Origin: Selaginella tamariscina
Lineage: Eukaryota; Streptophyta; Lycopodiopsida; Selaginellales; Selaginellaceae
Length of the DNA: 64,000 bases
Direction of reading: 5' to 3'
NCBI GenBank assembly: GCA_003024785.1
Contig: PUQB01000517.1
Location: 62,001 to 126,000 of the forward strand
In this document: positions 1-64,000 of the stretch, piece by piece
Layout of the letters: every line of letters begins with the position of its first letter
Position numbering within the stretch: position 1 is the first letter of the stretch
Notes under the pieces: model-generated
What the model was told of the DNA's origin: nothing
Databases searched by the model: none
Seen by the model: only the letters and a program-made list of their open reading frames with translations
Translations under genes and position numbers: made by a program

Positions 1-2583
1 TGCTAATTCATACAACATTTGTTACGTTACTGAAGCATATAACAACTTACCTTTGTCTTGGGGTCCATATGTACATAGATTGTGCTTGTTATAGCTCTTT
101 CAGAAACTCTTCACTCTATTGTCAATGCACCTCTTCCCTTCCAAGCATGTAAGCAACCATAATCATCTTCAATTTTTGAACTCTAGCTATCTATATTTCT
201 TCCTCCAACCAAGTGGGAGATCATAGTTGTGATCCTCATTGTTTTCATCTTATAAACTTACTTCTTTTCATTCTCCACATTCTCTGTTGCAAGCTCTTCC
301 TCTCCTCACAACATCCCTCTACAAAGATGAGGCTTTAGTTAACATTGGGCAATACTTACAAGTGTAGCATTTGCCTTGGCCATCACAACTCTGTACTCCA
401 GTACATCTCTTAGTTCTTTGCAATCTGGATTGGAAACGTATGGAGATCATAATCCTCATATCTCTAGAAACAAGTAAGCACCTTGAAGGTAACATCTCCA
501 CTAGGTGCAGAACAATGACCTTCCTTCAAGTTATCTCCCTTGTGTAGTCAAGCTATGTCAATCTTATCTTCATTATCATTAAGCAAATTCACTTCATCAG
601 CAACTTTGTGGAACTTGTATTTGCTAATAAGCTTTGGTGCATGCTTGAGTTTATAGATGATGAACTTACATCTTTCCACATTGGTCATGGGTGACCTTTG
701 GGTGGGCAACCTCGTTCGCAGTTGGCTCTAGGACATTGTTGGGAGTTGCTACTAGAAAAGGATTGTCCATAACATATTTTCACCTTAACCTTGGCTTTTT
801 TATAACATAATAATTAGAAGCTCCAAAAGTAAAGAAGAACCAAGCTCCCACCTTTTATAAGGTAGGCTCCTTATCAACAATTGCTTCCTTCCTGATGACA
901 TCATTTGGGACCTCTTCATATCTTGCATCCTTCTCAATGTTGTCATTCGAGACCTCTTTATATCTTACATCCTTCCCAATGTTGTCATTCAAGAGCTTTT
1001 CATAGCATGCCTATATGGTATAAGTTTGAGCTATGAAAAACAAAAATAAGTCCTACTTTTTTCTGTGGAGGTGATCTTTAAAGACTTGTGAGATACTCAA
1101 GCTATTGCACGTTATTCTACTATTTCAAATCTTAAATTAAAAAGAAACGAAGTAAAAAATGTTTACCTCAATGAGAAGTTTGATCCCTTGTTCATTCACT
1201 TGTATGGATCTCATGACACCTTTACTCATCATGAACTCTCTATGCTCCCAAAATGATTTATGAGTCATTCCCGCTTGAAATAATTTATGTAGAAAAGCTA
1301 GTGTCTTGGTGTTCATTGGGTAGTCAAAAGTAGAAAGGTGCACCTCTGTTTCCTTGAACACATACTCACAACTAGTGCCTATAGACATGGATCATGGTTA
1401 GATACCTTGAATACCTCTTTTATTCTAGGCATTCATTAATAGGTTTCTTTTGTCGTGAAGGTTGTAGCAAATGTACTCTAGCAATGCATTAGTTAAATCT
1501 TCTCAGACTTTGTTATTTTCATGGGCTTAATTTTACCCTCCAACATGAGCTCCTTGGCAAGAAGTTGTCGCTCCATCAAAGCTTTGCAATGAGGATATTA
1601 AAATTTGCCCTTTAAAGAAAATAATACTTATCATTACCCTCCACCTTCAAGAATTTTGTTTTGGAATACATAGGGAAATGCTTGTTGCAAGCCTCGTGAA
1701 TAACATCTGCATTTTGAGAGAGTATAGCAGCCTCTTTGATGTAACTACATTTCCACAAAGGCATATGTTCTACCACTTCCTTGCTTTTGCCACGTTTGAC
1801 AATAGCAAAGATGTCTTCAAGTTCTCAACATTAGAAGAGATCCAACCAGGTTTTTGCACCTCTAAAACATTAGAACACGAGCTTGGCCAAGTTCTCATTG
1901 TGTTTGTCATCTCAATAGCTTGTGGTCAAAATTATTGGGTTTGTTGTTGAGAAGGTTGAGCTTAATGTTGTGGAGGCACATTCTCAACTTCTAAAATTTT
2001 AGTTGCTGGTTGGGAAAGTAAAGATGTCAATCCAACAATGACAAACTTGCTTGCATCCATTGCTCAAATGACAAATTTAAAAATGCAACTTCAATAATTG
2101 TGTTTTCTTCCATACTAGTAGCTTAGATGACATTTGTTTGAGGATAAATATGCTTCAAGTACTTGATCATATCCCTTGTGCCTCATTTCCTAACCTCTAA
2201 GTTGACAACATTTTGCTAGAAGAGTCGAGATGAAGGCCTTCACAGTCACTGTGTAATTGCTCTAGACTTACAAGGGCAATATATGTTTTGCATGAATCTT
2301 GAGTTGTCGTAGTTGAAATTTCAAATAATCCTAGCCCAAGTGCATGGTGCTAACTGATTGATTTAGATCTAAACAAAAGAGCTCCACATTCTCTTGCGTT
2401 GACAATACTTTCACCCTAACTCTTGAGTCGAGACCAATGCCTCCTTTATTGCTAGACAAATCCAGAGATACTATGCAACCTTGGGACATGCGAGATAGCA
2501 TCAATGAGAAGCCTTAAAATTGTACAAGGCCTTAAATGTGGGGTGGCTTAGAATGGACAATTGTAGTCTAGGGCAATTGTAAC
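1..2583. other. Region without a recognisable intact gene
   Basis: No complete gene is recognisable. Short minus-strand stretches near 1137-1388 and 1500-1640 read like broken coding sequence, with in-frame stops between them. I cannot assign them to a family. The base composition resembles the decayed gypsy remnant downstream, so a dead mobile element is the likeliest origin, but no domain proves it. Confidence 0.4.
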
Positions 2584-2586
2584 ATT

Positions 2587-2598
2587 TGGTATCAAAGC
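2587..2598 (+). promoter_or_regulatory. PBS-like site for initiator tRNA-Met
   Basis: TGGTATCAAAGC differs at one base from the TGGTATCAGAGC primer-binding site seen in other elements of this window. It lies two bases after an ACA end, as expected directly downstream of a 5' LTR. No matching 3' LTR was found, so this is probably the edge of a truncated LTR retrotransposon. Confidence 0.45.
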
Positions 2599-3159
2599 TA
2601 ACTCCTAGGTTAAGCTAAGTAACATGATAACTTATCCAAGGGCCACGGGAGTAATCCCGTGCCATGTGTAACTTGAGAATGGCATGAGGAGAGGACTCAC
2701 ATGATAGGGGCATGAGGAAAGGACCTTATGTGCCACCTGTCGGTTCACAAACCTCACGTGCAAGTGGCATGAGAAAAGGACCTCACATGCCAACCACCAG
2801 GTGAATTGACCATCTACAAGGACACATATTTCATAGAAGCATAGTGAATGTTACACACTGTGGATTCATATGTCAAATATAAAATAGCTTAAATGAAATA
2901 AGGGTCTAAATAAGTAATGCCTCTTTGCCAATTTGGTTAAGGTTGTCCTAGATAACTCATGGGAAACGTGTTTCCCTAGGAATAACATTGGGTTGGGTGA
3001 TCTTGCCAAATTGAAAGTAAACTTGTGGTAGTAAAGGGATTCAAAACAGCACTTATAGGTATTTGTTGTCCAGTGGTAGGTGGGGTGGCTTACCTAGACA
3101 TTTACTATCTATAACAAAGTGGTAGGTGGGTGGCTTACCTAGACATTTACTATCTGCGA

Positions 3160-4560
3160 CAAACTCAAACTCTCGATTGGCTCATTCTCAAGTGAATTCA
3201 AATTGAAGTTGGCCGCCTCAGTGGGGTGGTTTACCTTAAATAATTACTATCTATAACAAACTCAAACTCTCGACTGGCTCATTCTCAAGTGAATTCAAAC
3301 TTGAAGTTGGCTCACCCTCAGTGCCAAGGATGAGTGGCGGCTCATCCTTGAGCACTTGAACTCATAATTGGCACATTCTCAAATGAATTTGGCTCGCCCT
3401 CGATGGTGGCAACTCATCCTCAAGCTAACTTGAACTCCTAATTGGCTCGTCCTTGACCAAACTCAAACTCAAACTTGTGATTGGCTCATACAATTACTGT
3501 CTAAGGGTCTATAACAAGCTCGAACTCGTAGTTGGCACATTCTCAAATGAGCAATTGGCTCATCCTTGATAGCTCGAACTCGTAGTTGGCACATTCTCAA
3601 ATGAGCAATTGGCTCATCCTTGAGAACAAGTCTCAAACGAGCAATTGGTTGATCCTTGAGAACAAGTTCAATCCTCAACACCGAGGATGAGTGGTTGCTC
3701 GTCCTTGAGTGACCTCATTCTCAAGCGAGCAATTGGCTCATCGACACCGAGGATGAGTGGTAATTCATCCTTGAGCAAATTCGAACTCATAATCGGGTTG
3801 TCCTTAAAGTGAACTCAAACTCAAACTTGTGGTTGGCTTGGACAATTATTATTTAGGGGAGCCTGTAACAAAGTCAAACTCGCGGTTAGCTCATTCTCAA
3901 GTAAATTCAAACTCGTAGTTGACTCATCTTGGATGCCGAGTATAATTGAACTCGTGGTTGGCTCATCCTTCAACGAACTCGAACTTGCACTTATGGTTGG
4001 CTCGGGCAATTATTGTCTAGGGGAGACTATAACAAACTTGAACTTGCGGCTAGCTCATTCTCAAGTCGTCCTTGATGCTGAGGATGAATGGTGACTCATT
4101 CTCGAGCAAACTCAAATTCATAGTTGGCTTGTCCTTGAGTGAACTCAAACTTGAACTTGTGGTTGGCTAGCCAAAAGAGCATCCTTGGTTGAGGATGAGT
4201 GGCATCTCCATCCTCGAGCAAACTTGAACTTGCAGCCATTAAATAAAAAATATTTATGTATCTAAAATAAATTAATGACCCCAACGAACTCGAACTTGCA
4301 ATTGGCTCATCCTTGGACAAGCCTATGAGCATCCTCATTGTTGAGGATGGTGCACCATTTGTCTTTTGGCACCAAGGATGAGTGGTGGCTCATTCTGCAT
4401 CATCCACTAGTCATCCTCGACTCCTAGGACCAATCACCACTCATCTTGCACCATCCTCAACACAAGGATGGTGCATCCCTCATCCTCAATGCCGAGGATG
4501 GGATCAATCTTATAAAGTACAAACAAAGTGCATGTTCCATCCTCAGTGTCGAGGATAGGA
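3160..4560. repeat. Degenerate tandem and hairpin repeat block
   Basis: Variants of a unit reading roughly CTCGTAGTTGGCTCATTCTCAAG recur through the block. One 54-bp unit is tandemly duplicated almost exactly at 3517-3570 and 3571-3624. A second motif, GAGGATGAGTGG followed a few bases later by CTCATCCTTGAG, recurs near 3340, 3687, 3747, 4079, 4192 and 4375 and can fold into hairpins. The open frames on either strand are by-products of the repeat and have no codon logic of their own. This is probably a decayed satellite or repeat-bearing leader of a retroelement. Confidence 0.6.
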
Positions 4561-4646
4561 CATGTACTTCTTTGTATCAATTTAGAATTTCGTAAAACTT
4601 TTTGAACACCAATATGAAAATAGTGGCAATATAAAACAAAAATTAG

Positions 4647-4830
4647 TGTACGACTACAATACCATATATTATTATTAGCATAATGAGATTTTGATAACCG
4701 TCGGATTGGTTTCCATTTGAATCACTCGCTCTTGTATATAAGCTAAGGTTTTGGCTAATACATGATGCACATTTCTATATTCCAAGCTTTCACATTGGTG
4801 GAGGTGAGGCATCTTTAATTGTCTCTATGG
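4647..4830 (+). repeat. LTR-like end, left copy (right limit uncertain)
   Basis: About 90 bp starting TGTACGACTACAATACC match 9438-9525 downstream with scattered substitutions. A TATA-like TATATAAG lies inside (about 4735) and a pyrimidine-rich stretch follows. The pair brackets gypsy gag/pol remnants, so these are best read as degenerate 5' and 3' LTRs. The right edge of this copy is not defined. Confidence 0.45.
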
Positions 4831-5812
4831 AGTGCTCAAATTTATGTCTTTTTGTGTAGGTCTTTTTTCTTCTTTCTAGGTCTAGCTTTCTATTGTATAG
4901 ATTTATTCTATTCTTGTAGATTTATACTTTTTTTTCCATCTATGGTTGTGCAACAGGCGAATCCTTTGTATGTGAAGTAGCTACTCATGAAATTTCTAGA
5001 TGCTATGCGAGTGCAACTAAATAATCAAACTCAATTGATGGTGGATTCACGGCACATGGTGCTACTTTTTATATACATGCTGCGAATCCTAGAGTCTAGC
5101 AAATTTCTTTCATGGAAGTCTTGGAAATGATGTGTATCATTGGTTTAATCACTTTGCAATGGTCGCCATATATCATTCTTGAAAAGATGCTCGATGTTTG
5201 TGCAAGTTCCCTATTTGTCTTCAAGGGATGACATTGTAGTGGTACAATAGTCTGGATGCAACAACTCATAGGGATTGAAGTACTCTTCCAATGGTCTTTA
5301 AACGTGCGTTTGGGCATGTTGATAACTGTGACAATGCTTTCTAATAGTTACATTATATTTGTCAAGAGCCATTAGAGTTGGATATAGTTTGATGTTCGTT
5401 TTTGGAGTCTTTTGCTTTGTGCAAAGCCTAACATGTCGGCTCTCCCCTCACTCCCTCTAACCAACTTTTATAGTCAACCCAAGACATCTAACAGGAAGGC
5501 ATTCATTTAGCATGTCTTCTATTATTTTAAAATTAACATGCCAAGTTTCTTTTTCTTTTTTTCCCTTTAATACAAGCTTAATTAAAATTCTACGTGTATA
5601 AAGTATTAAATATACATAAACAACTTATTGACCTTTAATTCTATTGGTTAATATTATATACTTGACAACATCTTTTGATTGAAAAGTTGCCCTTTAATTT
5701 TCCTCCTTCAGGAAGAGACAATTATGAAGGTGGCAAAGCCGTCCACTACCGAGGTAGAAAACTATAATAAATATTAATAATATTCTTAAGAGAATAAGAG
5801 TATGTTATACTT

Positions 5813-8800
5813 GTGCATGCACTGGCTCCAATGACCTTTGATGATGCTTTGTGGCTGGCACAACGATATGAGACATTGTCTCTCCCACTTGCAGCTTTGC
5901 ATGCTCTAGTTCCACTTTACGTTGAGGATGGTCCTACTCCAATGGAGGTTGATGTTGTTGCTGCCCGTGTACTGGACAAGGTTGTGGACGTGCAATCCGT
6001 TGTTAGGCATGTGATGAGGTTGGACACATTATCGATGTCGTTGACGCTTCCTCGATTGGTGTCTTCCATTTTTCGAGGTCACATCCTTGCTCGTGCAATC
6101 TTTCATTTCTTTGAAGATCTACTACATCAAGACCTTCCATTACCATCTTTTGGGAGTATCATCAAGAGGTTCACTTGGCACTAGTTCATCATGTCTTTAC
6201 TTTTCAACCTCAATTTATAAACACAACACGTTATGTTTCCTTTTAGTATTGGTTAATAGAGGCTCAAGTTTATCTTTTATTTCTTAATTCGTTGTTACAT
6301 GTTGCCATCTTCTTTTGCGTTATGTGGTAAAGTCAGTCTTCATTCTTTATGGCAACGAACACACTCATGCTTGTTCATAGAATAAGACTAATATAATTGT
6401 TCATGTGGACGGTCATGAACTTGAGTTTCAATCTTTGTAGGTGGTACTGAATCAAGCTTTTACCTTATCTTACTCACAATCATGTCAAGTGTGACTTTGA
6501 AAAGTCTCCTCCTTGTTTGATTCTTAATTATCTTTTTTTTATTCTTTTTACTTTTATTCCACTTTGTCCGTCTACTTCTACCTTTACTTTAATCACTTTT
6601 GTCTCACCCTTACTTTCTATTGTCTTTTTTCCATGCTTTTTCATTCCTTCTCTGGATCCCTTAAATGATCATCATGATGCAACTATTGATCAACTCAAGA
6701 AAAAGTATGCTGATCTTTTTTAACTTTGACTTGTCATTTGGGGCCAACATTACCATATATTATCTTATTTAATTGGGGATGCTAGGCTGATCAAGTACCT
6801 GTTCGACATTGGTCACCAAAGGAACTCAAGATCTTGTGGGCAAATATTAAAAAGATGTTGGAAAAGGGTGTTATCAAGAAGTCTCAAAGTCTTTAGGCAT
6901 GTGAACCTCATTTTTGCGACAAAACTGGATGGGAGCATTCGATTCTGCATCGATTATCGCCTGTTAAATAATGTGATTATTCCGGATGTTGACCCACTTT
7001 CTCATACCACAGATCTTTTGAATCAACTAGGGTGAAGTAATTGGTTCACCAAGTTAAATCTCGCCTTTGAATATTGAGAAGTTCTAATGGTTGACATAGA
7101 CATTCATAAGACTGTTTTTTGGACACCATTTGGCTATATATGAGTTCTTGGTTATGCCTTTCAATTTAAACAATGCTTCAATAACTTTTCAACGTATGAT
7201 GGATGAGGTTCTTTGTGATATGTTGGAAGTGATTGCCAACATCATCGATAATGTTTTAATCCATTTAAAGGGGATGTGAGAGGAGCATGTATGTGATGTA
7301 CATAAAGTTTTGAATTGGTTGTGGGAAGTTGGTTTAAAGTTGAAGCGATCTAAGTGTATATTTGGATTCAAGGACACCACTTATCTTAACTATTGCATTT
7401 CCTGTGAAGGTTTACAAATAGATCTTGATAAACTTGTCATAGTTCTGAAGTTTCCTACACCGAAGTGTGTGAATGATGTATAACACTTTCTCGGCAAGGT
7501 ACAATATCTTAGTCATTTTGTTGATCATTTTTTGGATCGTACTACACTGTTGTGGGTGTTGTTGAAGTCATCAACATCATCTCTTATCTGGTCTAAGGAT
7601 TGCAAACATGCATTTGCAGATCTTAAGGCATTATTGACGACTCCTCCAGTTTTGGCATATCCTAATTACACTTATCCCTTTATCTTGCATGTGGATGCTT
7701 CTGACATTAGTCTCAATGATGTGTTGATGCAAGAGAGTACGAGTGTGCCTAGTCAACATCATCCGATTATGTACATTAGCCATATGTTGTAATCAGCAGA
7801 GGTGAACTACTCCACGATAGAGAAGAAGTGTCTAGTAACAATTTGAGGTTTTAAGAAATTCCATGCCTACTTGTATGGTTCTCAAATGTTGCTAAAAGGC
7901 AATCATGTTGTAATTACTTCATTGTTGAAATGGAAGAACTTGGTTGGCCATACTGCTTGGTGAACTTTGAAGCTTCAAATATATGACTTCGAGGTTATTC
8001 ATCGCCCAATGAGTTCCATGGTTGATATTGACGCTCTTTCTCAAGCTCTTCTTTCACCTTCTTTCTCTTTTTTATTCATGAGGAGCTAGTTGTTTTGACA
8101 TAAATGGATTTTTTTAAACAAAGGTTCGCAATTGTTGTGATTGAAATTCAATGTTCACAAGGTGCAGAGTTGGATTGACCCTCTTTGAACAAGGTTTGTG
8201 AAGTTCAAAAGGTTAAACCATGAATCTTAAGGCTATATCACTTGATGATGACTTGTCATTCAAGCACTTACATTCTCAATACTGCCTTCAGGACAACCTT
8301 CTTTATTTTATATGGATTAATTCAGATGATCATTTGTGATTGGTGGTGCCTTTAGTCTTCATTTCGTGCTTCCTCCACACTTACTATGACTCTCTTATTC
8401 TTGACGGGCACATGGGACATTGTCGTATAGTTAAAAAGCTGCATAGGTCTTTTTATTGGTCAGAGTTGTAAGGAGATTGTAATCCGATATGTGCATAGTT
8501 GTGTATGGTGCCAAGTTCATAATACTCTCCCTTGTACTTTGGAAGGATGATTGGAATCAATTACAATTTCACGTCCGTTTGAGTTTATGGTGATGGGGTC
8601 TTTTTCATGATCGATTGTTGGTAAAGAGTACGTTATTATCACTTCTAATTACTTGATTTCTTAGGTGAAAGTTGGTACAATTGATTTTGCTGTTGGTCAC
8701 TTTTTCCTTAATTGGGTAGTTTCTAGCACTTGTTTTGAAACAAATTCTCTTACACAATAATCCTACATTTATGGCTGAAGCATTTCATGTTTTAACATCT

Positions 8801-9300
8801 CGACTGAGAATACGCCACACTTTTACGAGTGCTTATCATCTTCAAACAAACGGTTTGGTAGAATGACTTGTCAAGACTTTCAAGGGATGATTGTGAAGTA
8901 TGTAAACTTTTAACATATATATTGGATGGTTATATGCTATCTCTCCGATGTGTTTATGTCACTAAAGTACAGAGTTCCGTTAGTACTTCACCATATAAGC
9001 TCTTATATGGTTATGACATACTGTTACTAATGAAGTTGGGTTTATCTTTTTCTTGTTACGAATTGCTAATGCTAGGTCCTAGATCAGTATTTGACGAGCA
9101 TTCTTCTATTGGTTTCAGCGGAGTTTACAAAACACTTGGCCCGTGTATAAGTAGGATAACAGCACAACTCTTATCATCATCCACCTATAAAGTACAAAGT
9201 GGATGAGCTGGTGTTGGTTCGTTTTCTCAAGTTTATGATATGTGGTTTAAGAGTCTCCTTGCTAAGTGGAAAGCGTTGCAGCATGTAGGGTCATAAGTTT
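5813..9300 (+). pseudogene. Decayed Ty3/gypsy gag-pol remnant
   Basis: Fragments in shifting frames follow the order of a gypsy polyprotein. A gag C-terminal piece with a broken CCHC-like region lies at about 5813-6180. Reverse transcriptase lies at about 6780-7450, with a recognisable K-x-DGS-I-RFCIDYR-like block and a damaged palm. An RNase H-like segment at 7532-7990 contains LHVDASD. Integrase lies at about 8400-9090, ending in a YKLLYGYD-like segment. Many stops and frameshifts prevent any product. It is older and more mutated than the elements at 36-50 kb and has no close relative elsewhere in the window. Confidence 0.75.
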
Positions 9301-9420
9301 ATGAGATTTGACATAACATTTAACCTGTGCCACTTATAAATACACCAATGCCTCCTCTTGATGTTTCTCTAGATTCAAGCTCATCTACCAGAGAACCCTC
9401 TATCCTTAAAAAGGAGTAGA

Positions 9421-9560
9421 TGATGTAAGGTCCAAATATACAACTACAATGCCATATAGTATTATTAGCATAATGAGATTTTAATAACTATCGAATTGAT
9501 TTCAATCTGAACCACTTACTCGAGATCGCATAATAGAAATGTGCATCATGTATTATACAA
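9421..9560 (+). repeat. LTR-like end, right copy, rearranged
   Basis: The copy begins TGATGTAAGG after a purine-rich tract (aaaaaggagtaga) that would serve as polypurine tract. Positions 9438-9525 match the left LTR-like copy at 4647. The next 23 bases (about 9537-9559) are instead the reverse complement of 4757-4779, so the end of this LTR has been inverted or replaced. Confidence 0.45.
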
Positions 9561-12500
9561 CACAAATTTATTTTAAGTTTCATTATATATAAACATTCTC
9601 TCTTTATAAAACAAATATACTAGTGCAAAGTTCGATTCACCATATATAATATTATCACCACCATAATACAATTTTGTAATGGATATTTCTATCCATGAAC
9701 ATGTCCTAACATCAAAGATAACATTTTGTACGAATTTGATAGATTTCACTCCCAATATACATAATATATACGGATGACTGTACATAGGTGTATGGAAATG
9801 CATAGTGCACTGCGTGCACATTAGATGCACTCTGTGTTTGTGAAAACACTAAATCCATTGGATTGGCAAGATAAACTATTTCATTTCATTAGGTCCTCTT
9901 TATGTAGACGAAGGATCCTTTTACAAGAGGTTGCATGTTGTTGTGGCTACCATGACTTTACTCTTCCTTAAGGATCTGCAACCAATATAAGTATCACTTG
10001 TGAAGCTTCCATGCATGCTACCCTTAATAGTTGGATGGGGAAATGACAAGAAAATTGCTCTCCTATCACTGGTGAAGCTTACATGCATGCTACCTTAATA
10101 GTTGGATGGGGATAAGAAAATTGCTCTCGTGCACAACTTCATTTCTCACAAGGTGTTTAACTTGATTGTGGTACAAAGATGAAGGTCTATTTATGTGAAT
10201 AAGGGGCCATTCACACTCACCCTTCCTTAACTTACTTAAGCTATTTAAGTTATAAATTCATTCACACCAATCATTTACTTAAAGATTCACTTAATTAAAA
10301 ATTTAAGTGTTTGACCAATAAGCAATAGTCATTCACACTCAATTCCTGCCTTCAAAAAAAATTAAATTGTAATAATATTTCCCAACCAATTTTGAAGTGA
10401 TCTCGCAATGCCACTTACAAACATTTAATTAAGTAAATTTTAATTATGAAGCACTAAGGTTTCAGCAACACGACTCCACAAATATATATACATGTAAGTT
10501 CTATACATATACACACACACGCACGCACGTACCAAAGACTCCACCAGGCAACATGGGGCGTACACCACAGCAGCTCATGCGCTCCCTGTTGCCGTGCAAC
10601 CGTTGCCATTCTCCTTATGGCCCTCAAGTGGGACTACGAAACGAAGGATTTAATTGTCTTGGGCATCTTGCTTGTCATTGTTTAAGTCACTAAAAGACAC
10701 AAAAAAACACATCACATGTGCGTATGTGTATGTATACATATGTACATGCTTATAATTACCGAAAGATCTGTCTTTGGTCAATTAAATATTATAATGTTTG
10801 AATGTTGTCGCTCTTATTTAAAACATATCTTGACTACATGTGAAAATATATAATATTTGCTTAATATTGATGCACTACGTGTTGTGCACGTTTCCTAATG
10901 TTAGAAATTTTATTTATACATAATAGCTTTTTAAAGGTTAATTATTACTTAGTTTATCAAATAATAAACGCAGTCTTATTAAACTAGTTACTTTAAAATC
11001 GTTTACACTTAATATCAAGATTATATATATACACACACACACACATTACATGGACAGAGAATATAAAGGAATGCACAATATTTCTTATAACTGCTGGTCG
11101 TTTAGAAAAAAGTATCTTTTATAATATAAAAAATATACAGACCGTCCTTTAATCATAATTAATTATTTTATTTAGGAAATATAAATTAAAAAGACTTTTA
11201 TAGATATTTCAATCTATATACTTGATTTGGTACATAGAATATGAATGTGTATATATAAGTTTGCAATTTAAATTGTTGACTTTTAAAATCTAAGTTAAAA
11301 CTCAAAATGCCTATCATTTCTTTAATCTCTTTCTTCTTTTATTTTTTTAAATCATAACGTGGTATTTGATATGTGTGAAATTAATGTTCTTAAAAATAAT
11401 AATACGGTGGATCTATTTATTTTAATTTTTATTTATATGGGAGATATCTACCATCGGATCTATAATATTCACCTCATTCCTCTGTGATCAGAACTATAAC
11501 ATCATGCACCTCATTTCTTTGCCATTAAGAAATTATAATTAGTAAAACTCATTTGGGGCGGGGTTTTGAGTTTATGTGAATTATTATAATAGCAAACCAA
11601 GCTATAATTATAATTACTGAAAGACATAGTATCCTTTGTCAATTAAATTTAATAATGTTTGACTTATTTAGAAGACATCCTTGGCAAGCACGATGGCGTG
11701 CATGCACACACAGTGGCGGCCACCGTATGTAAAAATATAATGTGCTTAATATATCAGATATTAAGCACTACATATTTGTGTGCATATTTGTTAATGTTAA
11801 AAATACATACATAACAGTTTTCTTAAAAGATAAATTGTTACTATTAAATAATAAACACGTCTTGTTGCACCTCTGTGGCCAGCTCCTCTTAATCGTTTAG
11901 ACTTGTTCTATGATTATAATATACTTTCTATTATATATGAAAATGCATAGAGAAATTGAGCTAAAGAATGCACTAAGATATTTTTATAAATGTTTGTCAT
12001 TCAGAAAAAATTATCTTTTCTAATATAACATTGATTCAAATCTCCGTGTTAATACCCATCGTTCAATTCGTAATTAATTAAATTTTATTATTTTTATTTG
12101 AAGCATATAGATTAAAATGACTTTTATGGTTAATAAATTTCAATTTATATACATAATTTAGTATATAAGTTTGACACATTAGATTATGAATGTGTGAAAA
12201 TTCTTTTACAAATGAAGTTTTAAAAATATAAAATTTATGTTATCCATCGTAAAGTATTCTTATTAAATTTTAAATTAAAGATAGGCCTATCATTTAACTT
12301 TATTTATTTTTAAATTGTAATATGTATTTAATTTTAATTATTAAAAATATGTTTCTAATTCTTAATAATGTCTCAATTAGACGTGTCTTTAATTCTTAGT
12401 AATGTCTTACAAAAGCTAATATAAGAGAAGGAATAAAATTAAACATAAAAGAGAGGGACATAGGTGAAATAAAATAAAAAATATATTATTCAGAATCAAG

Positions 12501-13600
12501 AATCAAAGATTTAAGTCATAATATATATTAAGAAATGTATATGGAATGTAAAATTAAGATAACAATAAATTAATATTAAGAAACAGAGATTTTGATGGAA
12601 ATACATTGTTGAGAATTGTATGTGAATATAAAATTAAAATAAAAGTACATTGAATGAATGTTATCAATAGCCAATTTTGTTATTGTTTTATTTTATTAAT
12701 ATGAGTTTAATTATTAATAATATAATAATAATATATAGGAATATAAATATGAGACTATTAATATAAGTCGAATTATAAACTACATAATTACATATTCTCA
12801 CATGAATTACATTTTATTTAATACCTTTTTAATTTCATTTTTATTATTTATATTATTCCAAGTGTCTTTTGTTATATCTATTATGTTTGTCCTATTCATC
12901 CTCTCCATACAATATTCATCTTCTTATCATTGCTAATTACTCTTTATAATTATCCATATTTTAATATAGTAACTGGTTTATTTTATATTATCCATATTCT
13001 AATAATTTTATATTAATAATAAGGCCTTCTTATAGTTATAACATACTTGTTTTTTAATTCATTATAAGTCCATGTTTCATTTTATCATCTTATTACTATC
13101 AGACCTCTTTAAAACTTTAATTAAATGTGGAAAGTGTAAATTGAAGTAGTCTTCATTTTGTACATTAACCCGCGTCTTTACACTAAATATACAATTCTTA
13201 AAACTTTCACTAATTTCCATACGAAATATATTGTATGGTATTTTTTATTTTCCATTTAATAAGTATAATTATCTACATACATAAGTAAACACCTACGCAA
13301 ATTTTAATATATAGAGATTATGTTATTTATATAAGAAGTCTACTATTATAACATGTTTTATTAAAGTTATTATAATGTGTATTTTATAAAAATAAAACTA
13401 ATAAAACTATATAATACATTACTGTATAAATAAAAACTACTTTTGAATTATAGTCATTAATGTGTACCAAAACTCTTATCGTAAATGGCACGTATCGTCA
13501 TTTAATTTATTAGATCCTTAATAATCAATACTTATATTCATAAAAATATACCTTAGCATAAAACATTTTATTTTATATTTTACAAAATCAAATTAAAATC
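9561..13600. other. AT-rich intergenic DNA with microsatellites
   Basis: No gene seen. The DNA is very AT-rich with many poly-A/T and AT runs. CA-type microsatellites occur at about 10511-10530 and 11029-11044. An 8-bp-scale duplication of CTTACATGCATGCTACC-like sequence occurs near 10007 and 10078. Confidence 0.6.
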
Positions 13601-13610
13601 TATGACCAAC

Positions 13611-13709
13611 TTGACCTCAAGTCAGTCAAGAGGTCAAGAGTGCAAAAGATTCTATACCAACGCATTCACCAAATTATTGAAATTAACGCATTTTTTGCAC
13701 AAAAGTCAA
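13611..13709. promoter_or_regulatory. Cluster of four W-box cores upstream of the hevein-Hint gene
   Basis: TTGACC lies at 13611-13616 on the plus strand. Reverse-strand cores lie at 13624-13629 (AGTCAA), 13632-13637 (GGTCAA) and 13704-13709 (AGTCAA). TTGACC/T is the W-box core bound by plant WRKY factors, which commonly drive pathogen- and elicitor-responsive genes. Three cores within 27 bp, about 200 bp before the start codon, is a typical arrangement for a defence gene. Function is inferred from motif only. Confidence 0.5.
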
Positions 13710-13775
13710 GACTGAACTAATCCAAGAACATGACTTAATCACTAATGCTAATTAAAATTAAGAATCTATTAAGAG

Positions 13776-13783
13776 TATATAAA
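13776..13783 (+). promoter_or_regulatory. TATA box of the hevein-Hint gene
   Basis: TATATAAA sits 57 bp before the last base preceding the ATG. This would place the transcription start at roughly 13805-13815 and give a 5' UTR of about 30 bases. Confidence 0.65.
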
Positions 13784-13839
13784 CACACTCCATTTATATA
13801 CAACACAGTATAGTTAAACAACGTCTAGAAGAGCAAAAT

Positions 13840-15064
13840 ATGGCTGTCTTTAAGTGTTATGTCTTGCTTGTCACTTTTGTTTTGCTGAATATTACTACAT
13901 TTGTTTATGCTCAAGATGGACGTTGTCCTTGTGCAAGAGGCCAGTGTTGTAGCAAGTATGGCTACTGTGGAACAAGTAATGCTTACTGTGGTAAAGATTG
14001 TGCTTCCCAATGTCCAAGCTGTTTCCCAGGTAGTTTTATACTAATATAATAATACTGTGATTTTTTCACTGGACTATTTGTTTTTCTTATTGCAGGTGAT
14101 GCTATGGTGTACATGTCAACTGGTGAAACTAAGTTGATGAATAAGCTGACTGTGGGTGATAAGGTGGGATTTCATTCTTTAATTACTGTATTATACTTAT
14201 TTACTTATAAGTTATAATTAAATCAGTTGTAACTACAGTGTAATATTAATAATTAATTTATTTTTTATTAAATTAATAATGATATAAAGCATAAAACAAG
14301 TTTGCTTTCGCTAAATTCATTGATTATAACGTTGTGCAGGTAGCAGTTTACAATGGCAAATATATTACTTATGAAGAAATCTATGCTTTTGGCCACAAAG
14401 ATGCTCAAGCCTTCTCAGAGTTTGTAAAGATAGAGATTGTGGGTGACCAAGTGAAACAACTAGAGATTACCAAAACCCATTTTCTATCCATCATATCAAG
14501 TAATTATAAGTCAAGTGGTTACCATTAATTAATCTCACATTACGCAGGTGACGGATCATCTGTTCACAAACGCGCCCAAGATGCCAAACTCGGCGATGTT
14601 GTTATGGTGTCCAATGCTTCCCTGCAACAAACACTTCCTTACGTTATAAGTGGTAAAACAATCTAAACAAGATTAATTACTGCATAATATTATTTACTTA
14701 TTTTGTAGGAATATCGACGGTGGACAAGGATGGGCTTTACAACCCGTACACAATGAGTGGTAACTTGATTGTCAACGATATTGCAGTTTCATGTCACAGC
14801 GAGTGGTACCTAGACGGAATATTCGATGCGATGAACCTAACACACATGCTACCAACTGTCTACCAGATTGTTCTATTCCCAGCTCGACTACTGTATACAA
14901 TCCTTGGAAAGGATCTCTATATTGCAGCTTACAACTCCCTAGATGCAAAACTTGACATTGCAGTGTTTGGTACAAAGTACGGTGGTAAGGTTGCTGCGAC
15001 TGCAGCAGTGGCAGCCATCTTTGGGCTCTACAAGGTGTCAAAAAAATACAAGATTAAGGCCTAA
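13840..15064 (+). CDS. Secreted hevein-type chitin-binding protein fused to a Hog/Hint autoprocessing domain (5 exons, 292 aa)
   Basis: My exon model is 13840-14029, 14096-14163, 14340-14499, 14548-14652 and 14709-15064; all junctions are GT..AG and the frame stays open for 292 codons. Residues 1-24 form a signal peptide. Residues 25-58 are a hevein (chitin-binding type 1) domain with all eight cysteines (29, 31, 36, 37, 43, 50, 54, 58). Cys61 opens a Hint domain with CFPGDA, then LTVGDK (81-86), a TKTH motif (130-133), LGDVVMV (154-160) and a closing block [17 protein letters not shown] (185-203) like that ending hedgehog Hint domains. Residues 204-292 contain FPARLL and an alanine-rich hydrophobic helix near 270-283, placed where hedgehog proteins have their sterol/adduct-recognition region. 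Family knowledge predicts thioester formation at Cys61 and release or esterification of the hevein peptide outside the cell. Intron 3 is only 48 bp. No damage is seen. Confidence 0.9.
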
Positions 15065-16214
15065 TTCAGCTGATATAACCATCTTAAGTGGTTCAATAAT
15101 TTGAATTAAATGAAGATATTGTTTAAACAATGTGATCAACAATATTAAATTTTTTATAGTACTTGATACAAGGCTGGATGTTGATATCTCTTTAAGGTAT
15201 ATGTCCAAACGCTTACAAGTGCGTGTGTGTACCCGTGTGCGTGTGACAGTGGCATAGTTTTCAGGAAGTTAAGGGGTGATTACGCTCACATTCTTAGTAA
15301 CATGAACCTAAATATAAACAAAAACTTTTGAATAAAAGTTAATACATATATGCATATGTCTATATTAAAGTACATTTTATGTATTTACTTAAATTCAATT
15401 AGAATGATTTACTTTATATGAAGTTAAAACTTACATAAATTTAAATCTATTTATGATTTAAATATATTCTTAAATTGTCATTTCCCAATGACAACAAAGG
15501 AGACAGTTTATATTCTATATAATATTTTAAGACATTGAAAATGAAAAAAAAAAAGAAATAAAAAGAAATGCATATAAATATTTTGAGTGCACATGTACAT
15601 TATACTCCATTTTTATAAAAAGATATTACATGTGTGTGTAGATGCGCGCACACGCTTCTTGTTAATTAGATGAAGTAGAGTATTTTACTTTGCAATTATT
15701 AGAGGAGTTAATTCTTGAAACCATTCTTCTAAACGATATAAGATTATATAACTAATATAATAGAGAATTCAAATTGAAAAAATGAAACATTAGTTTCCAG
15801 TGAATGAAGTTCTAACTAAATCAAGAGTGCTCCGACAATACTTACATGTGAGTGGACACTGTGTGTCACACATTCTTATTGAAATCACAAAAAATTGATG
15901 AAGTTTTATCAATTACTCCATGGAAAGAAAATTTACACAACTGTATGAAATATTAAATTATTACTATCATTATAAAAAAAGAAAAAACTTTATATTTATC
16001 TGATATATCAAAGTCTGAAAGATCTATATACGTTTATAAATCTTGTTTAATTTTAGAATTATTTTGTATATTTACAACAAAACTTTGCAAGAGAAAATAA
16101 AGTGTATTATAGATCTCTTTAGAAAATTGTCGTTTAAAAACGTTCATTTATATACACACCAAGTTTATAAGTTTTCACACAAGTCTGCATATAGTTGCAG
16201 TTCTTATGTATATA
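15065..16214. other. AT-rich 3' flank without a recognised gene
   Basis: No coding region is supported. The 3' UTR and polyadenylation site of the hevein-Hint gene probably lie in the first 150 bases, but no canonical AATAAA is close to the stop. Short alternating GTGTGC/GCGC tracts occur near 15220 and 15640. Confidence 0.5.
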
Positions 16215-16222
16215 TTATATAT
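16215..16222. repeat. Left target-site duplication of the MULE-like element
   Basis: TTATATAT occurs immediately left of the terminal inverted repeat and again immediately right of the other end (24143-24150). Eight bp is in the size range of Mutator superfamily duplications (8-11 bp). The AT-rich sequence could match by chance, which limits confidence. Confidence 0.6.
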
Positions 16223-16320
16223 GAGGATTGGCAAAAACCGGGCTTCGTACAACGGGCTTTTCGCATATTCCCGAATATCCAGGAATATTCTGTCAAATAA
16301 AAGGGAATATTCTAGAATAT
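16223..16320 (+). repeat. Left terminal inverted repeat and subterminal GAATATTC cluster
   Basis: The outer 25 bases pair with the right end. Inside it lie perfect GAATATTC at 16283-16290 and 16305-16312 and near copies at 16273 and 16315. Repeated short palindromes just inside the ends are the usual form of transposase-binding sites. Confidence 0.6.
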
Positions 16321-16421
16321 TTTGCCAAGTAGATTATCTTTAACTTTCATTATAAAATACCGACCAACAAGTGAAAAAACGCTAATTATTTGCCGACTAG
16401 ACTTTACTATACCGACTAAAC

Positions 16422-19400
16422 TTAAAAAGTCGTAGGTTCGACATTGCGCTTGCAACCAACCAATAACCGATGCACTTCTGCTGGAGTAAGGGTCCGCCTT
16501 TGTAAGAAGTAAGTAATCGTTGGGTCTAATCCAAGAACATGAGTGTACACAAAATACATGTGTTGGCAGGGCTCCAGTTCTTGGCTTTCTGAAAAGTTGC
16601 ACAAGTGCATGACGGAACAGCAGAAATTGTTACCTTAGCAGATTGCATGCTTGCAGAGACAATGAAGGCCTCAGTCTTCCCTCTTTGAACCACCTCCACG
16701 TTGTTGATCCGACCTTGAAGAATCTTTGCCTGGTTGTAATGTTTCTCATGTTCCTTGGACATTCTTGTTGGTGTTCGCACACTCCGTCCATGGTATGTTG
16801 GTACTCTATGTGCTCCCTCTCCTCTTGGTGGTGATGGTGTTCGATCCATTCGGCTACTACTGTCGTCTACCATTTCTTCAAATCCCTCCAACTTGAATCC
16901 TGCTTTCAGAAGAGCTTCAACCTCATTTGCATTCAAGTTTGTTCCTTTTTGAACTGGCCAAACCTCTGGAACTTCTGGAATACTCTCAGGAGGAATCCCT
17001 GCATATGGTCGTCTGAAGCAACAAGAATCGCGTGGGCAGAACCATAGCATCTGATGAGTGAACTCAATGTTCCCAAATGCATTTGTATATTGCCGTCTAC
17101 CGTGAAATCCTGGTGCCGGTACACGATGTGGATATCCTATGGGTCTGCCACACTTGCTGTTACCGTCCTGAGTGAGACCTAGACATTTCACCTGACTTGC
17201 CTCCCCAATGCGTCTGATGGCCCACTGAGTCATCAACGTCTCTCTTTCAGTGACATTGACATCTTGAAACTTGAGTTTTTTCCTGCGTGCATTTGGGATG
17301 ACTTGTTCTGCATATTGTGTGTCATGTCTATGTGTACGAAGTGCATCAATCCCATGGTCCCCAGTTGACGGTTGACGAACGGTTCGAACACGAACATTTG
17401 TTGTAGAGGCAAACTCTGGACTTGCAAGATGCTCTTCATCACTAACAAGATTTGCAAAAGTTGTTGGAGACACTGATTTTCCCGCTGAAAGTTTCTGCTG
17501 TGCACGTTTCAGAAGAGTTTCCATGGAAGGACCTGTGCCTGAATATCTCCCTTCAAATGATGCCTTGACCTTTGCACTTTGGAAAACAGCATCTGTTAAA
17601 TCTAACATTGTTGCCTCCAACAAAGGAACACGCTTCGTCAGCCTTGCTCTTCGTGCTCTTGCATGAACAACTTCGGAGTTGTTAGTGGTAGGCACATTCG
17701 CAACACCATCTTCTGTCAAGTCAATTATCTCTGTCATGGAAATATGATCTTCATGTCTTGCCCACCATGACAGCCATGTTTGCAAAGCGCTAACGTTACT
17801 GGACCTGCCTTCCCAAAATGACTCCAACATTACTCGTCGTTCCAACTTATCTTGGTTGGTTAGTGCTGCAGGCCATGAGCGTGCAAGGTTCATGTGCTCC
17901 TCCCTGTGTTCCTCAAGTATCCACTTCTTTGTAACTTGACGCACTGACTGCATGTAATGGAACAAACAACTCCTTTCTCTTCCTCTCATCTTTGACCCAT
18001 TGTTGAAAACTTGACGCAATGCTAACCAAATTGCACCTGACTCATCTGACATGAACCCCGCAAAGTTCACATTATGAAGTCCTTGCTTGCTGCACACTTG
18101 AAGCATAGTGTTCAAAAATTTGATCACCGCCACACTATCCTCCCTGATCATGTCACCATAAGCAAGTGTCACCATCGACCTTAAACTACAAACATAAGTG
18201 CATTATATTAGTAAGTATTTTAAAACATAGATATGTTAATACTTACAATGGATCATAGAGATGTATTCCCAGTGTACACCAATCATCAATACGATATGTG
18301 TGGTCTAGCACCACCCACTGCTGTTCGAGATCACCTCCAGATTGACACCTTCTAATGTAGTCTATTCCGGATCCTGGGCCGGCAACTGTCATTTTGAAGA
18401 TTAAAGGCTGCTCTTCAGCTCCGTTGAGGTCCATTCCGGGTATGTGGATAACATGTATGAATGGGATTGATAGCTTCTTCTTTAACTGCAGAAGTCCTTC
18501 GTAACCTTCTTTGAAACGAGTGTCTGTTGTTCTAGCCTGAGATATCCATTCTCTTGTTCTACATTGGAAAGGTTAAGCATCTCCAAAAGGAAATAATAAT
18601 TTTTTTGCTTACCGGCGGTGATTTGTGAGTGGTAGTAGATCTGACAGAACCTTGTCGTATGATACATCTCCAGAATCTGTTACCAGTTTTTCCAAAATTA
18701 TATTGCGTGCTGCTTGAAACTCTATGACACGTTGATTAGTTCTTGGGGTTGCAGCGACTGCTTTGTTGATTGTCTCCTTAGCTCTGTCTTTAGAGACCAT
18801 GGATTCGGGTGGTCTACGTGGGTGTTGATGTTCTCCAAGATGGATGAAAAGCCTCGTGCATGTGATATCATCTGGAATTATGTAATATGCAACAACGGAG
18901 CATGTCTGCACTAGAAGGGGCTCATTGTTGCAATGCACACACTTCATTCCAAGCACTCTACCATCTGAAGATAACTGGACTTTATCAATGGTGCCCTTAA
19001 ATTGGCAGTCATTTGCTTTCTTACTGAAGCTGATGAACGGACATGTTTCCTTTACGCATTTCATGTGGCCAATACATGAACTGCGACTAACACGAGCTGG
19101 AACATTCCAATGTGTTGTGCAGCGTTGAGTCCAGTAATCACACCCATCCTTCCTATTCATCCCTTTGTACTTGTCCTTCATTGTTTCGTGTGCTGGCAAC
19201 TCGTAAATCACATTTCCGTTGCAATCTTCTGGGACCTCAGCAACTTGCTGAATCGATGACGAGACCCCAGTTGCTTCCCAATCCTACATCTCTGACTATT
19301 GCGAAGTATTGTTACCATAGAATTGTCCCGATCTGTTGTCTCCAACCGGAATAGCGGTCCCTTTGGAAGGAAGAAGTGTGTAATACACAAAACTGCTAGC

Positions 19401-19592
19401 TCTTGCCCCTTCTGGTTCTACCTCAACATTCGCAGCATCTCCACCAACAACAGACATCAAATGCAGCACTTTAAAAGATTGCCAAGGTGGAATGTCAAAT
19501 GCAGACCTGAGATCTGTTTCAAAGACAAATGCAATACCATCTTCATCTGCAGGGAAGTCCTTGTCAACACCATTGTAGCTGATTCTTGCCAT
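16422..19592 (-). CDS. MULE-type DDE transposase with N-terminal zinc finger and SWIM finger (multi-exon, frameshifted)
   Basis: Start is the ATG at 19592 (MARISYNG). Clear introns lie at 18559-18612 and 18186-18246. Two in-frame TAG codons near 19290 need a further short intron or are mutations. Order of parts: a unique N-terminus; a Cys/His finger (about 19140-18850) ending in HLGEHQHP, like the GCM/FLYWCH-type fingers of MULE proteins; the catalytic core with Asp in LDHTYRID (near 18300), Asp in FMSDES (near 18050), a C-x2-H motif at CLFHYM, and Glu in TNNSEVVH (near 17680); a Cys-rich insert (17190-17020); and a SWIM finger whose CTCATF half (near 16590) is in one frame and PCQHMYF half in the next. 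The single-base shift between these halves breaks the C-terminus. About 1000 codons if repaired. It would cut and rejoin the element ends. The divergent neighbour is the methyltransferase gene. Confidence 0.8.
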
Positions 19593-20017
19593 GTAGCAAA
19601 AATGGAACAAACAAAAGTTAAAATTCAAAGACAATGAACATATTACACACGATGGTTAATGTGTTTGTTAGTCGTGAGGCAATCATTTCATTGACAAATA
19701 TTAAAAATAATATTAATTGCGTGCGTCTGGGTAGAAGAGTGAAATTAATTTACTGCGTCTGGGTAGGTTTTTTGTAAATTAAAAAGTTTTACTATGTACA
19801 AGTGGCGATCATGCATGCAATATGTTTACAGAAATTAGGTTGGTTTTTAATTGATTTAGGGCGGCTAGGGTTTTGCAATTAGGGCGGCTAGGGCAGCTAG
19901 GGCGGCTAGGTTTTCGTGGAGCAGGGCGCATTTGGGGGCATAGCGTGGAGCAAGTGTGGCTCCAGGGATTAATCACAATAGGCTTCCATTGAGGGGGTGA
20001 GTATTTTCTGATTTCTT

Positions 20018-20052
20018 CATGATCTGCTCATGATCTTTTCATGATCTGTTCA
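20018..20052. repeat. TCATGATCT triple repeat
   Basis: TCATGATC(T) occurs three times about 12-13 bp apart, each with a GATC core overlapping the palindrome TCATGA. The repeat sits just before the larger palindrome array. It may be a protein-binding or adenine-methylation target; that is speculation. Confidence 0.4.
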
Positions 20053-20086
20053 TCTTTTTACATCTCTTCACAGTTGCAAGAAATCC

Positions 20087-20521
20087 GAGTCGGCCTGCCG
20101 ACTCGGACTGACTTCGTTGTCCGTCCCAGTCGGCAGGCCGACTGGGGTGGACTGTTCCAGATCCAGTCAACATTTTGACCGGGGTTGACTGTTCCAGCCC
20201 CAGTCAGCATTTTGACTAGGGTTGACTGTTCTAGTCCCACCTAGCATTTTGACTGGGCCTTGCTTCGTTCCCAGTCCCAGTCAGACTGGGCCTCCCTTTG
20301 TTGCCAGCCCAGTCGGCATGCCGACTGGGCCTCCCTTTTTGCCAGGCCAGTCCATGCCGACTGGGACTCCCTTTGTTGCCAGCCCAGTCGGCATGCCGAC
20401 TGGGACTCCCTTTGATGCCAGTCCCAGTCGGCATGCCGACTGGGACTCCCTTTGTTGCCAGCCCAGTCGGCATGCCGACTGGGACTTACAGCAACTGCTC
20501 TCTCAGTCGGCACGCCGACTG
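20087..20521. repeat. Array of about eleven 18-bp palindromes spaced at 37-40 bp
   Basis: The core is CAGTCGGCATGCCGACTG, a perfect palindrome, found exactly at 20310, 20385, 20425 and 20464. Near copies lie at 20087 (ends G/C, centre CT), 20127 (centre AG), 20348 (2-bp deletion) and 20504 (one change). Degenerate copies lie at 20164, 20201 and about 20240. The right-hand six are 37-40 bp apart, with similar spacers containing GGACTCCCTTTGTTGCCAGC. The array lies in the shared promoter, just upstream of the ParB-methyltransferase gene. Half-sites GCCGACT also occur near both transposon ends. Confidence 0.9.
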
Positions 20522-20606
20522 TGAGGGCTAGTATGTTTTTTTAATTTTTATTAAACATCTTTGAACATTTATTACAGTTTTTTGTTAAACCTTATTGCTT
20601 TTGTAG

Positions 20607-23600
20607 ATGCGCTCTTCACAACGTTTACAAGAAAAGAAGATGAAGGAGCCTACTGAGAGAGAAGCAGAAGCTAGAGCTGCAATTCAGAGAGGGCGTCGGG
20701 GTCGTGGGAGAGGAAGTAGGAAGCTGGCTGTGGTTCAGGAACAAGGACCTTCAAGTGATGCTCCAGTTGAACAGGCAAGCCAGCAGGACTGGTCAGGAGA
20801 GCAAGAGGATGTAGTTCAACCCCAACAAGAACAATCAGACTTTGTTGAAGAAGTTGAGGATGATGTCTTACCACAGGAGACACAGGAGCAGACAGAAGGC
20901 ACACAAGCCTCATGCGCAGTGACTTTGTCGAGTGACGAAGAGGATGAACCCAAGAGCAAGAAGAGACGACGCAAAGCTGCTGGAGATTCAGAGGCTGCTA
21001 AGAAGAAGAAGAAGGGAAAGCAGAAGTGCCAGATAATGAGGAAGTTTACAACATTGCAGCCAGCATGCATTCGGAGAGTGCAGTGCGTCTTCTCGCGAAG
21101 ATCACAATCCGAGAATATGGAGAGGCACCGGATGTCCCTATTTGCCGAATTCTGGGAAATGAGCAGGTGCGGAGAGTCAATCCAGCGGATCTGGAATCTT
21201 TGACTAGGAGTTTCAAGAAGGCAGTTGGTTATTTGCGCAACACCACTCAGTTCATCCTTCAAGTTGGGGACCCCATGACAGATGCAGATCTGGCAGCATT
21301 GAGAAGCGATGAAGCGATGTATGCTCAGCATTTGGCTTTTGAGGAGGAGCTTCAGTCGACATGTTCCGGCAATGGGCACCAATGCTTTCGATGAAGAAGT
21401 TCATCTGTTGGGATGGTAATCACAGGCTAAAGGTGCTTCAGAAGCTGTACACAGAAGACACGGAAGATAAGAATCAGTGGGCAGTGAGAGTGCGTTCAGG
21501 CTTCATCCGTGCTGGGGTCATGGATAATCTTCAGCTTGTGACAATGTTTCAGCAAATTAATAGGTAAACATAGTGACCTCTAGATCATAGGATTAACTAA
21601 CTTCGAGATTTTCAAATATGCAGTTCCTCCGCAACGGCAGTGCAAACCACACTGCCACATCTTCTGCTATCTGTGAAGACATGTTGCACCAGTGAGGAGG
21701 GCACAGCGAAGATCTTGGCCAGGCTCAGTGACAAGGAACGAGATGACATAAGAAAGTGGAAGGAAAGCGCAACTGGACAACAAGCTTGGCATCCACTTCC
21801 TTTCTGTTTTTTTCAAAGATCTTTTTTGAGGTACCACGTCTCACACTTATATACTTAGTTGATTACGTCTGTGAATTACAGAGTGAGATTGAGGATGATC
21901 TTGAGAAGGCTGCAAGGGCATCCAAAGGCAACAAATACCAGGAGCAACAACAGGTCTACATTAAGCATGACAAGCGCATGATGAAGATCTTAGCCATCAT
22001 CGATCCTGCATTGGGTGAAGAGTGGTTCGACAAGGTGACCCAAATCACATGGAAACAATGCAGATGGATGGGGTTGGAAAAGCTGTACGCGCTTTCAAGG
22101 GCGAGAATTCCAAACGAGACGAGAATCATGTACTTCAATAAACTGGTACGTCTCGATCTGAAGAGAGAGCAAGAGACACTTGGATTGCCGGGTGTTCAGG
22201 ATAAGGAGTGGATAAGGTGGTTTACTATCGATTTGTATTGGCGGCAATCAGAGAGGAGGCAGTACAGATTCTCACGGGACTCATCGAGGATGGCGAGTGG
22301 AGCAGGCCGGTTACAGATTTCACGACTTGGTACGATGAAGTGCGGGTAAAATGCAAGAACGTGATGTTCCAGCCATTCCATGAGTGTGTGAAGTTCACTT
22401 ACTCCATAGAGCCGAAAGAGTTCCTCGAACACGAAGAGACAGCAAGAAGGATGATTTGGAGGTAAGGATGATCTTCTTGACATTGTTACATTCTGACACT
22501 ACTATATGTTCATTACAGGTATGTCGCAGCGAGAAAGGTGCCTCACACACAGACTATGGTATTCTGGTCAGATTACATGGAAGCACCACACATGTGGTCG
22601 AAGACAAGATCTGGCCTGACAGAGTTCGAGCGTGTACACGTACCGTTCTGGCTTGATTATCCACCTGGGCAACCACCAACATGGGAGAAGGATCTCTACA
22701 ATGAACACTCAAAAGATCTCCCATGCATCTCATGGGATCCGGCAGAGGTCGACTTCATTAAGAAGACAAAGGCCAAGGCAAAGCGGCGTCAGCCTGTGCA
22801 GCAGTCAAAGAAGACCTCAGATACAGTAGCTGGCACCTCCACTACTCGCGATCCAGCTGCCTTCTTCAATTTATCTGAAGTGCTACCATCGCAGGGAACC
22901 ATGGACATCAAGGATGACTTGGTCACATTCGTCCCTTCACTTGCTACAACTCGAGGTGATAATTTCTTGGCGATTGATGACATCGAGGAGATGCAACAGG
23001 CCGTGCTCACGGATGAGAAGGAAGAGGAGGTTCCTGACGCTAGACTGGTTCCTTATAGAAAAGTTCAGACACAGGTGGCCAGGTACCATACAGCTGACAG
23101 CCAGACTCGCTACCAGCATATTGCGGGAGAATATGGTTTCAACTTGGTGATCTTCGACCTTCCAAATGGGACCTTGCCAGGAAATACAACGAGTGATACG
23201 CCATACCTCTACCTTGATCCAGTGAAGTTCGATGAAGCACTCCAGTTTGCAGGTATGCATATGGCTGCAAATGGTTGGTTGGTTGTGTTTGCTGCAGCAA
23301 ACACCTGGGATCAAGTTGTCCGAGCTGCAAGTGTGGTGGACCTTCAACTTGCTGCAACGTACTACATCTACAGAGGGCGTGGTTGGGGCTACCGCAACAA
23401 GATGAAGGTACTTTTTTCTTTATTCATGAAGTTCATTAATGATTTTTGATGTTTTAACAGGAGAGCATCCTGCTCCTTCTTGTCTTCCAAGATGCATCTA
23501 GAGGATTGCGCGATAATCCGCTGCGTTTGTCATCAACAATTCTTGTTGATAATCCTGAGCGGTTCCAAGAACCATGGTAGGCATTTCATTTCAACAAATT

Positions 23601-23924
23601 TAAGTATTTACCATTATCTTCACATGCAGGATGGACTACCAACCGAAGAGCACTCGATTGATGCAGCTCGTGATAGAACGACTCACCCGGCCAGGTGATC
23701 TTATCTGGGATATAGGCAGTGGTACGGGGTCCTCAATGCTTGCAGCTATCGAGCTGGGGAGAAACATTGTTGGGACTGAGAAGAACCCTGAGCTCGGGAG
23801 AATTGCTATGAACAGGATTAAAGAGAACATCCAGCCAGAGGAAATCCCAACCCAACCAATAGCGACGTCAAGTAGGACTGGTGGTTCACGAATTGCAGCA
23901 TTGCTCAATCGTAAGAAGAAGTGA
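20607..23924 (+). CDS. ParB-like domain fused to N6/N4-type DNA methyltransferase (multi-exon, frameshifted)
   Basis: Start is ATG 20607. Exons by GT..AG: 20607-21563, 21624-21830, 21882-22461, 22519-23407, 23461-23576 and 23630-23924. The first 140 residues are charged and low-complexity with basic KKRRRK-type nuclear signals. A ParB/sulfiredoxin-like segment follows (about 21040-21560), with VRRVNPADLESL and the signature DGNHRL from 21412. After a helical linker comes the methyltransferase: motif IV-like DLPN (23156-23167) first, then the motif X-like PKSTRLMQLVIERL and motif I DIGSGTG (23709-23729), then an acidic GTEKN. This order is that of the beta-class N6-adenine/N4-cytosine enzymes. 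ParB-methyltransferase fusions are known in phages and bacteria. Frame changes near 21015, 21350, about 21810 (a T7 run) and about 22205 break this copy. DLPN replaces the usual DPPY, so activity is uncertain. Confidence 0.8.
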
Positions 23925-23954
23925 CAAGTGTTGAATTGTACTCTTTGGTGTTGA

Positions 23955-23960
23955 AATAAA
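23955..23960 (+). terminator. Polyadenylation signal of the methyltransferase gene
   Basis: AATAAA lies 31 bases after the stop codon, the usual position of a eukaryotic polyadenylation signal. Confidence 0.5.
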
Positions 23961-24044
23961 ACTTTAATAATACAGTATAAACATGGCTATGATTAAATAT
24001 TTTTTGTTGTTAATTGCCGACTGAGCCAAAATCCTAAATTCTAA

Positions 24045-24142
24045 GAATATTTAGGAATATTCTAAGAATATTCTGGTAGATTCTTTAGAATATTCCGGGT
24101 CCAAGCCCGGAAGCCCGGAAGCCCTCTTTTTGTTCGGGACTC
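24045..24142 (-). repeat. Right terminal inverted repeat and subterminal GAATATTC cluster
   Basis: Perfect GAATATTC copies lie at 24055-24062, 24066-24073 and 24088-24095, with a near copy at 24045. The outer end contains two AAGCCCGG copies and pairs with the left end through GGGCTTC and CAAAAA. The adjacent TTATATAT (24143-24150) is the right target duplication. Confidence 0.6.
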
Positions 24143-24150
24143 TTATATAT

Positions 24151-24885
24151 AAGCAGGTTTGCATGCTTCCGTTATGCAGATAAACACAGTGATTAAATCT
24201 GTAGTCGAAAAATGTTACGGAAGTGTTTAATTATTAATTTATTAATTATTAATCTGTAGCATTTTTTTACTACGGCATATATCACTGGATAAACATATTA
24301 TAAATTATGTATATACACACACGCACGGATTTGTCCACTAAAATACTTGACCATATATACGACAAAACTAATTTATTTAAAAGGTTTTATAAATTTAAAG
24401 TTATAATAATATTTATTTCTTAAAACACGAAATGCAAAGACCTCTCTTACTATAAGTTTAATTATTGTAAAATCAGTCGTGTTTAAAAAATTTATAAGTG
24501 TTTTTTCTTTTTCTTTTTCATGTTATGTATTTTTTGGGTATAATGTCATCCTATTGCATCACAAAAGTTGATCACTCTATATAAAACATCTATATACATA
24601 ACAACTTAAATAAAAGTATAGAAAACATCTATATATATATATAGCGAGTTAAATAAAATTATTTTCAGCAAACAGTATTTTTTTAAATTTTAATTTGAAA
24701 TCAGCTCCAGCGATCCAGCATAAACATGTTAAAAAGTGTGTGTGCGTGGGTTTCTTATATATAAGTTGTGCATGCTTCCATTATATTGCAAATATTGTAT
24801 ATACAGAGACACGTACTGGAGGTATAATATCTATTAAATATTTAAATTTGAGATTTCAATACTAAGACTTACAAACGTTGTAAGT
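24151..24885. other. AT-rich DNA right of the transposon
   Basis: No gene seen. A motif TTATATATAAG followed by GTGCATGCTTCC/GTTTGCATGCTTCC occurs at about 24143 and again at about 24756, a small dispersed repeat of the host DNA. Confidence 0.5.
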
Positions 24886-25117
24886 AAATGGGAATGATAT
24901 ATGAAAATGAGAATATAAAAAAAATAAAATTAATTAATACTTACATATTAATTATTAATATTTTAAACATACATTTAAAAAATATTCTTTCTTTAAACCT
25001 ATATTATTTTAAACTTATTTTTTATATTAAAAAATGCTAATTAAATAATAAAAATTATTAATTATTAAAAAGATAAGATTATAGACATTCTCATTTTAGT
25101 TACAAAGTTCATTTAGT
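24880..25117. mobile_element. MITE, copy 1 (about 235 bp, AT-rich)
   Basis: The ends form an inverted repeat of about 25 bp built around TTGTAA..TAAATGGGAATG on the left and CATTCTCATTTTAGTTACAA on the right. The interior aligns with a second copy at 26278-26513. It is non-coding. Size, AT content and terminal inverted repeats fit a miniature inverted-repeat element. TA dinucleotides abut the inner ATTAAAATGGG version of the repeat, so a mariner/Stowaway-like origin is possible. Confidence 0.65.
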
Positions 25118-25239
25118 CTTGGTTACCATTACATTGGGTTTAAAACAAACAATGCTTTATATTTGTTTTATTTAAAACTTATATATATTATAGCTTGTCA
25201 AACGTGGAATGCATATTTGCATATACACATACGAGTGTT

Positions 25240-25285
25240 ACATCTGACACACACACGAGTGGTGTGTGTGTGAGAGAGAGAGTGT
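25240..25285. repeat. GT/GA microsatellite
   Basis: Short ACACAC, GTGTGTGTGTG and AGAGAGAGAG tracts lie side by side, a simple-sequence locus. The short open frame crossing it has no other support. Confidence 0.6.
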
Positions 25286-26277
25286 CCTGTTTTAGTCCTG
25301 AAAATGTTTATATTTCTGAATATGGTGTATTAGATTGTTTCTTAATGAATCAATCTAATAATATATATATCAGTGTTCATTTCAATTCATTATGTTATAT
25401 TTTTAATTTTAATATAAATTCAAATGTAAAGTATTAATATAATGTTATTATATTTATTAATATTCTGTATGTGGTTATTTAACAATTATTGTATTCATAA
25501 TTTATAAAAGTGTATAATAAATAGTGAATATAAACAAATGTACATATTTTGTATAAAGATAGATAAAATAATTTTTAAATAATGTTTTTGATAATAAAAG
25601 ACTAAATAAACACGATGTGTATTTGTATATAGTGTATAGTCTTAAAATATAATATAATTATGCGTGTATCTAGAATGTTACCCACACCACACACTATGGT
25701 AACTAATTAAAAAAAGAAGACAATTTTTCTTGTAACAAATGGTGCAACAAAGTATATCTACACACACATATGTAATATATTTGTATATGTTATGTATGTA
25801 CATGTACATGTACATGTACCTATTCTTGCATCTTTAAGCATATACATATATACTAGTGTAATAATTTAATACAGAAATTTTTTAAAGTATTCCTACCTTC
25901 TGTCGTAAATGATATATGACAGAATATATTATTTATAATAATTTATATGGTATATCATTTATAATAATTTATTAGCCTGATTAAGTGTATTGCATGTTTC
26001 TTATTGCACTTAATGTTTATTGCATGTTTTTAATTGCTAACGAAGGGATGGAGGCTCGTAGAGAGTTTGAAGGACTTTTTAGCCGTTGGATCAATGTTAT
26101 GTGAATTTTTAACCTTCAGATCCGATCGATTATTCTCTTAAATAAACAGAAATGCGTTGGTTAATACTTATTATCTATATTTATACGTTATTACAGTTCT
26201 AAATACAAATGTTTTAGTATTTACTAACTAATCAAATATATATAATTGAAGTGCAACTCATAAATCTCATAGTTATA

Positions 26278-26513
26278 TGAACGTTATAATTAAAATGGGA
26301 ATGATATATGAAATGAAAATATATAAAAAAATTAATTAATATTTATATATTAATTATTAATATTTTAAACATGCATTTTAAAGAATATTCTTTTTAAATA
26401 TATATTATTTTAAAAATTCTTTTTTATATTAAAAATGCTAATTAAATAATTAAAATTATTAATTATTTAAAAAATGAGACTATAGACATTCCCATTTTAA
26501 TTACAAAGTTCAT
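26278..26513. mobile_element. MITE, copy 2
   Basis: It aligns along its length with the copy at 24880-25117. Its inverted ends are cleaner: GAACGTTATAATTAAAATGG at the left and, read inward from the right, GAACTTTGTAATTAAAATGG. No coding capacity. Confidence 0.65.
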
Positions 26514-27860
26514 CTATAATTTTATATTTTAAAACCTTTTTAACTTTAGCTTATGTTTAAATGATAATATACTTATTTAAGACATTGAAAATAAACACAA
26601 AGAAATGCACATTAATATTTCTTGTTTAAGACATGTGTATGCGCATGTGTGTGTGCAGCCATATATATGTATAATATTCATATTAAAGTCGATCATAATA
26701 TTTATATTAAAAAATCTATTTAGCTGTATATATACATTGCACATACATACATAAGTACATAAACATAAGTAGTTACGGATATCAACTAAAACAACCAACA
26801 GTTTTCACAATGTTAAAGAGTGGTGTGTTACTTAAAAGCGATAAATCATTAATAATTAAATTAAGTTAAATGTTTAATTTAATAAGATTATATTTCCACC
26901 ACCATTAATTAAATTAAAAGTTAATGAATTTTAATGTTAATGAAAAAAGTTAATGAATTTCTATTCCCATTGATTTTTTCATTAAATTAATTTTTAATAT
27001 TTTTTTAATTAAACAATTTCTTTACAAATTGTACAACTGGTTAATTACATTATAGCTAAAGCGAGGGCCACGGGAGAACTAGAGCGAGCCAAGAAAAAAA
27101 CAAGAGTGATCCATGGAATAAGCAAAGTAAACAGCTTAATCTTAACTTAATCTTAAACTCATCTTAATTAATTATCATAATTATTAAATTAATTTAATGT
27201 AATTAGGTGTGAATGTAATTTTGTTAAAATCATTTTATTAAGTTTATTACAAGGCACTTTAAGAATAGGTTTCTGTTATTTTAATTTTTTTTTATATAAT
27301 TAGTCAATAAAAAAATAATAATTTAATTATTGATAAGAATCAACCAATAATTTAGAAACCATTAATAAACATCACACATGGGTACAATTGTATTAAGCTG
27401 TGTAAAAGGTTTTAAAATCAAGTGGTGTTCAAGAAAGATAAAGTTTTCAGTTTGATGTCTTCAAATATATATTATAATTTAATAACAAATAGTATAAATT
27501 ATATGTAAGTATCTTGTTAAGATATAAAACTGAAATTAAATAAAAAATTACAATCGGTTAGGCTTTCTTGCATAGCTTTCTTAATTGAAATCTTTTATCA
27601 AAAAGGCTAGAGAAATGCATATATAGTATTAAAAACCAAGTGGCAATGAAAGAGCAAATATATTCAAGATGTCAGATCCTATTCAAAACCCTGCTTATAT
27701 ACAGGAGACCTTCTACCACATGGCACACATGCGACATGTGGCACTGACACATGGGGCCAGATCACCACCCATGTGTCACTATGCATGTGTGTATTACACA
27801 TGCGTATATACGATATGTTACCTAATATATAGTATCTTACATTATCGGCTGTGTAAATGG
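26514..27860. other. AT-rich intergenic DNA
   Basis: No gene seen. The sequence is rich in TAATTAATT runs. Positions 27660-27860 contain repeated CACATG/ACATGTGG elements and could be the outer part of the gypsy remnant to the right, but I cannot define LTR ends. Confidence 0.45.
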
Positions 27861-27879
27861 TGATGGATCTGATGGTCCT

Positions 27880-29945
27880 GGATCCGTGTGAGCTGGGCCA
27901 TCTAAGGTATGACCAATGTACTCAACGAGTCTCGAACGACAAACTGTTTCATTCAAACCACGTGAACTATCTCAACCTCATAAAATCCCACCAACTGTAC
28001 TTGATATATTTGAGGACCAACCTTTTGGAGTACTCGGTAGGGACCAAGCCACTTGTGTAATAAACCAGTTGCAAGCCCAGGTGCAGTCAACTTGGAAAAA
28101 CATACCAGGACTAAGTCACCGTCAGCAAAATCTAGTAAATTTGATGTCGTGCATTGTAAGAAGATTGCTGCCGTATTTGAGCTTGATCAAGATGTTCAGC
28201 AGACTCTGCACACAGAAGAGGCAAAACAGCATCCAAATGTCGAGCCCACATCTTTGCATCTCGGCACGTGGCAGATTCGATGATAACCCCACTTCACTAA
28301 GCAACTTAGGATCATATCTATACAATGCCTTGAATGGAGAGATACCAATCGAACTCTGAATGCCTGTTACATAAGCAAATCTCAAACATTACAAATACCA
28401 TCCCAGTCCATGTGATTGAAGTTCACATACTTCGAGATTATACCCTTGAAGGTCCGATTCAATCGCTCCACCAAACCATTAGTTGTGGATGATACGGAGA
28501 GGCAAATGAATGTTTTACCCCTAACCTCTCACACAACACTCGGAATACCTCTGCAATGAAAGCGGGCCCATTATCTGATAACATCCGCTTTGGACAAGAA
28601 TGCTGCAAAACCACATTATCGAACAGAAACAAAGCTGTTGACATGGCAATTGCATCCGGAAGAGCACCAACCTCCACCCATCGAGTTAAATAATCAGATA
28701 CAACAATGATGTACTGGTTACCTTGAGAAGAACGTGGAAAAGGTTTCATTAAATCCACTGCAATTAACTCAAAGGGCGAGAGACATTGATGGATTCCAAC
28801 ACCCCATGGCCCGAGTCGCAGAGGAATTCCGAGTTTGACAAGTGAGATAGCTTTGAATATACCTGATCACATCACCACGCAGCTGGGCCAATAAAATGAT
28901 CGGTGCAGCTTCTCCAACACTCATTGGTGACAAGATGACCTCCAACAATAGGTGAATCATGATATGCTCGAAGAAGGTGTGGAACATATATAGAGGTACA
29001 GCCAAACGCCATCTGTCCTCTAGATTTGTCCCAATAAAATACAATAACCATCATGAAGTCGAAATTGAGCATGATATTGTCGAAATCGAGGTTCGGAAGA
29101 CGGATTTGCAAACACATCGCGTAATTGCCTCATCCATGGTTCATGTTTTTGAGCATCCTGCCACTGTTCCAAGGATGGTAAGTCGGCATCGAATACCTGA
29201 GGGGTTTGTATCAAACCGAATGTTGCAGCTACCGCAGAGCAGGCAAAGTGGAATCGGAGAGGGTGCTCGAGAAAGTGCATCCGCATCCACCATTGTTCAC
29301 CCAGGCCTGTGCACCACCTTAAAGTTATATACCTGGAGACGTAATGCCCATCTGGCTACGCGACCCACTAAATTCTTCCGTTTTTAATAAGGAAGTGACA
29401 GCAGTATGATCACACTCCAAAAGTGTTTCACTCCCATGTAAGTAGGCATGAAGTCATTCAAAACCCCAACAGTAGCAAGGCATTCTTTTTCAGTAGTGGA
29501 ATAATTCCGCTCAGTCGGCGTGAGTACTCGACTAATGTAAGCCACCGGGTGTCGAATTGAAGAATCCCAGTATCAGTTTGCATCAATACACCACCAATAC
29601 CAACATTTGAGGCATCTACTCGTAAAATGAACGGACGAGTAAAATCTGGGTATTGAAGCAATGGTGGAGTTGTCAGGAACTCTTTAACTGGTCAAATGCC
29701 TGCTGACACCTGCGAGTCCACTTTGAAAGATACCTATGGACGAATTAACTCCCGAAGAGGGGCAGTTCAATCAGTGAGATGATCAATGAATCGACCCAAG
29801 TACTGCACCGTGCCCAAGAAATGCTGGACTTCCTGTACTGTACGGACGAGGAACTCTCGAACAGCTCGCAATTTCATTGGATCCACCTGTAAACCCTCTC
29901 GAGATATACAGTAACCCAAGTAAGTGGTGTTGGTCGAACCAAACA
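27880..29945 (-). pseudogene. Decayed Ty3/gypsy pol remnant
   Basis: Minus-strand fragments run from right to left in pol order. An RT end/RNase H piece with ILRVDASNVGIGGVLMQ lies at 29661-29458 and a linker at 29286-29020. Integrase lies at 28758-28459, with MDLMKPFPRSSQGNQYIIVV and SDNGPAFIAEVF core segments. The integrase C-terminal part with SPFKALYRYDP and GPYRVLQ lies at 28385-27900. Stops and frameshifts separate them. The right edge is cut exactly where the inverted LTR of the next element begins (29949), so that element inserted into or recombined with this one. Confidence 0.75.
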
Positions 29946-29948
29946 CAC

Positions 29949-30397
29949 TGTCAGAGTTTTAACCCAAAGGGCAACACGTGGCAACACGTGCTGCCAGGTG
30001 GCCATTCGGCGTCATCCCTGTGTGAGCAACGCTAACCCCAGAACAACCCCAACGACCCCTAGGGTTAGACTCTAATGCCCAAGTGGACAAGAGACTTAGG
30101 GTTTAGCCTAAGTCTCCCTAGAATGTCTGCCCCCAGAACCCTTGAGGGATAACCCTAGTTGACTTAGGGTTTAGCCTAAGTCTCCCTAGGGTTATCCCTC
30201 AAGGGTTCTGGGGGCAGACATTCTAGGGAGACTTAGGCTAAACCTAAGTTCTTGTCCACTTGGGCATTAGAGTCTAACCCTAGGGGCGTTGGGGTTGTTC
30301 TGGGGAACTTAGCGTTGCTCACACAGGGTGATGACGCCGAATGGCCACCTGGCAGCCACGTGTTGCCACGTGTTGGCCCTTTGGGTTAAAACTCTCA
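29949..30397. repeat. Large inverted repeat made of two head-to-head LTR ends
   Basis: Positions 29949 to about 30158 are the near-perfect reverse complement of about 30186-30397, with a loop of roughly 27 bp. Each arm is the terminal ~210 bp of the LTR also found at 35830-36035. Small substitutions and indels separate the arms. The outermost bases are TGTCAGAG on the left and a shortened CTCTCA on the right. Confidence 0.85.
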
Positions 30398-30436
30398 ATT
30401 GGTATCAGAGCCTATTCTCTGCGGTCAGTAGGACTA

Positions 30437-30628
30437 CCTAAAGTGTAGTGTATTTTAGGGTTTAGTTAGTTCTAAATTCTTGAAGTACTCTATCACTTTT
30501 GGCTAATGTCTGAATTCTGCGTGGAGAGTTGTNCCTAAAGTGTAGTGTATTTTAGGGTTTAGTTAGTTCTAAATTCTTGAAGTACTCTATCACTTTCGGC
30601 TAATGTCTGAATTCTGCGTGGAGAGTTG
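30437..30628 (+). repeat. 95-bp tandem duplication interrupted by an N
   Basis: CCTAAAGTGTAGTGTATTTT begins at both 30437 and 30534, and the two ~95-bp units are almost identical. The single ambiguous base at 30533 sits exactly at the junction. The related element at 39950 has one unit only. An assembly join is as likely as a real duplication. Confidence 0.8.
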
Positions 30629-33600
30629 GTCCTGAGATCTATAACTCTTCAGAGTACACCTACTTCATAAGTGGGTGTGGGTTATGGACTTAGAAGGTAG
30701 CACTTGGAAGTCAGCTTCCAAGTTGTATGCCAGGTTATTTTACCTTATGGTTGTCCAGGTTACTTTACCATTTACTTCCACAAGACAAGGCATGTTAGTT
30801 TGTTCTGGCTTACAAACTAAGTCTTGTGAGTGGGCATTGATATCCTATTCTACACATTATTGAAAATTTTTCTTTTTCTTTAAGGTGTTTGAATTTGGGA
30901 TAACACATGATTTGAAGAACATGATATGTCCATTGAGTTTTGGCTTAGTCAAGATTCAATATCGTCACAATAGTGTTCAAACGGGGAAAGACTTATGTTC
31001 AGAAGTGCATCTTTGACTTCGGGAGAAGGGGCATATTCAAACATAAGAATGAACACTACATTTTGACATAAAGTGTAAAATAAGCTCTTATTATAGTGCA
31101 TGTTTCCGAGAGTGTAACTCTAGAAGCAGACTATGGTGATGAACTTATAATACAATGGAATGTCGAATATTAACATATGATGAATATGTTAAGCAGTTGG
31201 TTCGAAGATCCAATGTAATCAAAGTATTGTCCGATGGCAATATTTTGATGACGCTAGCTGCAAGTAACATTAGGTGAATAGTTTACTAAGTTCAAGTCCC
31301 TAATTTGAACAAAGTACAACTTGAAACCTTAGTTGTTGTAAGGCGCGCACTTTGTATTCAAGTTAGCTAGCTCGACTAACTTGATTATGAAGTTATCTCA
31401 TGTGGGATCATAAGAATGGATAAATATATATTTGGCTAGACGGATTTAATGTTGCATCTATCAATGCAACTTTTGGGATAGATGGCATGATCTATCAGAA
31501 AGAGTAATGTTGGAAACATACGTTTACATTTTCAGTTTACTGAGTAATGAAGGACTTGCATAGTGAAGGCGTTCGGCGCACACTTGTGCATTTTCATTGT
31601 TAACTCTTTAATCTTGAAATCTGTAACTGTTGTTTGCAATGTGGGGATAAGCTCTTGAACAAGGGTGATTCCTTGGTTAAGAAGAGCATGATTTGGGATT
31701 CTTCACTTTGTTATCGACTAAGTAAGGAAACTTGCTAAGTTTGATAACTTATGTTGAGTTCAATGAGTAGTAATAGTCGGATTTCATTGGAGGTTTAAGT
31801 GCATGTACCTCCTCAGAGAGTCGGTGTTCGATGAGAATTGAAAGTTGATATTGATTTTCAATATCAATTTCATTTTAGAGTCGAATACGATTATTCAAAA
31901 ACGGTTTCTTGACTCTGCATCATGGTCGAAATGTGGGCACTTAAAGAACAAATAAAGTATGTATCTTCAATCTTTCGAATATTGAAAAATAGAACTATTC
32001 TTGACTCAAGGTTTGATTGTATTCCTTGGGTTAGTTGTTAGTTCTATCTCAAGGTTTGATGGTGTTCCTTGAGTTGGTTCAATATTCTTGTAAGTATGAT
32101 ATTGTGTAGCGGGATTAGCTCAAGAAGATGGTGTCCCTTCTTGATGATTGTAGTTCAAGGTTCGTCTCCAATATCCGGTTCGAAATATGAGGTTTCCTAT
32201 CACCTCATCTTGAGATATTTATATCTAAACTTTGAAAGATTTATGACAATCTTTTAAGATTGGTTATAAATGACTTGTCAAAGTAAGTATGTATCTCTTT
32301 AATATTGAGTTTGGAGCGCTCAATATCAAACTTGGTTATGATCACATGAGGTGGCCGTAATCATATAATATAAAGACTCAAGATTTGAGTTGACACTTTG
32401 GTAAGGCACTACCTTAGTGTTATAACTTGAAACGTGTTTTCAAGTTAGTTGAGAAATGAGACATTTCTCAATACATTGCTTGAGGGGCAATGTGTACTTT
32501 CTGGATTGCTAGGTGTCTAGAGTGAATAATGTATCTTAGTTCAATGTACTGAACTAGATATTTTATTCATGTTTGGGGAGATCTATTGAATTATAAGGTA
32601 TACTAAAACATGAAGTTGATTAACACTTCAGTGTTATGATAACATTTATGTGGAGGTTATATCTTACTAAATCAATTAGATGAACCAGACACTAGTTCAT
32701 GATTCCTCTTAGTCTCTGAACAAGTTCCTCGAATACTGTCATAACATTATATTCCATCTCAAAATTGAAGTTCGGTTCATGTAAACTAAGACCATGTCTA
32801 TATGTAGTTGTAGCATTTCGATAAATTGATATGATTGTAAGTTTATATCCACTAGTATAACAACTAGTTGATAAGCTTAGGATTTGAACGTTAAAACGAT
32901 CATTATCCATTCGAGAGTATCAATATCGAAATTGCAACTATTTATAGAATAAGGATTAGTTTTAAAAGATGTTTATCAAAACACTAATTGCTTCAATTAG
33001 TGAAATGCTATACTTCGGTATAGTGTTGAGAAACATTTACGAAATAATTTAAGAGTTGGAAATAAATATAATGTTACGGAGGCGTGCAGTATTCGAGTTC
33101 AGGAGACTCTTATCGTGGAAACTAAGTTTTAAAATTTTTTTAACTTAGTACGATAAGGAGTTAGGAAGTATTGAATGGCATCTAGTATGATGTGCTCTTT
33201 GGGAATGAGTACAATGAAGTGACAATTAAGAGACGTGTTATCTAAGATTGTCGATTGAGGCACTAGAGATGGGTTGAATTTCCTGGTTTCCACATTGTTT
33301 TAAGAAAGGTATGTTAGCTTATCTGGTCCCTGAACTGGTCGGTGTTATGAAAGAGTACAAAGTTGGTTAAAGACGAATGGTAGTGCTATCACACTTGGTT
33401 GCATTTGACTGAATTTGATTCCTATCGGGAATAAATTTATGTTAATAACACACCAAGTGGATGGCATTGGAGATTGGCAAGACCTTGTTGTATACATGTG
33501 TACAGCCATGCGCCTCTGTGATCGCCTCTGGCCAGATTGACATGTTTACAAAGAACAGGGTTTCGAATTGTACTCTTGTATCGGAAAAGAGCTTGATTCC

Positions 33601-34210
33601 GATAAAAGTCTCATACTTAGTCTGCGTAACTATATACTAACAAGATAGGTATAGTAGCAGACCCTTATGAAAAGGGGTAATGAGAAACACCGAGGGATGC
33701 AGAATGTAAGCTATAATACGTACATGTGGAAATGTGGAACAATTGGAAGAAATGCGAAGGTGTTTGGTCAAGCATTGAGATGAGAAGTGCTTGTTGTGTG
33801 CTAGAGACGAAGGGTCGTCAATAGCGTTTAATAAAGGAATAAAGCAAGTCTTTATTTCTTTAACCAAGGGGCCGGCAACAACACTAACTAGAGGCCTCCA
33901 ATATAAATTCTAGTTAAGTAAAGAAATTAACCAGTGTTGTGTGCGTCGGGTGACAGACTTTGCAGACGTGCAAAAGGTCTCCAAGTGACTTCATGTCGCA
34001 GGTGGTGCCTCCGGCAGCTGGGTTTACGACTCAGTGAACGACGGTTCTGAAGTACTTGGTTTCGCGTAATGCAAGGGGGGTAATAAATTATGTGAACTTT
34101 TGGCTACTCCGCATAGAGTGATATGTTAGTTTTGGTTAGTTTTTCTAACATTATCTAGTCTTGGAGTTGGACGTCAACGAGGACGTTGACATTTTCAAAG
34201 GCGGGGAGTG

Positions 34211-36035
34211 TGTCATAGTTTTTACTATGACTCGACCCTTTACTTTGGACGTTGACTGTTGTTACCTACTGTACTATGTTGATGGACCCTAGATGTAGTA
34301 GAAACAGGCCCGCTTAGTGCACTTGGGTATCTGGTGATGGTCCGGCCGGGTGTCATTAGGTATTTGCAGAAACTCTAAGCGAAGCTAGAACTTACCTTCT
34401 AGAAACCCCCCCAATTTTGACGTCCCGAATAGGCTGATTGGTTTTGCAGATGAGTTCGCGTGTTAAGTAGGGTTAGGAACACCCCTAGGGTTGACCTAAC
34501 CCTAGGGTTGCCCTAACCCACGCCCTAAAACCCCCACCCCTTGGGTAGGGTTTAGGGGTAGGAGTAAGGGTGAGTTATAGGCTCATATTGCTAATTTATC
34601 TAAGGGGCTAGAATTCAGTGCCAGCCCACTAACACAATAGGAAAAGAGGGGGGGGGGGCTCCGTCACATAAATAAGGTAGAGTATACGTAGGAGAGCTCC
34701 TGGGTTCATGAATGAGTTCGTTGCTCTTCTGCCGGTGCAAGCTTCAGCTTGTGTCGTTAAGGTACAACCCTCTGTTGTGCCGCCCTAACTTCCAGATGCC
34801 AGGGGTACGTCCCACCTTCGGGGTAGCTTACCCTTAACGTTGGCGAATCCATGCCTGGGAGGTCTTGTCGGATGCACGTTCCAAGAGGCAGAGGTTGAGG
34901 CTTGTCTCCAGCCTCCTCCTCCACGTCAAGCTAGGTGTAGCACTCACGGCCAAGCAAGGCACATCCGTGTCCTTGTCCAACTGTGGGCGTGGGATCTTGT
35001 TTGACAGGTTCACGTTACCTGGTTCCTGAGGGTTCATTGAGGGGTTCTAGAGTTGGCATTTAGGAACCACGTTTGTGGTACTTGGTGCAACTCTTGAATC
35101 TAAGGGCTATGGCATGATAGCCCACATCTGGAAGGCAGTGTCACATGGAGATGTGACACTGGGCTAAACGTCACATGGTACAACGCCCGAGGCACGCCCT
35201 TTGGGGTTATGTCATGGGCTTGTCGCTAAGGGGTTGGATACTCTAGCAAACAGGCATGCTTGTGCTTGCACTAGGGTGCTAAGCCTTGGGCATCCGCTCA
35301 AGGGAGGTTAGGTCTCGTAACTAGGTGTGCTTTGGCACACTTGGCTAGGGGAGTGTTCTCCTTGGAATCCAGGGGTTGAACAACCTAAGCTCATTAGCAG
35401 AAGCCCTTTCGTAAGGCACTCGCAAGGTCATGTGCTTAGGGTTATCCCAAACCTAGCCTTAGGGAGTTTGCTTAGCAGAACACTCGTGTCCGCCTACGGC
35501 GCACACTCGTGTCCTCACTAAGTACTAGCCCTAGGTCTAGGGTATAACTTGGCCACTCAAACCCTTAGGGGTTAGTCGTGGTTCAGGGTACCCCTTGTCG
35601 CCCTAAAGGGGTTGTACTCCCGGATGAGGGTGATTCCTCAAGGGGTAAGTGACGATGCCTTAGCTCTGTCTAGGGGTATGTGTGGAACACACGTCTCCTT
35701 GATGGGGGTTAGGGCATGAGCCTGTCTAGGTCTTCTAGGGCAAGACCCTAAGTCAACTAGGGTTATCCCTCAAGGGTTTTGGGGGAACACTCTAGGGAGA
35801 CTTAGGCTAAACCCTAAGTCAACTAGGGTTATCCCTCAAGGGTTTGGGGGTAGACACTAGGGAGACTTAGGCTAAACCCTAAGTCTCCTGTCCACTTGGG
35901 CATTAGAGTCTAACCCTAGGGGTCGTTGGGGTTGTTCTGGGAAACTTAGCGTTGCTCACACAGGGTGATGACGCCGAATGGCCACCTGGCAGCCACGTGT
36001 TGCCACGTGTTGGCCCTTTGGGTTAAAACTCTGAC
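34211..36035 (+). repeat. LTR of the coding-free element (1.8 kb)
   Basis: It starts TGTCATAG and ends CTCTGACA. The first ~900 bp parallel the 968-bp LTR at 38960. The remainder is specific to this subfamily and holds a tandem pair of ~65-bp units around 35750-35880 containing AACTAGGGTTATCCCTCAAG. It is rich in CCCTAA/TTAGGG-like words. Confidence 0.7.
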
Positions 36036-36502
36036 AGTAGTAGTAGGAAATATCCTGTGTACAGGAAAAATCCTATGGCAGTAGGAAAAATCCTACAGGG
36101 TAGGATGGATCCTACGGTTGCAGGAGGCAGACAGTTATGAGGGTTGGAGGAGGACAGGATTCGGTTAGGGCAAGTAAGGGCAAGGAAGGCAAGGAAGAGA
36201 GAGACTATGAAGGGTATGGAGAGCAATGCATGAGAGAGAGAGTATCTTAGGGAGAGAAGTAAGTCTCCACACTTGCTAACTCTTTGTATTCATATAGTAA
36301 TGCAAGTGCATATTTATGGGGTATTATGAATGCTTATACATGGCAATGGCCAAAGCAAAATCCTATCCTTGACCTTAGAGACGAGATAAGTGTATATCTA
36401 TAGAGCTCTCTATTGGACGAAATCCCTACACTTTAACTTGCAAAGCTTTTCCTGCGCTGTGAACAGTGTTTTCTGCACACAGGAAAGTTTTGTATGTTAA
36501 CA
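36036..36502 (-). repeat. Putative LTR of a different type
   Basis: Read on the minus strand it starts TGTTAACATAC directly after AGCTAGGGGCCG, a purine-rich tract. It contains a CCATAAATATG TATA-like element and CTCTCTCTC tracts, as an LTR promoter would. It lies where the 3' LTR of the minus-strand chromovirus should be, but differs from that element's other LTR (49173-50138). The left edge abuts the neighbouring LTR, so its own terminus is uncertain. Confidence 0.45.
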
Positions 36503-38954
36503 CGGCCCCTAGCTTAATAAGAAATAAGTTCACTTTATTTCTCATCATCATTACTAACAGTTTGAGACCTTGCCTTAAACTCCTTCACTATCTCCATCAC
36601 ATTATGTAGATTATCCAATGGTTCCCATGTCAACTCGCTTGCTGGGTAACCCTTCCACTTAACAAGATATTCTCGTTTACGTTTCCGCGTCCCTCGGCAT
36701 TTAATATCCTTTGCATCCAAAATCAACTCAACTTCAAACTCCTTTGTATCGCCGATCAACTCAGGAAGTGAACGTAAGTTTTTATATCTCTACGGATGTT
36801 TCTCATCCTTGTGGAATGGCTTGAGTAAATTGACATGAAACACATTGTGTATTGTTCCCAACTCCAGAGGAAGATCTCACTCATAAACCACTTTCCCTAC
36901 TTGCTTCACCACCTTGTATGGACCTATGTAGTGCGATAGAAACTTCCTCAAAAGAGTCGTCAGAACCTTCAGGTTTTGGTACTCAACAATACCATATCCC
37001 CAACCTGATACTTTACATCCCGCCGATGCTTATCGTACTATTGACGATACCTTTCTTGTGCTGCAGCCATTGCTTGACGAGCAGCTTCCCATGTCCGATA
37101 CAATTGTCCCGTGAACTCTGCTACAGATGGAACTCGATTGCTATCGTCTTTCAGTAACACCATACTCTGAGGAATACCACCCTTATTCCCAGTTAACACT
37201 TCCATCGGGCTACATCCGATTGCAGTGTGTCGAGTTATTATAACATATCTCAGCCATATCCAAGTGTTCAACCCAATCAAGTTGATCACCTTGAACATAA
37301 CATTTGAGATAGTCCTCGACTTGTCGATTCACTCTCTCCGTTTGACCATCTGTTTGCGGATGGTAAGCCGTACTGAACTTCAGCATTGTACCAAACTGAT
37401 TAAACAATGTCCCCCAAAACTTCCCAATAAATCGAGGATCTCAATTTGAGATCATGGTTTCCAGTAGTCCGCGCACTCTTACGACCTCGTGGAAGAACCA
37501 CTTTGCTACTTGTTTTGCATTCACTGTCTCTATAGTTGGAACAAAATGAGCAACCTTTGAAAACCGATCGACTACCACCATGAGCGCATTAAAACCACAA
37601 GATTTTGGCAATCCCATGATAAAGTCCAAAGTAACACTTTGAAATGGCCGCTCTGGAATCGGTATACACTGTAACTTCCCAGTTCATTTTGGCGATCAAC
37701 TCTTTACTTGTTGACATGTGGGGCATGTCTTGACATACTTGGCAACATCATCTATCATACCCGGCCAATAGAATCCCTGTTTCAACAAAGTCAATGTCTT
37801 ATGCCTCTTCCACCATGTCCTGCCAAAGGAACGTCGTGATGCTCTCTTAACAACCTCTCCCTCCATGTCCCTTCTGGAACATAGAGTCTCTTTTCTTTAT
37901 AATAAAGAACTCCATCTCGTACCGTAAAATGACGTCTATTTAAGTGCATCCATTCGACTTTCTATTCCCGCTGGAATATTATCATCTTTTCGTAATTGAT
38001 GAACTTGTTTCCTCTTTGCTACCAGGCTCAAAGCCTCCTTAGCAAACTCGTCCTGAGGATACGCCGTCACAAATTCATCCACCAAAATTGACACGGGTGC
38101 TGACATAATCCGAAGATGGCCTTTCCTACTGAGTGCATCAGCTATCACATTATCCTTTCCCGCTCTATGTTTGATTTCATGCTGAAATCGTGCCAACTTT
38201 TGTTGCCATCTAGCATACTTCGGCGATAGCTTCGGCTGCGTTTCAAAATACCTTAGAGTTACACTAGCTGTCCAAACCACAGTGCCATGACTTGGAAGAC
38301 AATACTCCAAGGAAGCAACAATAGCATACATCTCCTTTTCATGAGTAGGCCATCGAGTTTGCGTGGCATCTAACTTCTTCGAGAAAAAAGGACATTGGAT
38401 ATCCTTTCTGTTGCAATACACCACTAATTGCAAAGTCAAAAGCATCACATTCTACTTCAAAGGGATCTTCAAAGATGGGCAATTGCAAAACTGGCTCAGA
38501 AGAGATAGCCTCTTTGAGTTTGACGAACGCACGTTGGCACTCTAGAGTCCAATGCCATGGACAGGGTATTACCGAAGATTCATAAAGGGTTACTCAGAAA
38601 TAGCGGCCCCATTGACAGATCTTACGAAAAACAGACCAAGAAATGATCTAGCTTCATACACATCTTTTAAAGTCATCCACTCGATAATAGCTTGAATTTT
38701 CTTTGGATCCATGGCAACCTTCCCACCTAAGATCAAGTGTCCCAAGAAATCTATCTTGGTTTGACCAAATGCACACTTGCTTTCTTTAGCATATAACTGG
38801 TTCTCTCTCAACCTCTGAAACACTTTTCTAAGTGTTCCACATGTTCCTCAATTGTCAAACTAAAATCAGAATGTCATCAATATACACCACTACGAACTCG
38901 TCTAGATAGTCTCTAAACACATCATCCATCATTGTACAAAAAGTTGCTGGAGCA
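36503..38954 (-). pseudogene. Minus-strand chromovirus, pol 3' half (RT to chromodomain)
   Basis: This is the left part of an element split by the insertion at 38960. From right to left: RT thumb with FGQTKIDFLGHL (38823-38590), RNase H (38448-37936), and an integrase zinc finger and core (37860-37200) with MDFIMGLPKSCGFNALMVVV and a STAYHPQTDGQTERVN-type segment. A chromodomain at 36759-36535 contains REYLVKWKGYPASELTWEPL. The chromodomain would direct integration by binding modified histone H3. Several frameshifts interrupt the frame. Confidence 0.8.
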
Positions 38955-38959
38955 TTGCA
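38955..38959. repeat. Left 5-bp target duplication TTGCA
   Basis: TTGCA precedes the 5' LTR and recurs at 46261-46265 after the 3' LTR. Joining the flanks across it restores the reverse transcriptase reading of the interrupted host element, which proves the insertion. Confidence 0.9.
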
Positions 38960-39927
38960 TGTCATAGTTTTTACTATGACTCGACCCTTTACTTTGGGGT
39001 TTGACTGTTGTTACTTACTGAGTTGTGTGACGAACCCTAGATGTAGTAGAAAACATGCCCGTTTAGTGCACTTGGGTATCTAGTGATGGTCCGGCCGGGT
39101 GTCATTAGGTATTTGCAGGAAACTCTAGGCGAAGCTAGAACTTACCTTCTAGAAACTCTCCCCCGTTTTGACGTTCCAGGTTAGGGTTCTTTGCAAATTA
39201 TAGCTTGTCAAAATAAGGGTTAGGGACACCCCTAGGGTTGACCTAACCCTAGGGTTGCCCTAACCCCACGTCCTAAACCCCCCTCCTAGGGGTTAGGTTT
39301 AGGATTAGGTTAGGACAACCATTTTCTCTAAGGGCCGGCATTTCCGTGCCAGCCCACTTACTCACTTAGGTAAACAAGGGGGGGGTCCGTCACATAAATA
39401 AGGTAGAGTATATGTAGTGAGGCTTCCTGGGTTCAAGAGAGAGCTCATTAACCTCCTACCGGTGCAAGCTAAGCTTGTGTCGTCAAGGTGCAACCCTCCG
39501 TTGTGCCGCCCAAACTTCCACACGACAGGGTACAACCCACCCTAGGGTTAGGCTATCCTTATAGTTGGCAGGATCTTACCTTTGAGATAGGGGCACGTCA
39601 CTTCCAAGGAGTTAGTCAGATTCCTTGGTCCGAAAACCTTAAAGACATTGCCCGAATTCACGTTCCGCAAAACTAATGGTTGAGGCCTTGCTCCGGCCGC
39701 CTTAACCACACCAAGCTAGGAACGACACCTAAAGCTCGGCTAGTCCGTGTATCCTGATTCACAAGGTGAGTCTCGTTTGTGGACTTAGTCAGCTAGGGGT
39801 TTGACTTCCTAAGGCTTGGGTTCCTAATACGGGTTACTTTACCAGGTTCTGTGGGGTTTCCAGAGAGCGAATTCCAGGGTTGCCACCTGGCAAGCCACCT
39901 TTGTGGCACCAGGTAAAAACTCTGACA
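38960..39927 (+). repeat. 5' LTR of the full-length chromovirus
   Basis: Begins TGTCATAG and ends CTCTGACA. It carries several CCTAACCCTAGGG words and a G-run near 39378. The start is followed within 13 bases by its own inverted copy (TGTCATAG..CTATGAC), a short terminal hairpin. Confidence 0.9.
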
Positions 39928-39929
39928 AT

Positions 39930-39941
39930 TGGTATCGGAGC
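39930..39941 (+). promoter_or_regulatory. Primer-binding site for initiator tRNA-Met
   Basis: TGGTATCGGAGC starts two bases after the LTR and matches the tRNA-Met 3' end except one base (G for A), as in many plant gypsy elements. Confidence 0.85.
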
Positions 39942-40231
39942 AAGTTCTCTGCGGTCAGTAGGACTGCTTTAAGTCGTAGGGTGTTTCAATGTTTAGATAA
40001 CTCTAAATTCTTGATATACTCTATTGCTTTCGGTTGACATGTCTGTATTCTGCGCAGAGAGTTGATCCGGTGAGTTGTCAAACTTCAGACAACACTTGCT
40101 CAGTGAGTCGGCGTGAGATTCTAGGTATGTTTGAAAGTCTTATGCTGGTTTAAGTTTATGTGTGTGGGGTGTCCAACTTGTGCAGGGTGTTTCCAATTTC
40201 ACATTGGGAATATTCCAAGCATATTCTTTGA

Positions 40232-43200
40232 GTGTTGACACTAGGGTTCAATACGATGAGCAAGAGAAAGAACCAAAGCCTGAGGCAGAGAGGGCTGTCG
40301 CAGAGGCTCAAAATGAGGAGATGGATGAGGCTGATCCAGGTCGACCCCCTAGAGTTAGACAACGACCTCGTTGGCGAGAAATTGATGGATGCTCTAAATG
40401 AACTTCGAGGGGATGTTTTGGGGTTGAACGACCAAATCGATAATGTTGCCGTTCGGATTCCGACGAATACTACAGTGCCAGATGTTCCGCAACCAGACAC
40501 GCGAAAAAAAAAGAAGAAGCATGACTCAGAGTCAGGTTCCTCTGAATCAGATTCTTCGACAGAAGAAGGTGGTAGAGGTCCCAGTAAATTCAAACCGGTA
40601 AAGCCTTCGAATTTCATGGGTTCAAAGGATTACAAGGTTTTGGATGACTAGTTGTATGATATGGAAAGCTATTTTGAGGCTGCTTCCGTGAGAAAGACTG
40701 AAAAGGTTGCATGTGCCAAGCAGTTTCTTAAAGAAGAAGCTAAGACTTGGTGGCGAATTGTTGAAGGTGAACGTGGATACCAAAACAGCTGGAAGCACAT
40801 GAAAAAGGAGATCAAAAAGCAGTATATGCCGGATGATCTCGGTTTGCGATTGCCTGCTGACCTGGCACTTTGTCAACAGGTTCGGGGAAGTCGAATGGAC
40901 CACGTCTATCGATTCGAAAGTGTACGGCGATTCGTGCCAATATGAGTGATGATGAAGCTCGAAGTTGCTTCATGGCTAGCTTGAATGAGAAGACGCTAAG
41001 AGAAATCTTAAGGTACAAGCCAACAAGCTATCGGGAATGTCAAGAGGCAGCTCAAAAGGTTGCTTATGGCATGTCGTTAGAAGACTTGTACAAAGGGGAG
41101 GAAGCAAAACCTAAACCAAGGAAGTTTCCTCCAAAGTCTGGGTTCAGAAGGTTTGATAGGCGACCAGATCAATCGCCATCAGTTCAAAGTGCAAGTCCCT
41201 TTGTCGGCAGTTCCAAGTTCTCGGACACATCAAGATCCACCGGATTTCGGAAACCATTGGCGTTACCACCTCCTCAGCAGGCCAAAGGATCGGCTCCAAA
41301 GTCTGCTCCCCCGCATTCCGCAGGCGGGGTTGTGAAATGTTATAATTGTAAAGAGTGTCAGGCACCCTCACAACAATCAGGACATTTCAAGGCGATGGTA
41401 GAAGAGGAAGTTGCTGAACCAGAAACGCTTGAAGATCCGGAAGATGAGTCAGAAGAGGTAATGTTGTGCCAGACACAACCTGCCTTATTCGCTATTCAAG
41501 ACAAAACTGACCCTTTGCTATATTTGACAGGAAGGATACGAGGGGACCGACGAGTCCGAATGATGATCGATACTGGAGCAACATACAACTTCATATCGAC
41601 TAGTCTAGCTCATCGATTGAATTTGGATGTAATAAAGATGTGTGAAATAAAGATCAATTTTGGCAAAGGTTCTCAAAATACTAATAATATAGCAAGGGCA
41701 GTTCCTGTCCAAATCAAAGATTGGAAGGCTAAGCTAGACTTAGTTGTCTTGAATATGACGGGGTTTGACTTTGTTTTGGGTATGGAATGGTTCCATAAAC
41801 ATGTAATTGAAATGAGATTCCAGAGATAATTGAATCACGCTTGCAGCAGATAAAGAGGACATTAGAAAGACCACGCTCAAAATGGAAACACTAACTGATA
41901 AGGATTGGAATCCTATGTTCCTTACCTTAACTCAGTTGCGTAAGGCAGTTAGACATCGGGAACGTGTGTTTTTGCAATGGTTTTGGATATTGGTGAAGTC
42001 AAAATAGGAGATGGTCAAGAATCTGTTCCTGAACCTATTTTGGAAGTCTTGAACATGTTTAAGGATGTGTTGCCAGAAGACTTGCCGCCCGAATTACCTC
42101 CACGTCGAGCTGTGGATCACAGGATAGAGATTTTGCCAGGTTCGTCTCCACCGGCAAAGAGCCCCATATCGGTTGAATCCTCAAGAGTTAGTAGAATTGA
42201 AGAGACAGCTGACAGAATTGATTGGTCGAGGACACATTCGACCTAGTCGATCACCGTATGGTGCACCTATCTTGTTTGTAATGAAAAAGGATGGTACGAT
42301 GCGAATGTGTGTGGACTATCGAGCACTGAACGCGATAACTATCAAAATAAGTATCCTCTTCCACGAGTGGACGACTTATTTGATAGGCTATCGAAAGCAA
42401 AGTATTTTCAAGAATAGACTTGAGATCTGGGTACCATCAGATTCGGGTAGCAGAGAATGACATTGAGAAGACCGCTTTTCGAACGCGTTATGGATCATTT
42501 GAGTTTCTAGTCTTGCCATTCGGGTTGTGCAATGCTCCAGCAACTTTTTGCACAATGATGGATGATGTGTTTAGAGACTATCTAGACGAGTTCGTAGTGG
42601 TGTATATTGATGACATTCTGATTTTCAGTTCGACAATTGAGAACATGTGGAACACTTAGAAAAAGTGTTTCAGAGGTTGAGAGAGAACCAGTTGTATGCT
42701 AAAGAAAGCAAGTGCGCATTTGGTCAAACCAAGATAGATTTCTTGGGACACTTGATCTCAGGTGGGGAGGTTGCCATGGACCCAAAGAAAATTCAAGCTA
42801 TTACTGAGTGGATGACTTAAAAGATGTGCATGAAGTTAGATCATTTCTTGGTCTGACAGGGTATTACCGAAGATTCATAAAGGGTTACTCGGAAATAGCG
42901 GCCCCATTGACAGATCTTACGAAAAATTCCATGGCATTGGACTCCAGAGTGCCAACGTGTTTCGTCAAACTCAAAGAGGCTATCTCTTCTGAGCCAGTTT
43001 TGCAGTTGCCCATCTTTGAAGATCCCTTTGAAGTAGAATGTGACGCTTCCGACTTTGCAATTGGTGGTGTATTGCAACAGAAAGGACATCCAGTGTCCTT
43101 TTTCTCGAAAAGTTAGATGCCGCGCAAACTCGATGGCCTACTCACGAAAAGGAGATGTATGCTATTGTTGCTTCCTTGGAGTATTGGCGTCATTATCTTC

Positions 43201-44910
43201 CAAGTCATGGCACTGTGGTTTGGACAGATAGTGTAACTCTAAGGTATTTTGAAACGCAGCCGAAGCTATCGCCGAAGTATGCTAGATGGCAGCAGAAGTT
43301 GGCACGATTTCAGCCTGAAATCAACATAAAGGGGGAAAGGACAATGTGGTAGCTGATGCACTCAGTAGAAAGGGTCATCTTCGATTATGTCAGCACCCAT
43401 GTCAACTTTGGTGGATGAATTTGTGACGGCGTATCCTCAGGACAAGTTTGCTAAAGGAGGCTTTGAGCCTGGTGGCAAAGAGGAAACAAGTTCATCAATT
43501 ACGAAGAGATGGTAATATTCCAGCAGGAATAGAAAGTCGAATGGATGCACTCAAACAGGCCATTTTGCGTACGAGATGGAGTTCTTTATTATAAAGAAAA
43601 GAGACTCTATGTTCCAGAAGGGACATGGAGGGAGAGGCTGTTAAGAGAGCATCACGATGTTCCTTTGGCAGGACATGGTGGAAGGCATAAGACGTTGGCT
43701 TTGTTGAAACAGGGATTCTATTGGCTATGATAGATGATGTTGCCAAGTATGTCAAGACATGCCCCACATGTCAACAAGTAAAGAGCCGATCGCAAAAACG
43801 AGCTGGGAAGTTGCAGTGATACCGATTCCGAGCGGCCATTTCAAAGTGTTACTTTGGACTTTATCATGGGATTGCCAAAATCTTGTGGTTTTAATGCGCT
43901 CATGGTGGTAGTCGATCGGTTTTCAAAGGTTGCTCATTTCATTCCAACTGTAGAGACAGTGAATGCAATTCAAGCAGCGAAGTTGTTCTTCCACGAAGTC
44001 ATAAGAGTGCGCAGGCTACCGGAAATGATGATCTCAGATCGGGATCCTCGATTTACGGGCAAGTTTTGGGGAACGTTGTTTAAGCAGTTTGGTACGATGC
44101 TCAAGTTCAGTACAGCCTACCATCCGCAAACAGATGGTCAAACGAGAGTGAACCGACAAGTCGAGGACTATCTCAGATGCTATGTTCAAGGTGATCAACT
44201 TGATTGGGCTGAACACTTGATATGGTGAGATATGTTACAATAACTCGATACACACTGCAATCGATGTAGCCCGATGGAAGTGTTAACTGGGAATAAGGGT
44301 GGTATTCCTCAGAGTATGGTGTTACCGAAAGACGATAGCAATCGAGTTCCATCTGTAGCAGAGTTCACGGGACAATTGTATCGAACATGGGAAGCTGCTC
44401 GTCAAGCGAATGGCTGCAGCTCAGGAAAGGTATCGTCAACAGTACGATTAAACATCGCGGGATGTAGAGTATCAGGTTGGGGATATGGTATTGTTGAGTA
44501 CCAAAAACCTGAAGGTTCCAACGACTCTTTCGAGGAAGTTTCTATCGCACTACATAGGTCCATACAAGGTGGTGAAGCAAGTAGGGAAAGTGGCTTATGG
44601 TTAGATCTTCCTCCAGAGTTGGGAACAATACACAATGTGTTTCATGTCAATTTGCTCGAGCCATTCCACAAGGATGAGAAACATCCACATAGATATCATA
44701 GTTTACGTCCGCCTCCAGAGTTAGTTGGTGAGGAGAAAGAATTTGAAGTTGAGGCGATATTAAAGAGGAAACATTCATGGACGCGAAAACGTAAACGTGA
44801 ATATCTTGTTAAGTGGAAAGGGTTACCCGGCATGCGAGTCGACATGGGAACCATTGGAGATCTGCAGAACGCGATGGAGTAGTGAATGAGTTTGAGGCGA
44901 GGTCTCAAAC
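40232..44910 (+). pseudogene. Chromovirus gag-pol, interrupted
   Basis: Gag spans about 40232-41370, with a KKKKKH acidic/basic segment and a CYNCKE knuckle remnant. Protease has DTGA at 41569-41580. RT spans about 42080-42800, with YIDD at 42603-42614. RNase H lies at about 42960-43400. The integrase zinc finger and core lie at about 43545-44230, including MDFIMGLPKSCGFNALMVVV and ISDRDPRF. The chromodomain lies at about 44740-44880 with REYLVKWKG. A TAG at 40651 truncates gag where the minus-strand relative has a tryptophan codon. At least eight frame changes occur in pol. It cannot make a full polyprotein as assembled. All domains are otherwise present and in the usual order. Confidence 0.85.
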
Positions 44911-45289
44911 TAATTAAGAAATAAAGTTATTTCTTATTAACCAAGGGGCCGACAAACAACCTAACTAGAGGCCTCCAATATAAATTCTAGTTAACTTAAA
45001 GAAATTAACTAACTTGTTGTCTGTGTCGGGTGACAGACTTTGCAGACGTGCAAAAGGTCTCCAAATGACTTCTTGTCGCAGGTGGTGCCTCCGGCAGCTG
45101 GTTCTCGACTCAGTGAACGACGGTTCTGAAGTACTTGGCTTCGCGTAATGCAAGGGGGGTAATAAAACTTGTGAACTTTTGCTGACTCCGCATAGAGTGA
45201 TTATGTTAGTTTTAGTTAATTTTTCCTAACTATCTAGTCTTGGAGTTAGACGTCAACGAGGACGTTGACATTTTCAAAGGCGGGGAGTG

Positions 45290-46260
45290 TGTCATAGTTT
45301 TTACTATGACTCGACCCTTTACTTTGGGGTTTGACTGTTGTTACTACCGAGTTGTGTGACGAACCCTAGATGTAGTAGGAAACAGGCCCGTTTAGTGCAC
45401 TTGGGTATCTAGTGATGGTCCGGCCGGTGTCATTAGGTATTTGCAGGAAACTCTAGGCGAAGCTAGAACTTACCTTCTAGAAACTCTCCCCCGTTTGACG
45501 TTCAGGTTAGGTTCTTTAAATATAGCTTGTCAAAAAAGGGTTAGGGACACCCTAGGGTTGACCTAACCCTAGGGTTGCCCTAACCCCACGCCCTAATACC
45601 CCCCCCTAGGGGTTAGGTTTAGGGTTAGGTTAGGACAACCATTTTCTCTAAGGGCTGGCATTTCCGTGCCAGCCCACTTACTCATTTAGGTAAACAGGGG
45701 GGGGGGGGTCCGTCACATAAATAAGGTAGAGTATATGTAGTGAGGCTTCCTGGGTTCAAAAGAGAGCTCGTTAACCTCCTACCGGTGCAAGCTAAGCTTG
45801 TGTCGTCAAGGTGCAACCCTCGTTGTGCCGCCCAAACTTCCACACGACAGGGGTACAACCCACCCTAGGGTTAGACTATCCTTATCGTTGGCAGGATCTT
45901 GCCTTTGAGATAGGGGCACGTCACTTCCAAGGAGTTAGTCAGATTCCTTGGTCCGAAAACCTGCCGCAAGCTCAAAGACATTGCCCGAGTTCACGTTCCG
46001 CAAACTAGTGGTTGAGGCCTTGCTCCGGCCGCCTCAACCACGCCAAGCTAGGAACGACACCTAAAGCTCGGCTAGTCCGTGTATCCTGATTCACAAGGTG
46101 AGTCTCGTTTGTGGACTTAGTCAGCTAGGGTTTGAGTTCCTAAGGCTTGGGTTCCTAATACGGGTTACTTTACCAGTTCCGTGGGGTTTCCAAGAGAGGG
46201 GATTCCAGGGTTGGCACCTGGCAAGCCGCCTTTGTGGCACCAGGTAAAAAAACTCTGACA
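45290..46260 (+). repeat. 3' LTR of the full-length chromovirus
   Basis: It matches the 5' LTR over its full length, beginning TGTCATAG after the polypurine tract. It contains a G-run near 45697 and ends CTCTGACA, then TTGCA. Confidence 0.9.
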
Positions 46261-46265
46261 TTGCA

Positions 46266-49158
46266 CAACCCGAATGGCAAGACTAAAAACTCAAATGATC
46301 CATAACGCGTTCGAAAAGTGGTCTTCTCAATGTCATTCTCTGCTACCCGAATCTGATGGTACCCTAATCTCAAGTCTATTCTTAAAAAATACATTGCTTT
46401 CGATAGTCTATCAAATAAGTTGTCCACTCGTGAAAGAGCATAAATTGACAAAATTGACTTAAACCATGACCTAGACCACTAAAAAAACCATAATGGCTTA
46501 AATAAAAAAATTTAACTCAATATATATAATGATTTTTGATGATCTTCAATTATATAAAATACATAAATTAAATTTTATATTCTTTAATATTATGAATATA
46601 TAGTATTAATTTATTAATATATATATTAATATATATATTTAACCCTAAATTTTGGTTTTACTATTCATGAATAGTGAAACCATGGTTTAAAATCAATTTT
46701 GACAATTGTTGTGGAAAGGATACTTATTTTTGATAGTTATCGCGTTTAGCGCTCAATAGTCCACATACATTCGCATCGTACCATCCTTTTTCATTACAAA
46801 CAAGATAGGTGCACCATACAGCAATCGACTAGGTCGAATGTGTCCTCAACCAATCAATTCTGTTAGTTGTCTCTTCAATTCTACTAACTCTTGAGGATTC
46901 AACCGATATGGGGCTCTTGCCGGTGGAGACAAACCTGGCAAAATTTCTATCTTGTGGTCCACAACTCGACGTGGAGGTAACTCGGGTGGCAAGTCTTTCG
47001 GCAACATGTCCTTAAACATGTTCAGGACTTCCAAAATAGGTTCGGGAACTGATCCTTGACCATCTCCTGTTTTGACTTCACCAGTATCCAAAACCATTGC
47101 AAGAAACACACATTCCCGATGCCTAACTGCCTTATGCAACTGAGTTAAGGTAAGGAACATAGGATTCCAATCCTTATCAGTTAGCGTTTCCATTTTTGAG
47201 CGTGGTCTTTTTAATGTCCTTTTTATTTGCTGCAAGTGTGATTCAATTATTTCCAGAACCCCTCATTTCAATTACATGTTTATGGAACCATTCCATACCC
47301 AAAACAGAGTCAAACCCCATCATATTCAAGATAACTAAGTCTAGCTTAGCCTTTCAATCTTTGATTTGGACAGGAACTGCCCTTGCTATATTATTAGTAT
47401 TTTGAGAACCTTTGCCAAAATTGATCTTTATTTCACACATCTTTATTACATCCAAATTCAATTGACGAGCTAGACTAGTTGATATAAAGTTGTATGTTGC
47501 TTCAGTATTGATCATCATTCGGACTTGGCCCCTCGTATCCTTCTTGTCAAATATAGCAAAGGGTCAGTTTTGTCTTGAATAGCGAATAAGGTAGGTTGTG
47601 TCTGGCACAACATTACCTCCTCTGACTCATCTTCCGAATCTTCAAGCATTTCTAGTTCAGCAACTTTCTCTTCTACCATAGCCTTGAAATGACCCAATTG
47701 TTATGAGGGTGCCTGACATTCTTTAGCGAAATGACCAGGCTAGTTACAAATGTGACATGTACGAACCCCGCCTATGGATTGCGAGGGAGCAGACTTTGGA
47801 GCCGAGCCCTTGGCCTGCTGAGGAGGTGGTAACGCTAACGGCTTTCGAGATTCGATGGGTCTCGATGTATTCGAAAATTTGGAACTGCCGACGAAGAGAC
47901 TTGCACTTTGATTTGATGGTGACTGATTCGGTCGTCTATCAAATCTTCTAAACCCAGACTTTGGAGGAAAACTCCTCGGTTTAGGTTTCGCATCCTCCCC
48001 TTTGTACAAGTCCTCTAACAACATGCCATAAGCAACCTTTTGAGCTGCCTCTTGACATTCTCGATAGCTTGTTGGTTTGTACCTTAAGATTTCCCTTCGC
48101 GTCTTCTCATTCAAGGTAGCCATGAAGCAACTTCGAGCTTCATCATCACTCATATTTGGCACCAATTGCTATACACTCTCGAATCGATAAACGTGGTCCA
48201 TTGGACTTCCCCGAACTCCCTGTTGACAAAGTGCCAGGTCAACACGCAATCGCAAACCGAGATCATTCGACATATATTGCTTTTTGATCTCCTTTTTCAT
48301 GTGTTTCTAGATGTTTCGATATCCACGTTCACCTTCAACAATTCGCCACCAAGTCTTAGCTTCTTCTTTAAGAAATTGCTTGGCACATGCAACCTTTTCT
48401 ATCTTTCTCATGGAAGCAGCCTCGAAATAGCTTTCCATATCATACAACCAGTCATCCAAAACCTTGTAATCCTTTGAACCCATGAAATTCGAAGGCTTTA
48501 CCAGTTTGAATTTACTGGGACCTCTACCACCTACTTTCGTCGAAGAATCTGATTCAGAGGAACTTGACTCTGAGTCATGCTTCTTCTTCTTTTTCCATGT
48601 GTCTGGTTGCGGAACATCTGGCACTGCAGTATTCGTCAGAATTCGAACGGCAACATTATCAATTCGGTCGTTCATCCCAAAACATCCCCTCAAAGTTCGT
48701 TTAGGGCATCCATCATTATTTCTCGCCAACCAAGTCATTGTCTAACTCTAGGGGTCGACTTGAATCAGCCTCATCCATCTCCTCATTTTGAGCCTCTGCG
48801 ACAACCCTCTCTGCCTCAGGCTTTGGTTGCTTTCTTTTGCTCATCGTATTGAACCCTAGTGTCAACACTCAAAGAATATGCTTGGAATATTCCCAATGTG
48901 AAATTGGAAACACCCTGCACAGGTTGGACACCCACACACATAAGCTTAAACCAGCATAAGACTTTCAAACATACCTAGAATCTCATGCCGACTCACTGAG
49001 CAAGTGTTCTCTGAAGTTTGACAACTCACCGGATCAAACTCTCTGCGCAGAATACAGACATGTCAACCGAAAGCAATAGAGTATATCAAGAATTTAGAGT
49101 TATCTAAACATTGAAACACCCTACGACTTAAAGCAGTCCTACTGACCGCAGAGAACTT
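46266..49158 (-). pseudogene. Minus-strand chromovirus, gag to RT half
   Basis: This is the right part of the split host element, reading leftwards. Gag is 48738-48307 and 48165-47740 (QSPSNQSASL, QQAKGSAPKSAP). Protease lies at about 47700-47460, and the start of RT at 47235-46846 and 46451-46266. Gag is better preserved than in the nested copy. In the protease the catalytic DTGA is changed to NTEA (codons near 47505), which should abolish activity. A MITE interrupts RT at 46439-46710. Confidence 0.8.
46439..46710. mobile_element. MITE inserted in the chromovirus RT
   Basis: A 272-bp AT-rich insert interrupts sequence that is continuous in the sister element (around 42345-42375). Its ends are inverted repeats: AAATTGACAAAATTGACTTA on the left, and CAATTGTCAAAATTGATTTT read inward from the right, both followed by AAACCATG. 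Flanks GTGAAAGAG and GTGGAAAGG look like a diverged ~9-bp target duplication, which suggests a Mutator-type MITE. Confidence 0.75.
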
Positions 49159-49170
49159 GCTCCGATACCA
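49159..49170 (-). promoter_or_regulatory. Primer-binding site of the minus-strand chromovirus
   Basis: The minus strand reads TGGTATCGGAGC, identical to the site of the full-length element, directly inside the LTR. Confidence 0.85.
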
Positions 49171-49172
49171 AT

Positions 49173-50138
49173 TGTCAGAGTTTTTACCTGGTGCCACAAA
49201 GGTGGCTTGCCAGGTGCCAACCCTGGAATCCCCTCTCTGGAACCCCATGGAATCTGGTAAAATAACCCGTATTAGGAACCCAAGCCTTAGGAACTCAAAC
49301 CCCTAGCTGACTAAGTCCACGAACGAGACTCACCTTGTGAATTAGGATACACTAACTAGCTGAGCTTCAGGTCTTGTTCCTAGCTTGGCGTGGTTGAGGC
49401 GGCCGAAGCAAGGCCTTAACCACTAGTTTTGCAGAAAGTGAACTCGGGCAATGCCTTTGAGCTTGCGGGCAGGTTTTTGGACTAAGGAATCTGACTAACT
49501 CCTTGGAAGTGACGTGCCCCTATCTCAAAGGCAAGATCCTGCTAACGATAAGGATAGTCTAACCCTAGGGTGGGTTGTACCCTTGTCGTGTGGAAGTTTG
49601 GGCGGCACAACGAAGGGTTGCACCTTGATGACACAAGCTTAGCTTGCACCGGTAGGAGGTTAATGAGCTCTCTTTTGAACCCAAGAAACCTCACTACATA
49701 TACTCTACCTTATTTATGTGATGGACCCCCCCCCCCCCCCTTGTTTACCTAAGTGAGTAAGTGGGCTGGCACGAAAATGCCAGCTCTTAGAGAAAATGGT
49801 TGTCCTAAGCTAACCCTAAACCTAACCCCTAGGGGGGGTATTAGGGCGTGGGTTAGGGCAACCCTAGGGGTGTCCCTAACCCTTTTTGACACTTTATTAT
49901 TAACAAAAAAACCTATCTTTGTAATGTCAAATTGGGAGAGAGTTTTCTAGAGGTAAGTACTACCTTTGCCTAGAGTTTCTCGAGGTACCTAGTGACAGCC
50001 AGTCGGACTACCCCTAAAACACCTAAGTGCACTAAGCAGGGCTGTTTCTCACTACAACTAGGGTTTGCCACCACAACTTGGTAAGTAATTACAGTCAAAC
50101 CCCAAAGTAAAGGTCGACTCATAGTAAAAACTATGACA
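49173..50138 (-). repeat. 5' LTR of the minus-strand chromovirus
   Basis: This 966-bp LTR is the inverted counterpart of the LTRs at 38960 and 45290, with TGTCATAG/CTGACA ends. It includes a C12 run near 49728. The base after it (50139) is within integrase sequence of yet another gypsy element. Confidence 0.9.
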
Positions 50139-53100
50139 GCTTTCGCTTACTTAGTAACGTAATCCGTCAATACCAAAATGTATTGATTTCTCTTGCTGCT
50201 TTTTAAGATTAATTAGTCCCATGAAATCCATCCCCACTTCATAAATGGTCCTAATGGTGGTGTGGATGTAGTGGCTGAACTTGGTGATGTGGGTTGGTTG
50301 ATGTTGTTGCACTTTAAGCACTTCCTACAATACTCTATAGCATCCTTGAATAATGTTGACCACCATAATTCGAATTGCAATATTTTGTGCGCTATTAATG
50401 TCCCTGCAAAAATGTATGCCGTGCTCTCCTGAGTGAGCTTCTTGCAATATCATATTGACTTTTTTTTGATGGTACACATCTCCTTAATACCTCATCTCTT
50501 CCTTGTGTACAATATCCCAGTGATTATGCAATATGGTTTCGATTGTAAAACTAGTTGTTTCTGTTATTATGTTGATGTGTATTTCTCTGGTACTAGATCG
50601 ATGCTTAGGAATTGCTCAATTTCTCATAGATATCCTTGCTACAAATACCGCCTTGGTTTTCTCTCCCTCCATTTGAAACAAACTTGTGTTAGGTAGGTCA
50701 TTGTTGATGTCGATTCCTTCTCCATTCATAATCCGGCTAAGGTAATCCGCTTGTTAGTGTAGCTTTCCTGATTTGTGAATAATTTGAATATTGAACTCTT
50801 GCAATAGTAAAAACCACTATACTAACCTTCCTTCGAGTTTTGTCTTACTCAACAAATGTATAAGTGCTTGGTGATCCACAATGAATTTTACTTTATTAGC
50901 TAGTAGATAATGTTGAAACTTCTTGGCAACATACACCATTCGAGAGCTTCTCTTCTCTATAGTTGTATAATTTTCCTCTGCAACATAATATAATGAGCGA
51001 TCCTTCATGTCTTCTTGTGTTTGGATCAATATGCATCCAATGGCGTAATATGATGCATCCACTTGCACATGAAACTCTTGTGTCCAATTTGGGTTGGCCA
51101 AAATAGGCGCCTTTGTCAAAGCTTGTTTCAATGTTTGAAAACTCTTCTCTCATTCTAGGTTCCATGCGAACAATTGTCCTTTCCTTAGTAACATAGTTAA
51201 TGGCTTTGCTATTGCTGTAGAGTTTTTGATAAATTGTCGGTGATATCCCATTTTGCCAAGTAGTCAGTGTACTCTACTCATGTCTGTAGGTGCTTCCATA
51301 GTTTGTATCACTCTTATTTTATCTTGATCTACCATTATGCCTTCTTTGCATATGATATGACCGAGTAGGACTTCTGATTTTACACAAAATATGCACTTCT
51401 CCGGATTGAGAACTATATTGTTCAATCAACATTTGTCAAAACATTTTGTCAGGCACTCCAAATGGTTGTTTTTTGATTCAAGAAAACTGTTTAAATGCTG
51501 AAATCATTCAAGAAAACTTTCATAAATGTTGTCAAATAGTCTCGGAATGTCTCATTAATTACACGCTGAAAAGTGAATGGGCATTACACAACCCAAAAAT
51601 GCATAACACGGTACGCATAAGCTCCCCATAGACTAATGAAGGCTATCTTTGGTTGGTCCGCTTCTTCAACTTGAACCAGGTTGTATCCTAAAAATCCATC
51701 TAAGAATGATTTTTAATGACTACTTCTTGACCATTCTTGTACAGTACCATTTTGTCGTCTTCCCAATCATGTCGTACTTTTGCATTCCGTAGCCAAGGTC
51801 GTCCCAATAAAATTTGGTAAGGTTTGTTGGTCTGTCCAATCCATAATACGATTAAGGACACCTTGTATTTAATTCCTGCAATTTCCATACAAATAGATCT
51901 AATTATGCCAACAGGTCATACTTTTCTTTGATCAACCATCCGTGGTCCCAAACCTAGTTCCTTACAAGCTTCCTCCTCTATAATGTTGACACCTAAGCCG
52001 CCATCAATGGGTATGCTTTAGATGTTGTTTCTGCCAATACATGTAGTTATCATTGGTTCTTCCTCATTCCAGTCTTTCTCATCTCTAAGAATTCTGGTTG
52101 TATTGACCTCAACTCGGCTTGTATCCTATTGGGTATGGCTCGCATTCAATACGTTAACTATTTGCATTCGTAAAAATGGAGCAAGTGTAAGTAGCTCCTC
52201 TATATTCAACTGCACTAGTTGTTGTAATATTTGGTATAAAATCTTTCTTTTTTTCATGTTGTATTTTCTGGATTTGATCCGCCACTTTTTGCACTGTAGC
52301 TTTCTCTTTCTCCCAATTTTTGCGTACTAGTTCTTCTTTACTTGCCTCTACCCGAACTCATTTAGCACGTGTCACTACATATGTTTCTATCGAAGGTAAT
52401 TCCGTAACTTCTTCCCACTTGCATTCGTGATCAGGGTCCTCCTGATCATCTTCTTGTTGGACTTCAATCCTTCATGTTGCCAATTCTGGTGGTGGTGGTA
52501 TTTCTATGTTATATTTGCAATTCAAGCATTCTGGTGAATAGTGTCCCATTTCTCCACACGTGTAGCATCGAACATTATTGAGTCTATTACATTCGGTGGA
52601 ATAATGTCTATTTTACCCACATCGAAAACATGTCACATTAGGATTCCCACCACGTGGTATTGGTGGAGGCGGTAATAAGTGTGGTCCTTCTTGCTTTGGT
52701 GCTGGTAATAAAGGTTGTCCTCCCTGCAGTACATCCTCGTTGTTGTTCTGACGATAGTATGGTCCTAGTTCGCGAGGGTATCTTCTTCCATTTACGTTTC
52801 TTCAATCTCTATTATATGGTCTTTGTGGATAATCAAATGGGTTAGTACTTTGTGTTGCATCCCATCTGGGTGGTGGGTAGCCTTCAACGTGCCCAATCAT
52901 TGGTTGTGGTTTATATCCCGTACTTCGGCACTGTCTTGCTTCGTGTCCTACCCCTCCACACAACTGACACTTCGGTATCTTACATTCTGAAGCACTGTGT
53001 CCCTCATTCTTGCAAGTATACTATTCTAGGTCGTGCTCGTATCTCAATCTCTCTCTTATGTGGCCTCCGTGGTTTGTGTTCCTCATCATTTATGTATCTT

Positions 53101-54290
53101 GGTGATATCAATATTTTAATTTTTTCCACCTCCTTTATAGCATCTCTCAAATCATGTGGCTTTGTCAACCGTACTTGGAGTTGCAAACTCTCTTGTAACC
53201 CATTGAGCTTCTCATGCTCTTTCTTTATTTCTTTACCAACTTTTCACTAACATCACCCACTTCACAATGGTCGTCAGGGACTCCATAGGCCAAATGTGGT
53301 GTTCTATGAAGTCTCGGTGGTTGCTAGAACGCTGTGGATAGTGTCCAGTCCCAGGGGTCTACGCCGGCTAGCCGGCCTTACCTTAGGAGTATTGGAAGGT
53401 GTTGAGATGGCCTCTACCCGGACACCACGAGGGTCCGTGTACAGGTGAGGAGGGGTTCTCCTAGTGCAGTGCTGTCGCTTCCTACCTTAGTAAGTTGTTG
53501 GGCTAGGAGTAGAGCGAGAGGAGAGTAATGGAGAGGTGGTGAATAGTAAGAACATAAGTATGTATATATTGCCTGCCTAAGTATAAAGCTGCCCCAGAAA
53601 GACGGAGCAAGATATAGACAAAAAAATGGACTAGAAGTACCCCGACCCACTTTCAACCTTCTTGCTTATATAGCAGGTCGGCTTGTGTTAGACCCTAGGT
53701 ACAGGTGGCACTCTCTCATGGGTCTGCCGCCCTGTGATAGAGTCCTGCCTATAACATTTATGCGCCTCCCTTATGCGTGTTGTCCTGAGTACCTTGGTAA
53801 TTGATCCGGACGATCGGATCTACGCCTAGTTAAGTGCCACCTAACAGCTATCACCTTCAATCCATTACTTATGGTACCTTCATTGCTCGGCTGCTGCTTG
53901 TTCGCGCCAGATGGCGGCTTGACGGTGGTCAAACCACCGTCAACCACACAACGATTGTATATTCTTCAAAACCTTTACATGTAATCTCCACTGCCTCTAT
54001 AGGTTCTTGTCATAATTCCTGCAACTAAACTATCAGATCTTACTTGTGATACTTCTAAACATAGTAATTTCTAAATAATGTGAGGAATGCGTCGTACTTA
54101 CAAATATAGCATTATCATAATACCAATCATTGGCATCTCCCTTGAGTGTAAATGGGAATATTCGAAGCTTCTCATGCTTATTTGTAATTTCATTAGCCTC
54201 ACACGCCTTCTCAAAGTACTGAATATGTCGATTTGTATCCTCATGCTCCAAGCCAAAAAAGGTAGAAGGTACTACTTTACCCGTAATTGT
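50139..54290 (-). pseudogene. Decayed Ty3/gypsy gag-pol (non-chromovirus-like gag)
   Basis: Reading leftwards, gag starts near 54251 with an EDTNRHIQYFEKACEANEIT core typical of plant gypsy gag. Zinc-knuckle remnants lie near 52990-52500, one reading CGEMGHYSPEC. A protease-like segment with ILLGRPWLRNAKVRHDWEDD is at 51888-51700. RT/RNase H is at about 51640-50817 (FHVQVDASYYAIGCILIQTQ), and integrase is cut off at 50139. It has many stops and frame changes. A separate LTR interrupts gag at 53332-53950. This lineage looks like the OTA/Tat or Athila-type plant gypsies rather than the chromoviruses, but the assignment is tentative. Confidence 0.75.
53332..53950 (-). repeat. Solo LTR inserted in gypsy gag
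   Basis: On the minus strand it runs from about TGTGTGGTTGACGG to CACTATCCACA. It contains CTATATAAGC as TATA box followed by a CT-rich transcription-start-like region, and it has no coding content. The host gag sequence resumes on both sides. A clean target duplication could not be identified, so the outer edges are approximate. Confidence 0.6.
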
Positions 54291-57200
54291 TAGTGTCCCA
54301 TCATTTTTAGTGCCTCAATCATCAGCAAATCCCAATAATGTTGTATAGGTACATGTATCTCTTTGTTTTCATATCTCTCATTCTTGTCCTCCTCCTCGGT
54401 TGACTCATTGTGCTCCGATTGTCATTGTAAGTATCACTTCTCGCGTTCTCGTTGTTGTTGCTGTCTTATCTCTTCATACCGTTTACATTCTGTAAGAATC
54501 CGTCGATAATCATCCATTCATCTATTACTGAAAGCGGCAGATCCACTATCATGAGGCCTTTGTTGGGCATTCTTTCATCTCTGCAATAATTGAGCTGATC
54601 GGATTAAGTACTTGCTTTGGAATTTGCTGAAAGCCTCGAATTTCTTCTTTCATCGTAATTTCTCTTCGAACTCTAGCACTTCCTTGGGTGTTGGCTTATC
54701 CATACTGGCACATTCTTACATACACTTCATTAGTTACCTATTAATACAACTATCCCTCCGTGGTCGTCATAATTTTAAGCTAATAAGTTTAAAATATAGC
54801 TATGGTCACCATCATCAACCCGTAATAAGGTCGAGCGGAAAAAGAAAATTACAAGATAGAAATATTTTGCTAAGCTTTTTGATGTGTATTCAGTCTCAAT
54901 CTTTGTATTACAGTGGTAGCCTGTAATCCTATGTTCTCATCTAACTCTCATATTTTCACAATATGTATTATATGTCCAAAGAAAGAAACATAACTAAAAA
55001 TCTCTTAAATGACTAACTACTATGTTGTTGCCAAGGTAATGGTTTGGGTGTGACAAACTTAAAGTTGGTGAAGGTTCCCTTTGAGATTGCCATTGTCCCC
55101 TCTCTCACTGAGACTTTGATACCATGAGTTTATGTGGAGTGGGCCTCCATTGTTTGTGTGTGACGATGGTGGTGATGGCTTTTATTGGCAAGAGCCTTTT
55201 TCGACAATGATTGGTGCAATAGGATGGTAATTGTTATTGATTCTTGATTGGTGGTGCCACCAATATTGGCAAACATGCTAGCAAATTCTCAAGGTGCGGT
55301 TGCTTGCAACCCAAGGGAGGACTAGATATCTGATTCCCTATGTGGCCATCAAGCAAGCAACCATGTGAACTAAAAGCAATTTGGTTGTTGGTGGTAGCAC
55401 TTAATGGAAAGCTTATGGTTGTTGTAGCGTCAAGCCTGTGACACGCAACCTTAAGGCTTGTTGGTCATAATTGTTCTATCAAGTATGGCTTTAATAGTTC
55501 GTTAGTGACAATAGAAATTGGTGAGGACATGTTGAGGATGGATGCATGAGTCCTGGTGCACTAATGTTGCTCTTCAATTAGCTTTGACAAATGCATACTT
55601 GGAGTTGAGTTTCAATAAAGTTGAATTCCTCAGACATTATATATTATAAAGAGTACCATTCATTTCCCATTAAACCAACTAAAGTGTTAATTAGTTGTTG
55701 AGTTGATTTTCATTGAAGATTGAGTAAAAATTATGACACTTGTCACTTTCTTAGAAGTAATATACAAAATAAAATGTTATTACTATCGTCTCCATGTACC
55801 TAAGGTATTGTATGATATACATAAGTGATTCCCATCAAATATAAATTATAATACTCCCCATACTCAAAGGTTGTTATTATCACTCACTTCAATATATTAA
55901 TGATTGTATTTCCACTATTCTTTTTTTAGACAGAGGTTTACCCTTCCATCATGTCTCATTATGTGCATCACGATAGAGTCTCATCCTTATCATAGGCGGC
56001 CTATTCTCATGTGATGAGACATCATGATGAGACAACATGGTCATCATAGAAAGAGTTAAGATTAACTTATTAATTATATTCTGTTCATTTGGTATATAAG
56101 ACATAATTAATCCATGATAAGAATCAATTTTAAGTCTCCTTCAATATCAAATATAAAAATATTATTCCTCCCTCTTTGAACTAACTAAAAAAGAATTAAT
56201 CAGTTATAAAAAGTTTTTATGCTTAAATTACTACATGATATACCTAAGTGGCTCTCATTAAATAAGAATTATGGCATGTGCCCATTTGAGAAAATTATTA
56301 ATACCCAGTCTTTTAGCTTTTTGTGCTCCTTGACAACAAAGATAATCCCGAGTCATGAGACCATTGACTCATGTAACATTTTTTTAATTGACTTTGCTCT
56401 ACCTGTTCGCTAGGTACAATTGAAGGGACTAAACTCTTGCCTTTGAGCATTTTGACAAAGCTTATGGTTTCTCCTACTCATTACTAGTACCATCACTGAG
56501 GGACTCTCTAAAGCATTAGGAATGAGATATGAGTTGAATTCGGTGGTGCTACACATTCTTAGTCCTATTTTGGTTTTTTATACATGTACTCCCAGTCTCA
56601 TACTAGTAATTATCGTAGCTTCCCCACAACACTCACCACTTTCTCTCATGACATGTGTCTTCATACAATGCTAGAACTTTGAAAAATGCATAGCTACAAT
56701 AGATTCCAAGGGCACCATAGTAGTAAAAGTGCAACAAAGAGTTTGACTCGATGGTTGCTAAATTTGGCGTTGAGTTCTTGTTAAAGAGATGACCTGTCTC
56801 TCTTATGTAGCACAAACTCATTGACTAGCTTATCAAAATGCTAGAATTTAGGTGACAATCCCCATTGTGATCACCAAAAAGTTGGTGTGGCTGCTTGTGT
56901 GTGTCCCAATGCCCAACTTACATGCATCTCTAAAATGCAATGTAGGAGGGGTTGAGATACCACACCATGCCAACTGGACCATGTTTGTTGGCCCAAATGG
57001 TGTCCGACAAGGCAATTGGGAGTTAGGAGGATGTGTAGAGCATTGATGTCAAAGGAGGAGGGAGGAGCATGTAGACCTTAGATGTGCAAGAAGATAGAAA
57101 TATAAACTTGATTGCAAGATAAAGAATTGTAAAGGAATCTAAGTCATTGAGGTTGCTCTCTATGTCCACCCTCAAGAGATCCCTAGCAATTGATATGGAG

Positions 57201-57590
57201 ATGTGCAAGGGGCACTTGCTCATCCTTGCCCTCTTATAGAGCTCCCCTTTGGTGGCCATCTTCTATTGCATAGTGGCTATTAGTGTTGGAGCTTTTACAT
57301 GGTGTCACATATGGCTTGAGAAATGTCAACCCTAAAAACCCTCTTTGTGAACCTTAAAACCTAGTATATTAGAAACATGAATGCTAATAACTCACACTGT
57401 AAGTCATTAGCACGAACAATGCTCAACTTAATTATTTAATAATAACTCTTAACCTAGTTATTATCTTTAACCCGATGACTATTATCACAACTATGGATTA
57501 GCTTACCCTTAACATTTATGATTTTACTAAGCTAGGTACAATATTCACATTTAGTTGAGTATGCATTCTAACTTACACTTGTGAGTGTCA
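54291..57590. other. Region without a recognised gene
   Basis: 54291-54930 is probably the 5' leader and flank of the gypsy element. From 54930 to 57590 I see no domain, no LTR pair and no convincing exon structure. The open frames are short and unsupported. Confidence 0.5.
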
Positions 57591-57599
57591 CAACCCGAT

Positions 57600-57735
57600 A
57601 CAAGATGCAGGATTCCGGATATAAGATACAGGATTCCGGATATAGGATACATGATATAGGATACGGGATATAGGATATACCTACATGATATGCCTACAGG
57701 ATATGCTACAGGATATGCCTATAGGATAAGGGTCA
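57600..57735 (+). repeat. Short tandem repeat of GGATATAGGATAC type
   Basis: Units of about 12-14 bp (GGATATAGGATAC, CAGGATATGCCTA and variants) are repeated roughly ten times. A degenerate minisatellite, no coding value. Confidence 0.7.
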
Positions 57736-57839
57736 CCATTTTTAACTCATGACTAGATTAGGCTCATGACCAAATTAGCTCTTGGAGTTGTGAGCATAAA
57801 AGCTTCGACCTAATTGTTGTACAATCAGTTACTATCAAC

Positions 57840-58025
57840 ACCAGTCTTTTTACAATCAATCTTGTCTTATCTTGTTCTTGTCTTGCTCCTTGCTTCCTAT
57901 TCTCTCCTTGTCTTGTTCCTAGTTTCTATCCTGCTCCTGTCTTGCTCCTGGTTCTTGTCTTGCTCCTGGTTCTTGTCCTGCACCTATCTTGTTCCTAGTC
58001 CTTGTCTTGCTCCTGAGTCAAGCCT
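57840..58025 (+). repeat. Pyrimidine-rich minisatellite
   Basis: Units close to CTTGCTCCTGGTTCTTGTC repeat about eight times. This precedes gag of the next retroelement and may be part of its leader or LTR. Confidence 0.6.
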
Positions 58026-58146
58026 CCTTGCTCTTAGATCGTGGCTTGACAGTTTGATAGTAACTATTTTCATAGCTTTCCGATTTCCAGTTACCTTTTT
58101 TCCTTGATTCTTCTCCTTCATTTTCCTCCTTTTTTCTTTCATAGAT

Positions 58147-61100
58147 CATGGCCGATTTTGAGCAATTTCAACGCATGAGCTGGCCACTTTGAGCCAAGTG
58201 GTCACAGATCTGCACATGCAGTTGCTGATGCATCCTCCAAGGCTGCTGCGCAGGCTCTCTCTCAAGCATCTGTGGTTTCCTCTCCATCGAACACTTCTTC
58301 GGAGCCGAAGATCAGCATGTTAGAAAACTTCAGTGGCAATCGCGCCGATTTCCAAGGGTTCCGGAATTAGATCAGGCCTTTGATCCGCATGCAACCACGC
58401 CGCTACTTGACTGATGCACAAAAGGTTGGCCTTTTAGCATCCTTACTATTTGGATCTCCATGGGCTTGGGTTGCCCCTTTGCTGGAGCGTGACGACCCAT
58501 TGATGGAGGACTTTGAAGGATTTGTGGCTACCTTTGAAGCCTGCTTTGGAGATCCTGATAAGTACCGTTCCGCATGCACGAAGTTACGCAAGCTCACACA
58601 AAGATCCCGACCAGCTTCTGTCTATGCATTCAAAATTCAAACAACTTTGCACGAACATTCCATGGACAAGACTACATTGATCGAACATTTCTGTTTTGGT
58701 TGAGGATGACATGAAGGACCTTCTCCTTACGTTACCAGATGCCCAAACATTAGTGGAGATCATACAACAGGCCATTCGCTGCGACAATCGTTTGTTTGAG
58801 CGTCGTTAGGAAAAATCCCGTCAACAGTTCTTGCAAACCAATCCTGCAGCTGTGGTACATGTTCCTGCAACCCTTCTGGAGTAGTTCCTATGGAGGTTGA
58901 GAAATACAAGCGTGGCTCACTTTCCACTGCTAAGAAGCAACGTCGCCGCAGTGAGAACCTATGCTTGTATTATGGTGAAGCAGGACACAAAGTGGCAAAA
59001 TGTCCTATTAAAGCCAGGAAATTCAAGATGCGTGAAGTTGAAGCTGAAGTTCAGTCAGAAAACTTCAATGTTCACTTCGTCTAGGAGCGGTGAAGTTGGA
59101 CGTAGGTGCAGGCTCCATTGGTGCTGCTCATACCATTCCATCACTCAATTTTCTTATACACATTCATCTCAATAATCGAGAGCTCAAGGAGTTTGCCGTG
59201 TAGACACTAGTGCAAATGCATGCTTCACGAATGACACTTTTACAACTCAACATGGCATTCCGGTGGTGAAGTTGAAGCGTGCAGTTCCTGTACAGGTGGC
59301 TGATGGTTGTCTGATTGCTTCTGGTGCAGTTACCCATGCTACCACACCTCTCTCTTGCAATCATGGCGCATTCAACTATTCGATTTTCTTCAAGACTCGG
59401 TCGTCCCATCTTTGGGCATGCTATGGTTCGTGGTTGCAAATCCTCAGATTGACTGGAGGTCTAGGACGCTCACGTTTTCCTCTCTGGCAGCTAGGATCAA
59501 TCCTGTACTTTCCTGTGTGTAGGATACATCCTTAGTGTCTGAGGCAGTACAAGTTACAGGATTGACCGTGCCTGTTCCTGCATCAGTGTTGAAGACTCCT
59601 CCTCAACAGGATTCACCTCATGTTAGTTCCTCAGCACATCCGCAGGCTCTCTCCACTCCTGTAAGTTTGTAAATTTCTGTACAGGGTTCTTCCAATCCTG
59701 TATCAGTGTCGAAGGTTCCTCCTCAATAGAATCCACCTCTGTTGATTCATCAGCACACTCATAGGCTCCTCATCCTATGCATCCACGGACTTCTGTATAG
59801 GATTCTTCCAATCCTGTACACTTGTCAACATCTGTACAGGTTTTCCCCAATCCTGCCTCTTTCATTACCCTACTTCTGTTTCAACCCCCAAGATCCTTCC
59901 TCTTTTTCAGTCACAGCTCCCTCCTTCTCCTCTCCGAGTTCTTACCATTACTATGCATGAACTTGGCACTGATCCCGCTCCTTTTCACCTTTTTGCTTTC
60001 CAAGTAACTCCTATGTCCTCTTCTACCTTTCCTGTATCTGACTCTCCTATTTTTCAATCTCCTTCTCCTGCTCCTTCTCCTTTTTCTGCTCCTTCTCCTT
60101 CTCTTACTTCTCCATGCCATCCAAGTATCACTCCTTTCAAGACGTTTTTGACAAGCACAAGGCTGCAGTTCTTCCTATTCACAGGTCCTTCGACTGTCCT
60201 ATCGATCTTGCGGAAGGGAAGACTCCACCATTCGGACCAATTTATGCACTGTCACCTACAGAATTGGAGGTTCTTTGCCAGTGCATCGAGGACAACTTGG
60301 TATCCGACTTCATTTATCACTCAAAATCCCCTGTAGGAGCACCTATCTTCTTTGTCAAGAAGAAAGATGGGAGTTTGCGCTTGGTTGTGGACTACAGGGT
60401 TTGAATCAAGTCACCATCCGGAACCGGTACCCATTGCCATTAATTCCGGAACTTCTCGATTGGCTATGAGGAGCAAAGGTGTTCACAAAGATCGACTTAT
60501 GAGGGGCCTACAATCTTGTACGGATTGTCCAGGCGATGAGGGGAAGACTACCTTCGTACAAGGTATGACATTTCAAGTACACGGTGATGCCTTTCGGACT
60601 TACTAATGCCCTGCCGTGTTCTAACACATGGTAAACGACATCTTTCATGACTTCTTGGACCATTTTGTGGTGATCTACCTCGATGACATTTTGATTTTCT
60701 CCAAGGACCAGGCAACAATGACAAGCATGTACGACTAGTTTCTACAGAGCTTCACGAGCATGGCCTGTATGCGAATTGGAGAATGTTTTTTTTTACAGGG
60801 TATTGTGGAGTTCTTGGGCTACATTGTCTCTCCTGTTGGTGTTTCCATTGACATGCACAAGGTGAAGACTATCATGGAGTGGGAGAGGCCCAAGTCTGTA
60901 CGAGACATACAATGTTTCCTTGGCTTTGCAAACTTCTACAGGCGTTTCATACAGGACTTCTCCAAGCGTGTACTTCCACTCACAAAACTCACCAAGCACA
61001 TAGGAGATTTCTTTTGGTCCGACAAGGTGGAACATGCATTTAAGGCACTCAAGGACGCCTTCACAATAGCTTCGATTTTAGCACATCCTGATCCTTCTTG

Positions 61101-62605
61101 TCCCTTCTTCGTTGAAGCAGATGCCTCAGATTTTACAGTAGGTTCTATCCTATCACAAGTTGGAAAAGACAAGTTATTCCATCCTGTAGCCTTTCACTCT
61201 CGTAAGTTCCTTTCGGTAGAGATCAATTATGAGATTCATGACAAGGAACTCAAGGCCATTGTGGATTCGTTTGAGGAGTGGTGGCACTTCCTAAAAGGCG
61301 CTGCCATCCTGTACAAGTTCTTACGGATCACAAGAACCTGGAGTTTTTTCAAACGGCTCAAGTTCTCAGTCGGCGACAGGCTAGGTGGGTGGAATTCCTG
61401 TCACGTTTTGATTTTGTCATCGTTTACAAGCCCGATTTTCGGAATGGCAAAGTGGACGCATTGTCTAGGCGCTCCTACCTTTCACTGACCCCGGGGATCC
61501 TGCATATGACTGTCAAAAGCAAGTGTTGTTGGGTCTTGATCGTTTTCGGCTTGCAGCACTATAAGTTCATCAGGCTTCAGCAAATTTAACACTTCTATAG
61601 GACATTCGTTCGCAGTTGGCTACAAACGACTTGGCAAAGAATGTGTTCTCACACATTAGTCCTAAGATTGCAAGCTCCTCTTCCTCCAGTTCCCATTTAG
61701 ACTACAAGTTATTCGCCATATAGGCCGGACTCTTGTACCGAGAAGGTCTCCTGTACATTCCTATTAGTGTTTGCAGGACTTGTGTGGTACAAGATTGTCA
61801 TGATACCCCGGTTACAGGACATTTTGGTGTGGCCAAGACAGTTGAGTTGGTGACTTGCAACTATTGGTGGCTTGGGTTGCAAGGTTTTGTGGAAAGGTTT
61901 GTACGGAGTTGTGACACCTGCAACAGGTTTAAGATGCCTCGTCACGCGCCCTTTGGTCTTCTTCGTCCTCTTCCTGTTCCTTCTGCTTCTTGGAGATCCA
62001 TTTTTATGGATTTCCTCATAGATGGATCCCCACATGATCATCTCCAACATCTTCGTTAGGTACAGGATGATCTCCGTGTTCATCTTCAGCAAGCATAGGA
62101 ACGGTACAAGCGTCATGTTAATTCTCATCTTCAGCCGGCACCTGCATACAAGATTGGTGATCTCGTGTGGCTTCTTCATTGGCATATTCGCACCAATAGG
62201 CCTTCTTCTAAGTTGGATTTTCAACGATTAGGCCCTTATAGGATTGCGGCTAAGGTCAATCCTGTAGCTTTTGGACTCAAGTTACTATCTACGGTGAAAC
62301 TTCATCCTGTGTTTCACACCTCCTTGTTGGAGCCGTATCATCCTTCTTCTCTTCCTGGTCGTGCTTCTTCTCCTCCCCCTCCTATGGTCATTGACGATGA
62401 ACCTGAGTACGAAGTTATAACCATCCTTTGATTCTTGTCTTCATCGCCGCCAACTTCAATACTTGGTGGATTGGAAAGGTTATTTGCCTACTGATCACAC
62501 TTGGGAACCTGTATCCAACTTACTCCATGCTTCTTCCAAGGTTGCTGCCTTCCATCGGCGTTATCCTGTTAAACTAACTCCCAAGACTCGTGGAACTCGT
62601 CCTTA
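58147..62605 (+). pseudogene. Tcn1-like chromovirus gag-pol with deleted integrase core
   Basis: Gag at 58147-59080 has a DAQKVGLLASLLFGSPWAWV core and one CCHC knuckle near 58965. A protease-like VDTSANAC lies near 59200. A long Ser/Pro-rich linker follows. RT at about 60114-60760 has PIYALSPTELEVL and VVIYLDDILIFS; RNase H is at 60760-61480. The integrase zinc finger is at 61733-62010. After MDFLIDGSP (near 62030) the sequence jumps to the integrase C-terminal part near 62050, so the catalytic D,D-35-E core is missing. A chromodomain (YLVDWKGYLPTDHTWEP) ends the frame at about 62605. The gag and RT style is that of fungal and moss Tcn1-type chromoviruses, not the usual seed-plant ones. Several frameshifts occur. 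Confidence 0.75.
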
Positions 62606-62617
62606 GGGAGGAGGTGC

Positions 62618-63217
62618 TGTTGTTGAACCTCGAAATCCTATCATCTGCACATAGTAAAGATTGCTTTTGACAAACCTGTATTATGGGTCTATCGGAATAA
62701 GATAGAGAAGAAATCAGACATCAGAAGTTTGGAAAAGGGTAAGGATGGCAAGGTGTATAGCAAGCAGCAGTACTATGGATACCATCACAGTACTGGGAGA
62801 AGAAATAGTATACAACATAACAGAAATACGAGTAAGAGATAGATGTATTGAGAGAAAAAGGAAACTTATATTATGACCGCACACGGCACATGGTACAAAA
62901 TAACATATACTCGAGATACCCTTCTAGTCCTAATTTAGTCTATTTATACCCGTCCGTACTAGCAGTTATAGCAACTGCCTCTTAACCTTATCCATTCAAT
63001 TACTGTAACTCCTTCTTATCCTTATCTAAACATGCCGTACTCTGCTGGTATTGTATTGCGGTGATAACTTGTATTACGGTATTACGTTAGTAACTCGTAC
63101 TCCAATATATCCTTCCCACTCTCGATTTTCAACAATATATATTGTTTTTGGTATTTCCCATTATATTTACCATGAAATAACAAGTAATCTTATCAATCTC
63201 TAACTATGATCCTAACA
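62618..63217. repeat. Putative LTR, orientation ambiguous
   Basis: A 600-bp segment begins TGTTGTTGAACC and ends CCTAACA. On the plus strand it follows a purine tract (AGGGAGGAGGTGC) just after the chromodomain stop, fitting the 3' LTR of the element to the left. On the minus strand it follows AAGGGGA and contains a strong GGTATAAATAG TATA box plus CT-rich sequence, fitting the 3' LTR of an element to the right. No second copy lies in the window to decide. Confidence 0.55.
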
Positions 63218-63327
63218 TCCCCTTAGACTGGAAGTGTTGCATCGCCCGATGCAACCTTACGATGTGCCCCACTGTTCCGCACATGGAAGCGACGAAGTTC
63301 TTCAACTTGTGGTTCTCCTCGTGTAAT

Positions 63328-63549
63328 TTACGTACTTTGTTCGTGTCGCCGATGTTGGAGTAGCTGCTGGGTTAACTCACTCATCTTCTCATGGATGTTA
63401 TGTACTTGGTCAACTAGTGTGTGTACGGTGTTCATGAGTACCTTGTTCTGCTTGTACAGACGTCGTATGATGTTCGACTGCTCCAAGAATTGCTTGTCAA
63501 TCATATTACAATGGTATGAAGTTGCTAACTGATAGTGGCGTCTACTCAT
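63328..63549 (-). CDS. Short coiled-coil open frame, probably part of a retroelement
   Basis: A 73-codon frame with heptad-like hydrophobic spacing (IIRRLYKQNKVLMNTVHTLV) suggests a coiled coil. It is not recognised. It lies just inside the LTR at 62618-63217 and probably belongs to a gag-like product that continues beyond or upstream at 63550-64000, where I see no clear domain. It could also be chance. Confidence 0.25.
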   Translation of the reverse strand: MSRRHYQLATSYHCNMIDKQFLEQSNIIRRLYKQNKVLMNTVHTLVDQVHNIHEKMSELTQQLLQHRRHEQST

Positions 63550-64000
63550 TGAACTACTACTTGTTGGGTGATGGAATCAATGACACTGTGAAGGTGTGAA
63601 AGCAACCTTTGAGAGTAGTATTCTGTGGTGGGTCTTGAGTGGGTGAAGTAGTCTGAATCACGAGTGCACTTCGAACCCCTTGAGATGTCCGCTTGACAAT
63701 TTGAAGCATGATGTCCCATCTATCGTAATGGTGAATAGGCTACTGCAGGTCTTGGTCTTTATCATTGATGTCGTTCTTGGCAGATTGTCCAGGTGTCGGT
63801 TCTACCGAATGCGGTTCTTATCCTAACTACTGTACTGCTGACTCCCGTACTTGCTCTGCTAGAGGTACTACTTGTGGTGGTATGATATGAGAAGATTACC
63901 TGCCGTAGTTTGATGTTGAACTGATGGTGATGACGAAACTACGGTAGTGCCCGTATTGATGTTGTTGAATGGCGCAGAATCCCCACACTCCATGGGTGTT

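What the first reader, a model, noticed from the sequence alone, without database searches (positions are those of the whole stretch)
13840..15064. Plant gene fusing a hevein domain to a hedgehog-type Hint (Hog) domain
Seen: an intact five-exon frame with a signal peptide, an eight-cysteine hevein domain and, two residues after the last hevein cysteine, a Cys61-Phe-Pro-Gly Hint start. All Hint blocks are present. Known: hedgehog proteins use this module to cut themselves and attach cholesterol to the N-terminal signal. Hog-type Hint modules outside animals have been described in protists and algae, and I recall but cannot verify bryophyte cases. Inference: the N-terminal product is a 36-residue chitin-binding peptide released from, or lipid-anchored by, a self-processing carrier, a possible plant counterpart of hedgehog maturation used for chitin perception or defence.
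Basis: partly seen in the sequence, partly recalled or inferred. Interest (0 to 1): 0.93.

Follow-up and report, generated by a model that had tools for sequence, protein, structure and literature searches.

The report
Hevein peptide on hedgehog-type self-cleaving domain
A plant, most likely a clubmoss, carries genes that join a chitin-binding peptide to the self-cutting module that animals use to release and lipid-tag hedgehog signals, so it may release, and perhaps sterol-tag, a chitin-binding peptide by the same chemistry.

Summary
Confirmed and extended. Window 13840-15064 holds an intact five-exon gene for a 292-residue secreted protein: signal peptide, eight-cysteine hevein-type domain, hedgehog-type Hint module starting at Cys61, and an adduct-recognition-like tail. 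Hevein and Hint start share exon 1, so the join does not rest on a guessed intron. The gene belongs to a family: of 16 Hog places aligned in this genome, 14 have hevein-type sequence just upstream of the Hint and three have an intact frame. The two distinct intact genes are 69% identical with dN/dS 0.21 (hevein 0.13): purifying selection on the joined protein. Plant Hog proteins were known from mosses and Selaginella with other N-termini; none of 49 hit rows from three limited protein searches carries both domains. Where hedgehog has its general base (Asp303), this protein and 30 of 32 relatives compared have His, a change that engineered fly hedgehog tolerates while accepting more sterols. 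Best reading: a self-cleaving precursor that releases a 36-residue chitin-binding peptide, possibly with a sterol on its C-terminus. Cleavage, adduct and role are untested. Most likely organism, from assembly size and relatives: Selaginella tamariscina. New variant of a known kind.

The parts
13840..14029 (+). Exon 1: signal peptide (13840-13911, residues 1-24, judged by eye), hevein-type cargo (13912-14019, residues 25-60), Hint Cys61-Phe-Pro and first base of Gly64
   Evidence: Open frame and splice donor GTAGTT; Pfam Chitin_bind_1 4.8e-8
13912..14019 (+). Predicted released cargo, 36 residues, eight-cysteine hevein-type domain; Ser38/Tyr40/Tyr42/Tyr49 at the hevein Ser/aromatic sugar-binding positions (those positions recalled)
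   Evidence: residues 27-58 match PF00187; cysteine positions; hevein-type lectins among the PDB matches
14020..14022 (+). Codon of Cys61, nucleophile of the Hint module; scissile bond Ser60-Cys61
   Evidence: aligned with Hint position 1 = Cys258 of fly hedgehog
14096..14163 (+). Exon 2, Hint continued
14340..14499 (+). Exon 3, Hint: His105 at the Asp303 position, Thr130-x-x-His133 motif
14548..14652 (+). Exon 4, Hint middle
14709..15064 (+). Exon 5: end of Hint (to about 14800, with Cys203 of motif J), adduct-recognition-like tail (about 14801-15061, Gln227-x4-Pro232-x-Arg234), stop 15062-15064
   Evidence: highest 19-residue Kyte-Doolittle mean after residue 60 is 1.36, so no clear transmembrane helix
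13611..13709 (+). Four W-box cores (TTGAC/GTCAA at 13611, 13625, 13633, 13705), suggestive of WRKY control
   Evidence: 4 cores in 13580-13839; 30 of 3187 overlapping 260-bp windows of the whole window reach 4, this region's own windows included. Weak evidence
13778..13783 (+). TATAAA beginning 62 bases before the ATG

Best explanation
The gene makes a secreted precursor. After removal of the signal peptide the Hint module folds and uses Cys61 for an N-to-S acyl shift at the bond before it. The thioester is then attacked by a small nucleophile: a membrane sterol held by the C-terminal adduct-recognition-like tail and activated by His105, or water. This frees the 36-residue hevein-type peptide, either with a sterol ester on its last residue or soluble, which then binds chitin of fungi or arthropods at or outside the plasma membrane as a defence or sensing peptide. 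Shown here: the joined frame, both domains, the filled catalytic positions, the gene family and purifying selection on cargo, Hint and tail. Inferred: cleavage (about 0.8), sterol adduct (about 0.4), chitin-directed defence role (about 0.55).
For: Hint E 2.1e-30 and hevein E 4.8e-8 in one frame; PDB sequence matches are hevein-type lectins for the N-terminal part and hedgehog proteins (6tyy, 6td6, 1at0) for the rest. Cys61, TxxH and motif-J Cys203 are present. Position 303 is His in the window protein and in 30 of 32 other proteins compared (Tyr in P0027; Asp in P0036, animal-like by eye); in fly hedgehog D303H keeps structure and activity and widens sterol use (PMC9163320, passages). A model of the S. 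moellendorffii relative P0015 matches fly Hint best: mutant D46H (6tyy) first, wild type 1at0 second, both TM 0.85 by target. The tail keeps Pro232-x-Arg234, with Gln where the HPR motif of the sterol-recognition region has His (PMC7906309, passages). A second intact gene (L027; identical CDS in L035) has the same intron positions and phases and Gly before the Hint Cys; dN/dS 0.21 overall, hevein 0.13, Hint 0.23, tail 0.15. Four W-box cores upstream.
Against: No transcript, protein or activity data. The residue before Cys61 is Ser here, not Gly as in hedgehog. His of the HPR motif is Gln. The first hevein cysteine is displaced, and the model of exon 1 was of low confidence (pLDDT 56.7). The copy on C462 has frame breaks as assembled, 13 of 16 Hog places have breaks, and some degraded copies have lost the His105 equivalent (Arg in L032 and L044, segment altered in L026 and L033).
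Confidence: 0.66

Rival explanations
1. Hydrolytic release only (the water branch of the best explanation, so its odds overlap with it): the Hint module cuts at Cys61 but water, not a sterol, resolves the thioester, giving a soluble hevein-type antimicrobial peptide.
For: Ser60 at -1 and Gln for His in the HPR motif depart from hedgehog; no clear transmembrane segment; typical hevein-like peptides are soluble (recalled).
Against: The tail is conserved as strongly as the rest (dN/dS 0.15) and keeps Pro-x-Arg, which a purely hydrolytic module would hardly need.
Confidence: 0.4
2. No cleavage: the protein works uncut as a two-domain secreted protein, the Hint fold being a structural remnant.
For: Ser before Cys61 in this copy; many copies in the genome are degraded.
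Against: Hint Cys, TxxH and His105 are kept in both distinct intact genes and His in 30 of 32 relatives compared.
Confidence: 0.12
3. Decaying or artefactual locus: a chance join or a pseudogene not expressed as one protein.
For: As assembled and aligned, 13 of 16 Hog places in the genome have breaks; the collinear copy on C462 has a 1-base deletion at the end of exon 1 and a 2-base deletion in exon 2.
Against: Three of 16 places are intact, two distinct genes share intron positions and phases, and dN/dS is 0.21 over 289 codons with dS 0.92. Long-read indel error and my script aligner may explain part of the breaks (inference).
Confidence: 0.04
4. Contamination of the assembly by a fungus or protist.
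For: The hevein-only hits include anaerobic fungi (Neocallimastix).
Against: The Hog groups with Selaginella, moss and liverwort Hogs; spliceable introns; a collinear second contig over about 27 kb of the window in pieces at 86-96% identity; hevein-Hog copies on several contigs of the same assembly.
Confidence: 0.01

Closest known systems
Plant Hog proteins of mosses and Selaginella (Buerglin 2008, PMC2362128, passages; here P0001, P0002, P0004, P0005, P0014-P0016, P0018 of S. moellendorffii, P0003 of Ceratodon purpureus, P0017 of Marchantia paleacea)
   Same: Signal-type N-terminus, Hog at the C-terminus, 35-47% identity to the window protein, CFPGDA start, YxFGH(K/R) and, in all but the short P0018, HSEW after motif J
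   Different: N-termini are a ~200-residue domain, proline-rich stretches, four-cysteine peptides or almost nothing; none of the ten has a hevein match. Motif-J Cys is replaced in all ten; it is present here
Hoglet of the choanoflagellate Monosiga ovata
   Same: Polysaccharide-binding N-terminal domain (cellulose-binding) followed by a Hog (PMC2362128, passages)
   Different: Cellulose-binding domain and threonine-rich stretch in a choanoflagellate, not hevein and not a plant; its sequence was not compared here
Animal Hedgehog proteins
   Same: Signal peptide, N-terminal cargo, Hint with Cys nucleophile and TxxH, tail with Pro-x-Arg
   Different: No Hedge domain; His for Asp303; Ser for Gly at -1; Gln for His in the HPR motif
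Hevein-type plant chitin-binding proteins
   Same: Eight cysteines, aromatic residues at the sugar-binding positions (recalled), signal peptide
   Different: First cysteine displaced; followed by a Hint module

Membership tests
Hog (hedgehog-type Hint plus adduct-recognition region) | Hint profile PF01079 above the curated cut-off | tested here: met
   106.3 bits against 29.7
Hog (hedgehog-type Hint plus adduct-recognition region) | N-terminal Cys nucleophile and TxxH motif | tested here: met
   Cys61, Thr130-Lys-Thr-His133
Hog (hedgehog-type Hint plus adduct-recognition region) | Conserved tail after the Hint (motif K region, Pro-x-Arg) | tested here: met
   Pro232 and Arg234 invariant in the 8 sequences of A1; dN/dS 0.15 for the tail
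Hog (hedgehog-type Hint plus adduct-recognition region) | Self-cleavage and adduct formation | not testable with these tools
   Needs expression and mass spectrometry
Animal Hedgehog protein | N-terminal Hedge signalling domain | tested here: not met
   Only Hint and Chitin_bind_1 pass the Pfam cut-offs
Animal Hedgehog protein | General base Asp at position 303 | tested here: not met
   His105; His works there in fly D303H (PMC9163320, passages)
Hevein-type chitin-binding domain | Profile PF00187 above the curated cut-off | tested here: met
   33.6 bits against 27.8
Hevein-type chitin-binding domain | Eight cysteines in the hevein spacing | tested here: inconclusive
   Eight cysteines; the first is displaced to two residues before the second, and the loop before the seventh is shorter (hevein spacing recalled)
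Hevein-type chitin-binding domain | Chitin binding | not testable with these tools
   Needs a binding assay
Splicing intein | C-terminal splice junction with Asn and a downstream extein | tested here: inconclusive
   Pfam Intein_splicing only 14.0 bits against 35.8; the chain ends about 86 residues after the Hint with no further Pfam domain; the splice junction was not tested separately

The most novel reading that the evidence does not exclude
Lycophytes use Hog modules as a general, cargo-exchangeable system to release small cysteine-rich peptides and attach a phytosterol to their C-terminus; the hevein-Hog family would be the first plant proteins known (to my knowledge) to be sterol-esterified, giving a membrane-tethered chitin-binding peptide by hedgehog chemistry with a natural His in place of the Asp general base.
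Probability: 0.33. Interest if true: 0.92.

Novelty: new variant of a known kind. Interest (0 to 1): 0.76.

Why it matters
In the paper that described non-animal Hog proteins, most of their N-terminal parts matched nothing known, so what they release could not be guessed. Here the cargo is a domain of known fold and ligand. That makes the question of what non-animal Hog proteins do directly testable with one short construct and one mass measurement. A positive result would show protein sterol-esterification in plants, and hedgehog-type maturation serving a chitin-binding peptide outside animal signalling. The natural His at the general-base position is a counterpart to the engineered fly D303H enzyme.

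Tried and rejected
Gene-model artefact: rejected by the shared exon for hevein and Hint start, the second intact gene and dN/dS. Contamination: rejected by collinear contigs and plant relatives. A fusion unique to this locus: rejected once other hevein places were looked at. The model of exon 1 (pLDDT 56.7) was too weak to use. The spliced window protein was not handed to the structure tool because its rule asks for proteins read letter for letter from DNA; the S. moellendorffii relative P0015 was folded instead. The upstream W-box cluster is only suggestive. Whether other plants have hevein-Hog is not settled: three protein searches found none, but they need shared five-residue words, one search scored only the 7991 candidates sharing most words, and one search had only nine candidates. 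A first tree of 15 rows left the window Hog unresolved among the plant Hogs; in the second the plant backbone is also open.

Counts: of 47 hevein places, DNA around 30 (the window included) was looked at, with 1.5 kb or more downstream in most; 12 of the 30 had a Hog; 17 of 47 were not looked at. Whole-genome searches with Hint (12 matches; control genomes: 1 of 14 rings, none over the cut-off) and with P0001 (20 matches) then showed Hog matches on seven contigs: C857, C462, C700, C485, C1248, C498, C389. Both score only the best candidates. In one search pieces under 300 bases were dropped.

Script trouble: one search stopped with an error after the window and L027 and was redone; three minus-strand loci were read on the wrong strand and redone.

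Full report
Observation. The window segment 13840-15064 was rebuilt as five exons with GT-AG introns. The protein has 292 residues. Pfam-A finds Hint (PF01079, E 2.1e-30, residues 55-206) and Chitin_bind_1 (PF00187, E 4.8e-8, residues 27-58), each above its curated cut-off. By sequence the closest solved proteins are hevein-type lectins for the N-terminal part and hedgehog proteins (6tyy, 6td6, 1at0) for the rest. Exon 1 alone encodes the signal peptide, the hevein domain and Cys-Phe-Pro of the Hint start, so the join does not depend on a predicted intron.

Place in the genome. The window is G000:C857:62001-126000 of a 300.70-Mb assembly in 1391 contigs. Selaginella tamariscina is listed with a 300.73-Mb PacBio/Falcon assembly for a genome of about 150 Mb (PMC8558194, table seen among passages). 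Together with the Hog relatives this makes S. tamariscina the most likely source; this is an inference. In that copy the residue before the Hint Cys is Gly, and as assembled a 1-base deletion at the end of exon 1 and a 2-base deletion in exon 2 break the frame.

A family, not a single gene. Hevein places elsewhere in the genome were fetched in part (30 of 47 looked at, 12 with a Hog), and whole-genome searches with the Hint family and with P0001 added others. In all I aligned 16 Hog places: C857, C462, eight on C700, two on C485, two on C1248, C389 and C498. Hevein-type sequence lies just upstream of the Hint in 14 of 16, shortened or garbled in three of these (L032, L043, L044). In the aligned part of L042 (C1248, about 497 kb) no hevein was found. 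C498 (L038) has another cysteine-rich N-terminus and frame breaks as assembled. Three of 16 are intact: the window gene, L027 on C700 and L035 on C485; the last two have identical coding sequence and may be two haplotypes. The residue before the Hint Cys is Gly in 10 of the 14 hevein copies and Ser only in the window copy; the other three (L026, L033, L034) are degraded there. The number of breaks depends in part on my script aligner, which was given the L027 protein.

Selection. Window gene against L027: 69% identical residues over 289 codons, dS 0.92, dN 0.19, ratio 0.21; signal peptide 0.53, hevein cargo 0.13, Hint 0.23, tail 0.15 (Nei-Gojobori counts in a script, one pair, no standard errors; the short parts are rough). 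The four introns lie at the same places with the same phases. L027 has Hint E 5.3e-29 and Chitin_bind_1 E 1.1e-7. This is the strongest evidence that the fused protein is made and used.

Relatives. Three searches of 5.8 billion proteins gave 13, 31 and 5 rows (42 distinct proteins). None of the 49 rows has both PF00187 and PF01079 among its precomputed domains. Plant relatives by name are S. moellendorffii, Ceratodon purpureus and Marchantia paleacea. Their N-termini are a ~200-residue domain (P0001, P0003, P0017), proline-rich (P0004, P0005, P0014), short with four cysteines after the signal region (P0015, P0016) or almost absent (P0002). In a tree of 13 Hog domains the window and L027 form a pair (100/99) apart from the S. 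moellendorffii short-cargo clade of six (100/99); the plant backbone is unresolved, and a tree of 15 without L027 left the window unplaced among the plant Hogs. In C498 the intron after CFPG sits at the same place as the window's first intron, so exchange of cargo upstream of a common phase-1 intron is a possible path (inference).

Catalysis. On a script alignment of the window protein and 32 relatives with fly Hint, the Hint Cys is present in all but two rows that lack that stretch (P0019, P0033). The TxxH motif reads T or S, then H, in all but P0037, where the stretch is missing. At the place of Asp303 the window has His, as do 30 of the 32 others; P0027 has Tyr and P0036 Asp. In fly hedgehog D303H keeps structure and activity and accepts more sterols (PMC9163320, passages; the original paper was not held), whereas D303A blocks the transesterification step (PMC4695875, passages). 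The tail keeps the Pro and Arg of the HPR motif with Gln instead of His (PMC7906309, passages). A model of P0015 (mean pLDDT 80; residues 12-48 below 50) matches fly Hint best: 6tyy, the D46H mutant, first by E-value and wild-type 1at0 second, both TM 0.85 by target. It shows a Hint fold followed by helices.

How it probably works. Signal peptide removal, acyl shift at Ser60-Cys61, then attack by a sterol or by water, and release of a 36-residue chitin-binding peptide. The steps after translation are inferred. W-box cores upstream and the chitin-binding fold point to defence, weakly.

What is known. Buerglin 2008 (PMC2362128; passages and one section) reports Hog genes in Physcomitrella and Selaginella with a conserved upstream region not found in other organisms, no Hog detected in Arabidopsis and other higher plants, and Hoglet of Monosiga ovata with a cellulose-binding domain before the Hog. 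Full-text searches of the held library: hedgehog, Hog domain, Hint, moss (3 papers); hevein with Hint domain; Marchantia with Hint domain; Selaginella, hedgehog, hint (besides PMC2362128 passages of two were seen, neither on plant Hogs; the rest by listing only); Hint domain, chitin-binding, hedgehog (by listing intein and lipidation papers). None of these shows a report of this fusion. Most subscription papers are not held, so this is no proof of absence.

Verdict. A real, maintained fusion, a new variant of the Hog family. Its chemistry and role are open but easy to test.

Noticed in passing
window about 16200-24288: About 8.1 kb present in the window but absent from the collinear contig C462; it holds long frames (e.g. 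16526-18202 minus) without Pfam matches, probably a mobile element.
   Followed up: partly
window 37936-38451 (-), 40861-41829 (+), 44244-44882 (+), 60739-61488 (+): Pieces of LTR retroelements: RNase H, aspartyl protease and chromodomain matches.
   Followed up: no
L014:2208-2990 (G000:C762), similar hevein stretch on C91 (L013): Hevein domain fused to a glycosyl hydrolase family 18 domain (Pfam 2e-9 and 2.4e-7); plant hevein chitinases are usually family 19 (recalled).
   Followed up: partly
P0021: A Hog protein named as from a Geminicoccaceae bacterium metagenome assembly, with HSDW after motif J and Ser before the Hint Cys like the window copy; transfer or misbinning.
   Followed up: no
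P0031, P0023, P0030: Other Hog fusions among the hits: trypsin-Hog, EGF-Hog and AIG1-GTPase-Hog; Hog looks like a widely exchanged C-terminal module.
   Followed up: no
G000:C700 about 4.5-113 kb: Eight hevein-Hog copies on one contig, on both strands, seven with frame breaks as assembled: a decaying local expansion. A ninth hevein match at C700:469 was not looked at.
   Followed up: partly
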